In this document: piece after piece, positions 1-64,000 of the stretch
Layout of the letters: every line of letters begins with the position of its first letter
Numbering within the stretch: the stretch's first letter is position 1
NCBI GenBank assembly: GCA_937930305.1
Contig: CALGLE010000019.1
Location: 1 to 64,000, forward strand
Direction of reading: 5' to 3'
Length of the DNA: 64,000 nucleotides
Source of the DNA: an uncultured Granulosicoccaceae bacterium
GTDB lineage: Bacteria > Pseudomonadota > Gammaproteobacteria > Granulosicoccales > Granulosicoccaceae
Made by a program: the position numbers and the translations under genes
Notes under the pieces: model-generated
Databases searched by the model: none
What the model was told of the DNA's origin: nothing
What the model saw: only the letters and a program-made list of their open reading frames with translations

Positions 1-275
1 GTTTTTAGTTGTGTTCTCTTCTTATACTCAAACGACTGTGTCGATTAGGAATTAAACATGATTTTCAAGCTTTGAGGACCAACACCCAATAATTCGTTGT
101 GTAAACGAGCTATTGGCCGAGACAATAATGACTCGATGGTAGATAAGATGCTTGAATTTTTACGAATCATCTTTAGGGAGTAACGTGAAGACGGTCGTTT
201 ATCAATTCCTAGAACTGATGATAGTTGCGGAAAACGTTAAACCAGCATCCGAAACTGCCAATATGCGATTAGAAA
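1..275. other. Window edge without a recognised gene
   Basis: No protein family, RNA gene or repeat was recognised in these bases. A 41-codon open frame on the minus strand (about 45-170) ends in a plausible-looking sequence, but it has no clear ribosome binding site and no family I know. The stretch lies downstream of the DUF11 protein gene, whose frame closes at 276, so it may hold decayed remains of that gene's 3' part. Confidence 0.4.
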
Positions 276-1409
276 TCAGGACGCTGACACAACCGCTGAA
301 AAAGTTGCACTGACAGAACCGCCGCTGGGAACATCAATCTCGGTCCAACTAATAGAATTACCAGCAACTGACATCACCGACGCAGCCGGCACTGTCACAG
401 GTGTGATAGAAGAAAAGCCTGCCGGAACCGTATCTAGCACATACGCATCAACCGCAGCATCAGGTCCTGCATTATTTACTTGCAGCGTAAATAAAATAAC
501 TGACCCTATGTTAGGTGAAGCGTCACTGACCGACTTGTTTATTGTTAACGCGACTTCGCTATCGTCATCTATCAACGTGAGTGTTGCAGTATCACTAATA
601 TCAATACCATGCGTTGTGTTGGATATATTCTGCAACTGCACGATGATAGTTTGGTCACCTTCTGGCACTATGTCAGCAGTTGGGTTGATAGTAAAGGATT
701 GAGCATCCCCTGCCTGTCCATTAAACGTCAGTGTACCTGACGCCGCGGTGTAGTCGTTGTCGGCCAAAGTGGCTGTGCCGTCAGCAGTTAAATAATCGAC
801 AGTAAATGATACAAACCCCGAAGCATCGCGTACATCATGTGATAACGTCGCGGTAACGGTGATAGGGCCACCATCTTCAGGCGCACTAACATCGCTAAGG
901 GTTATCAGCTCTTGAACATCGGCAACCACTAAAAAATCTTCTGAATCCCCAAAATTGTTCACGCCGCACCCATTCGCTGGAGTAGTGTCGTTGTAGCTCA
1001 ACATGAGCCTACCCCGAAAGGTGGTATCTTCAGTCACTGTCGGAAGGGTGATATTTTGTGTAACAACACAACCAACAGGAGTCGCAGTGGTGCTAAACAA
1101 ACAACTACCACTGCCAAGCGACTCTGGCGTTCCATCATTATCGGTATCGAGAAAAAAAACCACATTTTCTGGATCATTATTACCTGCTGTAGGTGCACCG
1201 GACTGCTCAGTGTCACCCACTATTGTCGTAACTGAAACAACGGAACTTGTCGGGTATTCTGCAGCTATACCAATCGGCAGAGTAATACTTTCATAGGTTG
1301 TGTCGTTAGTGATTGCGCAGAGTGTAGTCGGGGTGTAGCGTTGCGCCCAGGCGGTCTGCATTGACACGCAAAGCACTATAACTGCACAAGGAAGACGGTA
1401 ACTAAACAT
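276..1409 (-). CDS. Secreted Calx-beta / DUF11 repeat protein
   Basis: The 377-residue product starts with a Sec signal peptide (about residues 1-22, ending AWA-Q), so it is exported. A middle part (about 165-285) with DYTAASGTLTF and the run ending TLTLIDDD is a Calx-beta domain, a beta-sandwich common in large surface and adhesion proteins. Residues 290-377 form a DUF11 (conserved repeat) domain beginning LTINKSVSDA. Family members usually have several such domains and a C-terminal sorting or anchoring segment. Here the frame stops directly at the end of the first DUF11 domain, with no anchor, so the protein may be truncated. No enzymatic function can be assigned. It is transcribed alone, downstream of nothing obvious, with a 12-bp palindrome about 40 bp upstream of the start. 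A surface or cell-envelope role is an inference. Confidence 0.7.
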   Translation of the reverse strand: MFSYRLPCAVIVLCVSMQTAWAQRYTPTTLCAITNDTTYESITLPIGIAAEYPTSSVVSVTTIVGDTEQSGAPTAGNNDPENVVFFLDTDNDGTPESLGSGSCLFSTTATPVGCVVTQNITLPTVTEDTTFRGRLMLSYNDTTPANGCGVNNFGDSEDFLVVADVQELITLSDVSAPEDGGPITVTATLSHDVRDASGFVSFTVDYLTADGTATLADNDYTAASGTLTFNGQAGDAQSFTINPTADIVPEGDQTIIVQLQNISNTTHGIDISDTATLTLIDDDSEVALTINKSVSDASPNIGSVILFTLQVNNAGPDAAVDAYVLDTVPAGFSSITPVTVPAASVMSVAGNSISWTEIDVPSGGSVSATFSAVVSAS

Positions 1410-1718
1410 GGGGCCAGAGTTAAATCTATTACAACAGTGAACATTACATTTTCGCGAAAATCATGCCACATGGCCGCAATTCGCCCAGATATTTATCCAA
1501 AAGTATGATGATGAATACAAATTGTAAGTGCATCTCAACACCAGAGGGAATTGACAAGCCGAGTCTGAATGGTGGCTGTGGTCCGAACTAAGAAAAACTA
1601 GGTTTGAACCATTTGGATACCTTCCTTATGGTTGAGTTTATATTTCTAAAGACTAACTGCGCCCCATTAACTTACGAGGCGCAGAAACTGATCAAATCCC
1701 AATGAAATACCGCTCGAA
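1410..1718. other. Intergenic region between the DUF11 gene and fadA
   Basis: No gene was recognised. The region holds the likely promoter of the minus-strand DUF11 gene, including a perfect 12-bp palindrome TTTTCGCGAAAA at 1449-1460, and at its other end the hairpin described separately as the end of the fad operon. The palindrome may be an operator, but no regulator can be named. Confidence 0.5.
1657..1684 (-). terminator. Probable terminator of the fad operon
   Basis: A 7-bp perfect stem (CTGCGCC at 1657-1663 with GGCGCAG at 1678-1684) with a 14-base loop lies about 35 bp past the fadA stop codon. On the minus strand it is followed by a T-rich but interrupted stretch (TTAGTCTTT). The position fits a terminator; the weak T-tract and long loop lower confidence. 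Confidence 0.5.
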
Positions 1719-5056
<3,338 letters not shown>

Positions 5057-5068
5057 ACAGTGTTTCCT

Positions 5069-6871
5069 TTAGAAGCTGAAGTGATCGGCATCAAGCGCCA
5101 TGAGAGAATCCGCCCCCGTCTCCATGGTGGCCACCAAGGATCGAGTTCTGGGCAATAACTTCTCAAAGTAGAAGTTGGCTGTGGATAGTTTAGCCTGATA
5201 AAAGTCTGGCTCGCTGCAATCGTCTTTTGATAATGCGGCCAAGGCTGTGGCTTGAGCTTGCGCCCAATAGTAAGCCAGCACCACATAGCCTGAATACATC
5301 AAATAATCCACCGATGCGGCACCCACTTCATCGGCATTCGACATCGCCCGCATGGTGATGTCGGTGGTGATTTGTTCCCACTCCGCGCAGTGTGTTCTGA
5401 GTTTCGCAATCGCATTCGCCATTTGGCGGTTGGATTCGTGCTGCTCACAGAATTCGGCGATTTCAGCCAAGAAGGGTCGTAACAATCCACCCTGTGAACC
5501 CACCACTTTTCGGCCGAGTAAATCCAACGCTTGGATGCCGGTGGTTCCTTCATACAACGTAGAAATTCGGCTGTCTCGAACGTTTTGTTCCATGCCCCAT
5601 TCTTGTATGAACCCATGGCCACCGAAAATCTGTAAACCAAGATTCGCAGATTCAAACCCCGTTTCTGTTAAGAAGGCTTTAGCAATTGGTGTTAGCAACG
5701 CCAGACGAGCATCGGCCTTGCCTTTTTCTTCCATGGATGCGTCCGATTCCATCACGTCCACACCCATGGCTAAAGAATGCACGAACAAACGCCCACCTTC
5801 AGAAAACGCTTTTTGTGTGAGGAGCATACGGCGAACGTCGGGGTGCACGATAATCGGGTCAGCCGCTTTACCCGGCGTTTTTTGCCCCGACAAAGAACGC
5901 ATTTGCAATCGCTCGCGTGCATAATCTAACGACTTTTGAAAACCAAATTCGGCGTGCGCTAAGCCTTGCAGTGCTGTACCTAACCGGGCCGCGTTCATGA
6001 ACGTGAACATACAATTTAAACCGCGGTTTGGCGGACCAATCAACCACCCTTTAGCGCCGTCAAAATTCAATAAGGCGGTCGCGTTTCCGTGAATTCCCAT
6101 CTTGTGTTCAATGGAACCGCAGCTCACGCCATTACGTTCACCGGCTTCTCCATTCGCATCCGGCACCATTTTTGGCACGATGAACAACGAGATACCGCGT
6201 GTTCCCTGGGGCGCATCTGGCAATCGCGCTAAGACGATATGCACAATGTTATCGGCCATATCGTGTTCACCGGCCGAGATGAATATTTTGGTACCGTGAA
6301 TGGCGTAACTGCCATCGTCATTCGGTTCTGCTCGGGTGCGAAGTAATCCTAAATCCGTGCCGCAATGCGATTCGGTTAAACACATGGTGCCCGTCCACTC
6401 ACCCGAGGTGAGCTTATTTAGGTACTGCGCTTTTTGTTCATCGTTACCGTGCGCCGTGATGGTGGCATGAGCACCGTGGCTGAGTCCGGGATACATGGCC
6501 CAAGCCCAATTGGCGGTACCAGCCATCTCGCTCATGAACGTCGCCATGGAAGGCGGTAAGCCTTGTCCACCGAATTCAGGATCTGCCGAGAGACTTCCCC
6601 AGCCTGCCTCTACGTAAGTCGCGTAAGCTTCTTTAAAGCCATCAGGCGTAGTGACAACCGTATCGTTCCATTGACACCCTTGCTGATCACCGGACTGATT
6701 GATCGGTGCCAGTTCTTGCTCAACAAATTTTGCTGCTTCTTCTAAAATCGCGTTGAGTAGCTGGTCGCCTACTTCTTCATATCCGCCTAATTCAGAACAG
6801 CGATCGGCGTAGTTGAACACCTCTTGCAAACTAAATCGCATATCACGAAGCGGTACCTTGAAATCAGCCAT
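5069..6871 (-). CDS. Acyl-CoA dehydrogenase, long ~600-residue type (FadE/DmdC-like)
   Basis: An FAD-dependent dehydrogenase that introduces the 2,3 double bond into acyl-CoA, first step of beta-oxidation. The start is placed at 6871 (MADFKVP..., about 600 residues) because GGGAGAG lies just upstream; the frame is open further to 6934. The acyl-CoA dehydrogenase core is clear: CLTESHCGTDLG in the middle domain, FGGHGFIQEWG and the glutamate-bearing STLYEGTTGIQA near residues 420-445, then an extra C-terminal helical region typical of the longer subfamily that includes 3-methylmercaptopropionyl-CoA dehydrogenase DmdC. Exact chain-length specificity cannot be read. It leads the fad operon and its 5' region contains the inverted repeat at 7010-7037, so expression is probably controlled by the divergent regulator. 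Confidence 0.88.
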   Translation of the reverse strand: MADFKVPLRDMRFSLQEVFNYADRCSELGGYEEVGDQLLNAILEEAAKFVEQELAPINQSGDQQGCQWNDTVVTTPDGFKEAYATYVEAGWGSLSADPEFGGQGLPPSMATFMSEMAGTANWAWAMYPGLSHGAHATITAHGNDEQKAQYLNKLTSGEWTGTMCLTESHCGTDLGLLRTRAEPNDDGSYAIHGTKIFISAGEHDMADNIVHIVLARLPDAPQGTRGISLFIVPKMVPDANGEAGERNGVSCGSIEHKMGIHGNATALLNFDGAKGWLIGPPNRGLNCMFTFMNAARLGTALQGLAHAEFGFQKSLDYARERLQMRSLSGQKTPGKAADPIIVHPDVRRMLLTQKAFSEGGRLFVHSLAMGVDVMESDASMEEKGKADARLALLTPIAKAFLTETGFESANLGLQIFGGHGFIQEWGMEQNVRDSRISTLYEGTTGIQALDLLGRKVVGSQGGLLRPFLAEIAEFCEQHESNRQMANAIAKLRTHCAEWEQITTDITMRAMSNADEVGAASVDYLMYSGYVVLAYYWAQAQATALAALSKDDCSEPDFYQAKLSTANFYFEKLLPRTRSLVATMETGADSLMALDADHFSF

Positions 6872-7006
6872 TTGCGAAGCTCTCCCTGTAGGTGGAGGAT
6901 AAAAACGATGAGTGTATGCAGCACTGAGCCGCACGCTTCTTTGCTTGCTTAACAGATTTTAGTACGCCCGTAGGCTGGGTGGCTAAATTCTGCACATATC
7001 GCAAAG

Positions 7007-7040
7007 TTTATATTGTTCAGTAATAACTGAACAATATGAT
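7007..7040. promoter_or_regulatory. Divergent promoters overlapping a perfect inverted repeat (likely operator)
   Basis: Two 11-bp arms, ATATTGTTCAG (7010-7020) and CTGAACAATAT (7027-7037), are exact reverse complements around a 6-bp spacer. On the plus strand TTGTTC (7013-7018), a 16-bp gap and TATGAT (7035-7040) make a promoter towards the regulator gene. On the minus strand TTGTTC (7034-7029), a 16-bp gap and TATAAA (7012-7007) make a promoter towards the fad operon. One bound dimer would cover both. The link to the adjacent GbsR/MarR-type protein is an inference. Confidence 0.65.
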
Positions 7041-7137
7041 GTTAACCGCTGGATGTCAAGATTCCCCTGGTTTTTTGACAAAACTAGACCATATTTTGAT
7101 CTAATGCGGAACCCAAACGCCGTATGGAGACCCTAAC

Positions 7138-7578
7138 TTGAGCCGTTCTATCGCCGTGATTCGCGAAGAGTTCATTGAACAAGTTGGGCTGATTGCGCAG
7201 GCAGAATTGTTGCCCCGCATTGCCGGGCGGCTAATGGGATTGCTGATTTTCGACGGCAAGGAGTATTCATTCAGTGAACTTGCCGAAGCGTTGCAAGTCA
7301 GTCGCGGCAGTATCAGCTCCAGTGTCTCCTTGCTCACGGCCATGGGCGTGATAGAACGAACCGCGAAGCCAGGGGATCGCCAAGATTACTTCAAGTTGAG
7401 CGAAGATCCCTACAACACGTTTTTTCAAAGGGCGTTGCGCCGCGCAGAGAAAGCGCACAAAACCATACAAGAAACCCGAAATGCTGTGCCCAAGGACAAA
7501 CGAGAAATACGGGGCCGGCTGAAAGAATACGAGAATTTCTATACCGCCCTCATGAAAGCCCTCGACAGCACTAGCTGA
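7138..7578 (+). CDS. GbsR/MarR-family winged-helix transcriptional regulator
   Basis: A 146-residue DNA-binding protein. Residues about 20-85 form a winged helix (YSFSELAEALQVSRGSISSSVSLLTAMGVIERTAKPGDRQDYFKL), with the recognition helix at SRGSISSSVSLL, closest to GbsR-type MarR relatives; a helical dimerisation region rich in charged residues follows. The start is TTG at 7138. The gene diverges from the acyl-CoA dehydrogenase-fadB-fadA operon and shares the inverted repeat at 7010-7037, so it most likely controls that operon and its own expression, perhaps sensing a fatty-acid-derived ligand. Ligand and sign of control are not readable from the sequence. Confidence 0.8.
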   Translation: MSRSIAVIREEFIEQVGLIAQAELLPRIAGRLMGLLIFDGKEYSFSELAEALQVSRGSISSSVSLLTAMGVIERTAKPGDRQDYFKLSEDPYNTFFQRALRRAEKAHKTIQETRNAVPKDKREIRGRLKEYENFYTALMKALDSTS

Positions 7579-7674
7579 ACAGCGAGATCGGTAACCAACA
7601 GGGCGCTTTCAGGTATTGATTGCTAGTTAATTTCGTGACTATAATGCAATTTGTTACCACGGGGATAGGAAAAT

Positions 7675-8643
7675 ATGGCCTACGCGCCTGCCCAAAACAC
7701 CAATAAGGACAGTATCCCTATCGTGGATCTGAGCGCACTGCGCTCAGGTGAAGATCCCGATACCGTCGCGGCAGCGTTGCATGCAGCCAGCCAAAATCTC
7801 GGGTTTATTTACGTCTCCTCCCACGGCATCCCGGATGCAGTTATTACCCGGGCCAGAGAAACAGCGTTTGAATTTTTTAGACAACCCGACAACGTAAAAG
7901 CAGACGTAAAAATCTCACCGCATCATCGAGGCTGGTTAAAACCTGGAGCGGCTAAAATGGGCGATGACGCTAAGGCGGATCTGAAAGAGAGTTTCATTTG
8001 GGCATCTGAACAAATAGCGGCAAGCGGTTTAAACGATCACCCACTGCGTGGACCGAACCAATGGCCGGTATCTCTACCGACATTAAAAGACGCGGCTTTA
8101 GATTATTTCGATGCGGTGCATTCCGTGGCTTTGTATTTGATGCAAGGTTTCGCCCGCGGACTACAGCTGCCAGAAGAATATTTTCTGCGTCAATGTTCGC
8201 AACCATTAAGCCGTGCATCGTTTGTGTATTACCCGCCACAACCCGAAAATTTGGGTGCCGATCAATTCGGTGTAGCGCCTCACACTGACTTTGGTGTGTT
8301 AACGGTACTCTCTCAAGACAATACGGGTGGCTTACAAATCCAGGATAGAAACGGTCGCTGGATACACGCACCCCCCATTGATGGCACCTTGGTCGTCAAT
8401 GTAGGAGACCTGCTATGCCGATGGACCGGTGGTGCCTATAAGTCCACACCCCATCGAGTGGTGAATGCTTCAGGCCAAGAGCGCTTATCGCTTGTGCTTG
8501 CATTCGATCCCAATCCTGAAACACTGATCGATGCGAATGCATTGCCAGGGCTTTCGAGCCAAGAAGATCCCATTACATGCGGTGACTACTTGCAATGGCG
8601 CTTTGCAAAAGCGTTCGCCTATAGAGATAAAGAGAGCGCATAG
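7675..8643 (+). CDS. 2-oxoglutarate/Fe(II)-dependent oxygenase, isopenicillin N synthase-like
   Basis: A soluble oxygenase of the IPNS/gibberellin-oxidase-like superfamily, 322 residues, the usual length. The N-terminal DIOX_N region starts with IPIVDLSAL and GFIYVSSHGI. The double-stranded beta-helix carries the iron triad His203-Asp205 (PHTDFG) and His260 (TPHRVV), and Arg270/Ser272 (ERLSL), the pair that binds 2-oxoglutarate. Such enzymes hydroxylate, desaturate or cyclise small molecules; the substrate is unknown. It is the first gene of a five-gene operon with an XRE-cupin regulator, an AhpD-like protein, a metalloprotein and an aminotransferase, which suggests an amino-acid-like or amine substrate. 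Confidence 0.85.
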   Translation: MAYAPAQNTNKDSIPIVDLSALRSGEDPDTVAAALHAASQNLGFIYVSSHGIPDAVITRARETAFEFFRQPDNVKADVKISPHHRGWLKPGAAKMGDDAKADLKESFIWASEQIAASGLNDHPLRGPNQWPVSLPTLKDAALDYFDAVHSVALYLMQGFARGLQLPEEYFLRQCSQPLSRASFVYYPPQPENLGADQFGVAPHTDFGVLTVLSQDNTGGLQIQDRNGRWIHAPPIDGTLVVNVGDLLCRWTGGAYKSTPHRVVNASGQERLSLVLAFDPNPETLIDANALPGLSSQEDPITCGDYLQWRFAKAFAYRDKESA

Positions 8644-8647
8644 ACTG

Positions 8648-9262
8648 ATGGAAACCTTAGATGTCACAACGCGCACAGAAACCCCGGATGCGGCAAGTAA
8701 TGATCGCGCCATCGGTTCAGCGTTAAGAGATTTACGAGAAACTCAAAGTTTGTCTGCTCGTCAGTTGTCCGAACAATCCGGAGTATCAGCAGCGATGATC
8801 AGTCGCATTGAAAGCGGTCAAGTATCCCCGTCGATTTCTACCATGACATCTTTAAGTGGTGCATTGGATGTCCCTCTGGTCAGCCTGTTTCGAGACATTG
8901 CCACAGAACGTACCGACTTCACTTATGTACCACATGGTGAAGGCGTGGTGTCCACTCGCATGATGGGTGAACACGAGCATCACTTTATCAACTTGGCTGC
9001 CCATAGGCGACGGGATTTAAATTTCGAAGCACACAAGGTCACGATAAAACAACAAGACGGTGAACCGCCAAGCTACATCGGCCATGGTGTTGTGTTCATT
9101 CACGTCATCGATGGTTCGGGTGTTTACGTTTACGGGAAACAAAAGCTTACGCTAAAAGAAGGCGATACCTTAAGTATTGATGCGGAATTAATGCATGGAT
9201 TCACGCAAGTACTCACTCCCGAAATCACCTTCCTATCCGTTCAAGCGGAAGCACGAAGATGA
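8648..9262 (+). CDS. XRE-family regulator with C-terminal cupin domain
   Basis: A 204-residue regulator from ATG 8648, four bases after the preceding stop codon. Residues about 20-75 are a helix-turn-helix of the XRE/SinR type (LRDLRETQSLSARQLSEQSG, then VSAAMISRIESGQ). Residues about 125-200 form a cupin barrel (GVVFIHVIDGSGVYVYG, then GDTLSIDAELMHGF) expected to bind a small ligand. HTH-cupin proteins of this architecture commonly control amino-acid, amine or aldehyde metabolism genes next to them. Its place inside the operon points to local control. It overlaps the next gene by four bases. Confidence 0.88.
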   Translation: METLDVTTRTETPDAASNDRAIGSALRDLRETQSLSARQLSEQSGVSAAMISRIESGQVSPSISTMTSLSGALDVPLVSLFRDIATERTDFTYVPHGEGVVSTRMMGEHEHHFINLAAHRRRDLNFEAHKVTIKQQDGEPPSYIGHGVVFIHVIDGSGVYVYGKQKLTLKEGDTLSIDAELMHGFTQVLTPEITFLSVQAEARR

Positions 9263-9849
9263 GCGCTTGGATCAGCATGATCAGCGATACCGAAGCGGAT
9301 GCTGATTTACAAGACGCACTAAAACTAGCGCGCACACCTCATGGAACGGTAGACAACGTGATGCGCGTGCATTCGCATCGCCCTAACACCCTACGGGCGC
9401 ATGTGGCTTTATATCGCGCCGCATTGCACGACGACGCGAACCAATTGCCCGAATGGTTACAAGAGACTATTTCAAGCTACGTGTCTATGTTGAACGACTG
9501 CCCCTATTCTCTGGCCAATCATTGGGCGAATGCGCGGCATCTTATAGGTGATGACGTGAAGGCAGATCGTGTTGAGCAAGCGCTAAAAAAGGATACGCCT
9601 GAAGCCGTATTCGACGGTAAAGAGCTGGCCTTATTGAACTATGCGAAAAAACTCACTGTATCTCCTGGCGCGATGCACGTTGACGATGTTGAGACTTTAA
9701 AAAACGCAGGCTTAGACGATGGAGAAATCCTAGAAGCAAACCAAATCATCGGGTATTTCAACTACGTCAATCGATTGTTAAATGGTTTAGGCGTAACCAC
9801 CGAAGGTGATACGGTCGGTTATTACGCCAGCAGTACGACAGATGAATGA
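9259..9849 (+). CDS. Carboxymuconolactone decarboxylase / AhpD-like (peroxidase-related) protein
   Basis: A 196-residue all-helical protein of the AhpD-like fold, closest in length and layout to the uncharacterised peroxidase-related group. The core motif sits in SMLNDCPYSLANHW: Cys81 and His88 are retained, but the second cysteine of the CxxC pair typical of AhpD is replaced by Ser84. A thiol-disulfide reductase cycle using both cysteines is therefore unlikely, and a decarboxylase-like or thiol-peroxidase role with one cysteine is more plausible. ATG 9259 overlaps the regulator stop codon by four bases. The substrate is unknown but probably belongs to the same pathway as the neighbouring oxygenase. 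Confidence 0.75.
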   Translation: MSAWISMISDTEADADLQDALKLARTPHGTVDNVMRVHSHRPNTLRAHVALYRAALHDDANQLPEWLQETISSYVSMLNDCPYSLANHWANARHLIGDDVKADRVEQALKKDTPEAVFDGKELALLNYAKKLTVSPGAMHVDDVETLKNAGLDDGEILEANQIIGYFNYVNRLLNGLGVTTEGDTVGYYASSTTDE

Positions 9850-9858
9850 GCGCCCCCA

Positions 9859-10950
9859 ATGAGTTCGCAAGAAACACCTTCTGATTTCGATGGCGCTATG
9901 AGTTTGATCCGTGATTGCGTGAACGGACGTAAAGGTGAGCGATTGCTCATTGTGAGTGAACCTGAAGAGAATGGGGTTTACGACAGCATCGCACCTAAAT
10001 TGGCAGCGGCGGCTGGTCGCCGTATAGGGATGACCGTATACGAGCTGCAATCAACTTCGTTTATAGACAATGAGGATGAAAAAGCCATTCTGCTGGATTC
10101 ACTTCGAGGGTTTGACCACATCGTATTCTTCTCGCGTGTGGGGGATCAAATTCGTTTTTCAAATGCGGATGCCATGCCCCCTTCGACCATGTGTTACACG
10201 CTGAACCAGCAATCATTAAATTCTGAATTTGGCACTGCCTGCCATCAAGGCATGAGCGAAATCAAATGGGCACTTGAGCAAGCGTTCCAACAATGTGAAG
10301 AAGCCACAGTGACCTGCCCCTTAGGAACGCACTACTCGGGGCGGCCAGACTGGGGATTGGATTCACCGGTCGAAGTGAGCTTAAAGCGCTTTCCGTTACT
10401 GGTTCCTCAGCCGATTCCAGCGAAGGGTTTCCGCGGTAAAGTGGCTTTGAGTCGATTCTTGATAGGCACCGGTTCAAAATACTATGAACCCTACTACTTA
10501 GCGTTGCCAAACACCGTTTTTGCCTGCGTTGAAGACAACCGAATTGTGCGTTTTGAAGGTTCGGCTGAAGATGTAATAGCTGTTGAAAATCACTACGTCC
10601 AAGTCTCAAAAAAACTCTCAATCGATCCATGGTTTGTCGATTCCTGGCATGCAGGAATACACCCGGGCTGTAATTTTGAAATGGACGCATCCACCGATAT
10701 CATGCGATGGTCGGGATCGGCCTTTGGAAGTCCGAGATTGTTACACTTTCATACCTGTGGGCAATACGCACCCGGTGAAATTTGTTGGAACGTACTGGAT
10801 GCAACCGTTGCACTCGATGGGGTTGAGATTTGGGAAAATGGCGTGTTACACCCTGAACGCCTACCCGATGGTGCGTCCGTTATGGAACGACACCCGAAAC
10901 TGGCTGACTTGTTTGCAAATCCGGTACGTGAAATCGGACTTACCTGTTAA
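9859..10950 (+). CDS. M29 aminopeptidase / NicX-like putative metalloprotein
   Basis: A 363-residue protein I place tentatively with the leucyl aminopeptidase M29 / 2,5-dihydroxypyridine dioxygenase (NicX) group. The basis is the overall length and the conserved-looking C-terminal histidine/acid cluster: DSWHAGIHPGC (about 256-266), the RWSGSAFGSPR stretch, and LHFHTCGQYAPGE (about 295-307). These histidines could bind a metal. It has no signal peptide or membrane segment. Whether it hydrolyses a peptide or amide bond or opens a ring is not decidable from sequence alone. It lies 9 bp after the AhpD-like gene and 12 bp before the aminotransferase gene, so it is in the same operon. Confidence 0.45.
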   Translation: MSSQETPSDFDGAMSLIRDCVNGRKGERLLIVSEPEENGVYDSIAPKLAAAAGRRIGMTVYELQSTSFIDNEDEKAILLDSLRGFDHIVFFSRVGDQIRFSNADAMPPSTMCYTLNQQSLNSEFGTACHQGMSEIKWALEQAFQQCEEATVTCPLGTHYSGRPDWGLDSPVEVSLKRFPLLVPQPIPAKGFRGKVALSRFLIGTGSKYYEPYYLALPNTVFACVEDNRIVRFEGSAEDVIAVENHYVQVSKKLSIDPWFVDSWHAGIHPGCNFEMDASTDIMRWSGSAFGSPRLLHFHTCGQYAPGEICWNVLDATVALDGVEIWENGVLHPERLPDGASVMERHPKLADLFANPVREIGLTC

Positions 10951-10962
10951 GTAGTCATAACC

Positions 10963-12099
10963 ATGCGTGATTTTGCTCTAGAAACATTTTTCTCGAAATG
11001 GGAATTTTCCGCTCGTCATCATATGACAGCTTCGGATGCTCAAAGTATGAGTATTGCTGAACTGATGACGTTAGCGAATCGCCCGATGGAAGAGCTGGGC
11101 GAGTTGCACTTAGGTTACACCGAAACTTGGGGGGCTCCACTGCTTCGAGAGGCGATTGCAAGCACATATGACTCACTTAATGCGAGCAATGTATTGTGCT
11201 TCGCTGGCGCTGAAGAAGGCGTGTATACCTCAATGCGCGTATTGCTCGATAAAACCGATCACGCGATCGTGGTTGTACCGAACTACCAAGCCGCTGAAAG
11301 TGTACCGCTGGACATCTGTGCTGTGTCGGGGGTTCCACTACTGGAACAGGAGGCTTGGCGACTGGATCTGGATGAACTGAAAAATGTCTTGCAGCCCAAT
11401 ACCAAGTTAGTATCTGTTTGCTTTCCTAATAACCCCACCGGTGCCATACCTTCTCACGAGATTTTTAAAGAACTCATTGATTTTTGTCGGCAACACGGTC
11501 TGTATTTATTCTGTGACGAAGTGTATCGATTGTTGGAGCTGGATGAATCCAAACGAATACCGCAGGCCGCCGACGTGTATGAAAAAGCCTTGTCGCTGAA
11601 TGTGATGTCTAAGGCTTATGGCTTACCGGGTTTACGGATTGGCTGGATCGCCAGTCAAGATACCGCGCTACTGCAAAAACTTGAACGCTATAAGCACTAC
11701 CTGTCCATATGCAATTCAGCACCCAGTGAACAGTTGTCCATCATCGCTCTAAGTGTGCGTGAGCAATTATTAAATATCGTGAAAGCACGCATAGGTAAGA
11801 ATCTAATCAAGCTGGAACACTTCTTTGAAAAACACGCTAATTTGTTTGAATGGACACAACCCGATGGCGGTTGCATTGCTTACCCCAAATTTTTGGGTAG
11901 AGGGGGCGTGGAAGAATTTTGTCAATCGCTTGTAGAAGAAGCGGGTGTGCTTCTGCTACCGGCATCCATTTATCATTCCGAATTATTGGAATCTCCACAA
12001 AACCGTTTTCGAATAGGATTTGGTCGGGAAGGTATTGATGAAGGCTTAGCGGCATTTGACGAATTCTTAGAACTTAAACATAACTCATTGGCTCCATAA
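10963..12099 (+). CDS. Class I/II PLP-dependent aminotransferase
   Basis: A fold-type I PLP enzyme of 378 residues. Visible landmarks are FPNNPTGA (about 152-159), the cofactor-contacting CDEVYRLLE, the Schiff-base lysine Lys217 in MSKAYGLPGLRIGW, and a late arginine in NRFRIGFGR for substrate carboxylate binding. The N-terminus (RDFALETFFSKWEFSARHHM) resembles a subgroup of unassigned aminotransferases that includes relatives of capreomycidine synthase, but I cannot assign the reaction. It is the last gene of the five-gene operon starting at 7675. An amino-acid-like substrate shared with the 2OG oxygenase is inferred. Confidence 0.8.
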   Translation: MRDFALETFFSKWEFSARHHMTASDAQSMSIAELMTLANRPMEELGELHLGYTETWGAPLLREAIASTYDSLNASNVLCFAGAEEGVYTSMRVLLDKTDHAIVVVPNYQAAESVPLDICAVSGVPLLEQEAWRLDLDELKNVLQPNTKLVSVCFPNNPTGAIPSHEIFKELIDFCRQHGLYLFCDEVYRLLELDESKRIPQAADVYEKALSLNVMSKAYGLPGLRIGWIASQDTALLQKLERYKHYLSICNSAPSEQLSIIALSVREQLLNIVKARIGKNLIKLEHFFEKHANLFEWTQPDGGCIAYPKFLGRGGVEEFCQSLVEEAGVLLLPASIYHSELLESPQNRFRIGFGREGIDEGLAAFDEFLELKHNSLAP

Positions 12100-12348
12100 A
12101 CACGCGCGCACCAATGCCCCCTAGCACAGCGTTCAGATGATAAAAACATCGCTTTTATGATGAATTAGGAGTATGCTGTCGCCATTGGAACGACGTTCCG
12201 ATCCTCTCTCGAGCCTAAACTCTCGCCAGTTTATCGGCAATTCACGAAATAATTACGCATCGATTTCACCATCGGTAATGAAGGCCTGACGGCGCTTCAT
12301 CGATTCTGTGTGCAGTCAATGAATTTCATAAAATTCACATAGACACCT

Positions 12349-13005
12349 ATGAATACAGACAAATCTGTACTGGATGAAGTACAGCCCACGATTCTATCAT
12401 TTGTCAAAGACCTACCCAATTTGTGCTCCTTAGCGGGACTGGCATGCACAGTGTCAGCGATTTATTTCAGCATCACGGGTGTGTTTTATGCCGCAATGAT
12501 AGGCATGGTTTGGGCTGTCGCATTTGATTGGGCAGATGGACTCATTGCCAGACGATTGCGTGGCCGTACGGAAAACGATATGCGCTTTGGCGGGCAACTG
12601 GACGTGCTCATTGACATTGTCAGTTACGGGGTTACGCCTGCAATCTTGCTGATGAGTTACGGTGAATTCGCACCAATCTATTTAGTGGGTGCCTTCATTA
12701 TGCTGGCCGCTGGTGTGCTGCGACTGAGCTATTTTTCGATATTCGGGTTGGCAGATGGCACACGATACCGAGGCCTTGCAATCGATAACAACAGTCTTGC
12801 TATTGTTTTCTTATTTCTTCTTGAAGCTTTTTTAAGTCGCGGTTTATTTGCGCCTTTGTTGTATGCGGTTTGTATTGGCTTGGCAGTTCTCAACGTGTCA
12901 AACATCAGCACGCCAAAATTATCCGGCAACCCAGTCAATGTCGTCTTACTTGCGGCGTACACGTTATTTATCAGTGGTGTGTATGGGTTGAAGCTCTTCG
13001 CTTAG
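12349..13005 (+). CDS. CDP-alcohol phosphatidyltransferase-family membrane protein
   Basis: A 218-residue integral membrane enzyme with about six hydrophobic segments. The signature of the family is present: Asp60, Asp63-Gly64, Ala67-Arg68, Gly81, Asp85, Asp89 (FDWADGLIARRL then GGQLDVLIDI), with four metal-binding aspartates. The gap between Ala-Arg and Gly is 12 residues instead of the usual 8 or 9. These enzymes move a phosphoalcohol group from a CDP-activated donor onto an alcohol, or a phosphatidyl group from CDP-diacylglycerol. Nearest overall feel is phosphatidylserine synthase. It is followed 63 bp later by a nucleotidyltransferase that could make its CDP-linked substrate. The product lipid or solute is unknown. 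Confidence 0.8.
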   Translation: MNTDKSVLDEVQPTILSFVKDLPNLCSLAGLACTVSAIYFSITGVFYAAMIGMVWAVAFDWADGLIARRLRGRTENDMRFGGQLDVLIDIVSYGVTPAILLMSYGEFAPIYLVGAFIMLAAGVLRLSYFSIFGLADGTRYRGLAIDNNSLAIVFLFLLEAFLSRGLFAPLLYAVCIGLAVLNVSNISTPKLSGNPVNVVLLAAYTLFISGVYGLKLFA

Positions 13006-13068
13006 TCATTCTCAAAATATGAGACGTGGGCTTTCCACTTATCGAATTAAATTCTAGGAAAAATCATT

Positions 13069-13530
13069 ATGCTCGTCTATACCGTTGGTACGTTCGACAT
13101 GCTACATGTAGGTCATCTTGCACTGCTAGAGCAATGCCGTACATTTGGTGACGAGGTGGTTGTTGGCGTAGCATCCGACAACGTTGTGGTTTCCTACAAG
13201 CCCAACGTGCCAGTTATACCGCTAAATCAACGACTGGAAATGTTAAAAGCGCTACGTTGTGTTGATCGAGTTCGCCCGTACTACGAGCTTGAGTATGTTT
13301 CAGCGTGTCGAGAACTCAATGTGGATGTGTTTGTCGTCGGGGAAGATTGGGGTAGAAAACCACATAATCTTGCCGTGGAATCGTATTTGAAGTCTGAAGG
13401 CAAACAAATCATTCAAATACTCTACAACCCTAGAACCTCGTCAACGGCGATAAAAAAGAACGTTGTCGCGCAAAAATTAAGGTCTGGCCCACGTATCCAA
13501 CATAACAATCCATCCGCTATCGCCAGCTAA
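13069..13530 (+). CDS. Glycerol-3-phosphate cytidylyltransferase-like nucleotidyltransferase
   Basis: A 153-residue cytidylyltransferase-fold protein that should couple CTP to a phosphorylated alcohol, giving CDP-alcohol. It begins at once with the Rossmann-like YTVGTFDMLHVGH, carrying the catalytic HxGH (His13, His16), and has the C-terminal RTSSTAIKK motif corresponding to RTxGISTT/RTEGISTS of TagD and phosphoethanolamine cytidylyltransferases. The length matches TagD. No teichoic acid genes occur nearby. Pairing with the upstream CDP-alcohol transferase gene suggests a two-step route to a phosphodiester headgroup. The alcohol (glycerol, ethanolamine, inositol or other) cannot be told from the sequence. 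Confidence 0.78.
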   Translation: MLVYTVGTFDMLHVGHLALLEQCRTFGDEVVVGVASDNVVVSYKPNVPVIPLNQRLEMLKALRCVDRVRPYYELEYVSACRELNVDVFVVGEDWGRKPHNLAVESYLKSEGKQIIQILYNPRTSSTAIKKNVVAQKLRSGPRIQHNNPSAIAS

Positions 13531-13614
13531 AATCAGGCTTAGAAATTCAAGCTGAATCAGAACATAAAAGATGATTTCTAACATCGAACCAAGTTGTGCC
13601 AACTAGGAATAGTG

Positions 13615-15186
13615 CTAGCCTCTTGACAGTTCCTGTTTTAATTCGTCTTTGTTGATTTTGTTCTGATCACTTTGAACTAACGGCAGAGATTTACGATAAA
13701 CAATACGTGTAGGTACCATGTAAGAGGCCAGATGCTTTTTTAATTCAAACGTAATCTCTTTTTCAGACAACTCACTGGCGCTGGAATACACCATTACAAT
13801 TTCTTCTTCAATCTGCGGGTTATCCAAACCAAATACCGCACATTGTTGAATTTGAGGCAAATTTTTCTCTACTACGGATTCAATTTCGAACGGTGACACC
13901 CTGAAGCCACTGGTTTTGATCATATCGTCGTGACGATCAACAAAATATAGATACCCTTCTTCGTCTTTGTATACGTAGTCCCCACTGGCTACCACAATCT
14001 CGTCAGCCAATTCGCCTTCTAAATTAATCACATTTTTCAACAGTTGAATGGATTTAAAACGCTCATTGGTTTCTTTCGGCGCATTCCAAAAGCCGCGGTA
14101 GATGTAGCAACCTCGATGAATCAACTCACCCACTTCACGTGGTGCGCACTCCTGGCCTTCCTCATTAATCACATATAGGGATACGTCCGGGATAGCTTTA
14201 CCAATTGAGTCTGGCCGAATCTTAATTTGAGCAGGATCCAAATACGTCGATCGAAACGCTTCAGTCAGTCCGTGCATAGAATAGAACTTGGCGTTTTTAA
14301 ACGTCTTTTCGCAGTTTTTTATCATCGACTCAGTGACGTTACCACCAGAGGACGTAATGATACGAACTTGATTAAACAACTCGGCATTGGGTTGGGTATA
14401 CAAGTCTTCATCAAACATCTGAGAAATGTTAACCGGCATCAGCGGAAGCACCGTGATTTCGTCGTTTACCAAATGATTGAAAAAATCATCCGGTAAAATA
14501 AATCGATGCAACGCCAAGGTGGCTTTATTGATCAAAGCACAAAAAATCTGATTCAAGCCGTAATCCAAGTTAAATATCAACAACCCAGATATCACATCAC
14601 TTTCTTTTAAATCTAAGTATTGGGAAACCACACGAGCCGAATCGATTAAATTTCTATGTGAAATTACAATGCCTTTCGGCGTACCAGTTAATCCGAAAGA
14701 GTACGTAATAACGGCGTTTTCATGACCATTGATCTCACAGTGATAGGGCTTGTTGTAGTACTTGAATATTTCCTCAAAAGACGGGATGTCACTATGAGTT
14801 GTTTCAATGGAGACAATGCGCCCATCAAAATTAATCTCTTCAATATTCTGTAATTTCAGTTTATCGGTGATGATGCATTGAATGTCGCAGTCATCAATAA
14901 TGTACTGAACTTGCTCTGGCTTTAGTAACCGAGTCAATGGGACCAAAATGTAGCCTGTGGATAGTACAGCCAATATGGCAATGACTTGAGAGGCACTTTT
15001 GTTTGAATAGATTCCTACACGAGCCCCTTTAGGTAAATCCAGCTCCTGCAGATACAAAGCGATTTGATTCGCTTTAGCCAGCAGTTCTTGGTAAGAAAGC
15101 TCATTCTCTTTATCAATAAGAGCAATCTTATCGGGGTGAGAGGCCGCAGCATTTTCCAGTAAAACGCGAATACAGTTTATCGACAT
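13615..15186 (-). CDS. AMP-forming acyl/aminoacyl ligase (ANL superfamily)
   Basis: A 523-residue adenylate-forming enzyme. Recognised motifs are HGLTEAFRS (A5), ASGDYVYKDEEGYLYFVDRHDDMIK (A7-A8) and the catalytic C-terminal lysine in QNKINKDEL (A10). The phosphate-binding A3 loop is unusual: TYSFGLTGTPKG, where most family members have a serine/threonine-rich SGSTG or SGTTG, so Phe and Leu replace two small polar residues. The gene is the last of the mutase-like operon, with its start codon overlapping the MutL-like gene by 10 bases. By analogy with vicenistatin-type clusters, where a similar ligase activates 3-methylaspartate made by glutamate mutase, it may activate the mutase product. This is inference; no carrier protein is encoded nearby. 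Confidence 0.75.
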   Translation of the reverse strand: MSINCIRVLLENAAASHPDKIALIDKENELSYQELLAKANQIALYLQELDLPKGARVGIYSNKSASQVIAILAVLSTGYILVPLTRLLKPEQVQYIIDDCDIQCIITDKLKLQNIEEINFDGRIVSIETTHSDIPSFEEIFKYYNKPYHCEINGHENAVITYSFGLTGTPKGIVISHRNLIDSARVVSQYLDLKESDVISGLLIFNLDYGLNQIFCALINKATLALHRFILPDDFFNHLVNDEITVLPLMPVNISQMFDEDLYTQPNAELFNQVRIITSSGGNVTESMIKNCEKTFKNAKFYSMHGLTEAFRSTYLDPAQIKIRPDSIGKAIPDVSLYVINEEGQECAPREVGELIHRGCYIYRGFWNAPKETNERFKSIQLLKNVINLEGELADEIVVASGDYVYKDEEGYLYFVDRHDDMIKTSGFRVSPFEIESVVEKNLPQIQQCAVFGLDNPQIEEEIVMVYSSASELSEKEITFELKKHLASYMVPTRIVYRKSLPLVQSDQNKINKDELKQELSRG

Positions 15187-16379
15187 GCGGCGTGTTCCTT
15201 TGCTCCTAACGTCCAGATGTCATAATTACCATCTAACACGGTGGCTGGCTTGTGGTCTGAATTTAGAATTTTCCGATAGAAAAACGCCACCACATCTTCA
15301 ATATCATCGCTTGTGAGTACTTGTGTGATACCACCTGTGAAAACAATGGAATTCATCGACAACAGTTTCAACGTTACGTAAGCGGGTCGATAGTGAGACA
15401 TCTTGCAAAGTACAAGAAAAATGGCTAGCTGCATCAGAATCTTAGTCGCCCGCTCACTATTTTCTTGATAGATGCTTTCATTCACTTTCAGGTGCATCAA
15501 TAACTCATAGGAAAACTCGTTTTGTTCAGCGGTAAAGATGAGCGATTGGCGGGATTTGTAAACACCTAGTTTTTTGAAAACCATCCGATCATGACCTTGC
15601 TCTGTGACGATATTGTCGCTCACCAGATCCTTGGAATAATGAACATCCGTTGTCGCACCACCGATATCAAGCAAAATAAACGGATCGGTGACAGAGAAAG
15701 AGCCTTGGATGAGAGGCAGAGATTTATTGACGACATACGGGGTGGAATAAATTTGATTATCGGTGATGTCGTATAGATGTTTGATGTCTTCTTTACCCTC
15801 AATGTCCTGTTGATAGAGGTTTGTTAAATAATCTTTTAGATGATTTTCCACAATGTGTAGACGGTCATCGATGATATTAGGCAAAACCGTTAATTTCTGA
15901 ATACGAGGTTTCAGCGTTGAAGCGTCTTGTGTGTTACCCACAAACACCACATTCGAATACTGACACTTAGCCAAATAATTATCTAATCGCTCGTCAAATA
16001 CCCCGCCATTGGAATCAATGCCGCCAACGACGATGACCACGTCGATCAAGTCACTGGGTACCGAATAGGTTTCAATATTCTGGAAGACAATGGAATCGAT
16101 GATATTAATGCCTGCGTTATAGGCAATATTGGTGGCGTACTTAAGTGAATACGATTGGGTCAAACCAATGATCAGTGTGCTCAATCCCCCATTGGCTGAC
16201 GAACATATGTGCACATCTTTCGCGTCAAAACGATTTACGGTCGCGCCGCATTTGTGCGTCAAATCATCCAAAATACGTTTATTGAAGTCACGGAAATGCT
16301 GTTCAATGGTATTTTCTGTACTGATTTTGAAGTAAGTACTACCAATATCAATCAACAGTTTGTCGGGGTTCGAACTCAC
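15177..16379 (-). CDS. GlmL/MutL-type protein (glutamate mutase accessory, actin-like ATPase fold)
   Basis: A 400-residue protein of the MutL/GlmL family, unrelated to DNA-repair MutL. These proteins accompany coenzyme-B12 glutamate mutases and are thought to reactivate or chaperone them. Two phosphate-binding motifs of the ASKHA (actin-like ATPase) fold are visible: LLIDIGSTYFKI near residue 8 and LLDIGGATTDVHYS near residue 237. It starts within the last bases of the GlmE-like gene (four-base overlap) and overlaps the ligase gene by 10 bases, so all four genes are coupled. Shorter than many GlmL proteins (about 460). Confidence 0.8.
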   Translation of the reverse strand: MSSNPDKLLIDIGSTYFKISTENTIEQHFRDFNKRILDDLTHKCGATVNRFDAKDVHICSSANGGLSTLIIGLTQSYSLKYATNIAYNAGINIIDSIVFQNIETYSVPSDLIDVVIVVGGIDSNGGVFDERLDNYLAKCQYSNVVFVGNTQDASTLKPRIQKLTVLPNIIDDRLHIVENHLKDYLTNLYQQDIEGKEDIKHLYDITDNQIYSTPYVVNKSLPLIQGSFSVTDPFILLDIGGATTDVHYSKDLVSDNIVTEQGHDRMVFKKLGVYKSRQSLIFTAEQNEFSYELLMHLKVNESIYQENSERATKILMQLAIFLVLCKMSHYRPAYVTLKLLSMNSIVFTGGITQVLTSDDIEDVVAFFYRKILNSDHKPATVLDGNYDIWTLGAKEHAACR

Positions 16380-17740
16380 TGCATGATTCCTATGTCGTGA
16401 ATAATGTCGTTAACAATATCTTTGGTGTCTTTATCTAAGTCACAGCATGATTTTTCGTAGGCGTAGCAGTTATCCGGTATCGGTACGTTGCCACGATCAA
16501 TGATGCGAATATTTTTCTGAGCATCTCGAATGGTGATCATTTTATTGTGATTGATGATATGTGGTGAAAACGGTACATCGATAATACCGCTCTTTATGCA
16601 ATTGAATACTTTGCGCCAGAGTGTGTCGGCTGGATCATTAAACACAGCTTCCATGATGGCGTGCACTTGGGCTGTCAGCATTTCCTCTTCATGCTCATCC
16701 ACAATGGTGGGTAGGCCACTTAGAATATTTAATGTGTATTGTGTATTCGCAACGGTTTGCGCATTGGCTTCTTTGGTGGGTATACCCACCGCCTCTTCCC
16801 GAGTTTTCGTAATAATCTTATCGGCACCCACCATGGATGCAATCACTGTGGACATGTTGATCAATTGATCGGCAGAATCTCGGTTGGTTGGAAAGGCTCC
16901 CATCCATTGGTGATATACCAAATGAATTTCCGCATCTTCGCAGCCGATCTGGCCGGCGTAGTACTTGGCCAGCTCCCGCGTCACTTTACCGGTCACAATG
17001 TCTTGAATCATTGAACCTTGCTGAGAGAAAGAGACGGAAAATGACTTCACACCCTCCTCCAGCGACAACAACATCTCCAGTAATTGGATCACTATGGTTA
17101 TAGAAGGCGGCACGAGCGTGGCGGTAAGCGGGCCGAACGATTCCCGATTAATGGGCTTATTTAATGTGGAGTAATCAGCACAAACGCGTTCAACGTATTT
17201 CCAATACAAAAACGCTTTGTCTAATGGGAAATTTTTTGAATACGGCAACAAATACGTGATGGGGCCACCTTCAATTTCAAAAATTCCAGAGGCAATTGCA
17301 ATTTCAATCAACAATCGGGCATCCGGTGTACCGTGCCGCAAACTCACCGGATGATTAAAATGCGTCATCATCTTTCGAGTGGTGCGATACCCATGGTTAA
17401 CCAGCGGATAACCATTGAGCATATCCACTTCATTCGCCTCACTTAAGCGCAACATTTTCTTCGCGGTCGAATAATCATTTAAACGTGTGTTGGAATCAAT
17501 GGTGAGCGGTAACACATCCACATTCGCATCAACAAAGAACTCATACAAAGCGAACTGCTTGTCATAGGTTGGAAAGCCACCACGAGGCTGAACCAACATT
17601 TTCTCTTTCTTGCCAAAATGATGCGAGATAAATAAATTTTCGTCTGCGTGTTTAACAAACTCTCGAACCTCATCAAAATCAAACGCATCCACGTTTTCAT
17701 TGCCGAGAATGATTTCCCGTTCTTCTTGCAGCTGACTCAT
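16376..17740 (-). CDS. Glutamate mutase epsilon (large) subunit homologue
   Basis: The start is set at ATG 17740, overlapping the sigma-subunit stop codon (ATGA), giving 454 residues against about 480 in Clostridium. The family interconverts glutamate and 3-methylaspartate by a radical mechanism with adenosylcobalamin. Active-site residues known from the Clostridium cochlearium structure are all present with nearly the same spacing: Arg53 (PRGGFP), Arg86 (SNTRLN) and Arg135 (LRHGTPDAR), the three arginines that grip the dicarboxylate, Glu157 (EGGPITY), Tyr163 and Tyr167. This supports a glutamate-like substrate. No methylaspartase gene is present nearby, so the fermentation pathway of clostridia is not complete here; a biosynthetic role is more likely. 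Confidence 0.85.
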   Translation of the reverse strand: MSQLQEEREIILGNENVDAFDFDEVREFVKHADENLFISHHFGKKEKMLVQPRGGFPTYDKQFALYEFFVDANVDVLPLTIDSNTRLNDYSTAKKMLRLSEANEVDMLNGYPLVNHGYRTTRKMMTHFNHPVSLRHGTPDARLLIEIAIASGIFEIEGGPITYLLPYSKNFPLDKAFLYWKYVERVCADYSTLNKPINRESFGPLTATLVPPSITIVIQLLEMLLSLEEGVKSFSVSFSQQGSMIQDIVTGKVTRELAKYYAGQIGCEDAEIHLVYHQWMGAFPTNRDSADQLINMSTVIASMVGADKIITKTREEAVGIPTKEANAQTVANTQYTLNILSGLPTIVDEHEEEMLTAQVHAIMEAVFNDPADTLWRKVFNCIKSGIIDVPFSPHIINHNKMITIRDAQKNIRIIDRGNVPIPDNCYAYEKSCCDLDKDTKDIVNDIIHDIGIMQ

Positions 17741-18150
17741 GCGGCGCGGTGTTCCTTGATGTAGTCTTCCAACATATCCAACCCGGTGTTTAAATCGACC
17801 TGATGGCATACCAAATCAAATCCATATTTTTTATATCGGGGAACGATGTCCTCGGCGTTGCCACTGCCCACCGTTAAATTCCCACCAATCATCATGATGA
17901 GCTTATCTAAGCTTTTATAAGTAGATTTGAGCGGTTTGACTTCACGGCTCCACCCTTCCGCCTCGCCGTTGAGAGAGGAAATCAGCAATACGTCAGCACC
18001 GGTTTCCACAGCGGCATCAAAAAATTCTTCAAGATAGGTGTTTACGCCCAAATTGAACACTTCGTAGCCCCTGGCATTCAACGACAAATCCATCAGTCGA
18101 TTGGCCACGACATGAATGTCATTGCCGATTACTCCGGTTACGATCTTCAT
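17737..18150 (-). CDS. Glutamate mutase sigma (B12-binding) subunit homologue, variant DxHxxA motif
   Basis: A 137-residue cobalamin-binding domain, the normal length for GlmS. The lower axial ligand histidine is present in GNDIHVVANRL (Asp11, His13), but the family's DxHxxG signature reads DxHxxA here (Ala16). Other cobalamin contacts look conserved: SSLNGEAEGW (cf. SLYGQGE) and IGGNLTVGSG. It is the first gene of the four-gene operon and is transcribed away from rraA. Cobalamin must be made or imported elsewhere; no B12 riboswitch was recognised in the 152-bp upstream region. Confidence 0.83.
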   Translation of the reverse strand: MKIVTGVIGNDIHVVANRLMDLSLNARGYEVFNLGVNTYLEEFFDAAVETGADVLLISSLNGEAEGWSREVKPLKSTYKSLDKLIMMIGGNLTVGSGNAEDIVPRYKKYGFDLVCHQVDLNTGLDMLEDYIKEHRAA

Positions 18151-18251
18151 TTGGCAGCGCGCGTTAGATTCAACCCACTATAGTAGCAAAAGCCCCCGTG
18201 GCTCGTAGTATCTGAGATGGTAGAATTTCGGCTTCTGGCCCCCCACGGGGC

Positions 18252-18287
18252 ATTCTGGCGACCCTTCAGTCGACCTTTCACGCGACC
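18252..18287. repeat. Three tandem 12-bp imperfect repeats in the glmS/rraA intergenic region
   Basis: Units ATTCTGGCGACC (18252-18263), CTTCAGTCGACC (18264-18275) and TTTCACGCGACC (18276-18287) share the pattern nTTCnnnCGACC at exact 12-bp spacing. They lie 15 bp before the rraA start and about 100 bp before the divergent mutase operon. They might be tandem regulator sites or a small replication-slippage product. Confidence 0.55.
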
Positions 18288-18302
18288 CAATAAGAGTAAA
18301 CT

Positions 18303-18785
18303 ATGGCCGAAGACTACACGGCGGATCATTGCGACACCTACCCTGAACAAGTCTCGGTGCTTGGGCCAGGTTTCCACAACTACGGCGGTGCGGCAATGTG
18401 CCAAGGCACAGCTGTGACCATTCGGCTAAACCAAAACAATGCAGACCTGATCACATTACTCAAGGAAGACGCCGGTACCGCCAAAGTGGTGGTTGTAGAC
18501 GCCAACCAAGAGTACTACGCCATCGTCGGTGAGAAGCTCATGACACTGGCTCAGGACAATGGCTACGTGGGTATCATCGTCAATGGCTACATTCGCGACA
18601 CAGCGCAAATTAAAACGATACCCGTGGCGCTGTACGCGCTGGGTACTTGCCCTCGAAAATCCATACCCGTCACTCAAGGTGAGCGTGACGTCCCTGTGTC
18701 ATTTGCTGGCGCCGAATTTCAACCCGGGGATTATGTGTACGCCGATACCGATGGGGTAATCGTCACATCCACTAAATTTAGCTAG
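18303..18785 (+). CDS. rraA: RraA-family protein (ribonuclease E activity regulator)
   Basis: A 160-residue protein matching the length of E. coli RraA, which binds RNase E and inhibits its activity; the fold is shared with class II aldolases such as LigK/HMG aldolase. Diagnostic stretches are the N-terminal ADHCDTYPEQVSVLGPGF, GTAVTIR, VVVVDANQEYYAIVGEKL, GIIVNGYIRD and PRKSIPV. RNase E regulator members lack the full set of aldolase residues, and the gene sits alone here, so the regulator call is preferred. Divergent from the mutase operon; there is no sign that the two are functionally linked. Confidence 0.85.
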   Translation: MAEDYTADHCDTYPEQVSVLGPGFHNYGGAAMCQGTAVTIRLNQNNADLITLLKEDAGTAKVVVVDANQEYYAIVGEKLMTLAQDNGYVGIIVNGYIRDTAQIKTIPVALYALGTCPRKSIPVTQGERDVPVSFAGAEFQPGDYVYADTDGVIVTSTKFS

Positions 18786-18965
18786 CTCAATTGGACCCAC
18801 TGACAGCAGATGCGGTTGACCGCGTTGCCACTTTGCGGCAAGATCCACGCTAAGGGGTAGCGATAGCCTCGTGAGACGACAGTCGAACAATCGCATCCAA
18901 AAATCTGAATCCGGTGCTGAAATATTGTTTCAAGTACCTTTTTTCCTACTCAGAAGGATGCAACC

Positions 18966-19781
18966 GTGACTTCACCTGTTCAAATAACTCATTCCCAGTT
19001 ACTGCGATTAATCGGAACGCCGAATGCTCCGGTGATCTTAGATGTGCGCATTGATGAAGATTTTGATGCTGATCCACAACTGATTCCGGGCGCTTATCGT
19101 GTCCCATTTACACAAGTTGAAACACAAGCAGAAATACTGCGCGGCAAAAAAGTGGTGGTTTATTGCCAAAAAGGTTTAAAAATCAGTGAAGGCTCTGCCG
19201 CTATTTTGCGCTGCTGTGGTGTCGATGCTGAAGTGCTAAAAGGCGGGCAATTCGCTTGGCGCGATGCCAACTTTCCGATGGTGCCCATGGCAAAAATTCC
19301 GACTCGAAATAGCGAGGGGAATTCTGTATGGGTAACTCGAGTCCGGCCCAAGGTTGATCGAATCGCCTGCCCTTGGCTGATTCGCCGTTTCGTTGACCCC
19401 AATGCGCGTTTTCTATTCGTTACCGCCTCACAAGTGAACAACGTGGCTGAGAAATTTAATGCAACCCCGTTTGACGTGGATGATGCGTTCTGGAGCCATC
19501 GAGGTGAGCAGTGCACGTTCGACACCTTGTTGCAAGAATTTGAATTACAAACAGAACCGTTGAACCGATTGGCTGACATTGTACGAGCGGCCGACACGGA
19601 TCAGTTAGACAAGGTCCCGCAAGCGGCTGGATTGCTGGCGGCATCCCTTGGGTTATCTCGCATGTACTCAAACGATCTAGAGCAGCTAGAGGCTGGCATG
19701 CTGTTGTATGACATGTTCTACCGTTGGGCGCGGGATGCAGTTGATGAATCCCACACGTGGTCCACCACACCATCCGCTTAA
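18966..19781 (+). CDS. chrB: ChrB-type chromate resistance protein with rhodanese domain
   Basis: A 271-residue two-domain protein starting at GTG 18966, eight bases after AAGGA. Residues about 1-100 form a rhodanese-like domain with the loop VVYCQKGLKIS around the putative active cysteine. Residues about 115-265 are the ChrB C-terminal domain (VTRVRPKVDRIACPWLIRRFVDPNA). ChrB proteins are reported as chromate-sensitive regulators or accessory proteins of chromate efflux. The gene is followed 20 bp later by the transporter ChrA, so they form a two-gene operon. A contribution to sulfur metabolism rather than chromate remains possible. Confidence 0.82.
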   Translation: MTSPVQITHSQLLRLIGTPNAPVILDVRIDEDFDADPQLIPGAYRVPFTQVETQAEILRGKKVVVYCQKGLKISEGSAAILRCCGVDAEVLKGGQFAWRDANFPMVPMAKIPTRNSEGNSVWVTRVRPKVDRIACPWLIRRFVDPNARFLFVTASQVNNVAEKFNATPFDVDDAFWSHRGEQCTFDTLLQEFELQTEPLNRLADIVRAADTDQLDKVPQAAGLLAASLGLSRMYSNDLEQLEAGMLLYDMFYRWARDAVDESHTWSTTPSA

Positions 19782-19801
19782 ACTCACCGGTTAGATCATC
19801 C

Positions 19802-21088
19802 ATGAATGATGAGTTACAAGAATCGCCAAGCTTGCGCGATGCGTTCCTGATTTGGTTGAAAGTGGGCCTTTTATCGTTTGGTGGGCCCGCTGCTCAAATC
19901 TCTTTAATGCATCGATTAGTGGTGAGTGAAAAGCAATGGCTCACAGAAAAACAATATCTCAATGGTTTGAGTTTTTGCATGTTGCTACCTGGTCCCGAAG
20001 CCATGCAGTTGGCCACCTATGTCGGGTGGCGGTTACAAGGGGTTATTGGTGGGTTAATCGCAGGCCTTTTGTTTGTGATACCCGGGGCCATTGTCATTGG
20101 TATTTTGGCTTGGTTATATGCGCTCTATGGCGAAGTGGCTTTGGTCAATAGTCTATTTCTTGGAATTAAAGCTGCGGTTATTGTGGTTGTTTTGGAAGCG
20201 TTATTTCGAGTTGCAAAAAAAGCGTTAGGTTCAGTGAGTCATTGGGTTATCGCCTTTTTATCCTTTATCGGTATCTTTTTTTTCAATTTGCCTTATCCGT
20301 TCATCGTATTGGCCGCAGCCGTATTTGGATTTTTCACAATCCACGCAGCATCCAGTGAGGAGCAACGAGTTCTCACCCCAAACCGAAATATGCTGCTAAA
20401 TACTTGCAAAACCGTCTTGGTTTGGTTACTTATCTGGGCCTCGCCCATTGTGTTGTTGCTTGTCGTTGCGCCTGATGGTCTACTCCTTCAGGTTGGCACT
20501 TTCTTCTCTCGCTTGGCCGTGGTGACATTCGGCGGAGCCTATGCCGTGTTGGCGTATCTTGGCCAGGAAGTGGTGGAGAATTACGGTTGGCTTAGCGCCG
20601 GCGAAATGATGGACGGATTGGGGTTAGCAGAAACCACTCCAGGGCCACTTATTTTAGTGACCGAATTTGTCGGCTTTTTTGCAGGATATCGTGAAGGTGG
20701 TTTAAGCGTAGCCATTGCCGCCGCTTTGCTAACCCTTTGGGTTACCTTTGCGCCGTGTTTTCTATGGATATTCGCTGGCGCGCCATACATTGAATGGATT
20801 AGCGATCAACCTCGGTTAAAAGGTGCATTAGCCGCTATTACAGCAGCCGTAGTTGGCGTCATTGCCAATTTGTCCCTATGGTTTGCCTTGCACGTTATGT
20901 TTACAGAGGTGGTCAGAGAATCTTGGGGGCCAATGCAACTGTGGCTACCTAACGTTTCCTCTATTGATTGGATCGTACTGCTGCTCACTGTTTTGTGCTC
21001 TGTGGCAGCGTTTCGGTTCCACTGGCCCATTGTGCGCATACTGCTTGCCTCATCCATTCTTGGACTCGTTCTGTCTACTGTGTTCTAA
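19802..21088 (+). CDS. chrA: Chromate transporter, long ChrA type
   Basis: An inner-membrane protein of 428 residues from ATG 19802 with about 10-12 hydrophobic segments in two homologous CHR halves. Each half carries a family motif: LSFGGPAAQISLMHR and LLPGPEAMQLATYVGW in the first, VTFGGAYAVLAYLGQE and TPGPLILVTEFVGFFAGY in the second. Bidomain CHR proteins export chromate or related oxyanions and lower chromate uptake. The frame is open upstream to 19757, inside chrB, but 19802 is preferred because it starts the conserved region. Actual substrate in this organism is inferred. Confidence 0.88.
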   Translation: MNDELQESPSLRDAFLIWLKVGLLSFGGPAAQISLMHRLVVSEKQWLTEKQYLNGLSFCMLLPGPEAMQLATYVGWRLQGVIGGLIAGLLFVIPGAIVIGILAWLYALYGEVALVNSLFLGIKAAVIVVVLEALFRVAKKALGSVSHWVIAFLSFIGIFFFNLPYPFIVLAAAVFGFFTIHAASSEEQRVLTPNRNMLLNTCKTVLVWLLIWASPIVLLLVVAPDGLLLQVGTFFSRLAVVTFGGAYAVLAYLGQEVVENYGWLSAGEMMDGLGLAETTPGPLILVTEFVGFFAGYREGGLSVAIAAALLTLWVTFAPCFLWIFAGAPYIEWISDQPRLKGALAAITAAVVGVIANLSLWFALHVMFTEVVRESWGPMQLWLPNVSSIDWIVLLLTVLCSVAAFRFHWPIVRILLASSILGLVLSTVF

Positions 21089-21163
21089 AACAATTCACCC
21101 ACTAACCATTAAATGACATCGCCACCTGAGATGAAACTACTTGCCTTGGAATAGGGGTTTACG

Positions 21164-21526
21164 CTAATCGTTCGATCGCCAAACCGAATGAGCAAACAAA
21201 CCCCAGGCAATCAGAAAGCAAAGACCACCAATTGGCGTTAGTACCGCCACCTGTGTGATGCCGGTTAACGCCATAAAATACAAACTTCCACTGAATAAAA
21301 AGATACCCAGGATAAAAACCACAGCGGCCCGTACTATGGTTTTGTTCGGAATGAATCCACATGCAATTAGCGCTAAGCCGTGCATGGTTTGATAACGAAC
21401 GGCTGTGTCTACCCAGCCCAACGCTTTTTCTGATAACACGTTATTCAACGCGTGAGCACCAAACGCCCCGATTACAACCGCAAGCGCACACAAGAAGGCG
21501 CCGGTGCATAACACCCATTTAATCAA
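21164..21526 (-). CDS. DUF423 (YgdD-like) small membrane protein
   Basis: A 120-residue protein with four hydrophobic segments. The N-terminal stretch VIGAFGAHALNNVLSEKALGWVDTAVRYQTMHGLALI is the hallmark of the DUF423 family, known in E. coli as YgdD; the function is not established. The gene begins only two bases after the P450 stop codon on the same strand, so it is probably cotranscribed, though a functional link is not evident. Confidence 0.85.
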   Translation of the reverse strand: MIKWVLCTGAFLCALAVVIGAFGAHALNNVLSEKALGWVDTAVRYQTMHGLALIACGFIPNKTIVRAAVVFILGIFLFSGSLYFMALTGITQVAVLTPIGGLCFLIAWGLFAHSVWRSND

Positions 21527-21528
21527 CG

Positions 21529-22824
21529 CTACTTATCCCATTGCACCTGTAGTGACGCTGGACCACGAAAGGTAATGTTCTGAGAATAGGTTAAGGGTTG
21601 GTTCTCCACCAAGCTTAAGCTAGGCAATCGTTCACACAAGGCTTCTAAAGCAATCGTGGCTTCTAGTCTTGCTAAGCGAGCACCCAAACAGAAATGGATG
21701 CCATGACCAAACGAGATGTGTTTGCGCGCGTTTTTTCTTTTGATGTCAAATTCCGCAGGTGAATCAAATAACGTGGGTTCATGGTTGGCGGCGGCTAAAC
21801 TTAAAAACACTTGAGTGCCAGCCGGAATGTTCACTCCAGCAATTTGCGTATCTTGCCGAGTCATTCGGCGCCAACTGGTTTGCGGCGAATCGAATCTGAG
21901 CACTTCTTCTAAGGCATTAGGTATGAGCGATGGATCAGCACACAACGATGACCACACGTCACGCTTAGGCAGTAAACACAGCAAGGCGTTACTGAGAAAA
22001 TTACTAACGATTTCATGACCCGCGAATGAATGCCCATAAATGATGGACTCCACTTCCCGGTACTCTAATTCTTCTGGGTTTGCCTCGTGTGCGTTCAAAA
22101 GCTCAGACGTTAAGTCGTCTTGCCTATCCTTCCAACGAGCCGCTACAAAAGCTCGACAGTAACACCAATAGCTCACCATTTTTTCCGCAATCTCAACCTG
22201 TTCGTCATCACTGGGTTTACCCCAGGTAAAGGCTAGACGATTCCCTGTCCAGGCCATCAGTTGTTCATCATCGGCCTCGTCAAACCCAATGAATCGGAAA
22301 ATGATTTGCCCAGGTAATGGATGTCCAAATGCACTAACAAAATCAGTTGGGCCGCCTTTTTCGATCATGGCATCAATGAGTTCTTGACTGCGCCGACGAA
22401 TGTAGGGTTCTAGGATTTTCATCCTGCGACCAGAAAACCCGTCGCGAGTGTATTTTCGGATACGTGTGTGATCAGGTTGCTGGCGATTTGACATAACCGC
22501 AACCGGGTTGAAGTCGTCGGCGGCTAGAACGGCTGCCGCTCGATCGCAGATGGGGAAAACCGGATCTTGCACATTTTCAGATGAATAGGTGTCATGGTCA
22601 CGGAATACTTCCGTCAAATCTTCCATGCGCGTTACCACCAGATAACCCAACTTTTCTGAATAAAATATGGGTTGTTGTTCGCGAATTTGCTTCAGCTGCG
22701 GGTACGGGTTCGCTAAGTATTCATCCGTGAAGGTTGTGAATTCATGATTAATGGGGCATCCACTGGGTTGTACACGTGGCGGTATTCTTATGTTGTGGTA
22801 GGCACCCTCTTTTTCGGTGGTCAT
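21529..22824 (-). CDS. Cytochrome P450
   Basis: A soluble bacterial P450 of 431 residues. The haem-binding loop SFGHGIHFCLGARLAR holds the axial Cys379, and the ExxR pair is in EEVLRF. In the I helix the usual (A/G)Gx(E/D)T reads AGHEI (268-272): the conserved threonine of the acid-alcohol pair is replaced by isoleucine. That residue helps proton delivery to bound oxygen, so monooxygenation may be unusual or use another proton path. No ferredoxin or reductase gene accompanies it. It lies 118 bp past paaX and precedes a DUF423 gene; a role in aromatic acid metabolism is possible but not shown. Confidence 0.85.
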   Translation of the reverse strand: MTTEKEGAYHNIRIPPRVQPSGCPINHEFTTFTDEYLANPYPQLKQIREQQPIFYSEKLGYLVVTRMEDLTEVFRDHDTYSSENVQDPVFPICDRAAAVLAADDFNPVAVMSNRQQPDHTRIRKYTRDGFSGRRMKILEPYIRRRSQELIDAMIEKGGPTDFVSAFGHPLPGQIIFRFIGFDEADDEQLMAWTGNRLAFTWGKPSDDEQVEIAEKMVSYWCYCRAFVAARWKDRQDDLTSELLNAHEANPEELEYREVESIIYGHSFAGHEIVSNFLSNALLCLLPKRDVWSSLCADPSLIPNALEEVLRFDSPQTSWRRMTRQDTQIAGVNIPAGTQVFLSLAAANHEPTLFDSPAEFDIKRKNARKHISFGHGIHFCLGARLARLEATIALEALCERLPSLSLVENQPLTYSQNITFRGPASLQVQWDK

Positions 22825-22941
22825 CGTGCGGTCTCCTACGAAAGATTTGCCTGCCGATAGCTAAGGCGTCGATGCAGCGGAATACTACGTAAATTATGAC
22901 AAAAACTTTAGCACGATTGCCTACGGCTCGCCAGAGCCTAT

Positions 22942-23682
22942 TCAAGCAGAGTCTAAATGCGCCGTAGCGCGCAGCACAATTTGTATTTGCTGGTGGCAAT
23001 CGATTACAACGCTGCCGGGAACATGCTGCATGTGAAACATGGCAGCATCACGTAGGGAAATTTTTCGCCAAAAATGCAACGCTAAAAATCGCAAAGCGTG
23101 CAACTCAATCAAGTCTGGGGGTGGCTTTTGTATGTCTAATTTAGCGAGCACTGCAAGAAGCCTCTCAGCCAACGCGATCACACTGACCAAATCGTCTGCC
23201 TCATTGACCCATTCCGGTAACACTTGATTTGCCCAGGGCATGATCAACGCATCTTGAACAGCGGATACCTCATTTGATTTGATCGCATAAACACCGGCAT
23301 AAAGTTTTATCGGTGCTAATTCATCGGGTAGTCGCGACGGATTTACTACGCACAATGCCCAGGTTGGTGTATCTTTTTGCTGAGCGTTGTATATCAGATC
23401 CCAAACGGCGTGCGTTTCTCTTAAGGCTTTTTCTGACAATGAGAAATAGCTGATCCGTCCTTGCTTACGCGATTGAATCCAGTCATCTTTTTTCAGTCGA
23501 TGCGCGGCCACCCGAAAAGCTTCTGCACTGATATTCAGGGTTTGAAATATTTGATTTAGCCACGGCCCAGAAACTTCTTTTGACTTAGACGGCGCGGTAT
23601 CGCCCAATATGGTGATGAGTAAAGACCAAACGCGTATTTCGCCGATCTCATTTAAGGCGGCAATGGCTTCTGTTGTTTTCAA
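22942..23682 (-). CDS. paaX: PaaX-family transcriptional repressor of phenylacetate catabolism
   Basis: A 246-residue regulator. PaaX proteins repress paa genes and release DNA when phenylacetyl-CoA binds. The N-terminal winged helix is seen in LNQIFQTLNISAEAFRVAAHRLKKDDWIQSRKQGR (about 45-80), followed by the PaaX-specific central and C-terminal domains, including LPEWVNEADDL and the conserved PGSVVI near the end. It overlaps paaZ by four bases at the far end of the paa operon. The inverted repeat at 31162-31197, covering the paaA promoter, is the most likely operator. Confidence 0.86.
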   Translation of the reverse strand: MKTTEAIAALNEIGEIRVWSLLITILGDTAPSKSKEVSGPWLNQIFQTLNISAEAFRVAAHRLKKDDWIQSRKQGRISYFSLSEKALRETHAVWDLIYNAQQKDTPTWALCVVNPSRLPDELAPIKLYAGVYAIKSNEVSAVQDALIMPWANQVLPEWVNEADDLVSVIALAERLLAVLAKLDIQKPPPDLIELHALRFLALHFWRKISLRDAAMFHMQHVPGSVVIDCHQQIQIVLRATAHLDSA

Positions 23683-25727
23683 TAGGAATTCATGGTCAGC
23701 AATTCATACTCAGCGACCATTTTTTCAGATTGATTCAGGATGCAAACATGCCAACGAACTTCCCCGTATTGATCATTTCTTGGAGTCTTTTCTTTCACCG
23801 TCAGTTGCACGGCAATAGAGTCGCCTGGCTCAACTGGTGTTAGAAAACGCAGCTTGTCCAAGCCAGTATTCGCTAAAACAGGCCCCTCGTTCGGTTCAAC
23901 AAACAAGCCAGCAGCAAAACTTAACAGCAGGTATCCGTGCGCCACACGGCCTGGGAAAAACGGATTACGTAACGCCGCCTCGTGATCCATGTGGGCGTAG
24001 AAGGTATCGCCTGTGAAATTTGCAAATTGCTCAATATCACTAAGCGTGATGGTACGAGATCGGGTTTTTAGTGTTTGCCCCAGATTTAAACTGTGAAAGG
24101 CTTGTGTGAATGGATGTTCCACCTCTTCAACTTTCGTTGCACCAGGCACCCAACGTTGGGTGATTCCCACAAGCAGTTCAGGGCTGCCTTGAACACCCGT
24201 GCGTTGCATGTAATGCATAACCCCACGCACGCCCCCCATTTCTTCACCCCCACCGGCGCGCCCTGGCCCGCCATGAACTAAGTGTGGCAGCGGCGATCCA
24301 TGGCCCGTACTCTCTTGCATCGAATCTCTGTTGTTAAAATACAATCGCCCGTGATAGGCACCGCCCTCAATGACCATCTGACGGGCGACCTCGTTGTCTT
24401 GTGTGATGACGGAGGCAACTAAACTGCCTTGGCTTCGATTCGTCATTTCAATGGCGTGAGATACACAGCGGTAACCCATCAGGGTTGCAACTGGGCCAAA
24501 CGGTTCCAGTTCATGAACATGAATGGCCTTATCTGGGTCGGCGCAGTAATTCAACACTGGATTCATAAACGCATCCGTGCAAAGTTCTGGCCCTTGAATT
24601 CGAACCGGGCTCACATCGCCAAAAACCGTTTCTGTTTCACCCGCAAGCTTTTCTAATCCTGCAACAACGTCTTTTCGTTGTGCCGCCGATACCAGCGCCC
24701 CCATATCGGTGCTGTCCAATCGCGGGTCACCAACGACCGTCTTTCCTAGCCGCGTTGACAAGGCCGCAATGGTCGCCTCAACACGACTTTCAGGCACCAT
24801 AATTCGACGAATGGCGGTGCATTTTTGGCCCGCTTTGGTTGTCATTTCCCCCACAACTTCATCCACGAACAACTCAAATTCGACGGAGTTGGTCTCAACG
24901 TCTGGGCCCAATACCGTTGAATTCAGACTGTCTTGCTCAACCACCACTCGAGTGGCTTGGCTTAATAGATTGGGGTGAGATCTTAACTGCGTTCCCGTGG
25001 CTTGCGAACCGGTGAAGCTGAGAACGTCCTGGCCAGTTAGATGATTTAACAAGTCCCCCGTGCCACCGCTAATCAATTGCAAAGCGCCAGAAGGCAGCAG
25101 TTGGCTTTCGATTAGCAAACGAACGCACGCTTCGGCGACATAGCTGGTTGAGGTAGCAGGTTTTACAATGGCGGGAACACCAGCGAGTAATGTGGGCGCT
25201 AATTTTTCCAACATCCCCCAAACCGGGAAGTTAAACGCATTGATGTGCACTGCCACACCCTGCAATGACGTACAGACGTGTTGACCTACGAAGCTGCCCG
25301 AACGAGACAATTGTTCCAGTTCACCGTCGACGTAAACCGTTGAATTCGGCATTTCCCGGCGGCCCTTCGACGCAAATACCAACAGAGTGCCAATGCCTCC
25401 GTCGATATCAATTAAATGATCTTTCTGTGTTGCACCGGTATCAAATGAAAGCTCATACAGCGTTTGTTTGTGTTCGGTTAAGAACAAAGCCATGGCTTTG
25501 AGCATACGGGCTCGATCGTGAAAGCTCATTTTCCGTAGTGCCGGCCCGCCTTGAGTTACTGCGTAGTCGCGCATGGCGGCAAAATCCAACCCAGCACTAC
25601 CTGCGTGAGCGATGACCTGTCCGGTAATCGCAGATCGTATATCGCGCGCATCCGTGCCGACCTCATGCCACTGCCCTAGCACAAAGCTTTTAACCTGAAT
25701 AATGTCGTGTTCTGATTTTAATGACAT
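23679..25727 (-). CDS. paaZ: Oxepin-CoA hydrolase / 3-oxo-5,6-dehydrosuberyl-CoA semialdehyde dehydrogenase (PaaZ)
   Basis: A fusion enzyme that opens oxepin-CoA and oxidises the resulting aldehyde. From ATG 25727 it has 682 residues, close to E. coli PaaZ (681). Residues about 1-515 form the aldehyde dehydrogenase domain, with the nucleophilic cysteine in TKAGQKCTAIRR; residues about 530-680 are a MaoC-like (R)-hydratase domain with GDTFYAHMD carrying the Asp/His catalytic pair. The frame is open to 25769 but a start at 25727 lies 17 bp after the paaK stop codon and matches the family N-terminus. Cotranscribed with the rest of paa. Confidence 0.92.
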   Translation of the reverse strand: MSLKSEHDIIQVKSFVLGQWHEVGTDARDIRSAITGQVIAHAGSAGLDFAAMRDYAVTQGGPALRKMSFHDRARMLKAMALFLTEHKQTLYELSFDTGATQKDHLIDIDGGIGTLLVFASKGRREMPNSTVYVDGELEQLSRSGSFVGQHVCTSLQGVAVHINAFNFPVWGMLEKLAPTLLAGVPAIVKPATSTSYVAEACVRLLIESQLLPSGALQLISGGTGDLLNHLTGQDVLSFTGSQATGTQLRSHPNLLSQATRVVVEQDSLNSTVLGPDVETNSVEFELFVDEVVGEMTTKAGQKCTAIRRIMVPESRVEATIAALSTRLGKTVVGDPRLDSTDMGALVSAAQRKDVVAGLEKLAGETETVFGDVSPVRIQGPELCTDAFMNPVLNYCADPDKAIHVHELEPFGPVATLMGYRCVSHAIEMTNRSQGSLVASVITQDNEVARQMVIEGGAYHGRLYFNNRDSMQESTGHGSPLPHLVHGGPGRAGGGEEMGGVRGVMHYMQRTGVQGSPELLVGITQRWVPGATKVEEVEHPFTQAFHSLNLGQTLKTRSRTITLSDIEQFANFTGDTFYAHMDHEAALRNPFFPGRVAHGYLLLSFAAGLFVEPNEGPVLANTGLDKLRFLTPVEPGDSIAVQLTVKEKTPRNDQYGEVRWHVCILNQSEKMVAEYELLTMNSY

Positions 25728-25743
25728 GGGGCAGAGGTTTCTT

Positions 25744-27051
25744 CTATCTGTTACGAGAATCGATGACACGGCGGGCTTTACCTTGCGAGCGCTCTACCGT
25801 GCCAGGTTCCCCCACAACCACCTTGGCACTGACACCAATGATTTCTTTAATACGGCCAGTCAGCGCGGCTTCTGCTTGTGTCCGGCTACCGGAACGATGG
25901 GCGTCGGGTGTGGTTTCAACCATCACCGTCATCACATCCATCGGCCCCTCTTTGGTCAGTTCAATTTGGAAATACGGTGCTAATTCAGGCAGCTTTAAAA
26001 CCTGTTCTTCAATTTGGGTGGGGAAAACATTCACGCCACGTAAAATCATCATGTCATCACTTCGACCAGTAATTTTTTCCAACCGTCGCATCGTTCGGGC
26101 GGTGCCCGGTAACAAGCGCGATAAATCACGCGTGCGATAACGAACAATAGGCAGGCCTTCTTTGGTTAAGGTGGTGAAAACCAATTCCCCTATTTCCCCA
26201 TCCGGTAACACTTCTCCCGTGTCTGGGTTAATAATTTCCGGATAAAAATGGTCTTCCCACAGGTGTAAACCGTCTTTCGTTTCCACGCATTCGTTGGCAA
26301 CACCTGGCCCCATCACCTCTGACAAACCATAGATATCCACCGCGTGCATATCAAACGCCTCTTCGATGCTTTGCCGCATCGCGTTGGTCCAAGGCTCTGC
26401 ACCAAAGATTCCCACTTCCAGTGAACTGGCTTTGGGGTCCAATCCTAATGCCTGATATTGCTCAAGAATGTTCAACATATACGAGGGTGTGAGCATGATG
26501 GTGGTCGGTTTAAAATCTTCAATTAACATCACTTGGCGCTCCGTCATGCCACCAGAGACCGGCACCACGGTACAACCCAATCGCTCCGCTCCGTAGTGCG
26601 CACCTAAGCCACCGGTGAAAAGCCCATAACCGTAACCGACATGTACGGTATCCCCGGATCGAGTGCCACTGGCTCGCATCGATCGGGCAACCAAGTCAGC
26701 CCAGTTATCGATGTCCCTTTGTGTGTAACCCACCACGGTTGGTTTGCCCGTGGTTCCAGAGGATGCGTGAACACGAATAATTTTTTCTTTAGGCACGGCG
26801 AACAAGCCAAACGGGTAATTCTGTCGTAGATGTTCTTTTTCGGTAAAAGGAAATTTTGCTAAATCCGATAGCTGAGTTAAATCATTTGGGTGAACACTGT
26901 GCTGATCAAAACGCTGCTTATAGTGAGGAACATTATCGTAGGCATGGGTTAAGGACCATCGCATTCGCTGCAATTGCAAGCTGCGAATTTCATCCAATGA
27001 CGCGATTTCAATGGGATCTAATGTGCTGCGATCCGGGGTTAAGTCTTTCAT
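25744..27051 (-). CDS. paaK: Phenylacetate-CoA ligase (PaaK)
   Basis: An AMP-forming ligase that activates phenylacetate to phenylacetyl-CoA, the entry step. From ATG 27051 (GGAAGG about 8 bases upstream) it has 435 residues, the family size. The P-loop HASSGTTGKPTVVGYT, the aromatic-binding IYGLSEVMGPGVANEC and the C-terminal region with ILRGVNVFPTQIEE are characteristic of PaaK. The frame is open upstream to 27123 but overlaps paaI, so the shorter form is taken. Placed between paaI and paaZ. Confidence 0.93.
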   Translation of the reverse strand: MKDLTPDRSTLDPIEIASLDEIRSLQLQRMRWSLTHAYDNVPHYKQRFDQHSVHPNDLTQLSDLAKFPFTEKEHLRQNYPFGLFAVPKEKIIRVHASSGTTGKPTVVGYTQRDIDNWADLVARSMRASGTRSGDTVHVGYGYGLFTGGLGAHYGAERLGCTVVPVSGGMTERQVMLIEDFKPTTIMLTPSYMLNILEQYQALGLDPKASSLEVGIFGAEPWTNAMRQSIEEAFDMHAVDIYGLSEVMGPGVANECVETKDGLHLWEDHFYPEIINPDTGEVLPDGEIGELVFTTLTKEGLPIVRYRTRDLSRLLPGTARTMRRLEKITGRSDDMMILRGVNVFPTQIEEQVLKLPELAPYFQIELTKEGPMDVMTVMVETTPDAHRSGSRTQAEAALTGRIKEIIGVSAKVVVGEPGTVERSQGKARRVIDSRNR

Positions 27052-27067
27052 CGGCTGCCTTCCACGT

Positions 27068-27508
27068 TTATTCTTCGAACAAATGACCTTTGATGGTTCG
27101 TGAACCACCACGAAATTGAGCAACCACCAAGTTGTCCTGATTGCGCACTTCTACATCATAGATACCCGATCGCCCAACCAAACTCACTTCCCTAGCGTGA
27201 GCATGCAACGTATCCCCAACACCAGCTGGAGCAATGTAGGTAATGGAATTGTGTTGCGCTACGGTTTGTTGATTACGACTGTTGCAGGCAAATGCAAAGG
27301 CGGAATCTGCCAAAGCGAAGGTAACACCGCCATGACAATTACCTAAACCATTGCAATGATGGGCTTCAATCGTTAATGATAAGTGGGCTGTTCCTTCATC
27401 GACATTGACGATGTCCATGCCAACCCACTGTGAGGCCGCATCGGTACGCCACATCACATCGGCAGATTTCGTAGCCCGTTGTTTTGGGGTCAATGTTGAT
27501 TGGCTCAT
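27068..27508 (-). CDS. paaI: Hydroxyphenylacetyl-CoA thioesterase (PaaI)
   Basis: A hotdog-fold thioesterase of 146 residues. It hydrolyses ring-hydroxylated phenylacetyl-CoA and so rescues CoA from dead-end products of the pathway. The signature is HHCNGLGNCHGGVTFALADSAFAFACNS, with the catalytic acid (Asp in LADSAF) and the Asn/Gly-rich loop. It directly abuts the paaE stop codon (one base apart) within the operon. Confidence 0.9.
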   Translation of the reverse strand: MSQSTLTPKQRATKSADVMWRTDAASQWVGMDIVNVDEGTAHLSLTIEAHHCNGLGNCHGGVTFALADSAFAFACNSRNQQTVAQHNSITYIAPAGVGDTLHAHAREVSLVGRSGIYDVEVRNQDNLVVAQFRGGSRTIKGHLFEE

Positions 27509-28591
27509 TTAGTGCCCCGCTTGGTCGTAGTCCCACACAACGGTCGTCGTATCGGAGGTGGGGTAGCACTGACAAGTCAGCACATAGCCTGCGTTCACTT
27601 CATCATCTTGCAGGGCGTGATTGGCAATCATTTCCACATCCCCTTCCAGCACTTTCGCGATGCAGGTTGAACAAATGCCAGCTCGACACGCATAGGGCGC
27701 ATCAATATCATGCTCAAGTGCTGCGTCCAGTAAACTTTTACGGGTATCGGTTGTGATGGCATGAGTATCACCACCCAATGTAACCCTTGCGTTAACGTTT
27801 GAACGCAGGTTTTTAGATATCGGAACACGTTGTTTGACTTGTCCTTGCTGCCCGCCCGTAAACAGCTCCATACGAATGCATTCTTTTCCTACACCATTGG
27901 ACTCTAAACTTGCCTTAACAGAGTGCATCATTGGCTCAGGCCCGCACAAAAAGGCGGCTGTGATGCTATTGGGGTCTAGCCAACTTTTCAATAACGCATC
28001 CGTTTTATTGCGATCAATTCTTCCATGAAACAGATCGATGTCTTGCGCACTGTCGGTTAATACGTGCAGTAAGCTTAAGCGGCCTAGATATCGGTTTTTT
28101 AAATCCTCTAAAGCTTCACGAAACATAATCGTGTTCGGGTTTCGGTTACCGTACACCAGAGTGAATCGGGCATCTGTTTGATTCTTTAGGCCGGCCTTCA
28201 AAATAGATAGAATGGGGGTTATGCCAGATCCTGTGGCGAAAAGCACATAGTGAGCTGGGTGATCTTTGTTTTGTTCGAATTGATTTGAATAAAACTTCCC
28301 CATAGGAGGCATGGCTTCCAGCGTGTCACCCTCTTGCAAGTCACTGTTCGCCCAAGTGGAGAAGGCCCCGCCCTCAACTCGCTTGATGGCCACCTGCAAA
28401 ACCTCTTCATGTGGGCTTGAACAAATGGAATAACATCGACGTAATTCCTGATCGTCAAATTTTTTGCGAAAAGTTAGGTATTGACCTTGCGTGAAAGCGA
28501 ACTGGTCAGGCTCTTTAGCTTTCAGGGTAACCACAACGGCGTCCCGTGTGGTTTTCAATAAGTGTGTAACCTTGAGTTGATGAAATGGCAT
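27509..28591 (-). CDS. paaE: Phenylacetyl-CoA epoxidase reductase subunit (PaaE)
   Basis: The electron-transfer subunit that passes electrons from NADPH to the diiron epoxidase. The 360-residue protein has an FAD-binding ferredoxin-reductase part (about 1-110, RRCYSICSS), an NAD(P) domain (about 110-250, FATGSGITPILSILKAG) and a C-terminal plant-type [2Fe-2S] domain (about 270-350) with CRAGICSTC and a later cysteine in LTCQCYP. Its place after paaD matches the canonical order. Confidence 0.92.
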   Translation of the reverse strand: MPFHQLKVTHLLKTTRDAVVVTLKAKEPDQFAFTQGQYLTFRKKFDDQELRRCYSICSSPHEEVLQVAIKRVEGGAFSTWANSDLQEGDTLEAMPPMGKFYSNQFEQNKDHPAHYVLFATGSGITPILSILKAGLKNQTDARFTLVYGNRNPNTIMFREALEDLKNRYLGRLSLLHVLTDSAQDIDLFHGRIDRNKTDALLKSWLDPNSITAAFLCGPEPMMHSVKASLESNGVGKECIRMELFTGGQQGQVKQRVPISKNLRSNVNARVTLGGDTHAITTDTRKSLLDAALEHDIDAPYACRAGICSTCIAKVLEGDVEMIANHALQDDEVNAGYVLTCQCYPTSDTTTVVWDYDQAGH

Positions 28592-28603
28592 AAGGGCGTC
28601 TAT

Positions 28604-29071
28604 TCAAAGGCACTTAAAGTAGTCGAAGGGTTCCAAGCAATCATCACAGCGCCATTGTGCTTTACACGGTGTCGAACCAAACTGACTGACTTTGGTGACC
28701 GTCGTCGCGTGACAATTCGGGCAACGTTCCGGCACACCGGTTTGGCGTGGGGGTGCGATGCCATAATCTTCTAGACGCGCTTTGCCCTTCTCTGACAACC
28801 AATCGGTTGTCCAAGGGGGTGCAATTTTCGTAACGAGTTCAACACTAACCACACCCCTTTTCTCTAAAGCCAGCTTAATGTCTTCGGCTATTACAGCCAT
28901 GGCAGGGCAGCCTGAATAAGTGGGCGTGATGGTCACCGTGACGGATTCATTTGCACAGACCACGTCCCGCACCACTCCCAAGTCCACGATGGATATAACA
29001 GGAATTTCAGGATCTGGAACCCCCTCTAACCATGTCCAAACCTGGTCAGCAGTTATAGACTCCGGGCTCAC
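28604..29071 (-). CDS. paaD: Phenylacetyl-CoA epoxidase assembly protein PaaD
   Basis: A 155-residue MIP18/DUF59-family protein thought to help iron-sulfur cluster or metal assembly of the epoxidase complex. The DUF59 part (about 5-100) includes GVPDPEIPVISIVDLGVV and TYSGCPAMAVI. The C-terminal tail has a cysteine-rich, rubredoxin-like stretch (CPNC, CKAQWRCDDC) expected to bind metal. ATG overlaps the paaC stop codon by four bases. Confidence 0.9.
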   Translation of the reverse strand: MSPESITADQVWTWLEGVPDPEIPVISIVDLGVVRDVVCANESVTVTITPTYSGCPAMAVIAEDIKLALEKRGVVSVELVTKIAPPWTTDWLSEKGKARLEDYGIAPPRQTGVPERCPNCHATTVTKVSQFGSTPCKAQWRCDDCLEPFDYFKCL

Positions 29072-29835
29072 CAGGTGGCCCCTGGGAAGGATCTCTGCAG
29101 AACCTGCATGGTTGCCAGCATGTGCCCTAAATGTTCGGTGTGCCGAATTCCATCCCGGCCCCCTCGTTGTGCAAAGTCGCTGTTAGGTTTAGTCAATGTG
29201 GCCTCGCTCAATACCGATTCCACCTGGTCGATCCACGTTTGTCGTATGGATGAAGGTAACGGTGCGATGCCGGCCGTGTTTATGGCTTCATCAACCGCAT
29301 CATCACAGAACATCTCACCCGCATACGGCCAACAAAAATCCACCGCCGCTTGCATATACGCATGGCTTTCTTCAGTGCCATCGCCCAAAGAAATCACGGT
29401 TTCAGATGAACGTTCCCAGTGATACAACGCTTCCTTTAGAGATTTCGCCGAGATATCAGCGACCTGTTGATTGCTGGACGTTTGTAGCTCAGTTAACCAA
29501 GGCACTTGAAACGCATCAAACAAACATTGGCGCATAATGGCCTGACCAAAGTTCCCATTGGGTACTTCCAGCAACAACAAGTTTCGAAAATCGTAGGCAT
29601 CCCGAAGGAAAGCCAGATCATTTGCACTTTTTCCTTCACCCTGAACTTCTGCAGCATAGGCTAACCACAGTTGCGTTTGTCCAATCAAGTCGAGTGCCGT
29701 ATTGGCCAAGGCGATGTCTTCTTCTAGCACTGGCCCCACGCCACACCACTGTGATGTGCGATGCCCTAGCACTAAAGCGTTGTCACCTTGTCGCAATAAA
29801 AATTGGAACAAAGCCTCGTTTGCCGTCATCATCAC
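29068..29835 (-). CDS. paaC: Phenylacetyl-CoA epoxidase structural subunit PaaC
   Basis: A ferritin-like protein (255 residues) that pairs with PaaA as the non-catalytic structural subunit of the epoxidase. Recognised by LGHRTSQWCGVGPVLEEDIALANTALDLIGQ and the C-terminal RHTEHLGHMLATMQVLQRSFPGA. The N-terminus allows several neighbouring ATG codons at 29827-29835. It overlaps both paaB and paaD by four bases, consistent with coupled translation of the complex. Confidence 0.93.
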   Translation of the reverse strand: MMMTANEALFQFLLRQGDNALVLGHRTSQWCGVGPVLEEDIALANTALDLIGQTQLWLAYAAEVQGEGKSANDLAFLRDAYDFRNLLLLEVPNGNFGQAIMRQCLFDAFQVPWLTELQTSSNQQVADISAKSLKEALYHWERSSETVISLGDGTEESHAYMQAAVDFCWPYAGEMFCDDAVDEAINTAGIAPLPSSIRQTWIDQVESVLSEATLTKPNSDFAQRGGRDGIRHTEHLGHMLATMQVLQRSFPGATW

Positions 29836-30122
29836 ATCTTGCCCACTTCATCGGGAATGTCGTAAAACGTGGGGTGGCGATAAATTTTGTCCTTGGCAGG
29901 GTCATACAGCGGACCTTTATCCGATGGACTGGAGGCCGAAATATGTTTCGCTTCCACCACCCACAAACTCACCCCTTCATTGCGACGGGTATACACGTCG
30001 CGTGCATTTTTAATGGCTCGTTCGGCGTCCGGTGCATGTAAAGACCCCACATGCCGGTGGCTCATCCCATGTTGGCCTCGAATGAATATTTCCCATAGCG
30101 GCCATTCGTTAGATGCACTCAT
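29832..30122 (-). CDS. paaB: Phenylacetyl-CoA epoxidase subunit PaaB
   Basis: A 96-residue subunit of the epoxidase, normal for PaaB. Recognised by WPLWEIFIRGQHGMSHRHVGSLHAPDAE and the stretch NARDVYTRRNEGVSLWVVEAKHI. It bridges PaaAC units in the complex; it has no catalytic metal site. It begins three bases after the paaA stop codon. Confidence 0.94.
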   Translation of the reverse strand: MSASNEWPLWEIFIRGQHGMSHRHVGSLHAPDAERAIKNARDVYTRRNEGVSLWVVEAKHISASSPSDKGPLYDPAKDKIYRHPTFYDIPDEVGKM

Positions 30123-30125
30123 TGT

Positions 30126-31091
30126 TTATCCCACGGCCACTTGTTTTTTTGCCGAGCGTTTATTGGCGTGCGCCATCATGCCTTCTCGAACCCAAGCCCC
30201 ATCGTCCCATGCCTTAATGCGAGCATTTAAGCGCTCTTCATTGCACGGCCCATTGCCGTTGATGACTTGATGAAACTCTTCCCAATCCGGTTCAGAGAAC
30301 CGATAGTGGCCGGTATCGGAATCCAGCGACAACTGGTCATCTGGAATAGTGAGCCCTAAATACTCAGCTTGCGGCACAGTTTCATCCACAAATTTTTGTC
30401 GCAGCTCATCGTTGGAATTCATTTTTATTTTCCATGCCATCGACTGGGCGGAATGCACACTGTCTTTGTCTGAAGGACCAAACATCATCAGTGCCGGGTA
30501 CCAGAATCGATTCAATGCATCTTGCGCCATGCGCTTTTGTTCGCCGCTGCCGTTGGACATCGTCATCATGATGTGAAAGCCCTGACGCTGATGAAAGCTT
30601 TCCTCTTTACAAATTCGAACCATAGCTCGCGCATAGGGGCCATAACTGGTGCGTTGCAAAGGCACTTGATTCATAATCGCTGCCCCATCCACTAACCAGC
30701 CCACAGCGCCCATATCAGCCCAAGTTAATGTGGGATAATTAAAAATAGAGGAGTACTTCATCTTACCGTTGTGCAGCATCTCGAACATCTCATCGCGCGT
30801 GATGCCCAGCGTTTCAGCCGCGCAATACAAATACAAACCGTGCCCAGCTTCGTCTTGTACTTTGGCTAATAAATTGGCTTTGCGTTCGAGTGTGGGCGCG
30901 CGTGTTATCCAATTCCCTTCGGGTAACTGACCCACAATTTCAGAGTGCGCATGCTGGCCAATTTGGCGAATCAAGCTGCGCCGGTAGGCATCGGGCATCC
31001 AATCTTTGGGCTCTATTTTTTCGCCACGATCGATGCGCGCTTGGAATGCAATTTCCTGCTCGGATAATTCGGTGTTTTCTGTTGAAGCCAC
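30126..31091 (-). CDS. paaA: Phenylacetyl-CoA epoxidase catalytic subunit PaaA
   Basis: The diiron monooxygenase subunit that converts phenylacetyl-CoA to the 1,2-epoxide with O2. The 321-residue protein is of ferritin-like fold; the metal-binding helices are seen in [20 protein letters not shown] and [17 protein letters not shown], each giving a Glu and an ExxH-type histidine. It is the first gene of paaABCDE-I-K-Z-X. The promoter with its inverted repeat is about 70 bp upstream. Confidence 0.95.
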
Positions 31092-31161
31092 AATTCACCC
31101 TCTTTCTGCTCGGTGAGCAACGGTGCAAGCCAACTGTTAGGAGTGTAGCTTGCCCCTTTAT

Positions 31162-31197
31162 GTTACAAAATATAGCCCATGAATGCAATTTTGTAAC
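31162..31197 (-). promoter_or_regulatory. paaA promoter with overlapping inverted repeat (probable PaaX operator)
   Basis: On the minus strand TTACAA (31196-31191), a 16-bp gap and TATATT (31174-31169) form a sigma-70-like promoter towards paaA. Two perfect 10-bp arms, GTTACAAAAT (31162-31171) and ATTTTGTAAC (31188-31197), 16 bp apart, each cover one promoter element. The position fits repression by the PaaX gene of the same operon. The repeat also touches the 3' end of putA. Confidence 0.65.
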
Positions 31198-31198
31198 G

Positions 31199-34100
31199 CT
31201 ATTGACCAGATTCGCCCGCCAAAAGATGCGCATTGCCGCCTGCCGCGGTGGTATCAATACATAAATGTCTTTCAATCAAACAGAACTCCGCCATTTCATC
31301 GGTCGCTATCAAAGGCAGCAGCGCACCGTCTCGCTTTGCCAAAGCTTGCCGAGTTTCCATCAATGCATCCTGAGTTGACCACAAGGCCACGGCGGAAAAA
31401 CCCCGCAATTCAAACAGAGCCTGAGTGGCCAAACGCCCAGCAACGCAATTCTCTTCGTTTAAGCCCGGCGCCACACCCACCGCGTTACACCCACACGCCT
31501 TAACTTTAAGCATCTGTTGCTTCGCATCTTCTGCACTGGGCCCCAAACAAAGCACGGTTCCTCTTGGAAAACTTGACCAACGGTTCGACTCACCGGTTGG
31601 TCCTGGCATATCGATCGATTCCAGGGCTTTATGCGTGTTAGTGCTTGCAGCGTTGAGTAACACTTGCACTTGATCAGCATCCACTTCACTGATCGCCTCG
31701 TTGGCCGTTTCGAGTTCATGACAGGGCAATGTATTGGATTTAAAACGTCGCACGTAGTGCGGCCCACCGGCTTTTGGCCCAGTCCCCGATAAGCCTTCAC
31801 CCCCAAACGGTTGAGTACCAACCACTGCACCAATTTGGTTTCGATTAACGTAGAGATTGCCCACATTTAGTTGACTGGAAATTTGTTGCACCCGATCATC
31901 AATGCGCGTGTGCAAACCGAAGGTCAGTCCGTATTCACTGGCGTTGATGGCATGAACAATTGCATCGATATCACTAGCTTCAAATTGAGCCACGTGCAAC
32001 ACGGGCCCAAAGATCTCTTTCTCTAAACTTTCAATTCCTTCGACTTGAATGACTGCAGGACCGACGAAATGCCCCGAAGCTGGCGCATTCATCTGTTTCA
32101 ACAAACGCCCTTCGGCAATGGCCGCATCAATGTAATTCACGATATGGCGCTGTGCAGCCTCGTTAATGATTGGGCCCACATCGGTATCCATCTGCCAAGA
32201 ATCACTGACCTGCAATTCGTCCATAGCACCCAATAACATCGTCATAAATTCTTCGCTGACATCACGTTGAACGTAGAGCATGCGCAGCGCAGAGCAGCGC
32301 TGACCGCAAGAACGAAACGCTGAGTCGATGACATCTTTCACCGCTTGCTCTGCCAGGGCACTGGAATCCACAATCATGGCGTTAAGCCCGCCCGTTTCCG
32401 CGATAAACATAGAATCTGGCGCTAAGGTGGCCGCGGAATTTCTGTAAATCGTTTGCGCCACATGTGTGGATCCCGTAAAAGCGATGCCATGGACTCGAGG
32501 ATCGGTAGTGATTGTTTGCCCAACCGATGGACCGTCCCCAGGTAACAGTTGCAAAGCGGTACGGGGCACCCCGGCTTCATGCAATAAGCGGGTGCCAATA
32601 GAGGCAACAATGGGCGTAGGTTCAGCCGGTTTTGCTAAAACCGCATTGCCTGCCGACAGGGCCGCTGAAATTTGTCCACTAAAAATAGCGAGAGGAAAAT
32701 TCCAGGGTGAAATACACGTGATTACGCCTCGTGGCCTCAGCTGGTCTTGTCGCAAACCTTCGGCGGCATAAAATCGTAAGAAGTCCACCGCTTCTCGTAT
32801 CTCGGCAATCGCATCTAGAGCCGTTTTTCCAGCCTCCCGTGACAACGCAGCAAACAACTCGCCCGCGTGTGCCTCGTACAATAGCGCCGCCCTAAGTAAG
32901 ATTTTTTGCCGATCAATGTCACTGACGTCAGTCCACGGTGTTGCGTTTTCTAATGCCAACTCCAATTGCGCCGCTGTGGTCAACGACACGGTGCCAACTC
33001 GCTCAGTAGGATCATTGGGGTTGGTAATCGCGGTGGCCGTTTCATTTTGACTCGATGCGGCCAACATGGGCTGAACCGACCACTCATGGTGCTTAAAAGC
33101 ATCGCGTTGCTGATGAAAGTGATTCAGGTCATCGTAGAAATCAAGGTCCCAACCCGCCGAGTTTTCTCTCATCGGTTGATACAGATTCGCAGGTTTTATA
33201 ATTAACTGATGCGTGCTATCAACGGATTCAGCCACCAAGGTAAAGGGGTCTTGGGTGATGGATTCTGGGCTAATACTTTCATCCACCACTTGATTCAGAA
33301 AACTGGAATTAGCGCCGTTTTCTAACAATCTGCGAACCAAATAAGCCAGTAAATCTTGGTGGGTTCCCACGGGTGCGTATATACGGCATCGCGTGCCGTG
33401 TTCTTCCATAACCCGTTTGTGCATGACTTCACCCATGCCGTGCAAGCGCTGAAATTCGTAGGACTGATTCGGCTTCGCCATGTTTAAAATGGCACACACA
33501 GAATGCGCGTTGTGGGTGGCAAATTGTGGGTATAACCGATCAGAAAAATCCAACAGTTTACGAGCACAGCAAAGATAAGACACATCCGTAGCCTCTTTTT
33601 CCGTGAAAACTGGAAAATCGGATACCCCATCCACTTGCGCTTGTTTAATTTCCATATCCCAATAAGCACCTTTCACCAAGCGCACCATAAATTGCCGCTG
33701 TGTTTCTTCTGCTAGGGCATACAGCCATTCAATGACAGCCAATGCTCGCTTGCCATAAGCTTGCACCACGACACCAAAACCATCCCAACCCTCTAGCTCA
33801 TCCGAGCGAACTACCGCTTCAATAACATCGAGTGAAAGTTCTAACCGATTGGCCTCTTCCGCATCAATGTTTAATCCCATGTTCGCGTTCTTTGCTAATA
33901 GTGCCAAGTGTTTTACCCTTGGAACCAACTCCTGCATTACGCGTTCTTTTTGACTGACTTCATAGCGTGGGTGTAACGCCGAAAGCTTAATAGAAATACC
34001 CGGATTGTCCTGGGTGTGCTTTTGAGTCGCCTGTTGAGAAAGGGTTTCTATAGCATCACGGTAGGCGTCAAAAAACGTGCTCGCATCATTTGCGGTCATC

Positions 34101-34708
34101 GCCGCTTCGCCCAGCATGTCGTAGGAGTACGTAAACCCCAGCTGCTCTTGCCCTTTGGCGCGTTCGGTGGCCGCATCAATAGTTTGGCCCAGCACGAAGG
34201 TGTGCCCCATCTCCTGCATGGCGCGTTTAACCGCAGTACGAATTACGGGTTCACCTAAACGCCGAACCGCGTTATGCAAAATGTTTGCAACACCTGAAGT
34301 ATCCGAATCTTGTAATACCTTGCCTGTGAACAACAGCGCCCAAGTGGATGCATTTACTAAGGAAGAACTGGATTGCCCTAAATGCGTGCCCCATTCAGAG
34401 GGCGCAATTTTGTCTTCGATCAATTCATCAATGGTTTGGTTATCTGGCACCCGAAGTAGCGCTTCGGCTAAACACATCAACGCAACGCCTTCATCCGTTG
34501 ATAGGCCATATTCGGCTAAAAACACTTCCATCAAACCATGGTTGCCATGATCTCGAACTTGAGTCACCAAGGCCGCAGCCATCTTAGAGACGGTAGACCG
34601 AGTGGTTGAATCGGGGTTGTGGATCGCTAATAAGGAATCCAAAACGGATGTTTCATCAGCACGGTGAAGCGCACGCATTCGCGCGCGAATTGATTCAAGT
34701 TGGCTCAC
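31199..34708 (-). CDS. putA: Bifunctional proline dehydrogenase / pyrroline-5-carboxylate dehydrogenase (PutA)
   Basis: Oxidises proline to glutamate in two steps with channelled intermediate; membrane-associated when reduced. The start is set at GTG 34708, preceded by GAGAGGG, giving about 1169 residues; the frame is open to TTG 34738. The proline dehydrogenase barrel spans about 130-460 (VRLVKGAYWDMEIK), the P5C dehydrogenase part about 540-960 (CISPWNFPLAIF, ETGGLNA, catalytic Cys in RSCGQRCSALR), and a further C-terminal domain to the end. The N-terminal ribbon-helix-helix of E. coli PutA is missing, so it cannot repress itself; the divergent Lrp-type gene likely regulates it. Confidence 0.93.
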   Translation of the reverse strand: MSQLESIRARMRALHRADETSVLDSLLAIHNPDSTTRSTVSKMAAALVTQVRDHGNHGLMEVFLAEYGLSTDEGVALMCLAEALLRVPDNQTIDELIEDKIAPSEWGTHLGQSSSSLVNASTWALLFTGKVLQDSDTSGVANILHNAVRRLGEPVIRTAVKRAMQEMGHTFVLGQTIDAATERAKGQEQLGFTYSYDMLGEAAMTANDASTFFDAYRDAIETLSQQATQKHTQDNPGISIKLSALHPRYEVSQKERVMQELVPRVKHLALLAKNANMGLNIDAEEANRLELSLDVIEAVVRSDELEGWDGFGVVVQAYGKRALAVIEWLYALAEETQRQFMVRLVKGAYWDMEIKQAQVDGVSDFPVFTEKEATDVSYLCCARKLLDFSDRLYPQFATHNAHSVCAILNMAKPNQSYEFQRLHGMGEVMHKRVMEEHGTRCRIYAPVGTHQDLLAYLVRRLLENGANSSFLNQVVDESISPESITQDPFTLVAESVDSTHQLIIKPANLYQPMRENSAGWDLDFYDDLNHFHQQRDAFKHHEWSVQPMLAASSQNETATAITNPNDPTERVGTVSLTTAAQLELALENATPWTDVSDIDRQKILLRAALLYEAHAGELFAALSREAGKTALDAIAEIREAVDFLRFYAAEGLRQDQLRPRGVITCISPWNFPLAIFSGQISAALSAGNAVLAKPAEPTPIVASIGTRLLHEAGVPRTALQLLPGDGPSVGQTITTDPRVHGIAFTGSTHVAQTIYRNSAATLAPDSMFIAETGGLNAMIVDSSALAEQAVKDVIDSAFRSCGQRCSALRMLYVQRDVSEEFMTMLLGAMDELQVSDSWQMDTDVGPIINEAAQRHIVNYIDAAIAEGRLLKQMNAPASGHFVGPAVIQVEGIESLEKEIFGPVLHVAQFEASDIDAIVHAINASEYGLTFGLHTRIDDRVQQISSQLNVGNLYVNRNQIGAVVGTQPFGGEGLSGTGPKAGGPHYVRRFKSNTLPCHELETANEAISEVDADQVQVLLNAASTNTHKALESIDMPGPTGESNRWSSFPRGTVLCLGPSAEDAKQQMLKVKACGCNAVGVAPGLNEENCVAGRLATQALFELRGFSAVALWSTQDALMETRQALAKRDGALLPLIATDEMAEFCLIERHLCIDTTAAGGNAHLLAGESGQ

Positions 34709-34843
34709 AATGGCTGCCCTCTCTAATGTGGCGGTCAATAGCGTTCGTGTGAAGAATAGCGGTTATGAGAAAGCGTTATTTCCTTATTGAGCACATTATT
34801 AGTAAACTACGCCCTGTATTTAGCTCAAATATCAGGCTTTAAT

Positions 34844-35314
34844 ATGGCTAAACTAGAGAAAGACGGCCATCTAGACGAATTTGACCGAAAAATCCTCACC
34901 CTTTTGTCGAAAGACGGCCGAATGCCGGTAACCGATTTGGCAAAAAACTTAGGCCTATCGAAAAGCCCCTGTGCGGTTCGATTGAAGCGATTGATAAATG
35001 ATGGCTTCATCCTTGGCTTTAAAGCCATATTGAATCCGGTAAAACTGGATTTAAATCATGTCGCGTTTGTTGAGGTGAAGTTAAACGACACAAAAGAATC
35101 CGCGCTACAAGCTTTTAATGAAGCGGTGGCCGGTGTTCCCGAAATTGAACAGTGCCACATGATTGCTGGCGCATTCGATTACTTATTAAAAGTGCGCACA
35201 AAAGACATTGAAAACTATCGCCAAGTATTGGGCGAGAGTATCAGCGGTCTGCCGCATGTTGCCAGTTCATCAACTTATGTATCGATGGAGTCGGTTAAAG
35301 ATGGAGTCAGTTAA
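34844..35314 (+). CDS. Lrp/AsnC-family transcriptional regulator, probably of putA
   Basis: A 156-residue regulator from ATG 34844. Residues about 8-60 are the HTH domain (DEFDRKILTLLSKDGRMPVTDLAKNLGLSKSPCAVRLKRL), and about 70-150 form the RAM ligand-binding domain (VAFVEVKLNDTKESALQAF). In several proteobacteria an Lrp-like activator (PutR, BkdR-like) next to putA responds to proline. The gene is divergent from a PutA that lacks its own DNA-binding domain, which supports that role here. Confidence 0.85.
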   Translation: MAKLEKDGHLDEFDRKILTLLSKDGRMPVTDLAKNLGLSKSPCAVRLKRLINDGFILGFKAILNPVKLDLNHVAFVEVKLNDTKESALQAFNEAVAGVPEIEQCHMIAGAFDYLLKVRTKDIENYRQVLGESISGLPHVASSSTYVSMESVKDGVS

Positions 35315-35483
35315 TAACGCCGCAGCTTAACTCTATTCAACGCATCGATTTCCAGGGATGTCACATTGAGGATACGAACGGCTGATTTGGTCGTGCACAA
35401 ACAACCTGTCAGCAGCCAACCGTTACGTTGTCCAAGCATTTATACTCCATGGAAACTAGGTAACTGCCGTAAAGAGCACCACT

Positions 35484-36368
35484 ATGCCCATGGATTCCGA
35501 TTGGATGGTTTGGCACCAAAATCCTCGCCAACCACGCTATACCCCCCCTGCTGGAGCGGTTGATGCGCACTGCCATATTTTTGGGCCAGAAGAGATTTTC
35601 CCGTACGCGCCCGAAAGAAAATACACCCCTTGCACTGGTTCGAAAGACGATCTGTTTGCTTTGCGCGATAGCTTAGGGTTCACTCGTAACGTTATCGTGC
35701 AGGCGTCGTGTCATGGCCGTGATAACGCTGCGTTGTTGGATGGATTAGAAAGTGCCGGCGACTTAGCACGCGGCATTGCCGTGGTTGACGACACTATTTC
35801 CACCGAAGAACTATCGCTTATGCACAACGCTGGCGTGCGTGGTGTTCGTTTTAATTTTGTTCGTCGATTAGTCGACCCGAAACCGCACGCCTACTACGAA
35901 CGCATTGTTGAAAAGATAGCCTCTTTGGGTTGGCACATCATCGTCTACATTGAAGCCGCTGATTTTGCAGAGCAACTGCCCTTTTTAAATAGTCTTCCCG
36001 TCACCGTGGTTTTCGATCACATGGCACGACCTAATGTTGCAAACGGTGTATCTCATCCAGATTTTTCGCAGTTTGAAGAAGTCATGGCGAATGAGCAGTA
36101 TTGGACAAAAGTGTCCTGCCCTGAACGTTTAACGCAACAAGGCGGCAACCATCAAAACTACGCGGACGTATTACCTTTTATGAAGCGATTAGTCGATGCA
36201 TTCCCCGATCGCGTGCTTTGGGGAACCGACTGGCCGCATCCCAACATGAAATCTCACATGCCCGATGACGGACAATTGGTGGAACTGATTCCGCTCATTG
36301 CGGATACGGTAGATAAAAGACGCAAATTGTTGGTGGATAATCCAATGCGCTTGTATTGGAATGATTAA
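35484..36368 (+). CDS. ligI: 2-Pyrone-4,6-dicarboxylate hydrolase (LigI)
   Basis: A metal-assisted amidohydrolase-fold enzyme (294 residues) that opens the lactone 2-pyrone-4,6-dicarboxylate to 4-oxalomesaconate in protocatechuate 4,5-cleavage. The family run VDAHCHIFGPEEIFPYAPERK (HxH near residue 30) and the C-terminal VLWGTDWPHPNM with the catalytic aspartate are close to LigI of Sphingobium. VFDHMARP gives a further conserved His. It is about 2.8 kb from ligABC, on the same strand, with two minus-strand genes between. The start has AAAGAG upstream. Confidence 0.9.
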   Translation: MPMDSDWMVWHQNPRQPRYTPPAGAVDAHCHIFGPEEIFPYAPERKYTPCTGSKDDLFALRDSLGFTRNVIVQASCHGRDNAALLDGLESAGDLARGIAVVDDTISTEELSLMHNAGVRGVRFNFVRRLVDPKPHAYYERIVEKIASLGWHIIVYIEAADFAEQLPFLNSLPVTVVFDHMARPNVANGVSHPDFSQFEEVMANEQYWTKVSCPERLTQQGGNHQNYADVLPFMKRLVDAFPDRVLWGTDWPHPNMKSHMPDDGQLVELIPLIADTVDKRRKLLVDNPMRLYWND

Positions 36369-36414
36369 CGAGCCCAAGCTGCCTAAAGGCAATGGCAAGA
36401 CTCGAAATTTGCGC

Positions 36415-37071
36415 TTATGAAGATTGTTTAGGCCTGAATAGCTGAATGTATTCACCCTTTGCAGCTTGAATTCGCCTGGGTATCCAGAAAAACGAACGGC
36501 CGAAAATAACCCATTCGCCCGCGTACCCAATCACACGCAAGCCTTTTTTACGCACACTGTTTACAAACGCCCGATTTGATATGTCTGTGGTGGTAATGAC
36601 TGTGTCAACCTCACCACATTTGAAATGCGATAATCCGTGATCGATCATGCAACCGTTGATACCAGATCCACGATAACTTGGTAAAACAAATACTTTGAAT
36701 TGATAACAGCCATTTTTTGGGAGTTGAATACCAATCCCTTTGAATCGATCACTACCTCGATTGTAAATGGGATCAACCCGGTCAGTGGCGAAGAAAGATA
36801 AACCCACTAACTGGTCATCGACGAAAGCACCAATTGCCACCAATCCATCGTTTATCATGGCCTCAACAGTTTGATGAGTCACACTAAATTGCTCATCATG
36901 CGCTGTTGCTAACAAAGCGTCTGCTAAAATAACCCGGCAGCAACAGGCAGGATTTTGTTGCGGTGATTCAGTCACTCCGCTGGCGGGGATGCTTTGCGAT
37001 AACACATAGGTGACGTCAAAAGAGAGTCGTCGCGACAATCGCTGATACAGTTTGGCTATCCCAGGTGGCAT
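36415..37071 (-). CDS. GNAT-like N-acetyltransferase
   Basis: A 218-residue protein with a GNAT core in its second half: VFVLPSYRGSGINGCMIDHGLSHF is the acetyl-CoA-binding loop (related to R/QxxGxG/A), preceded by LVAIGAFVDDQLVGLSFFA, and followed by TDISNRAFVNSVRKKGLRVIGYAG. Substrate unknown. It lies 49 bp after pobA on the same strand and could be cotranscribed, but nothing ties it to the aromatic pathway. Confidence 0.6.
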   Translation of the reverse strand: MPPGIAKLYQRLSRRLSFDVTYVLSQSIPASGVTESPQQNPACCCRVILADALLATAHDEQFSVTHQTVEAMINDGLVAIGAFVDDQLVGLSFFATDRVDPIYNRGSDRFKGIGIQLPKNGCYQFKVFVLPSYRGSGINGCMIDHGLSHFKCGEVDTVITTTDISNRAFVNSVRKKGLRVIGYAGEWVIFGRSFFWIPRRIQAAKGEYIQLFRPKQSS

Positions 37072-37119
37072 GCAGTGGAGTTTACCATGTCGCAGATTCT
37101 AGACAGAAGAATGCATAAG

Positions 37120-38295
37120 TTAAAACGCAAGCCCAACATAGTTCTCAGCAATCATAGTTTGAGCCGCCTCTGACGACACCACATAGTCGAATTCTGCTCG
37201 CTGCATTTTTTTCTCAAACGCTTTGTGTTCGTCAAACTGGTGCATCATCGATGTCAGATACCAACTGAATCGTTCCACTTTCCAAATACGTTCCAGAGCT
37301 TCAGTTGCGTAACGTTCTAATCCATTTGAATCCCCTTTTTTCCAAGCCGACATCGCACGAGCCAAACGCCGGACATCGGCAACCGCTAAATTCAGTCCCT
37401 TAGCACCGGTGGGCGGCACGATATGCGCGGCATCACCAGCCAGAAACAATCGTCCATGCTGCATTTTTTGAGTCACAAAGGATCGCAGGGGCGCTATGGA
37501 CATCTCTAACGGTTCGCCTGTTTTCACCCCATCACCCAACGCACCTAATCGAGTTTTAAAGGCCGTCCAAAACCGCTCAATGGGCCAATCCTCAACGGTG
37601 TCGCCCGGTGCGGTTTGCACATAATAGCGGGAGCGCGTGTGCGAACGCATGGAGGCCAGCGCAAAGCCATCAACGTGATTGGCATACACCACATTGTGGG
37701 CAACCGGTGGCTCATCCACCATGACGCCTAACCAACCAAAGGGGTAAACCCGTTCAAAATTGTCTGATGGTTTACTCGGTATGGATTGCCGGGATACCCC
37801 ATAGTACCCATCACAACCTGCGATAAGTTTGGCATGTACTGTGACTTTCTCACCGTCGGGCTGAGTAAACATGGCACTGGGTGCATCGCTTTTTAGGTCC
37901 GCCAACACCGCATCCGGGCAACTCCAAAAAATACGCTGATCTCTCGACTCGCAGGCGGTGATCAAGTCAGCGGTAATTTCGGTTTGCCCATATATCGTAA
38001 CGTCATAACCGGTTAGCATTTTGATTGGCACGTTGAATTGTTCACCATCAAAGCTAAGAATCACACCGTCATGAAGAATTTTTTGGGCATCAAGACGATC
38101 GGCGCACCCGGCGTCTCGCAAAGCGTTCACGGTTCCACGTTCAAGCACACCGGCTCGAATTCGCGACAACACCCGCTCTTTGCTGCTGCGTTCAACAATG
38201 ATCGAATCAATCCCTTCAAGATGCAGTAACTGACTTAGAAGTAAGCCAGAAGGGCCTGCACCCACAATTAGGACATCAATTTTTTCATTTATCAT
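37120..38295 (-). CDS. pobA: 4-Hydroxybenzoate 3-monooxygenase (PobA)
   Basis: An FAD-dependent NADPH monooxygenase that makes protocatechuate from 4-hydroxybenzoate. The length, 391 residues, matches Pseudomonas PobA (394). Diagnostic parts are the N-terminal GAGPSGLLLSQLL, the ERSSKERVLSRIRAGVLERGTV run, DGYYGVSRQSIP and GDAAHIVPPTGAKGLNLAVADV. It overlaps the GntR regulator by four bases, and its product is the substrate of ligAB in the divergent operon. Confidence 0.93.
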   Translation of the reverse strand: MINEKIDVLIVGAGPSGLLLSQLLHLEGIDSIIVERSSKERVLSRIRAGVLERGTVNALRDAGCADRLDAQKILHDGVILSFDGEQFNVPIKMLTGYDVTIYGQTEITADLITACESRDQRIFWSCPDAVLADLKSDAPSAMFTQPDGEKVTVHAKLIAGCDGYYGVSRQSIPSKPSDNFERVYPFGWLGVMVDEPPVAHNVVYANHVDGFALASMRSHTRSRYYVQTAPGDTVEDWPIERFWTAFKTRLGALGDGVKTGEPLEMSIAPLRSFVTQKMQHGRLFLAGDAAHIVPPTGAKGLNLAVADVRRLARAMSAWKKGDSNGLERYATEALERIWKVERFSWYLTSMMHQFDEHKAFEKKMQRAEFDYVVSSEAAQTMIAENYVGLAF

Positions 38296-38993
38296 ACGGG
38301 TGTTCTAACCAACGCAAGCTGAGGAATGGCTTCTTGCTTTTGGGTTGCCACTAATACATTCTCATGCGCCAATAGCGCGTGCTCACTCATGAGTGCAGCC
38401 GCGCGTGTGCCTTCTCGTCGAGTAATAGCCAATAGAATTTGTTGATGGTGGTGTTGACCAATCGCTAACGACGCTCTAAATCTTTTGGCGTCACCGGCGT
38501 GGGTGGGAAACGCTGAAGGGGCTGCAAACGGAAAGCGATAGGAGCGTTTCACTTCGGCGACTAGAATGTCACTGTTGGATGCTTGCGCTAACTGCAAATG
38601 AAAATCATGGTTTAAGGCATCGTAGTCCGCCAGTTGATCGCGCGTAAGCACGTCATCTAAGGCCTGCAACAACTCATTCAATTTTTGCAGTTCGACTTCA
38701 CTAACACCGCGTTCAGCCGCTTTTCTAACGGCCGCCCCTTCCAATAAACCACGCAGCTCTATGGCGTCATACACTTCTTGCAAATCGAAGGTGCGAACGG
38801 TATAGCCGGACTTATCCCGAACCAACAAGCCCTCACCTTCAAGTTTTACCAACGCTTCGCTGATGGGAGTTCGAGAAATATCCATCTGAACGGCTAAATG
38901 GCTGGCCCGTAGCTTGGTCCCACCTGGCAAGTCACCGGCCACAATTTGGCGGCGTAGATCGTATAAAGCGGATTGCCATTGAAGATCAGTCAT
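38292..38993 (-). CDS. GntR-family (FadR/FCD type) regulator of 4-hydroxybenzoate/protocatechuate genes
   Basis: A 233-residue regulator starting at ATG 38993. The N-terminal winged helix is LRASHLAVQMDISRTPISEALVKLEGEGLLVRD (about 27-60). The C-terminal all-helical FCD domain (about 85-215) holds DYDALNHDFHLQLAQASN with the metal/ligand histidine. It is coupled to pobA and divergent from ligABC-galB-ligK. It most likely controls both sides, probably with a pathway intermediate as ligand. Confidence 0.85.
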   Translation of the reverse strand: MTDLQWQSALYDLRRQIVAGDLPGGTKLRASHLAVQMDISRTPISEALVKLEGEGLLVRDKSGYTVRTFDLQEVYDAIELRGLLEGAAVRKAAERGVSEVELQKLNELLQALDDVLTRDQLADYDALNHDFHLQLAQASNSDILVAEVKRSYRFPFAAPSAFPTHAGDAKRFRASLAIGQHHHQQILLAITRREGTRAAALMSEHALLAHENVLVATQKQEAIPQLALVRTPV

Positions 38994-39003
38994 ACGACAC
39001 TTT

Positions 39004-39089
39004 TGTATGCATTTAGGGTAAATTGTACCTCGATTTGAGGATTTATTTCTAAAAATGCATGCAAATAATTTGATGCGGTGGTGCATCAA
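39004..39089. promoter_or_regulatory. Divergent gntR-ligA control region with candidate operators
   Basis: Between the GntR start and ligA lie TGTATGCA (39004-39011), ATGCAT (39055-39060) and the inverted repeat TTGATGC (39070-39076)/GCATCAA (39083-39089) with a 6-bp gap. The recurring ATGCA core is a plausible GntR-type half-site. No single consensus can be fixed by eye. Confidence 0.45.
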
Positions 39090-39158
39090 CACCTCAGTTG
39101 TCATCTGGCGCTGACCGATTTGATGCCATCATCTCAAACCAATGGGAGAGCTATTCAG

Positions 39159-40393
<1,235 letters not shown>

Positions 40394-40394
40394 C

Positions 40395-41351
40395 ATGGTA
40401 AAAATTGGTGTAGCCGGTGCCTATGGCGCATTTGGTCTGAAGCATCTGGATGCGTTAGATGTCATTCCTGAAGCCGAAGTGGTCGCTGTATTTGGTCCAA
40501 ACGAAAGTAAGATTAACGCCTTAGCTTCTGAACGAAACATCGCTCAGGCCTGTACCCACTACGAAACATTTCTTGAACAAGATATTGATGCCGTCATTCT
40601 TTCAACACCCACACAATTGCATTGCACCCAATCCGTTCAAGCCATGCAAGCGGGCAAACATACCTTTGCAGAAATCCCGATGGCCGATAGCTTGGCGGAT
40701 GCCGAAGAAATGGTTGCTGTGCATGAACAAAGTGGGGTCGTTGGTATGGTGGGGCACGTTCGACGATTCAACCCTTCACACCAATGGATAAAACAACGCA
40801 TTGATGCAGGCGAATTCAATATTCAGCAAATGGATGCACAAACCTATTTCTTCCGCCGCACCAACACCAATGCCAAAGGCGAGCCACGCAGCTGGACGGA
40901 TCACCTGTTATGGCACCACGCCTGCCACACCATCGATCTTTTTCTGTACCAGACAGGAGAAATACCCAGTGAAGTGATGGGGCTTCAGGGCCCTGCTCAT
41001 CCCGAGTTGGGCATTGCGATGGATATGACCATTGGCTTAAAAACGCCTTCCGGGAAACTGTGCACACTGTCCTTATCGTTTAACAACGATGGTCCGTTTG
41101 GCTCTTTCTTTCGCTACATTGGTGACAGCGGAACCTATCTGGCCCGATACGATGACTTGTTCGACGGAAATGAAAACCCCATCGACCTTTCACAAGTCGC
41201 TGTTAGCAGCAATGGCATTGAACTCATTGATAGAGAATTCATCGCCGCCATTCAAGAAAATCGAGAACCCAACTCCAGTTTTGCCCAAGGTTTAGCTGCC
41301 ATGAAAGTGATGCAGTTGCTGGAGGATCAAATGGGTGCGCTCAAAGTTTAA
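40395..41351 (+). CDS. ligC: 4-Carboxy-2-hydroxymuconate-6-semialdehyde dehydrogenase (LigC)
   Basis: An NADP-dependent Gfo/Idh/MocA-family oxidoreductase (318 residues) that turns the hemiacetal of the ring-cleavage product into 2-pyrone-4,6-dicarboxylate. The N-terminal Rossmann motif is VAGAYGAFGLKHLDAL; HTFAEIPMADSLADAEEMV and the stretch TDHLLWHHACHTIDLFLYQTG match LigC rather than sugar dehydrogenases. It begins one base after ligB. Confidence 0.92.
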   Translation: MVKIGVAGAYGAFGLKHLDALDVIPEAEVVAVFGPNESKINALASERNIAQACTHYETFLEQDIDAVILSTPTQLHCTQSVQAMQAGKHTFAEIPMADSLADAEEMVAVHEQSGVVGMVGHVRRFNPSHQWIKQRIDAGEFNIQQMDAQTYFFRRTNTNAKGEPRSWTDHLLWHHACHTIDLFLYQTGEIPSEVMGLQGPAHPELGIAMDMTIGLKTPSGKLCTLSLSFNNDGPFGSFFRYIGDSGTYLARYDDLFDGNENPIDLSQVAVSSNGIELIDREFIAAIQENREPNSSFAQGLAAMKVMQLLEDQMGALKV

Positions 41352-41396
41352 CCTTGCGCTCTGTCAACTTTCGCTTTGACTTAAGGAAATTTTACC

Positions 41397-42128
41397 GTGA
41401 CTGATAAAAAAACTGCGCTGATTATTTCTGCCCACGCCGCAGATTTTGTGTGGCGTTGTGGTGGTGCCATTGCTTTGCACCAAAAGCTGGGTTATGAGGT
41501 TACGGTGGCCTGCCTGTCTTATGGAGAACGCGGAGAAAGTGCCCGACTGTGGAAAGAAGGTAAAAATCTGGAAGAAGTGAAAACAATCCGCCGAAAGGAA
41601 GCCGAAAATGCAGCAAAAGCCCTGCATGTGCATGACATTCAATTCTTGGATTTAGGCGACTACCCGTTAACGGTAGATCGAGAGGCTAAATTTCAACTAG
41701 TCGATCTTATTCGCTCCATTCAACCCAATTTTATGATGAGCCATTCGAAGTACGATCCGTATAACACCGATCATATGTACACCACGGAAGTGGCCATGGA
41801 GGTGCGAATGATTGCTCAGGCTTGGGGCCACAACCCGGGTGAAAAAGTGCTGGGCGCACCGCAGCTTTATCTGTTTGAACCGCACCAAACCGAGCAAATG
41901 GGTTGGAAACCAGACACCTTCTTAGACATTACCGATGTGTGGGATCAAAAACGCGCAGCGATTGAATGCATGGAAGGACAACATCATTTGTGGGACTTCT
42001 ACACCAACGTGGCCGAGAATCGAGGCAATCATTTTCGTCGTAATTCTGGTGGGCAAGCCGGTGGCCGAGCCGCTCAATATGCGGAAGGTTTCCAATCGGT
42101 TTACCCACGTTGCGTGGATGAACTGTGA
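41397..42128 (+). CDS. galB: 4-Oxalomesaconate hydratase, PIG-L fold (GalB)
   Basis: A zinc hydrolase-fold (LmbE/PIG-L) enzyme of 243 residues that hydrates the keto tautomer of 4-oxalomesaconate to 4-carboxy-4-hydroxy-2-oxoadipate. The metal-site motif, AHPDDE in deacetylases, reads AHAADFVWR here, as in Pseudomonas Gal[22 protein letters not shown] is also GalB-like. The start is GTG 41397 with AAGGAAA seven bases upstream. This hydratase is unrelated to the LigJ hydratase of sphingomonads, so the route mixes lig- and gal-type genes. Confidence 0.88.
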
Positions 42129-42799
42129 TGGGCGTGGTTAATCAGAACATAGAACGGGCTGAGACATCGGTTATTAATGGCTTGGCAGAATGTGGTGTGG
42201 CCACCGTGCACGAGTCGCAGGATCGAACCGGTTTACTAGCCAGTTACCTAAGGCCCATCTATCCTGGTGCCAGCATTGCAGGAACAGCAGTAACCATATT
42301 AGCCCCACCCTGTGACAACTGGATGTTGCATGTAGCCATCGAACAACTGCAAGACGGTGACGTGCTTGTGTTGGCCACCACCTCGCCATCGGATGCCGGT
42401 TATTTTGGGGATCTACTAGCCACATCAGCTCAAGCGCGTGGTTGTCGTGGCTTAATAATCGATGCGGGTGTGCGCGATGTTAAAGACTTGGCTGAGATGA
42501 ATTTTCCAGTTTGGTCAAAAGCCATTTGTGCGCAAGGCACCGTCAAAGAAACCTTAGGTTCTGTGAATGTTCCTATCGTTTGTGCGGGAGCTGCTATCGA
42601 CGCTGGCGATGTCATCGTTGCAGATGATGACGGCGTGTGCGTTGTTAAACGGGAACAAGCAAACACCGTATTGACTGCAGCGCGTGAACGATTAGCCAAT
42701 GAAGCGTCCAAGCGAGAACGTTTGGCAGGCGGGGAACTGGGGTTAGACATGTACAAAATGCGGGAAAGTTTGGAACAAAAAGGTCTTAAATACCAATAG
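42128..42799 (+). CDS. ligK: 4-Carboxy-4-hydroxy-2-oxoadipate aldolase (LigK/GalC, HMG aldolase)
   Basis: A class II (metal-dependent) aldolase of the RraA-like fold (about 223 residues). It splits 4-carboxy-4-hydroxy-2-oxoadipate into pyruvate and oxaloacetate, the last step of the pathway. [18 protein letters not shown] at the N-terminus, [27 protein letters not shown] in the centre with the Asp/Arg pair, and DDDGVCVV late are typical. It overlaps galB by one base (ATG 42128; GTG 42125 also possible). Confidence 0.9.
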
Positions 42800-42802
42800 A
42801 TC

Positions 42803-42825
42803 GCCGCCTCGAATCTCGAGGCGGC
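42803..42825 (+). terminator. Hairpin terminator between ligK and katG
   Basis: A perfect 10-bp stem, GCCGCCTCGA (42803-42812) and TCGAGGCGGC (42816-42825), with a 3-base loop, four bases after the ligK stop codon. Downstream is a moderately T-rich run (CTTATTTCTT). It lies between two converging genes and can serve both strands. Confidence 0.75.
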
Positions 42826-42837
42826 TCACCTTATTTC

Positions 42838-45012
<2,175 letters not shown>

Positions 45013-45064
45013 CTAAGTTCCTAAGGTTTGGTTGTTGTCGTTAATGATGCGTATTAAATGCGAC

Positions 45065-45517
45065 TTAATCGTCGCGGTTAGAGATGGATTGACACGTTGG
45101 ACAAACGCCCCAATAAATAACTTCGGCCTCGTCAATGTCATAACCGTGATCGTGCTCGGCAACCAAGCAAGGCGCTTTACCTACCGCACAGTTGATGTCA
45201 ACTACTTCACCGCATTGACGGCAAGCTAAATGATGGTGATTATCGACCCGATCTTCATAGCGAGCGGCCGAACCAGCTGGCTGAATTCGCCGAATGATTC
45301 CGTATTCAGACATCGCATTTAATGAGTCGTAAACGGCTTGTCGGGATATGACACCCAGCTCACCTCTAACGGCTTGGCAGATATCGTCTGCAATGGCATG
45401 AGGCATGGATCGAACGGCTTCATACACGGCTAAGCGCTGCGCGGTGACTTGAAGACCGGCCGCTCGCAGCGCTTTTGACACGTCTAATGCGTTTGAGTTA
45501 GCTTCGGATTCAATCAC
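45065..45517 (-). CDS. Fur/PerR-family peroxide- or metal-responsive regulator
   Basis: A 150-residue Fur-family protein: winged helix (about 15-80, [14 protein letters not shown] and [24 protein letters not shown]), then the metal-binding half with [12 protein letters not shown] and CPTC forming the structural CxxC-CxxC zinc site. Pairing with katG suggests a PerR-like peroxide sensor. The start is GTG 45517; no earlier or closer initiation codon fits. The promoter seen upstream would begin transcription at about this base, so the mRNA may be leaderless. Confidence 0.88.
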
Positions 45518-45523
45518 AATTTC

Positions 45524-45566
45524 ATACTATTCCCAATTCTTTACACTGTCAAGAATTGGGAATAGT
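45524..45566 (-). promoter_or_regulatory. Fur/katG promoter embedded in a 16-bp perfect inverted repeat
   Basis: The arms ACTATTCCCAATTCTT (45526-45541) and AAGAATTGGGAATAGT (45551-45566) are exact reverse complements around 9 bp. On the minus strand TTGACA (45552-45547), 17 bp, and TAGTAT (45529-45524) give a near-consensus sigma-70 promoter lying within the repeat. The operator is thus placed for autorepression by the Fur/PerR-type protein. Confidence 0.8.
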
Positions 45567-45589
45567 TTGGTCAATTCGCAACCACGCCG

Positions 45590-46657
45590 TTATCCAAACA
45601 CCACACCGTCCATCAACTTGTTGGCGGTTCGCAGAACAGCAGCAGATACCACTTTGCCGTTATCAATTTGGCAAACTACAGAGAGCTCCCCACTCGGGTG
45701 TTCGATGGATAAAGTTTGCCGGGATGCCATGGAATTATCTGTCGAAGTGTGTGCGTGGGCACCAGCGACCGATTGCTTGAGCACACACGCGGTCGCCACA
45801 CTCACCGCGCCCAAAACGCCAATGGCGGTATGGCAAGTGTGAGGAATAAACGAACGGGTTTGAATAGAACCCCCACGACGGGCCGGTGAGACCAAAACCA
45901 TTTTAGGTACGGTTTTTTCAGTCACATCCCCTAGATTCATGAGTGGGCCACACGCCAGTCTTAGCGTTTCAAGACGAGTTTTAAGCGCGTCGTTGTTGTT
46001 TAAATTTTCAGGACTCTCATGGCCTTCAACGCCCATCTCGGCTGCATCAATCACAACCGACGGCATACCATTATCGATTAAGGTCACACGGGTATCGTTC
46101 ACCATGTCGACAGGGTTACCCGTTGGCAGTAAAGCACCGCAACTGGATCCTGCGGTATCTTTAAATTCTAATAACACCGGGGCAGCAGTTCCCGGAACGC
46201 CATCAATAGCCGCATCCCCTTCGTATTGAACCACGCCGTTTTTTGTAGTGACGGTGGCAATCGCAATTTGTTCGCTGTTGCGTTGAAATATCGTGACGCA
46301 AGTTTTATCTCCCTGCGCTTTCACTAACCCACGTTCAATCGCAAAGGGTGCAACACCAGCTAAGATATTGCCGCAGTTTTGAGCACCTGATACGCGTGCG
46401 ACATCGACCGACACTTGCAAAAATAAATACTCAACATCCACATTAGAACGAGTCGATGCACTAACGATGGCGACTTTTGACGTTAAGGTGGTGCCACCGC
46501 CCATGCCATCGATTTGTCGTTCATCGGGAGAGCCCATTAACTTTAACAAAAGCGCATCGCGAGCCGCTTCATCGGTGGGTAAATCCGACTCAAGGAAGAA
46601 ACCGCCTTTTGAGGTGCCGCCGCGCATCCAAAGGCAAGGTATCGCCGCAACGCTCAT
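45590..46657 (-). CDS. galD: 4-Oxalomesaconate tautomerase, PrpF-like (GalD)
   Basis: A diaminopimelate-epimerase-fold isomerase of 355 residues that interconverts tautomers of 4-oxalomesaconate, linking LigI to GalB. The N-terminal motif PCLWMRGGTSKGGFF, IDGMGGGTTLTSKVAIV and SGAQNCGNILAGVAPFAI match the PrpF/GalD family, and HTCHTAIGVLGAV late is shared. PrpF (2-methylaconitate isomerase) is the main alternative, but the neighbouring pathway favours GalD. It overlaps hpaI by one base and so is cotranscribed with it. Confidence 0.87.
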   Translation of the reverse strand: MSVAAIPCLWMRGGTSKGGFFLESDLPTDEAARDALLLKLMGSPDERQIDGMGGGTTLTSKVAIVSASTRSNVDVEYLFLQVSVDVARVSGAQNCGNILAGVAPFAIERGLVKAQGDKTCVTIFQRNSEQIAIATVTTKNGVVQYEGDAAIDGVPGTAAPVLLEFKDTAGSSCGALLPTGNPVDMVNDTRVTLIDNGMPSVVIDAAEMGVEGHESPENLNNNDALKTRLETLRLACGPLMNLGDVTEKTVPKMVLVSPARRGGSIQTRSFIPHTCHTAIGVLGAVSVATACVLKQSVAGAHAHTSTDNSMASRQTLSIEHPSGELSVVCQIDNGKVVSAAVLRTANKLMDGVVFG

Positions 46658-47454
46658 TAAGCGCCCCGAATTTTGGTATCTTTTAAGTGCACTGAACTTG
46701 AGCTGGCTGCCAGCCTCATCGCTTTAGCGAACAGGGTTACATCAATCTCTGTGGCGATGAAGGAAGCGCCCAATTCTCTGCATTGGGTTTGCAGTTCTTT
46801 ATCTAAGGTGAGAATGCCTCCCGCTTTACCGCTAGCGGTTATTTTCCCGATGGCATCGAGTACCGATTGTTTCACCTCTTTAGCACCGGGTTGATTCACG
46901 TACCCTAAGTCAGCCGCTAGATCTGCAGGCCCGATGAAAACACCATCAATGCCGTCCACCGCCAGAATGTCATCTAGCGCATCTAACCCTTTGCGATTTT
47001 CTACTTGCACAATTAAACAAATTTCATTGCGGGCGGTTTCTAAATAATCTGGGATGGCAGCGAAGTTGGATGCACGAGCCAAGGCAGAGCCCACACCGCG
47101 CACGCCATGCGGTGGATAGGTAACCGCATCCACCATTAACTGGGCTTGTTCAGCGCTTTCAACCATAGGAATTAACAGCGTTTGCGCACCAGCATCCAGC
47201 AATTGTTTAATCATCCAAACCTCACCAATGGGAGGACGCACCATGGCATGAGCATTTGATGCTGCGATGACTTGCAAGTGTGCCACGATCGATCGCAAAT
47301 CGTTGGGCGCATGCTCAGAATCCACGCACAACCAGTCGAAACCTGCGTGTGCACTGATTTCAGCGATGTAGGGTGAGGCTAGGCCTAGCCAACAGCCAAG
47401 CTGTAACTCTCTCTTTTTAATGGCTGTTTTGAAGGGGTTTTGTGGTGCAGGCAT
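46657..47454 (-). CDS. hpaI: HpcH/HpaI-family aldolase, probably 4-hydroxy-2-oxoheptanedioate aldolase
   Basis: A class II pyruvate aldolase with TIM-barrel fold (265 residues from ATG 47454, preceded by GGGAG). In homoprotocatechuate catabolism it splits 4-hydroxy-2-oxoheptanedioate into pyruvate and succinic semialdehyde. Typical segments are GCWLGLASPYIAEISAHAGFDWLCVDSEHAPN, MVRPPIGEVWMIKQLLDAGAQTLLIPMVE, and DGVFIGPADLAADLGY with the metal site. It is coupled to galD and away from hpaFEDGH. Given that location, action on 4-carboxy-4-hydroxy-2-oxoadipate cannot be excluded. Confidence 0.82.
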   Translation of the reverse strand: MPAPQNPFKTAIKKRELQLGCWLGLASPYIAEISAHAGFDWLCVDSEHAPNDLRSIVAHLQVIAASNAHAMVRPPIGEVWMIKQLLDAGAQTLLIPMVESAEQAQLMVDAVTYPPHGVRGVGSALARASNFAAIPDYLETARNEICLIVQVENRKGLDALDDILAVDGIDGVFIGPADLAADLGYVNQPGAKEVKQSVLDAIGKITASGKAGGILTLDKELQTQCRELGASFIATEIDVTLFAKAMRLAASSSSVHLKDTKIRGA

Positions 47455-47503
47455 GTTTCCATCTCCCAGGGAGCGTGATTGACCGTTAACACGCAACGTT
47501 TCC

Positions 47504-47515
47504 TTAACATGTTAA
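47504..47515. promoter_or_regulatory. Palindrome in the hpaI/hpaR divergent region
   Basis: The 12-bp perfect palindrome TTAACATGTTAA lies between divergent hpaI and hpaR, with a further GTTAAC at 47485-47490. The position is right for an HpaR (MarR) operator. Confidence 0.5.
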
Positions 47516-47609
47516 CTATGCGTATACTAAGGATTCGAATGCGCTTTTGTCAACGCGTCAATTTTTGGTTCGCGCCGGCAAGGAAATATTAATACACCGA
47601 CCTAAAACA

Positions 47610-48059
47610 ATGTCTGTCAAGCACCCAAAAAAAACAACTCTGCCTCCGACCTCGCGCTCATTGCCCATTTGTTTAATCCGAGCTCGCGAGGGCATCATGC
47701 CGCCGATACGGGAAATGCTGGCAGAATCTGGAATCACTGAACAGCAGTGGCGAGTGCTGCGTGTGTTAGCAGAACACGGCCCGCAAGATACTTCCACCAT
47801 TGCGCAGCGCGCCTGCCTACTCCTTCCCAGCTTAACGCGCATAGCGCAAAAAATGAGAGACAACGGGCTCATCACACTTGCCCGAGATGATACTGATAAG
47901 CGGCGCCAAACCATTGCCCTCACAAAAGCGGGTCAACGTATCGTTGACGACAATATGGACGAGGCAGCCGCGATTGTTAATGGAATAAAACAACGATTAG
48001 GCGCCGATAATTATGAACAGTTGTTAGATCTTTTGTCGTTGCTGGAGGCCGATACATGA
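47610..48059 (+). CDS. hpaR: HpaR/HpcR-type MarR regulator of homoprotocatechuate genes
   Basis: A MarR-family repressor of 149 residues from ATG 47610; the frame is open back to TTG 47547. The family's N-terminus SLPICLIRAREGIMPPIREMLAESGITEQQWRVLRVL and the winged helix DTSTIAQRACLLLPSLTRIAQKMRDNGLITLARDDTDKRR are close to HpaR. It is divergent from hpaI-galD and overlaps the downstream DUF3429 gene. Its usual ligand is a hydroxyphenylacetate-type aromatic acid. Confidence 0.85.
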   Translation: MSVKHPKKTTLPPTSRSLPICLIRAREGIMPPIREMLAESGITEQQWRVLRVLAEHGPQDTSTIAQRACLLLPSLTRIAQKMRDNGLITLARDDTDKRRQTIALTKAGQRIVDDNMDEAAAIVNGIKQRLGADNYEQLLDLLSLLEADT

Positions 48060-48538
48060 ATAGCTTCAAGGCGATTCCAGCACCCGCACGTGTCTTCGGC
48101 TTTGCTGGCTTAATTCCGTTTTTTGTCGGTGCTGCTTTGTGCTGGGCAACCGATGCGACCGTTACGAACACAAGCTTACCCCTCGGCTCGTTCGTGTTAA
48201 CCACTTATAGCGCTGTTATCTTAAGTTTTTTAGGCGGTATTCGCTGGGGCGTCGCCATGCAGCACCCCAGCTTGATCAATGATTGGCAGGTGGTCGCTTT
48301 TGCCATGGTGCCCAGCTTAGTAGCATGGGCCGCGTTGCTCACTCACGCTAAAGTGGGTTTGCCAATGTTGCTCGTTGGATTCTCTTTACAGTATGTTATT
48401 GACTATCGTTCCACTAAAAACAACATCACACCACCTTGGTTCTTAACCCTACGTTCCCTATTGACGCTGGGTGCTATCTTGTCCGTACTAGTGGGGTGGT
48501 TGGGGATAAGCGGTATGTTCTCAGCATCTAACCCATAG
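48056..48538 (+). CDS. DUF3429 membrane protein
   Basis: A 160-residue protein with four or five hydrophobic segments. FAGLIPFFVGAAL at the start and FLGGIRWGVAM about residue 61 are hallmarks of DUF3429, a family of unknown function. ATG overlaps hpaR by four bases, so it is translated from the same mRNA, which is probably coincidental. Confidence 0.8.
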   Translation: MNSFKAIPAPARVFGFAGLIPFFVGAALCWATDATVTNTSLPLGSFVLTTYSAVILSFLGGIRWGVAMQHPSLINDWQVVAFAMVPSLVAWAALLTHAKVGLPMLLVGFSLQYVIDYRSTKNNITPPWFLTLRSLLTLGAILSVLVGWLGISGMFSASNP

Positions 48539-48554
48539 AATCTCAATGAAAGTC

Positions 48555-48585
48555 GCGGGTGCCCATTGCGCAAAGCAATGTCCGC
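48555..48585. terminator. Possible bidirectional terminator between DUF3429 and YHS genes
   Basis: CATTGC (48564-48569) pairs with GCAATG (48575-48580) around a 5-base loop, and GCGG (48555-48558) with CCGC (48582-48585) outside an internal loop. It lies between two converging genes. There is no strong T-tract. Confidence 0.4.
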
Positions 48586-48605
48586 GTCTCATCCAAGTAA
48601 GTTGC

Positions 48606-49079
48606 TTACTTTTTCAACAAGTCCAGGATCACATTGTCAGCGGTCTCAATAAAGCCGGGTACGTCTTGCAACCACTTTTTCTGCACACCGGCGTCATAGT
48701 TAAGATAGAGCTTTCCATCAACAATCCTCCACTGATCGGCTTCTATTTTCACCAGATATTCCTGCGCAACCCCGTAAGCACAATAGCCGCCATATTGTGG
48801 TGCATAGGCTTCTGGATCATTTTCGAATAAATCAGCGTGTTCTTGTGTGGAGAAATGCCACGTTGCATCATTCCATTTAACGGCATAGTCAGCGCTTCCT
48901 TCTACAGGCTTGCCAAGCGTGAAATAGGCAACCGTGTCATAACCTCGAATCGCTATGCCAGTTTCCTCATACGAACTCAATAGCCCCTCTTTGTCCAAGG
49001 TGTTGATTTTTGAGGCTGCAAAAACATTACCAGCGAATAGTAATGCAAATATAACGATTAGTTGTTTTGCTGATTTCAT
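48606..49079 (-). CDS. Exported YHS-domain protein
   Basis: A 157-residue protein with a signal peptide (about 1-21, ending VFAAS). The YHS domain is seen in IAIRGYDTVAYFTLGKPVEGSADYAVKWNDATWHFSTQEHADLFENDPEAYAPQYGGYCAYGVA (about 43-105), a domain associated with metal (often copper or iron) handling. Similar YHS proteins are exported or lipid-bound in many marine bacteria. Exact role unknown. It is transcribed alone. Confidence 0.8.
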   Translation of the reverse strand: MKSAKQLIVIFALLFAGNVFAASKINTLDKEGLLSSYEETGIAIRGYDTVAYFTLGKPVEGSADYAVKWNDATWHFSTQEHADLFENDPEAYAPQYGGYCAYGVAQEYLVKIEADQWRIVDGKLYLNYDAGVQKKWLQDVPGFIETADNVILDLLKK

Positions 49080-49478
49080 CGGTATGTTATCCGTTTATAG
49101 TTTATTGGCAGAAGGATTAAATTGTCTCGTAAGAAAGATTGGTCGCTTCATTAATACTGCTTTGTTAGTGGTATGGAGTAAAAGTTCAGTGCGCGCCTAT
49201 TAGCAGCGCAATCGGACTGGATCGTCATTTCAGGCTCGTCTTGTTCCATCATATTTGTTCAAATTAAATAACGATCAGCAAAACTTTGTTGATGAAGCAT
49301 TGTGAAGTTATGATGGGCTGAGAACGGGCCGTTGATTGATTTGGTCGCACCGCTTTTTAGCCAATCTAGAAAAACAGGTTGGCGTCTAGGCAAAGTAGGC
49401 TCGAATTTCTGGAACTAAACCCGCCAGAGAACCACTAACAAACTAAATCAAAATACTAAGCGGCCAGATGTGGAACCT
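49080..49478. other. Intergenic region without a recognised gene
   Basis: These 399 bases separate the YHS and msrA genes, which diverge, and must hold promoters for both. I see no protein family, RNA gene or clear inverted repeat. Confidence 0.5.
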
Positions 49479-50066
49479 ATGAAGCGTATCCTTTTAAGTA
49501 TCATTTTTTCGTGGACTACTCTGGCCACACCGGCCATGGCGGCAACCGCCCTATTCGCCGGTGGCTGTTTTTGGTGCGTAGAAAAAGATTTTGAATCCCT
49601 CAACGGTGTATCTGAGGCCGTTTCGGGTTTTACCGGTGGCACACATCCCGACCCAACGTATTCGGGTAACCATACGGGTCATTACGAAGCGGTTTTGATC
49701 ACATACGACCCCGAAGTTGTTTCCTATAAACAACTGCTGGATCATTTCTGGGTTAATCATGACCCGTTCGACGCCCGAGGGCAGTTTTGCGATAAAGGCC
49801 CGAGCTACCTAGGTGCGATATTTGTGGCTAACGCGGAAGAACGTGAACTGGCTGAACAATCCCGTGCAGAGGTAGTGGACCGGTTCCCAGATCAGACAGT
49901 CGTAACCCCAATACTGGATGCTTCAACGTTTTATCCTATAAAAGGTGTCGAGAGCATCCACCAGGACTTTTACAAGAAAAGACCGGTTCGTTATAAACTT
50001 TATCGACATGGCTGCGGCAGAGACAAACGACTGAAAAAAATATGGGGTGACGATGCGACAGTTTGA
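49479..50066 (+). CDS. msrA: Exported peptide methionine sulfoxide reductase MsrA
   Basis: Reduces methionine-S-sulfoxide in proteins. The product has a signal peptide (KRILLSIIFSWTTLATPAMA, about 2-21), so it acts in the periplasm, unlike the cytosolic E. coli MsrA. The catalytic core begins at once with ATALFAGGCFWCVEKDF (catalytic Cys in GCFWC), followed by GFTGGTHPDPTYSGNHTGHYEAV and the Asp/Glu-Tyr partners in DPFDARGQFCDKGPSY. The start ATG 49479 is preferred to GTG 49470. About 195 residues. Confidence 0.9.
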   Translation: MKRILLSIIFSWTTLATPAMAATALFAGGCFWCVEKDFESLNGVSEAVSGFTGGTHPDPTYSGNHTGHYEAVLITYDPEVVSYKQLLDHFWVNHDPFDARGQFCDKGPSYLGAIFVANAEERELAEQSRAEVVDRFPDQTVVTPILDASTFYPIKGVESIHQDFYKKRPVRYKLYRHGCGRDKRLKKIWGDDATV

Positions 50067-50099
50067 ATTTACGAAGTAATCGCTGACAGTAAGGGCAGT

Positions 50100-51584
50100 T
50101 CAGAGCTTTATCCACGCGGTTTTTAAATCAACGTACTTATCCAAAGCATGCAAAGATTTATCGTGCCCATTACCTGATTGACCCACACCCCCCAAAGGCA
50201 CGGTGTTATCAGCCCCACCATAGGTGTTGATGTGAACCACGCCAGATCTAATGCATCGAATCATGCGATGTGCACGCGATAAATTCGCTGTCCAAACACC
50301 AGCCGCTAAGCCATAAACCGTGCCATTTGCCTGCGCGATGGCTTCCTCTTCCGAACGAAAAGAGGTAACACTTAAGACTGGACCAAACACTTCCTTTTGA
50401 GTCAAACTGGCTTCTTGGGCAACCTGTGTAATCACTGTTGGTGCCATATAATAACCACCGGTATCCTGCAGTATTTGCGAACCGCCGGTAATGACTTCCC
50501 CACCTTCCTGAGTAGCCGTGTCAACAAATTCTAAATTTTTCTCCAACTGTTGCTGCGAATGCACGGCCCCGATATCACTGTCCAAACTCAGAGGGTCACC
50601 AATCTTCATGGATTCAGCAACCGCCGCCACCGCTGCCACTAACTCATCGTGAATGCTGTCCTCTACCAATAAGCGAGAACCGGCCACACAGACTTGCCCT
50701 GAATTTCTAAAAATTCCGTGCGCCACAGACTTTGCAGAGGCTAATAAGTCGGGCGTATCGGCAAAGACTACATGGGGTGACTTACCGCCGAGTTCTAAAT
50801 ACACACGTTTCAAATTAGAACGCGCTGAATATTCCAGTAAGCGCCGCCCAACGTTGGCGGAACCGGTAAACACTAAAACATCGATGTCCATCGATAAACC
50901 AATGGCCTCCCCCACCTCATTACCAACGCCTGTGACCACATTGAGCACGCCATCAGGCAGGCCCGCTTCGTGCGCTAATTCAGCCAGGCGCAGTATCGCT
51001 AAGGATGCAGACTCGGGTGGCTTGATAACCACAGAATTTCCCATCGCTAACGCCGGTGCAAGCTTCCAAGCGCCTATCATCAACGGGAAATTCCAAGGCA
51101 CAATAACCCCAACAACACCCACCGGCTCTTTATGAATCAGGCCCAACACATCACCGGCGGTTGGTGCAATTTCACCGTAAACTTTATCTAAGCTTTCCGC
51201 ATAGTAGCGAATGGTTGCGGCCGCTGAACCTGGCTCCGCCTTTAAGGCCATAGCGATTTCGGTGCCATTGTCTTGCACACCTAAAACCGCAAGCTCTAAC
51301 GCATGCTGTTCAATGAGAGCTGCCCATTGCATGAGTATTTTTTTTCGAGCAACAGGCGCAAGCTTTGACCAACGACCATCATTAAAAGCTTTTCGAGCGA
51401 CCTTAGCAGCGTGATTCACATCGTCTGCCGAGCCACGGGCCAGACTCGTGAGCACTTTTCCATCAATGGGTGACACCACATCCAACCTATCAGCGGTGGA
51501 CGCCGGACGCGATTGGCCGTCAATCAGATGGTTCTGAGCAGACACTTGTACTTGCCGTAACTTGTCGATTTCCGATTGATTCAT
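50100..51584 (-). CDS. NAD(P)+ aldehyde dehydrogenase, PuuC-like
   Basis: A class I/II aldehyde dehydrogenase of 494 residues. It has the cofactor and active-site sequences VGVIVPWNFPLMIGAWKLAPALAMGN, VFTGSANVGRRL, the catalytic glutamate in LELGGKSPHVVFAD and the nucleophilic cysteine in RNSGQVCVAGSRLLVE. The general layout is like PuuC, which oxidises gamma-glutamyl-aminobutyraldehyde and other amine-derived aldehydes. It is divergent from an aminotransferase-hpa operon, with 122 bp between, so it may oxidise an aryl-acetaldehyde made there. Substrate inferred only. Confidence 0.82.
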   Translation of the reverse strand: MNQSEIDKLRQVQVSAQNHLIDGQSRPASTADRLDVVSPIDGKVLTSLARGSADDVNHAAKVARKAFNDGRWSKLAPVARKKILMQWAALIEQHALELAVLGVQDNGTEIAMALKAEPGSAAATIRYYAESLDKVYGEIAPTAGDVLGLIHKEPVGVVGVIVPWNFPLMIGAWKLAPALAMGNSVVIKPPESASLAILRLAELAHEAGLPDGVLNVVTGVGNEVGEAIGLSMDIDVLVFTGSANVGRRLLEYSARSNLKRVYLELGGKSPHVVFADTPDLLASAKSVAHGIFRNSGQVCVAGSRLLVEDSIHDELVAAVAAVAESMKIGDPLSLDSDIGAVHSQQQLEKNLEFVDTATQEGGEVITGGSQILQDTGGYYMAPTVITQVAQEASLTQKEVFGPVLSVTSFRSEEEAIAQANGTVYGLAAGVWTANLSRAHRMIRCIRSGVVHINTYGGADNTVPLGGVGQSGNGHDKSLHALDKYVDLKTAWIKL

Positions 51585-51706
51585 GTGGTTCCAATTGCCG
51601 CGATATTAGCCATAGTCAGGGGTGAAATGAGTATGCAGGAAAAAAGCTTGCTTTGTTAAGTAATATTTGTCAAACTTATCTTCTACATTGTTTCAATGGG
51701 TTGACC

Positions 51707-53056
51707 ATGAAGGGTTTGAATTTCCTCAAGGAAAACAACGCACGTTTTCTTTGGCATCCAATGACATCCCCCGAAGATAGTCAATCCGCTCCGCCAAAGA
51801 TCATTACACATTCCAATGGTGTCCGAATATCGGACGTGGATGGGCATGAAGTGGTTGATGGCGTCGGTGGGCTTTGGAATGTCAATTTAGGTTATTCCTG
51901 CCAACCGATAAAAGATGCCATCGCCGCCCAATTAGACAAAATGCCCTACTACTCAACGTTTCGGGGCACAACGAATGACGCAGCCATTGAATTGTCTTAT
52001 GAACTGGCCGAATTTTTCGAACCCGACGGATTAAGCCGAGCGTTCTTCACATCCGGTGGCTCAGATTCAGTCGAGACGGCACTGCGTTTAGCACGGCAAT
52101 ACCATAAGTTGCGCGGCGAGTCGGGCCGAACCAAATTTCTAAGTTTAAAAAAGGGGTATCACGGCACACATATGGGAGGTGCCAGTGTTAACGGTAATGC
52201 CAATTTTCGTGAAGCTTATGAACCGCTTTTACCCGGTTGTTTTCATATACCCGCCCCCTATACCTATCGCAACCCGTTCAACGAAACCGATCCGGCAAAG
52301 TTAGCCGATCTTTGTGTACAAGCGCTGGTGGATGAAATTAATTTCCAAGGCCCCAGCACCATCGCCGCCATGATTATGGAACCCATATTAGGCGCAGGTG
52401 GTGTTATTCCTCCGCATGAAAGCTTTGTACCGAAGGTACGAGAGATCTGTCACCAGCACGGCATTCTATTTATTACCGATGAAGTGATCACAGCCTACGG
52501 TCGAACTGGCGCTTGGTCAGGCGCACGTTTGTGGGGTGTAAAACCCGACATGATGTGCACAGCAAAGGCGATTACTAACGGATACTTCCCATTCGGTGCG
52601 GTGATGTTGGGTGAATCCATGGTGGAAGTCTTTGAAGGGAATCCCGCCGCTAAGATTGGCCATGGCTACACCTACTCAGGTCATCCTGTGGGAGCAGCAG
52701 CGGCCCTAGCGTGCTTAGAAGAAACTAAGCGACTGAATGTCATTGAAAACGCAGCCCAACGAGGCACGCAGTTGTACCAGGGTTGTTTAGCCTTACAGAA
52801 AAAATATTCGTTGATTGGCGATGTGCGCGGCGGGCATGGGTTAATGACAGCAATGGAGCTGGTCAGTGATCGCGAATCAAAAAAACCCATCGATCCACAC
52901 ACCGCCAGCATCGTTCAAGAGAGCACCTATGACGCCGGTGCGATGGTTAGGGTATCGGGGCCAAATGTCATTCTCTCGCCCCCATTGGTATTAACAGAAG
53001 CTGACGTGAATACGATATTGACGGCCTTAGATGCAGGGTTCAGCGCCGCACAATGA
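51707..53056 (+). CDS. Class III PLP aminotransferase (omega-amine:pyruvate type) leading the hpa operon
   Basis: A fold-type I aminotransferase of about 449 residues from ATG 51707. FFTSGGSDSVETALRLARQYH binds the PLP phosphate, YHGTHMGGASV, ITDEVITAYGRTG and the Schiff-base Lys287 (CTAKAITNGYFPFGA) are conserved. The group transfers amino groups from terminal amines or omega-amino acids, usually to pyruvate. It overlaps the following MBL gene by four bases and is in the same operon as hpaFEDGH. That context suggests an aryl-ethylamine (tyramine or dopamine type) as the amine donor; this is an inference. Confidence 0.82.
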   Translation: MKGLNFLKENNARFLWHPMTSPEDSQSAPPKIITHSNGVRISDVDGHEVVDGVGGLWNVNLGYSCQPIKDAIAAQLDKMPYYSTFRGTTNDAAIELSYELAEFFEPDGLSRAFFTSGGSDSVETALRLARQYHKLRGESGRTKFLSLKKGYHGTHMGGASVNGNANFREAYEPLLPGCFHIPAPYTYRNPFNETDPAKLADLCVQALVDEINFQGPSTIAAMIMEPILGAGGVIPPHESFVPKVREICHQHGILFITDEVITAYGRTGAWSGARLWGVKPDMMCTAKAITNGYFPFGAVMLGESMVEVFEGNPAAKIGHGYTYSGHPVGAAAALACLEETKRLNVIENAAQRGTQLYQGCLALQKKYSLIGDVRGGHGLMTAMELVSDRESKKPIDPHTASIVQESTYDAGAMVRVSGPNVILSPPLVLTEADVNTILTALDAGFSAAQ

Positions 53057-53943
53057 CTTCACTCTCGGACAACTTCGTGGCACTTTTGGGAACAAAAGGC
53101 GGTCCCGCTATTCGGCCCGGTTCGTCTATGCCCACGTCAAGTTTGCTCAGTGTGGGCGAACAACGAATTGTGATTGACTGCGGCTTAGGTGTAACCAAAG
53201 GCTTAGTTGATCAAGCAGTCCAACTACGCACGTTGTCGCTAATTTTTATTACACATTTGCATTCAGATCATTATTTAGAACTCGGATCGCTGATACACAC
53301 AGCCTGGACCGCCGGGCTAAAAACACCGGTAGATGTGTACGGGCCATCCGGTCTTGCTGATTACTGGGATGGCTTCATCAAATCCATGCAAGCCGACATT
53401 GAACTGCGCATGGCAGATGAAGGGCGACCCGATTTACATTCGCTGTTAAACATTCATGTCATCAACGAAGGATTGGTTGTGCAGCACGATGAATTAACCA
53501 TTGAAGCGCTTCGAGTTGCTCATCCACCGCTGGTGGATTGCTTTGCGCTATCGTTTAAGCTCAATGATTTGCACGTCGTTTTTTCCGGGGACACCGCCCC
53601 GCTGCCTGCCTTAGCTGAATGGGCACAAGGATGTGATTTATTGATACATGAAGCCATGCTTGAGTCGGCCTTGCCCGCGTTGTTTGAACGCATCGGTAAT
53701 GCGGATGATCGTTTGATGGCGCATTGGCTACGCTCACATACGTTCGCTCACGACGCGGCAAAACTTGCCACACAGGCTAACGCCGGAGCACTTGCGTTGC
53801 ACCATTTAATTCCATCAGATGACCCCAACTATTCAGACGAACACTGGATGGAAGCCGTTAGCCCGCATTGGCAAGGAAAGCTGTTCATCGGTCAAGATGG
53901 TTTGCGTATTCCATTGCCTAGTGCCTCATCCCAAGCCCTTTGA
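53053..53943 (+). CDS. Metallo-beta-lactamase-fold hydrolase in the hpa operon
   Basis: A 296-residue MBL-fold protein without signal peptide. The metal site THLHSDHYLELG holds His68, His70, Asp72 and His73, and later ligands are seen in VFSGDTAP and HEAMLE; the general layout resembles RNase Z-like and arylsulfatase-like hydrolases. Its place between the aminotransferase and hpaF suggests hydrolysis of an ester, lactone or amide in the same pathway. No such enzyme belongs to the standard homoprotocatechuate route. Confidence 0.72.
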   Translation: MTSLSDNFVALLGTKGGPAIRPGSSMPTSSLLSVGEQRIVIDCGLGVTKGLVDQAVQLRTLSLIFITHLHSDHYLELGSLIHTAWTAGLKTPVDVYGPSGLADYWDGFIKSMQADIELRMADEGRPDLHSLLNIHVINEGLVVQHDELTIEALRVAHPPLVDCFALSFKLNDLHVVFSGDTAPLPALAEWAQGCDLLIHEAMLESALPALFERIGNADDRLMAHWLRSHTFAHDAAKLATQANAGALALHHLIPSDDPNYSDEHWMEAVSPHWQGKLFIGQDGLRIPLPSASSQAL

Positions 53944-53974
53944 ATCCGCTGACTGTCTAGGAAGATAACCCGCC

Positions 53975-54367
53975 ATGCCGCATATACATATTGATCATTC
54001 GCCGGGTCTTGGGCAACGACTCGACATCCCACTGCTTTGCCGTACCTTACGGGATGTTGCTGTGGATACGGGCGTTTTCCCATTAGCCGGTGTGCGTATT
54101 CGTGTTATCGAATGTGACTATGCGTTAATCGCCGATGGGAACCCACAGCACGCCTATATCGATATTTCCGTGCGTTTACGTGGTGGACGAGACTTAGACA
54201 CTCGCCGCAGTGCCGTAGCCGCCCTCTTTGAAGCTGCACAAACTCAGTGTGCCGACTTACTGGAGAATTCCTCACTTGCGCTATCAATGGAGATGCGCGA
54301 TATCGACCCTGAATTGAGCCCTAAAACCGGTTCTATCCGTCGCTACCTTCCGGAAGACTCAGCATGA
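53975..54367 (+). CDS. hpaF: 5-Carboxymethyl-2-hydroxymuconate isomerase (HpaF)
   Basis: A small tautomerase-fold isomerase of 130 residues, as usual for the family (about 126). The N-terminal Pro following the initiator Met, here MPHIHIDHSP, is the catalytic base. YALIADGNPQHAYIDISVRLRGGRD and LSMEMRDIDPELSPKTGSIRRYL match HpaF. It overlaps hpaE by four bases. Confidence 0.88.
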   Translation: MPHIHIDHSPGLGQRLDIPLLCRTLRDVAVDTGVFPLAGVRIRVIECDYALIADGNPQHAYIDISVRLRGGRDLDTRRSAVAALFEAAQTQCADLLENSSLALSMEMRDIDPELSPKTGSIRRYLPEDSA

Positions 54368-55890
54368 ATACAAACACAACAGACTCACTCAATGAAAACC
54401 TTGATCGGCTAAACGGCTACCTAGCCCGTTATAAAGACAGCGGCATTCTGAATCTCATCGATGGTCAAACATTAAAAGGGTCCAGTGGACAGGTGTTTGA
54501 TACGCATTCGCCTGTCGATGAAAGTTTCATTGCTTCGGTTGCAAGAGGCACTGTTGACGATATCGATGCAGCAGCGAAAGCGGCAAAGCGTGCCTTTAGA
54601 GATTGGACGAATACATCTGGTGCTAAGCGGCGTGAAATTTTGCATGCTGTAGCCGATTTAATTGTTGAGCGGGCAGAAGAGATTGCCTTTTGCGAAAGTT
54701 GGGATACCGGTCAGGCATTACGTTTTATGTCAAAGGCAGCCCTTCGAGGCGCTGAAAATTTTCGTTTCTTTGCAGATCAAGCACCTAATGCACGAAACGG
54801 ACAATCCCTACCCACTGCGGCGCACATGAATATCACCACACGACGTGCCATTGGGCCGGTCGGTGTTATTACACCGTGGAATACCCCTTTCATGTTGTCC
54901 ACTTGGAAAATTGCGCCGGCTCTAGCAGCGGGCTGTACGGTGGTTCATAAGCCGGCAGAATTTTCACCGCTGAGCGCTCGAATACTGGCGGAAATTGCAC
55001 ACGAGGCGGGCTTGCCAAAGGGTGTATGGAATTTGGTGAACGGCATGGGAGAAGATACCGGGCGCGCGTTAACTGAGCACCCCGATATCAAAGCCGTGTC
55101 GTTCGTTGGTGAAAGTCGCACAGGTTCAGCGATAACGAAACAAGGCGCTGATACCCTAAAACGCTTGCATTTGGAATTAGGCGGCAAGAATCCTGTGGTG
55201 GTGTTTGATGACGCTAATTTAGATCGTGCATTGGATGCCGCTGTTTTTATGATTTATTCGTTAAATGGTGAGCGATGTACTTCCTCCAGCCGTTTGCTCA
55301 TACAACGATCGGTTGCAGCTGAATTTAAACAGAAGTTAGTTCAGCGCGTTAACGCGTTGCGTGTGGGGCACCCACTTGACCCCACCACAGAAATTGGTCC
55401 ACTGATTCATCAAACGCACTTTGATAAAGTCATGTCCTATATGGACGTAGCCCGACAAGACGGCGCTACCGTGGCCGCCGGTGGTGAGCGCTTGGGCAAT
55501 GACGGTTGGTTTGTAAAACCGACATTATTTACTGACGCAAAAACAACCATGCGCATCAGTCAAGAAGAGATTTTTGGGCCAGTACTCACGATGATCGAAT
55601 TCGATACCGAGGAGGAAGCATTAGAAATCGCGAACGATACGATGTACGGATTAGCAGGCTATCTATGGACTGAAAATATGTCACGCGCGTTACGGTTTTC
55701 TGATGCGATGGAAGCTGGCATGATTTGGGTGAATTCAGAAAATGTACGACATCTGCCTACCCCTTTCGGTGGCGTTAAGGCCAGCGGCATTGGTCGAGAT
55801 GGTGGGGACTGGTCATTTGATTTTTATATGGAAACGAAGAACGTCGCCTTAGCATTGGGCGAACATCGTATACCGCAATTGGGCGCGTAG
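54364..55890 (+). CDS. hpaE: 5-Carboxymethyl-2-hydroxymuconate semialdehyde dehydrogenase (HpaE)
   Basis: An NAD+ aldehyde dehydrogenase of 508 residues. GVITPWNTPFMLSTWKIAPALAAGC, the catalytic Glu in LELGGKNPVVVFDDAN and Cys in LNGERCTSSSRL are the standard active-site segments. KASGIGRDGGDWSFDFYMETKNV near the end resembles HpaE. It oxidises the ring-cleavage product of homoprotocatechuate to the dicarboxylate used by HpaF. Confidence 0.9.
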   Translation: MNTNTTDSLNENLDRLNGYLARYKDSGILNLIDGQTLKGSSGQVFDTHSPVDESFIASVARGTVDDIDAAAKAAKRAFRDWTNTSGAKRREILHAVADLIVERAEEIAFCESWDTGQALRFMSKAALRGAENFRFFADQAPNARNGQSLPTAAHMNITTRRAIGPVGVITPWNTPFMLSTWKIAPALAAGCTVVHKPAEFSPLSARILAEIAHEAGLPKGVWNLVNGMGEDTGRALTEHPDIKAVSFVGESRTGSAITKQGADTLKRLHLELGGKNPVVVFDDANLDRALDAAVFMIYSLNGERCTSSSRLLIQRSVAAEFKQKLVQRVNALRVGHPLDPTTEIGPLIHQTHFDKVMSYMDVARQDGATVAAGGERLGNDGWFVKPTLFTDAKTTMRISQEEIFGPVLTMIEFDTEEEALEIANDTMYGLAGYLWTENMSRALRFSDAMEAGMIWVNSENVRHLPTPFGGVKASGIGRDGGDWSFDFYMETKNVALALGEHRIPQLGA

Positions 55891-55922
55891 TCCATCAAAA
55901 CTGTTGCTAGGAGTTAAGAGCT

Positions 55923-56903
55923 ATGCCAATCCCCGCACCCAACTTTGATCCGCCGTTTAATATTCTGCGTTTGAGTCACGTCGAACTCGTTGTCAAAGAT
56001 CTGGCTATCAGCCGATCCTTCTATGTCGATACCTTAGGTCTGCAAGTGACCGATGAAACCGATGAACGCATATATCTGCGTGCGATGGAAGAACGCGGAC
56101 ACCATTGCCTGGTATTAAAAAAAGGCGCTAAACCGCAAGTGGGTGAATTGGCGTTCAAGGTATTTGATGAAGCCCACCTAGAACAAGGAGCGGCTTGGTT
56201 CAAATCGCAAGACCTTCCGGTGGAATGGGTCGATCGCCCGTATCAGTCAAAAACATTTTGTACTCGCGACCCACATGGTGTGCCACTGGAATTCTACGCC
56301 AGAATGGATCGGCTTCAACCCATACATCAGCAATACGCATTGTACAAAGGCGTCAAGCCTCTGCGTATCGACCACTTTAATTGCTTCAGTCCCAATGTGG
56401 ACGAGTCCGTAGCGTTCTATAACCAGCTTGGCTTTCGAGTAACGGAATACACGGAAGACGAAGCAACGGGAAACTTGTGGGCAGCTTGGACACACCGTAA
56501 AGGTGGTGTGCATGACATCGCTTTTACCAATGGGCGTGGTCCGCGATTACATCACCTCGCCTTTTGGGTGCCCACCCCACTCAACATCATTGACTTACTC
56601 GATTTGATGGCCACAACAGGCTATGTCGGAAACATTGAGCGAGGCCCGGGAAGGCACGGAATATCGAATGCGTTCTTTCTCTACATACTCGATCCCGACG
56701 GGCATCGCACAGAAATCTACTGTTCCGATTATCAAACCATCGACCCTGATCTTGAAGCCATTCGATGGGATCTTAAAGATCCTCAACGACAAACCTTATG
56801 GGGTGCACCTGCACCTAAGAGTTGGTTTGAACACGGCTCCCTATTTCACGGTGCTTCTGTGCGTGATGCTGACCTAACCGCTTCCCCAATTATCGCCCCT
56901 TAG
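55923..56903 (+). CDS. hpaD: Homoprotocatechuate 2,3-dioxygenase, type I (vicinal oxygen chelate) extradiol enzyme
   Basis: The ring-cleaving dioxygenase of the pathway, 326 residues. It is built of two VOC modules (about 15-125 and 145-265). The metal ligands are His151 (RIDHFNCF), His210 (RLHHLAFWV) and Glu264 (HRTEIYCSDY), spaced as in Brevibacterium fuscum HPCD (155, 214, 267). E. coli HpaD belongs to the unrelated LigB-like type III fold, so this is a non-homologous equivalent. It follows hpaE by 32 bp and carries an RBS (AGGAG) before ATG 55923. Confidence 0.88.
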   Translation: MPIPAPNFDPPFNILRLSHVELVVKDLAISRSFYVDTLGLQVTDETDERIYLRAMEERGHHCLVLKKGAKPQVGELAFKVFDEAHLEQGAAWFKSQDLPVEWVDRPYQSKTFCTRDPHGVPLEFYARMDRLQPIHQQYALYKGVKPLRIDHFNCFSPNVDESVAFYNQLGFRVTEYTEDEATGNLWAAWTHRKGGVHDIAFTNGRGPRLHHLAFWVPTPLNIIDLLDLMATTGYVGNIERGPGRHGISNAFFLYILDPDGHRTEIYCSDYQTIDPDLEAIRWDLKDPQRQTLWGAPAPKSWFEHGSLFHGASVRDADLTASPIIAP

Positions 56904-56916
56904 AGTAATTAAACCA

Positions 56917-57783
56917 ATGGCAAAACCAAGAATCGCCACCATTTCTGCGCAAGGCTCATCCTTTTATGGCGTAGTCGTAGATGAGGGCTTTATCGCCTTA
57001 TCTCCCGATTTCCCGCAATGGAAAACGTTGCGTGATGTTATTCACGCTGAGGCTTTGGATCAATTAGTGAAAGCCGCTGATGGCAAAGCCGTGTCACACC
57101 CAATGGGAAGCTTTACTTGGGAAATTCCGATTCCTGATCCCGGTAAAATAATCTGTGTGGGTGTGAATTTCCCTGATCGCAATGCCGAGTATAAAGACGG
57201 TGCAGAAGCGCCACCCAATATGTCATTGTTCATTCGTTTCCCAAGTTCCTTTGTGGGTCATGAAACCCCACTCACTCGACCACCGGAAAGCGAGCAACTC
57301 GACTATGAAGGGGAGATTGCCGTGGTTATCGGCAAAGGTGGGCGACGCATTACTCAGGCAAATGCGCTTAATCACATTGCAGCGCTGACCATGTGTAACG
57401 AAGGCACCTTACGGGATTGGGTTCGGCATGCCAAGTTCAACGTCACACAAGGCAAGAATTTTGATGGCTCTGGTGCAATGGGCCCCTGGTTAGTACCGTT
57501 TACACAGCACGATCAAATACTCGACGTCGCTCTGGAAACTAAGGTTAACGGCGAACAACGTCAATCCGATAAAACCGGGCGCATGTTATTCCCTGTTGCT
57601 CGACAAATTGAATACATTTCCACCTTCACCACCTTAATGCCCGGCGACATCATTGTAAGCGGCACACCAACTGGTGCAGGCGCGCGTTTTGATCCGCCAA
57701 AATTTTTGGTGCCCGGCGACCAAATTGAAGTAACCGGTGAAGGCATTGGCACATTGCAAAATGGGGTAGTGGACGAATCATGA
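56917..57783 (+). CDS. hpaG: Fumarylacetoacetate hydrolase-family decarboxylase/isomerase (HpaG)
   Basis: A 288-residue FAH-fold enzyme. In the pathway it acts on 5-oxopent-3-ene-1,2,5-tricarboxylate (decarboxylase) and/or 2-hydroxyhepta-2,4-diene-1,7-dioate (isomerase). The metal site is in QLDYEGEIAVVIGKGGR and KNFDGSGAMGPWLVP, with GDIIVSGTPTGAGA at the end. E. coli HpaG is a fused duplication of about 430 residues; here only a single unit is present. It overlaps hpaH by four bases. Confidence 0.83.
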   Translation: MAKPRIATISAQGSSFYGVVVDEGFIALSPDFPQWKTLRDVIHAEALDQLVKAADGKAVSHPMGSFTWEIPIPDPGKIICVGVNFPDRNAEYKDGAEAPPNMSLFIRFPSSFVGHETPLTRPPESEQLDYEGEIAVVIGKGGRRITQANALNHIAALTMCNEGTLRDWVRHAKFNVTQGKNFDGSGAMGPWLVPFTQHDQILDVALETKVNGEQRQSDKTGRMLFPVARQIEYISTFTTLMPGDIIVSGTPTGAGARFDPPKFLVPGDQIEVTGEGIGTLQNGVVDES

Positions 57784-58583
57784 TCTTAAGCGACGAACAG
57801 GTTAACGACGCTGCACAACAACTCTATGGTGCGGAGAAATCCGGCATCCAGATGGGCTTGCTGAGTCAACGTTATCCAGGTATGGACTTAGATGATGCCT
57901 ACGCTGTTCAAGCGAAACTTGTGTCTTTGAAACAAGCTGCCGGTGCATCCATCACAGGGCGAAAGATTGGCTTAACCTCAAAAGTGATGCAACGCGCACT
58001 TAACATTGAAACACCCGACAGCGGTGTGCTGTTTGATGACATGCACTTCGAATCGGGGCAAACCATCACTCAGGGTCGATTTATCGAACCCCGAGTGGAG
58101 GCCGAAATTGCGTTTATTATGGGACGTGATTTAGAAGGTGCAAACGTTACCCGCGACGATGTGCTCACAGCCACCGACGCTGTCGCGGCATCACTTGAAA
58201 TATTAGATACCCGTATATTGCGCAAAGATCCTACCAACGGGCAGGCGCGAATCATTGTTGACACGGTTTCAGACAATGCTGCTAACGCAGGTGTCGTCTT
58301 AAGTGAGCAACAACATGCGGTCGATGCTTTTGATTTGCGTAACGTTGGGGCCATTGTTAAACGTGACGGTGAAGTTGAAGAAACCGGCTTAGGTGCGGGT
58401 GTTTTGGATGATCCCGTCACGTCCGTGGTTTGGTTAATTCAGCGATTAGCAGCTTATAATGATGGCTTACAAAAGGGTGATGTGGTTTTGTCCGGGTCAT
58501 TCATTCGCCCGATTGAAGCGCCACCGAACAGCCACTTTGGGGCCGACTTCGGACCCTTTGGGTACGTCGAAATCAGTTTTTAA
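57780..58583 (+). CDS. hpaH: 2-Oxo-hept-3-ene-1,7-dioate hydratase (HpaH)
   Basis: A FAH-superfamily/MhpD-like hydratase of 267 residues, exactly the E. coli HpaH length. ITGRKIGLTSKVMQRALNI, EPRVEAEIAFIMGRDL with metal-binding acids, and GDVVLSGSFIRPIEAPPNSHFGADFG are typical. It gives the substrate for the HpaI aldolase, encoded 10 kb away. Confidence 0.9.
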   Translation: MILSDEQVNDAAQQLYGAEKSGIQMGLLSQRYPGMDLDDAYAVQAKLVSLKQAAGASITGRKIGLTSKVMQRALNIETPDSGVLFDDMHFESGQTITQGRFIEPRVEAEIAFIMGRDLEGANVTRDDVLTATDAVAASLEILDTRILRKDPTNGQARIIVDTVSDNAANAGVVLSEQQHAVDAFDLRNVGAIVKRDGEVEETGLGAGVLDDPVTSVVWLIQRLAAYNDGLQKGDVVLSGSFIRPIEAPPNSHFGADFGPFGYVEISF

Positions 58584-58594
58584 GGAATCAAGTA

Positions 58595-59116
58595 ATGTCA
58601 CATAAACCCGCAGCTGGAAAGCAACTCCCCATCGTGAATGTCCCCCTATCGGGCCAAGGCTCGATGACCATTGGTGAAGCGAGCGGACGTTGGCAATTGG
58701 TGGTGGTTTACCGCGGTAAGCATTGCGGTCGTTGTAAACCCTATTTAAATCAAGTTGAATCCATGTTGCCACGCTGGCAAGCAGCCGGTTTCGATGTCAT
58801 GGCACTATCAGCTGATACAGCCGAAAAAGCCAACGCCGACATCGCAGAATACGGTTGGAGTTTTCCAGTCGGTGTGGATTTATCAGAATCGGATATGAGC
58901 GCGCTGGGTCTGTACATCAGTGATCCACTCACCCCCGATGAAACCGATCGCCGCTTTGCAGAACCTGCCGTTTTTTGCCTTCGCCCAGACGGTACCGTAC
59001 AAATTGCCGCTATATCCAACGGCCCCTCAGCACGCCCCGATCTGGAAGCACTGCTGGATGGAATGATTTTCACCATTGAAAACGGCAAACCCGCTCGCGG
59101 AACGGTGAATACTTAG
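58595..59116 (+). CDS. Peroxiredoxin-like thioredoxin-fold protein (CGRC)
   Basis: A 173-residue protein of the AhpC/TSA-like thioredoxin superfamily. The redox motif is Cys44-Gly-Arg-Cys47 in YRGKHCGRCKPYL, at the position of the peroxidatic cysteine. PxxxTxxC of classical peroxiredoxins is not exact here. It is 11 bp past hpaH and so likely in the same operon, possibly protecting the ring-cleaving enzymes from peroxide or quinones. Function inferred only. Confidence 0.75.
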   Translation: MSHKPAAGKQLPIVNVPLSGQGSMTIGEASGRWQLVVVYRGKHCGRCKPYLNQVESMLPRWQAAGFDVMALSADTAEKANADIAEYGWSFPVGVDLSESDMSALGLYISDPLTPDETDRRFAEPAVFCLRPDGTVQIAAISNGPSARPDLEALLDGMIFTIENGKPARGTVNT

Positions 59117-59185
59117 CGAGAGAATCGAACTCTTCTTCGTAAACTCAGTCCTAACTGGCTATTCAAGTAGTTAGGTCGCGGGTAA

Positions 59186-60598
59186 ATGGGAAAATTCGAA
59201 TCGAGTCGCCTCTTTAGCAAAGCAAAACCCTTGATGGTGGGTGTAGCGCTCACACTGGCTTTAGTCACGGTCCACGCGAATGCTCAAGAGCCGAAGTTAG
59301 AAGCGTCTACGCTCAGCACTCACGTGCTGGAAAAATTTGGATCCCCTCCCGCCATTCCAAATGGTGAACTGAGCCCAGAATTGCAAGCGGCCATGCAGAC
59401 GGTATTCATCGATGGGTTTCTTGAATCCGGATGGCGAACCGCACAAACTGACGCTCTGGAGGCGATAAAAAATTCCGGTGATGCGCGACTGGTATGGCCA
59501 ATTAGCGATTTAATGCGTTTCGCTGGCCCGGACGGATTGTCCCAACTATTGGCCGATACGGCCGGTGAATTACTGGGTATTGAATACAAGGGTGCCCGGG
59601 TTTGGGGGGAAACCACCGACCATCTTATCGCGTGGAATGTTCCAGCCCCGCCCAATTATTTAACCTATAAGCGCAACGTCTTTACAAGCCTTGTACCGGG
59701 TTGGGAAAAAATATTTGTGCCAGGTGATATCGACTGGCGTCATGTCTCTTGGGGTGGTGTACTGATTGACGATCGCCCCTACGATACAACCGATGACGAA
59801 TGCAATTGCATTCCCGCAGCTGATAACCCAGCGGTGATCAAAGCCGATGCCGCAGAATGGTTAACAGACGAAGACATCGTTTTTGGTGTCGAAGTCAATG
59901 GCGAATACCGAGCCTATCCAAGACAAATAATGGAAGTGCGTGAAATGGTGAACGACACCTTGGGTGGGCGCGACCTCGCCATTCCTTACTGCACTTTGTG
60001 TGGTGCGGCGCAAGCGTATTTCACCGATCAATTACCCGAGGGTATCGAACGACCAGTACTCAGAACTTCGGGCTTGTTGATTCGATCAAACAAAGTCATG
60101 TACGACATTACTACCCACTCAGTATTCGATACCTTTCTGGGCAATGCGGTAACCGGGCCATTGGCTGAAAAGTCTCTTCAGTTAAAACAGGCCAGCGTGG
60201 TCACCACCGACTGGGGCACCTGGAAGCAAGCGCATCCCAGTACAACCGTATTAAAAGAATCGCTGGCATTGGGTCGTAATTTTGATTTTAGAAACAACCG
60301 AGATGCGAACGGCCCAATTTTTCCGATTGGGGACGTTGATCCGAGATTATCTGTGCATGAAGATGTTGTCGGAGTTGTGACTCACTCTGGCATTCCCGTG
60401 GCGTTTCCGCGCGCGGACGCGTTTCTCGCCTTAAAAAAAGGCGAACGCGTGGAGTTTGAGAACATTCAGTTAATACTCGATGGCGGTGGTATACGGGCTA
60501 TCGATAAAACGGATAAAAATAATCTCGTCGGTAGTCACCAGGCGTTCTGGTTCGCTTGGTCGCAATTTTATCCCAATACTCACCTGTGGGCTTTCTAG
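59186..60598 (+). CDS. Exported DUF3179 protein
   Basis: A 470-residue protein with an N-terminal signal peptide (about 13-33, ending HANA-Q). The DUF3179 domain occupies about 225-465: VFGVEVNGEYRAYPRQIMEVREMVND and YCTLCGAAQAYF, with a conserved Cys-x-x-Cys, are its hallmarks. The family is exported and of unknown function. It follows the peroxiredoxin-like gene by 69 bp on the same strand. Confidence 0.82.
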   Translation: MGKFESSRLFSKAKPLMVGVALTLALVTVHANAQEPKLEASTLSTHVLEKFGSPPAIPNGELSPELQAAMQTVFIDGFLESGWRTAQTDALEAIKNSGDARLVWPISDLMRFAGPDGLSQLLADTAGELLGIEYKGARVWGETTDHLIAWNVPAPPNYLTYKRNVFTSLVPGWEKIFVPGDIDWRHVSWGGVLIDDRPYDTTDDECNCIPAADNPAVIKADAAEWLTDEDIVFGVEVNGEYRAYPRQIMEVREMVNDTLGGRDLAIPYCTLCGAAQAYFTDQLPEGIERPVLRTSGLLIRSNKVMYDITTHSVFDTFLGNAVTGPLAEKSLQLKQASVVTTDWGTWKQAHPSTTVLKESLALGRNFDFRNNRDANGPIFPIGDVDPRLSVHEDVVGVVTHSGIPVAFPRADAFLALKKGERVEFENIQLILDGGGIRAIDKTDKNNLVGSHQAFWFAWSQFYPNTHLWAF

Positions 60599-60604
60599 CG
60601 AACA

Positions 60605-61510
60605 TTAATACTGCCGGACTCGAGTGATTCCGATACAGGAAAGTATGATGATGGTAAGCCCTGCCCAGCCCTGGTAATGAATAGACTCATTCAGCCATGC
60701 CATCGCGAATAAGGCCCCAAACACCGGTTCGCTGCCCATCAACAATGAAACTCGCGACGGGTTGCAACGGCGGCTGGCATAGTTTTGCGCGAAAAACGCA
60801 AATATGGTACAAAACACAACCAGATAAACGATGACGAGCCAGCTTCGGTTAGTGCTAGGCAAAGAGAATTCTTCAGCGGAAAACAAATAGAAAAGTATCG
60901 AGGCACCTAATGCGACGATCAGTGATTGCATCGCCGTCATGGCTGTTGTTGATCCGTTATACTTTCGGCTTAAACCATTAGTAACCGTCACCATACAAGC
61001 ACGTAGCAAAGCCGCAGATAAAATTAGCGCATCCCCTATGTTGAAGGACAGCTGCGAACCGTCAGTTAACAGGTATATTCCAAAAACCGACGCTATGGCT
61101 AGGGTAAACACTTCTTTGGGCGGTTTTTTCTTTAGCAGCAACCACTCCACAAGCGGTGTAAACACAACAAACAAACTGATCAAAACTGCTGCGTTCGTGG
61201 CTTGAGTGTGAAGTACTCCATAAATTTCACATAAAAATATGGCCAGTAAAATGCACCCGGTAGGCACACTTACACGCAGTAGTCGGTGTGCGTCGCGTTT
61301 CAATTCCCAAATCAGTGGCACCGACAACATCAAGGTTGTTAGCGAAAAACGCAGTACCAGAAACGCCAATACCGGATAAACCAACAAAACCTCTTTGGTT
61401 AAACCATAACTGGTTCCCCACACAGCAGCCACTGCGAGCAATAACATATCATTGGCTAGATAGGGGCGCTTATAGGGCGCTGTCGTGGCCGTACCGGAGC
61501 TCTCAATCAC
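60605..61510 (-). CDS. EamA/DMT-family exporter
   Basis: An inner-membrane protein of 301 residues with about ten hydrophobic helices in two EamA repeats (about 18-145 and 160-295), e.g. AVWGTSYGLTKEVLLVYPVLAFLVLRF. Drug/metabolite transporters of this type mostly export amino acids and small metabolites. It overlaps the 2OG-oxygenase gene by eight bases and ends the argG-like operon, so it probably exports the product of the two enzymes. Confidence 0.85.
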   Translation of the reverse strand: MIESSGTATTAPYKRPYLANDMLLLAVAAVWGTSYGLTKEVLLVYPVLAFLVLRFSLTTLMLSVPLIWELKRDAHRLLRVSVPTGCILLAIFLCEIYGVLHTQATNAAVLISLFVVFTPLVEWLLLKKKPPKEVFTLAIASVFGIYLLTDGSQLSFNIGDALILSAALLRACMVTVTNGLSRKYNGSTTAMTAMQSLIVALGASILFYLFSAEEFSLPSTNRSWLVIVYLVVFCTIFAFFAQNYASRRCNPSRVSLLMGSEPVFGALFAMAWLNESIHYQGWAGLTIIILSCIGITRVRQY

Positions 61511-62246
61511 GCGAAAACGCCACGACTAACACATCACGCCACGACGGTTTCTCTGGATTTAACTGATTGACTTCGCTCACAGAATGCAACACCGACTCAT
61601 CATCACAGGACATGACATCCAGCGCATCCGCCAGCGTTAGGCAGTGGATAGCCTGCCGGTCTAAATTGGCAACCGTCGTCTCACCACCTACGATGTTGTT
61701 TCTAGATATCAAAACAGACGTAACGTACTTAACACCATCTCGATGCAACCCTTCCGGGGCCGGCTTCCCCGGAGACTGCGGTGTCGCGTGAATTCGATAA
61801 GGATGTAATCGCACAACCCAAGGTTTACTGGATTGCTCTATTTCGTTGAAGGCGTCAGTCAAAAGCTCAATAAGCTTTACAAAAACTGGATCTTTCAACA
61901 TGGCCGGTTCAATAGGATCAAACTCACGCTTCACATCGCCGTTTAGCGGGTTAACGTGCTTGGGTTGAACATAAGCGTGGTGGGGTAATACTTCATAATC
62001 GGAGTAAGAATCTTTCACACGCAACGCGCTGTAACGTCGGTAGCGATACAAGCCACCATCCCCCATGAATTGATCCAGACTCAATCGATTCCAATAGTCA
62101 GAAAATTTTTGAACCTCCGCTTCACTAAATTCGAATACATCACGTAAGACCTGCCCGGATAAAAACCCGTATTTATGGCGCTTGAGCTTATAAGAAAAAT
62201 TATCGACCAGTTGATGCGTCGGATCTGCACAATCGAGAACTTGCAT
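61503..62246 (-). CDS. 2OG-Fe(II) dioxygenase of the amino-acid hydroxylase (IDO/BsmA-like) family
   Basis: A 247-residue enzyme of the 2OG-Fe dioxygenase family that includes L-isoleucine 4-hydroxylase and BsmA. The iron triad is His168-x-Asp170 (GLHRDGVKYV) and His221 (ESVLHSVSEV). RLHPYRIHA and GGETTVAN are further family segments. Members hydroxylate free amino acids. Transcribed between the argG-like gene (one-base overlap) and the exporter, it may modify the substrate or product of the former. The true substrate is not known. Confidence 0.82.
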   Translation of the reverse strand: MQVLDCADPTHQLVDNFSYKLKRHKYGFLSGQVLRDVFEFSEAEVQKFSDYWNRLSLDQFMGDGGLYRYRRYSALRVKDSYSDYEVLPHHAYVQPKHVNPLNGDVKREFDPIEPAMLKDPVFVKLIELLTDAFNEIEQSSKPWVVRLHPYRIHATPQSPGKPAPEGLHRDGVKYVTSVLISRNNIVGGETTVANLDRQAIHCLTLADALDVMSCDDESVLHSVSEVNQLNPEKPSWRDVLVVAFSRD

Positions 62247-63448
62247 TAGGCGGACTCTAGTGAGGGTTGAAGGGTTTGCGATTTTTTGTGAGACGCAGCT
62301 TTATTGGCCTCCCATAAGTCTCGATTAGTTAGGTACTTGGGATTCGCAGCTTGAATCCCAGACAAAGATAAATCTCCGTTTCGCAAAGTGAAGCGAACAC
62401 ACCCAGTGACTTCTTTGCTGATGTTGTCGATAAAGGCTTCACTGGCGTACTTTAATTGGCTAAACCATCGACCTTCCACCGCTTCCCTCACCCAGATCTG
62501 ATCTAAACCTTGTTTTTCTCTTTGCGCCTCAAAGTCGATTATGGAAGTGCATAAGTGGAAGTACGCCAACATCAGTACATGGGCTGCCGGCGCCTCTCGT
62601 ACTTCAAACACTTTTTCGCCACCAGCCAGATGTTCCAGCCCTTCAAAACGACCAATACCATGACTTCCTGCAAGTGAGTTCAACTGATCGATAAGTGTTA
62701 TTGGTGCCAACGGAACCTGGTCTAAAGCCGTCGGGACACCTGCTTCAAAGGTAATTTCTATGTCCTCGCTGGCGTGCTTTTTATGTCTTGTCCAGGAATA
62801 CATCGACTCTTTCAGCGACACTGATTCCGGATTATCTAAGTCCCCGGATTCGAATTCCCGGCACCATAAATTGGCATCGCCGCTACGAATCCGTTGATCA
62901 AATGCCAGTGAAGATGCGCGACACATCGCGTGGGTTTTCTCTTCACGAGAAGTCACGTCCAATTCGTACGGCGAACCAAAAGATCCAAAATAATTCAGGT
63001 TCGAAATCGCCCCATTGAGTCGTCGCAAACTGTTTTGCGATGTATTTGCTGTGTGCAGCAAACACCCACAGCCTCTTTCCTGCGCAAGTTTTACCGCAGC
63101 TTCGGCCATTATCGGACGAGACAATGATGAGCTGATAGGAAAGTGCCCCAGGTATCGAGCTTGGGCTTTGATGGCTGGCAGCACTGCCTTCTTAACGAAG
63201 GCCTCTCTCGCATCCAAATGAACAAATTCTGCACCAAAATGGGCCGCTATTTTGGCGAGTTTCTCCGGAGGTTCCGACTCGCCCACGTCGACTGACAATG
63301 CAATGGTTTTACAGCCATACTTTTGTAATCGGTATAACAGATAGCTACTGTCTAAACCTCCGCTAAATAGGGTTAGTACATTAGGGTTGTAATCGATGGC
63401 AGATTCAATCGCGGAAAAATTAAAAATGCTAGGTTTGTTCATTTCCAT
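62246..63448 (-). CDS. Argininosuccinate synthase-like ATP-dependent ligase
   Basis: A 400-residue protein of the argininosuccinate synthase family. The N-terminal ATP loop LFSGGLDSSYLL, the SLSRPIMAEAAVKLAQ helix, the SGDANLWCREFESG segment and GIGRFEGLEHL align with ArgG. However, the loop that in ArgG reads GATGKGNDQ, and binds aspartate and nucleotide, reads TANTSQNSL here. This points to a changed acceptor or donor. The start is taken at ATG 63448; the frame is open to 63523. It is the first gene of an operon with an amino-acid hydroxylase and an exporter, not with argF or argH. Confidence 0.78.
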   Translation of the reverse strand: MEMNKPSIFNFSAIESAIDYNPNVLTLFSGGLDSSYLLYRLQKYGCKTIALSVDVGESEPPEKLAKIAAHFGAEFVHLDAREAFVKKAVLPAIKAQARYLGHFPISSSLSRPIMAEAAVKLAQERGCGCLLHTANTSQNSLRRLNGAISNLNYFGSFGSPYELDVTSREEKTHAMCRASSLAFDQRIRSGDANLWCREFESGDLDNPESVSLKESMYSWTRHKKHASEDIEITFEAGVPTALDQVPLAPITLIDQLNSLAGSHGIGRFEGLEHLAGGEKVFEVREAPAAHVLMLAYFHLCTSIIDFEAQREKQGLDQIWVREAVEGRWFSQLKYASEAFIDNISKEVTGCVRFTLRNGDLSLSGIQAANPKYLTNRDLWEANKAASHKKSQTLQPSLESA

Positions 63449-63656
63449 CAAAATCGTTCCATACTCTGTGTTGAAAGATGGCGCGAACACCATGGCTATG
63501 TACCAGTTACCTGCCAGCCTCATTCATGCTATCTATCGATGAATTACTATCGACGGATCGCTCAATGCCGCTTCTGGTCGTTAAGCATGTGACTTTCAGT
63601 ATATTGATGAGATTTTGATAAATGAACGATCTATTTACGAACGGGCCTCGTTCCTA

Positions 63657-64000
63657 ATGCGCACGAGGGTTCTTAATTCATTGCTTGCGGATATGGCAGT
63701 TTTTGTACAAGTTGCTGATCATGGTAGTTTTGCAAAAGCGGCTCGAACCATGAGCATGACGCCATCGGCATTAAGCCGCCAAGTGACGCGGTTGGAAGAC
63801 GCTTTATCGCACCAATTGTTGGAACGCAGCACGCAAAATTTACGGTTAACTGACTTTGGGCGTGATGCGTATGTATTGTGTCGACGGATAGTAGATTCTG
63901 CGGGCGAAGTGGTTGATCTTGCGCAGAACGTGCAAGAAACACCTCAAGGGGTCTTACGCGTCAGCGCACCCCGAGCGTTTGGAACCCGAGTGGTTCACCC
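63657..64000 (+). CDS. LysR-family transcriptional regulator (5' part, cut by the window end)
   Basis: The first 114 or so codons of a LysR regulator, from ATG 63657 (ATG 63693 is also possible). The N-terminal HTH reads MAVFVQVADHGSFAKAARTM, then TPSALSRQVTRLEDAL, followed by the linker helix and the start of the effector domain (VLRVSAPRAFGTR). The rest lies beyond the window. It is divergent from the argG-like operon, 208 bp away, and is likely to regulate it. Confidence 0.85.
   Translation, partial: MRTRVLNSLLADMAVFVQVADHGSFAKAARTMSMTPSALSRQVTRLEDALSHQLLERSTQNLRLTDFGRDAYVLCRRIVDSAGEVVDLAQNVQETPQGVLRVSAPRAFGTRVVH

Follow-up and report, generated by a model that had tools for sequence, protein, structure and literature searches.

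The window, a stretch of 64,000 nucleotides from an uncultured Granulosicoccaceae bacterium (contig CALGLE010000019.1), contains four overlapping minus-strand genes, mutS-mutE-mutL-ligase, at 13615-18150. This arrangement was proposed in a preliminary description and could be confirmed by coordinates and family matches (Table 1). The four-gene unit is present as described, but the unit proved to be larger, with an RraA-family gene as a near-constant partner and an aminotransferase gene as a frequent partner elsewhere. The open reading frame listed for mutE extends to 17809, and the conserved start MSQLQEER is found at 17740. A larger cluster that would include the cytidylyltransferase, CDP-alcohol transferase and aminotransferase genes at 10963-13530 was rejected, because none of these recurs beside the cassette in other loci.

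Table 1. Features of the glutamate mutase cassette in the window.
Feature	Coordinates	Strand	Description
mutS/glmS	17737..18150	-	B12-binding subunit, 137 aa
mutE/glmE	16376..17740	-	catalytic subunit of glutamate mutase, 454 aa; ATG start probably at 17740
mutL/glmL-like	15177..16379	-	accessory protein of the mutase, probably its reactivase; 400 aa, GTG start
adenylate-forming ligase	13615..15186	-	stand-alone, 523 aa; pocket of the amino-acid type, A10 loop unusual
RraA/HMG-aldolase-family gene	18303..18785	+	160 aa, divergent from mutS; PF03737 3.4e-36
intergenic region rraA/mutS	18151..18302	.	152 bp, possibly shared divergent promoter

MutE matched PF06368 with 1.8e-117, far above the Pfam cut-off, narrowly missed the equivalog TIGR01503 (378.5 bits, cut-off 390.1) and could be aligned with the solved glutamate mutase 6h9e (3.4e-85). 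In this alignment R66, R100, R149, E171, Y177, Y181, K326 and E330 of GlmE correspond to MutE R53, R86, R135, E157, Y163, Y167, K312 and E316. The first six are substrate residues of glutamate mutase. Since all eight are invariant in 82/82 relatives, MutS/MutE would be expected to convert glutamate to 3-methylaspartate, and this very probably is the mutase step. The glutamate-like substrate proposed earlier from the three arginines, the glutamate and the two tyrosines is therefore upheld.

MutS exceeded the cut-off of NF002612 (144.6 bits, cut-off 110) and stayed below that of TIGR01501 (91.3 bits, cut-off 135.8). It aligned with PDB 1be1 (1.8e-20), and S and E are separate subunits, as in glutamate mutase. 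MutL, identified by tblastn in 83/83 loci, matched PF13941 (1.7e-25). The cassette resembles Clostridium GlmES/MutL (PDB 1cb7, 6h9e) in subunit make-up and in substrate-site and adenosyl-site residues. It differs in that no methylaspartase was found with it, in its linkage to ligase and RraA, and in the cobalamin motif of MutS, where DxHxxA replaces DxHxxG (D11, H13 and A16 in 74/74). MutL is also shorter than Clostridium GlmL and scores far under the GlmL equivalog NF040745 (only 79.1 of 475). Cobalamin adenosyltransferase was found in 24/24 genomes (16 mutase-positive and 8 mutase-negative) and gives no specific support, because it is equally present without the mutase.

The cassette occurs in many marine Gammaproteobacteria, in Campylobacterota and in some Betaproteobacteria; Neptuniibacter caesariensis and Reinekea marinisedimentorum are culturable marine bacteria that carry it. 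Loci were collected via two short peptide patterns, and because the best 80 of 216 relatives were kept, the linkage counts describe the closest relatives; they include near-identical loci, e.g. L116 and L117 of one isolate. A first clustering missed some genes for which an antisense or over-long frame had been selected (RraA 71, MutS 74), and the totals given are those of a tblastn recount. The joint neighbourhood of mutase and ligase, which the preliminary description had pointed to for comparison across genomes, is conserved: the ligase lies directly 3' of mutL in each of the 77 displayed loci extending that far, in gamma-, beta- and Campylobacterota records alike. The five of 83 loci without ligase (L050, L058, L064, L096, L119) stop in mutE or mutL, and one further locus (L043) has the ligase and is cut within mutE. 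Beyond the cassette partners, the next commonest neighbour family is present in 9/83 loci.

Genome-wide searches for RraA, ligase, aminotransferase, TIGR03099 and threonine dehydratase covered 16 of the family's 18 mutase-positive genomes (all but G022 and G025) and 13 of its 30 mutase-negative genomes. A close ligase (>=80% identity) was identified in 15/16 mutase-positive and 0/13 mutase-negative genomes; in the sixteenth mutase-positive genome (G034), the contig ends in mutL. MutE distances correlate with those of ligase, MutS, MutL, RraA and aminotransferase (Mantel r 0.65-0.80; permutations reached at most 0.15-0.30), a correlation that partly reflects shared organism ancestry. Plasmid carriage was rejected, as all 30/30 plasmid records matching MutE were <60% identical.

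The ligase belongs to PF00501 (4.7e-63). Its closest solved chains are amino-acid (NRPS) adenylation domains, and the vicenistatin enzyme VinN (3wvn) was matched with 2.5e-38. D208, Y209, S280 and R312 are invariant across relatives. By reading of alignments they fall at D230, F231, S299 and K330/R331, the pocket positions of VinN given in an excerpt of its description (PMC11253843). Judged from these residues, the predicted pocket resembles that of VinN. The invariant D208 occupies the position that contacts the amino group in amino-acid adenylation domains. The A10 lysine is not invariant: K is found at 510 in 25/76 and at 508 or 510 in 58/76. The structure model has a mean pLDDT of 67, and values fall under 50 for residues 305-420 and for most of 153-179.

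The nearest NCBIfam model of the ligase is TIGR03098 (451.8 bits, under the cut-off of 592.35), and the closest ligase family is that of the TIGR03098/TIGR03099 ligase-decarboxylase pair of exosortase A clusters. A TIGR03098-like ligase in genome G001, which has no mutase adjacent, shares the motifs LDYGLNQ/FDYGLNQ and TEAFR with the cassette ligase. As the pocket motif is partly common to such a ligase, it is no proof of 3-methylaspartate as substrate. In contrast to that pair, the cassette ligase is under the family cut-off, lacks a decarboxylase partner and is accompanied by a mutase.

RraA was identified by tblastn in 73/83 loci, and a close copy is present in 16/16 mutase-positive and 0/13 mutase-negative family genomes searched. 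Seven Arcobacter-type and two Sulfurimonas loci among the 83 gave no RraA. G034 and G418 carry additional RraA copies, whose identity to the window's protein is just 37-40%. R98 and D99 are conserved in 69/69 relatives and correspond to Arg-123/Asp-124 of the HMG/CHA aldolase 3noj within the aligned range, the metal ligand Glu-199 being outside the matched range. The protein thus shares with the HMG/CHA aldolase and RraA family (PF03737; 3noj, 1q5x) the fold family and the Arg-Asp pair of the metal/enolate site, but differs by its divergent linkage to a B12 mutase. Among 5.39 million papers searched, none mentions glutamate mutase and RraA together. An AspC/TyrB-type (aspartate/aromatic) aminotransferase is encoded in 35/83 loci, frequently in other Gammaproteobacteria and not in the window; among the 83 loci, none titled Sulfurimonas, Arcobacter/Aliarcobacter, Helicobacteraceae, beta proteobacterium or Rhodoferax carries it. 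No closer homologue than one of 47% identity was found in the window's genome, and mutase-negative genomes have similar ones.

We favor, with a probability of about 0.5, the view that the cassette has spread horizontally and serves to make and activate 3-methylaspartate for a non-carrier acceptor. MutS/MutE with adenosylcobalamin would convert L-glutamate to (2S,3S)-3-methylaspartate, and MutL would keep the mutase active. The ligase would then adenylate 3-methylaspartate, perhaps, like VinN, on the methyl-adjacent carboxyl; whether this is its substrate is an evenly balanced question. The activated compound would be transferred to a small acceptor (CoA or an amine) and not to a dedicated carrier protein. 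The identity of this acceptor is a guess, since no VinO-type decarboxylase over the cut-off and no dedicated carrier was found. More speculatively, an aminotransferase, encoded by the adjacent gene in some genomes and by a housekeeping gene in that of the window, might convert 3-methylaspartate to 3-methyloxaloacetate. The RraA-family enzyme may in turn yield 2-oxobutyrate from it by decarboxylation, as a branch or a drain for excess; that it acts on the matching 2-oxo acid is suggested only tentatively and is rather doubtful.

Alternatively, the cassette could encode the long-proposed 'glutamate mutase pathway', which would lead to 2-oxobutyrate and isoleucine by transamination and RraA decarboxylation, with the ligase peripheral or removing a side product. 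RraA is almost as constant as the mutase, the AspC/TyrB-type aminotransferase is a recurrent neighbor, and a decarboxylating activity on oxaloacetate is described for the RraA-fold HMG/CHA aldolase in an excerpt of PMC5065237. A passage of PMC7476758 lists at least nine routes to 2-ketobutyrate, one of them a glutamate mutase pathway for which a source of 1962 is cited; the steps given here are a reconstruction. The threonine dehydratase C-terminal domain was found in 14/16 mutase-positive and 12/13 mutase-negative genomes searched, so the route is dispensable for isoleucine in most of them. A need of the cassette for isoleucine was therefore rejected. As the ligase with its invariant amino-acid-type pocket is also left unexplained, this alternative is considered unlikely.

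Activation of 3-methylaspartate, as favored here, is also part of the vicenistatin route, and the cassette could make a comparable starter unit, in which carrier-loaded 3-methylaspartate would lose its carboxyl group to give 3-aminoisobutyrate, from which a polyketide or peptide is built. Like VinH/VinI and VinN, it combines a glutamate mutase with a stand-alone adenylation enzyme whose pocket residues are alike, and the related ligase of G001 adjoins a PLP decarboxylase that passes the TIGR03099 cut-off. In the window's genome, however, the best score with this VinO-type decarboxylase model was 204.9 bits (cut-off 478.45). Only G001 of 29 genomes exceeded the cut-off, and 13/14 control genomes match as well, none above it. 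PP-binding domains were searched for in 8 mutase-positive and 8 mutase-negative genomes. That of the window (94.7% complete) has two, in a 103-aa frame and in a 1199-aa frame also holding a weak ligase homologue. Neither is beside the cassette, in agreement with the earlier remark that no carrier-protein gene is visible; the other cassette-bearing genomes have 3 to 7 and the mutase-negative ones 2 to 9. With no further family beside the cassette in >9/83 loci, such a starter unit is quite improbable. The cassette also differs from the vicenistatin system in that the A10 lysine is not invariant and RraA is a partner. Of the comparison with vicenistatin drawn in the preliminary description, the first two steps (mutase and adenylation) hold, but the defining decarboxylase and dedicated carrier were sought and not found.

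If the ligase simply acted on fatty acids, or as a general acyl-CoA ligase, and were in the operon by chance, this would fit its best curated name, which is that of an acyl-CoA ligase model, the strong matches to many such models and the unusual A10 loop. The invariant Asp at the amino-group position, the NRPS adenylation domains as nearest solved relatives and the constant place 3' of mutL make this very unlikely.

Glutamate fermentation or a methylaspartate cycle with methylaspartase encoded elsewhere, for which PF06368-family mutases are used, is hardly credible: the methylaspartase family PF07476 had no match in the window's genome, and the weak matches in 9/21 mutase-positive genomes, two of them just above the cut-off (27.5 and 27.6 vs 27 bits; partial stretches of 443-455 aa frames), are paralleled in 11/14 control genomes, none being convincing. 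This agrees with the absence of a methylaspartase gene noted before. With no convincing methylaspartase, no VinO-type decarboxylase over the cut-off and no adjacent carrier, there is no clear sign of either the fermentation or the vicenistatin route, in line with the earlier suggestion of an unknown product.

B12 radical glutamate mutases are known mainly from fermentations and actinobacterial polyketides, and here one belongs to a compact gene set shared by many marine lineages. Making and activating 3-methylaspartate could form part of a mobile, undescribed marine pathway in which the B12 glutamate mutase acts together with an RraA-family enzyme and a modified stand-alone adenylation enzyme. 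This would lead to a new small metabolite derived from 3-methylaspartate or supply the genes so far lacking for the B12-dependent route from glutamate to 2-oxobutyrate, for which 1962 is cited, and is judged plausible at slightly less than even odds. If so, a branch of the RraA family would be assigned a metabolic function instead of 'RNase E regulator', the names 'RraA' and 'long-chain-fatty-acid-CoA ligase' may mislead for cassette genes, the old proposed 2-oxobutyrate route would become testable at the gene level, and marine bacteria might have an added B12 demand.

As for regulatory elements, control by a riboswitch was rejected: six cassette loci gave no Rfam match at the gathering score, and in the window (12000-19200) only chrB-a and one chance snoRNA match were obtained. 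AT-rich promoter-like cores, judged by eye only, recur in the rraA/mutS gap of many loci.

Matches of the operon proteins to Pfam and NCBIfam models indicated a glutamate mutase. MutE scored 378.5 bits, slightly under the NCBIfam cut-off of TIGR01503 (390.1 bits), MutS lay above the equivalog cut-off of NF002612 and below that of TIGR01501, and MutL was matched as a distant GlmL. MutE aligned with the solved Clostridium glutamate mutase at 3.4e-85, and eight substrate- and adenosyl-site residues numbered on this alignment (R66, R100, R149, E171, Y177, Y181, K326 and E330) were invariant in 82/82 relatives. In the DxHxxG motif of MutS, Asp and His are kept and Gly is replaced by Ala in 74/74. 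The four overlapping genes, the family matches and the invariant residues confirm the preliminary description of a glutamate-mutase operon with an adenylate-forming ligase.

Features of the window in the region of the cassette
Feature	Position	Strand	Remark
Possible small biosynthetic cluster	7675-12099	+	2OG-Fe(II) oxygenase, XRE-cupin regulator, peroxidase-related protein
CDP-alcohol phosphatidyltransferase and cytidylyltransferase	12349-13530	+	side by side; convergent to ligase
Adenylate-forming ligase	13615-15186	-	last of four overlapping genes
mutL	15177-16379	-	overlaps ligase by 10 bases
mutE	16376-17740	-	PF06368, 1.8e-117; overlaps mutL by 4 bases
mutS	17737-18150	-	overlaps mutE by 4 bases
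RraA/HMG-aldolase-family gene	18303-18785	+	divergent
Chromate-resistance pair	18849-21088	+	ChrB C-terminal domain with rhodanese, then ChrA transporter
Cytochrome P450, PaaX-like regulator (below cut-off), PaaZ-type bifunctional protein, phenylacetate-CoA ligase PaaK	21529-27123	-	in a row

In the window's family the mutase was found in 18/48 genomes (16/27 within the genus, 2/21 outside it), and PF06368 occurred in 5/369 genomes drawn evenly from the class. One of these five, G061, has an unrelated context: its different, divergent glutamate-mutase set (E, S and L; L037, 8609-11993) adjoins genes read by eye as putative acyl-CoA dehydrogenases, a crotonase and an aldehyde dehydrogenase. The best 80 of the 216 relatives obtained by scanning named genomes include Granulosicoccus, Colwellia, Thalassotalea, Amphritea, Neptuniibacter, Reinekea, Haliea, HTCC2143, HTCC2148, Vibrio hannami, Sulfurimonas, Arcobacter, Rhodoferax and others. 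Since identity to the window protein is 78-94% across such distant hosts among these 80, and presence is patchy, the comparison suggests that the cassette spread horizontally. One cassette contig (L056; MutE 91% identical to the window's) is titled Rhodothermales and is possibly misbinned, and L116 and L117, both cassette contigs of a single Aliarcobacter isolate (STC_124), share their neighbours, which reflects either duplication of the cassette or an artefact of assembly.

Gene content was counted by tblastn in 83 loci, i.e. the window, the 80 named loci and two further ones. MutE and MutL were each found in 83/83, MutS in 82/83, the ligase in 78/83, RraA in 73/83 and an AspC/TyrB-type aminotransferase in 35/83. 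In the clustering of neighbouring genes, the next commonest family reached only 9/83. The five loci that lack a ligase run no further than mutE or mutL. A conserved mutase-ligase neighbourhood, which the preliminary description had proposed to look for across genomes, does exist, as the ligase directly follows mutL in all 77 displayed loci that have one.

RraA looks like a partner rather than a bystander: of the 29 family genomes searched, 16/16 with the mutase and 0/13 without it have a close RraA (66-76% identity, the window itself 100%; best match in mutase-negatives 39%). In G012 and G024 (L049 and L051) it lies ∼5 kb from mutE and is not adjacent. Ten loci were without RraA: L043, a partial locus cut within mutE, the Sulfurimonas loci L078 and L084, in which the sequence upstream of mutS measures just ∼0.5 and ∼0.9 kb, and seven Arcobacter-type loci (78% identity; titled Arcobacter, Aliarcobacter and once 'bacterium'). 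All six genomes holding these seven have RraA homologs of 44-49% identity elsewhere. Arg98-Asp99, kept in 69/69 RraA proteins, corresponds by aligned range to Arg-123/Asp-124 of the HMG/CHA aldolase 3noj; the solved relatives closer than 3noj comprise RraA proteins along with entries deposited as menaquinone methyltransferases. In Colwellia maritima (L067, G419:C3:210374-210786) the cassette RraA matches as two adjoining pieces in different frames.

Of the 35 cassette aminotransferase copies, 33 are of fuller length; identity among the 35 is at least 66% (mean 77%), and the copy scanned (L058) matches an aromatic amino acid transaminase model. G034 has a second copy elsewhere in the genome, 57% identical to that in its cassette. 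Because the window's genus has only homologs of 40-48%, alike in mutase-positive and mutase-negative genomes, the aminotransferase counts as a cassette gene in some lineages, but not in the window's.

The best NCBIfam relative of the ligase was TIGR03098 (exosortase A-associated ligase), below the cut-off, and the nearest solved chains were amino-acid adenylation domains; 3wvn, listed as the vicenistatin adenylation enzyme VinN in the accessible text of PMC11253843, matched at 2.5e-38. The pocket FNLDYGLNQ is nearly invariant (F in 75/77, the other residues in 77/77), as are ITSSGG (77/77) and HGLTEAFRS (76/77, with one unread residue). By our reading of the alignments, D208, Y209, S280 and R312 stand at VinN D230, F231, S299 and K330/R331, which the same text describes for 3-methylaspartate. 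This pocket may be typical of a broader set of amino-acid ligases, because a TIGR03098-like ligase of G001 with no mutase beside it (520.8 bits, below cut-off) also has FDYGLNQ and TEAFR. The A10 loop of the cassette ligase is two residues longer than in this protein, and the A10 lysine varies, with Q at position 510 in 28/76, K in 25/76 and R in 16/76; a lysine occupies at least one of positions 508 and 510 in 58/76. It may be that adenylation is slower or depends on another residue. G001 also carries a cassette ligase (C327:8766-10327) that matches in two pieces, one with an internal stop; its mutE lies on C195, which ends in mutL.

The sequences show a mutase suited to glutamate that is conserved together with an adenylating enzyme, whose pocket is of the amino-acid type, and with a partner of the aldolase family. 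The mutase would convert glutamate to (2S,3S)-3-methylaspartate, which the ligase would activate. More speculatively, an adjacent or housekeeping aminotransferase might yield 3-methyloxaloacetate, and RraA might decarboxylate this to 2-oxobutyrate. The accessible part of PMC7476758 cites a glutamate mutase pathway to 2-ketobutyrate from Abramsky 1962; assigning transamination and RraA decarboxylation to its steps is our own reconstruction. Isoleucine supply is not the obvious purpose of the cassette, because 14/16 carriers searched have a threonine dehydratase domain. Cobalamin adenosyltransferase was found in 24/24 genomes searched, with or without mutase.

The cassette differs from the fermentation pathway of Clostridia and some enterobacteria, as outlined in the accessible text of PMC4682846. 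In line with the preliminary description, no methylaspartase was found in the window's genome; nine of 21 mutase-positive genomes gave weak partial matches, two just above the cut-off, as did 11/14 controls, also with two above it. The likeness to vicenistatin noted earlier holds for the first half of starter-unit synthesis (PMC11284099, accessible text), but the cassette is not classed as vicenistatin-type since the decarboxylase and carrier were sought and not found. The best VinO/TIGR03099-type PLP decarboxylase match in the window's genome (204.9 bits vs a cut-off of 478.45) is presumably lysA. Among 29 genomes searched only G001 passed this cut-off, with a decarboxylase adjoining its own TIGR03098-like ligase (L124, 6730-9609). 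The window's genome has two PP-binding domains. One is in a frame of 103 aa that is presumably AcpP, the other in a frame of 1199 aa. Other mutase-positive genomes have 3 to 7 and negative ones 2 to 9, and no pattern is apparent. As the window's assembly is 94.7% complete, the missing genes are likely, not certainly, absent. In the literature searched, which includes only a minority of subscription papers and preprints, the cassette was not found described, and no paper contained both 'glutamate mutase' and 'RraA'.

Regarding the surroundings, the CDP-alcohol phosphatidyltransferase/cytidylyltransferase pair is not conserved with the cassette in other loci. The possible biosynthetic cluster further comprises a 363-aa protein that no Pfam or NCBIfam model matches, as well as an aminotransferase that resembles GntC and capreomycidine synthase at scores below the cut-offs. 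The chromate-resistance pair is preceded by an Rfam chrB-a RNA (44.3 bits, gathering threshold 43.9).
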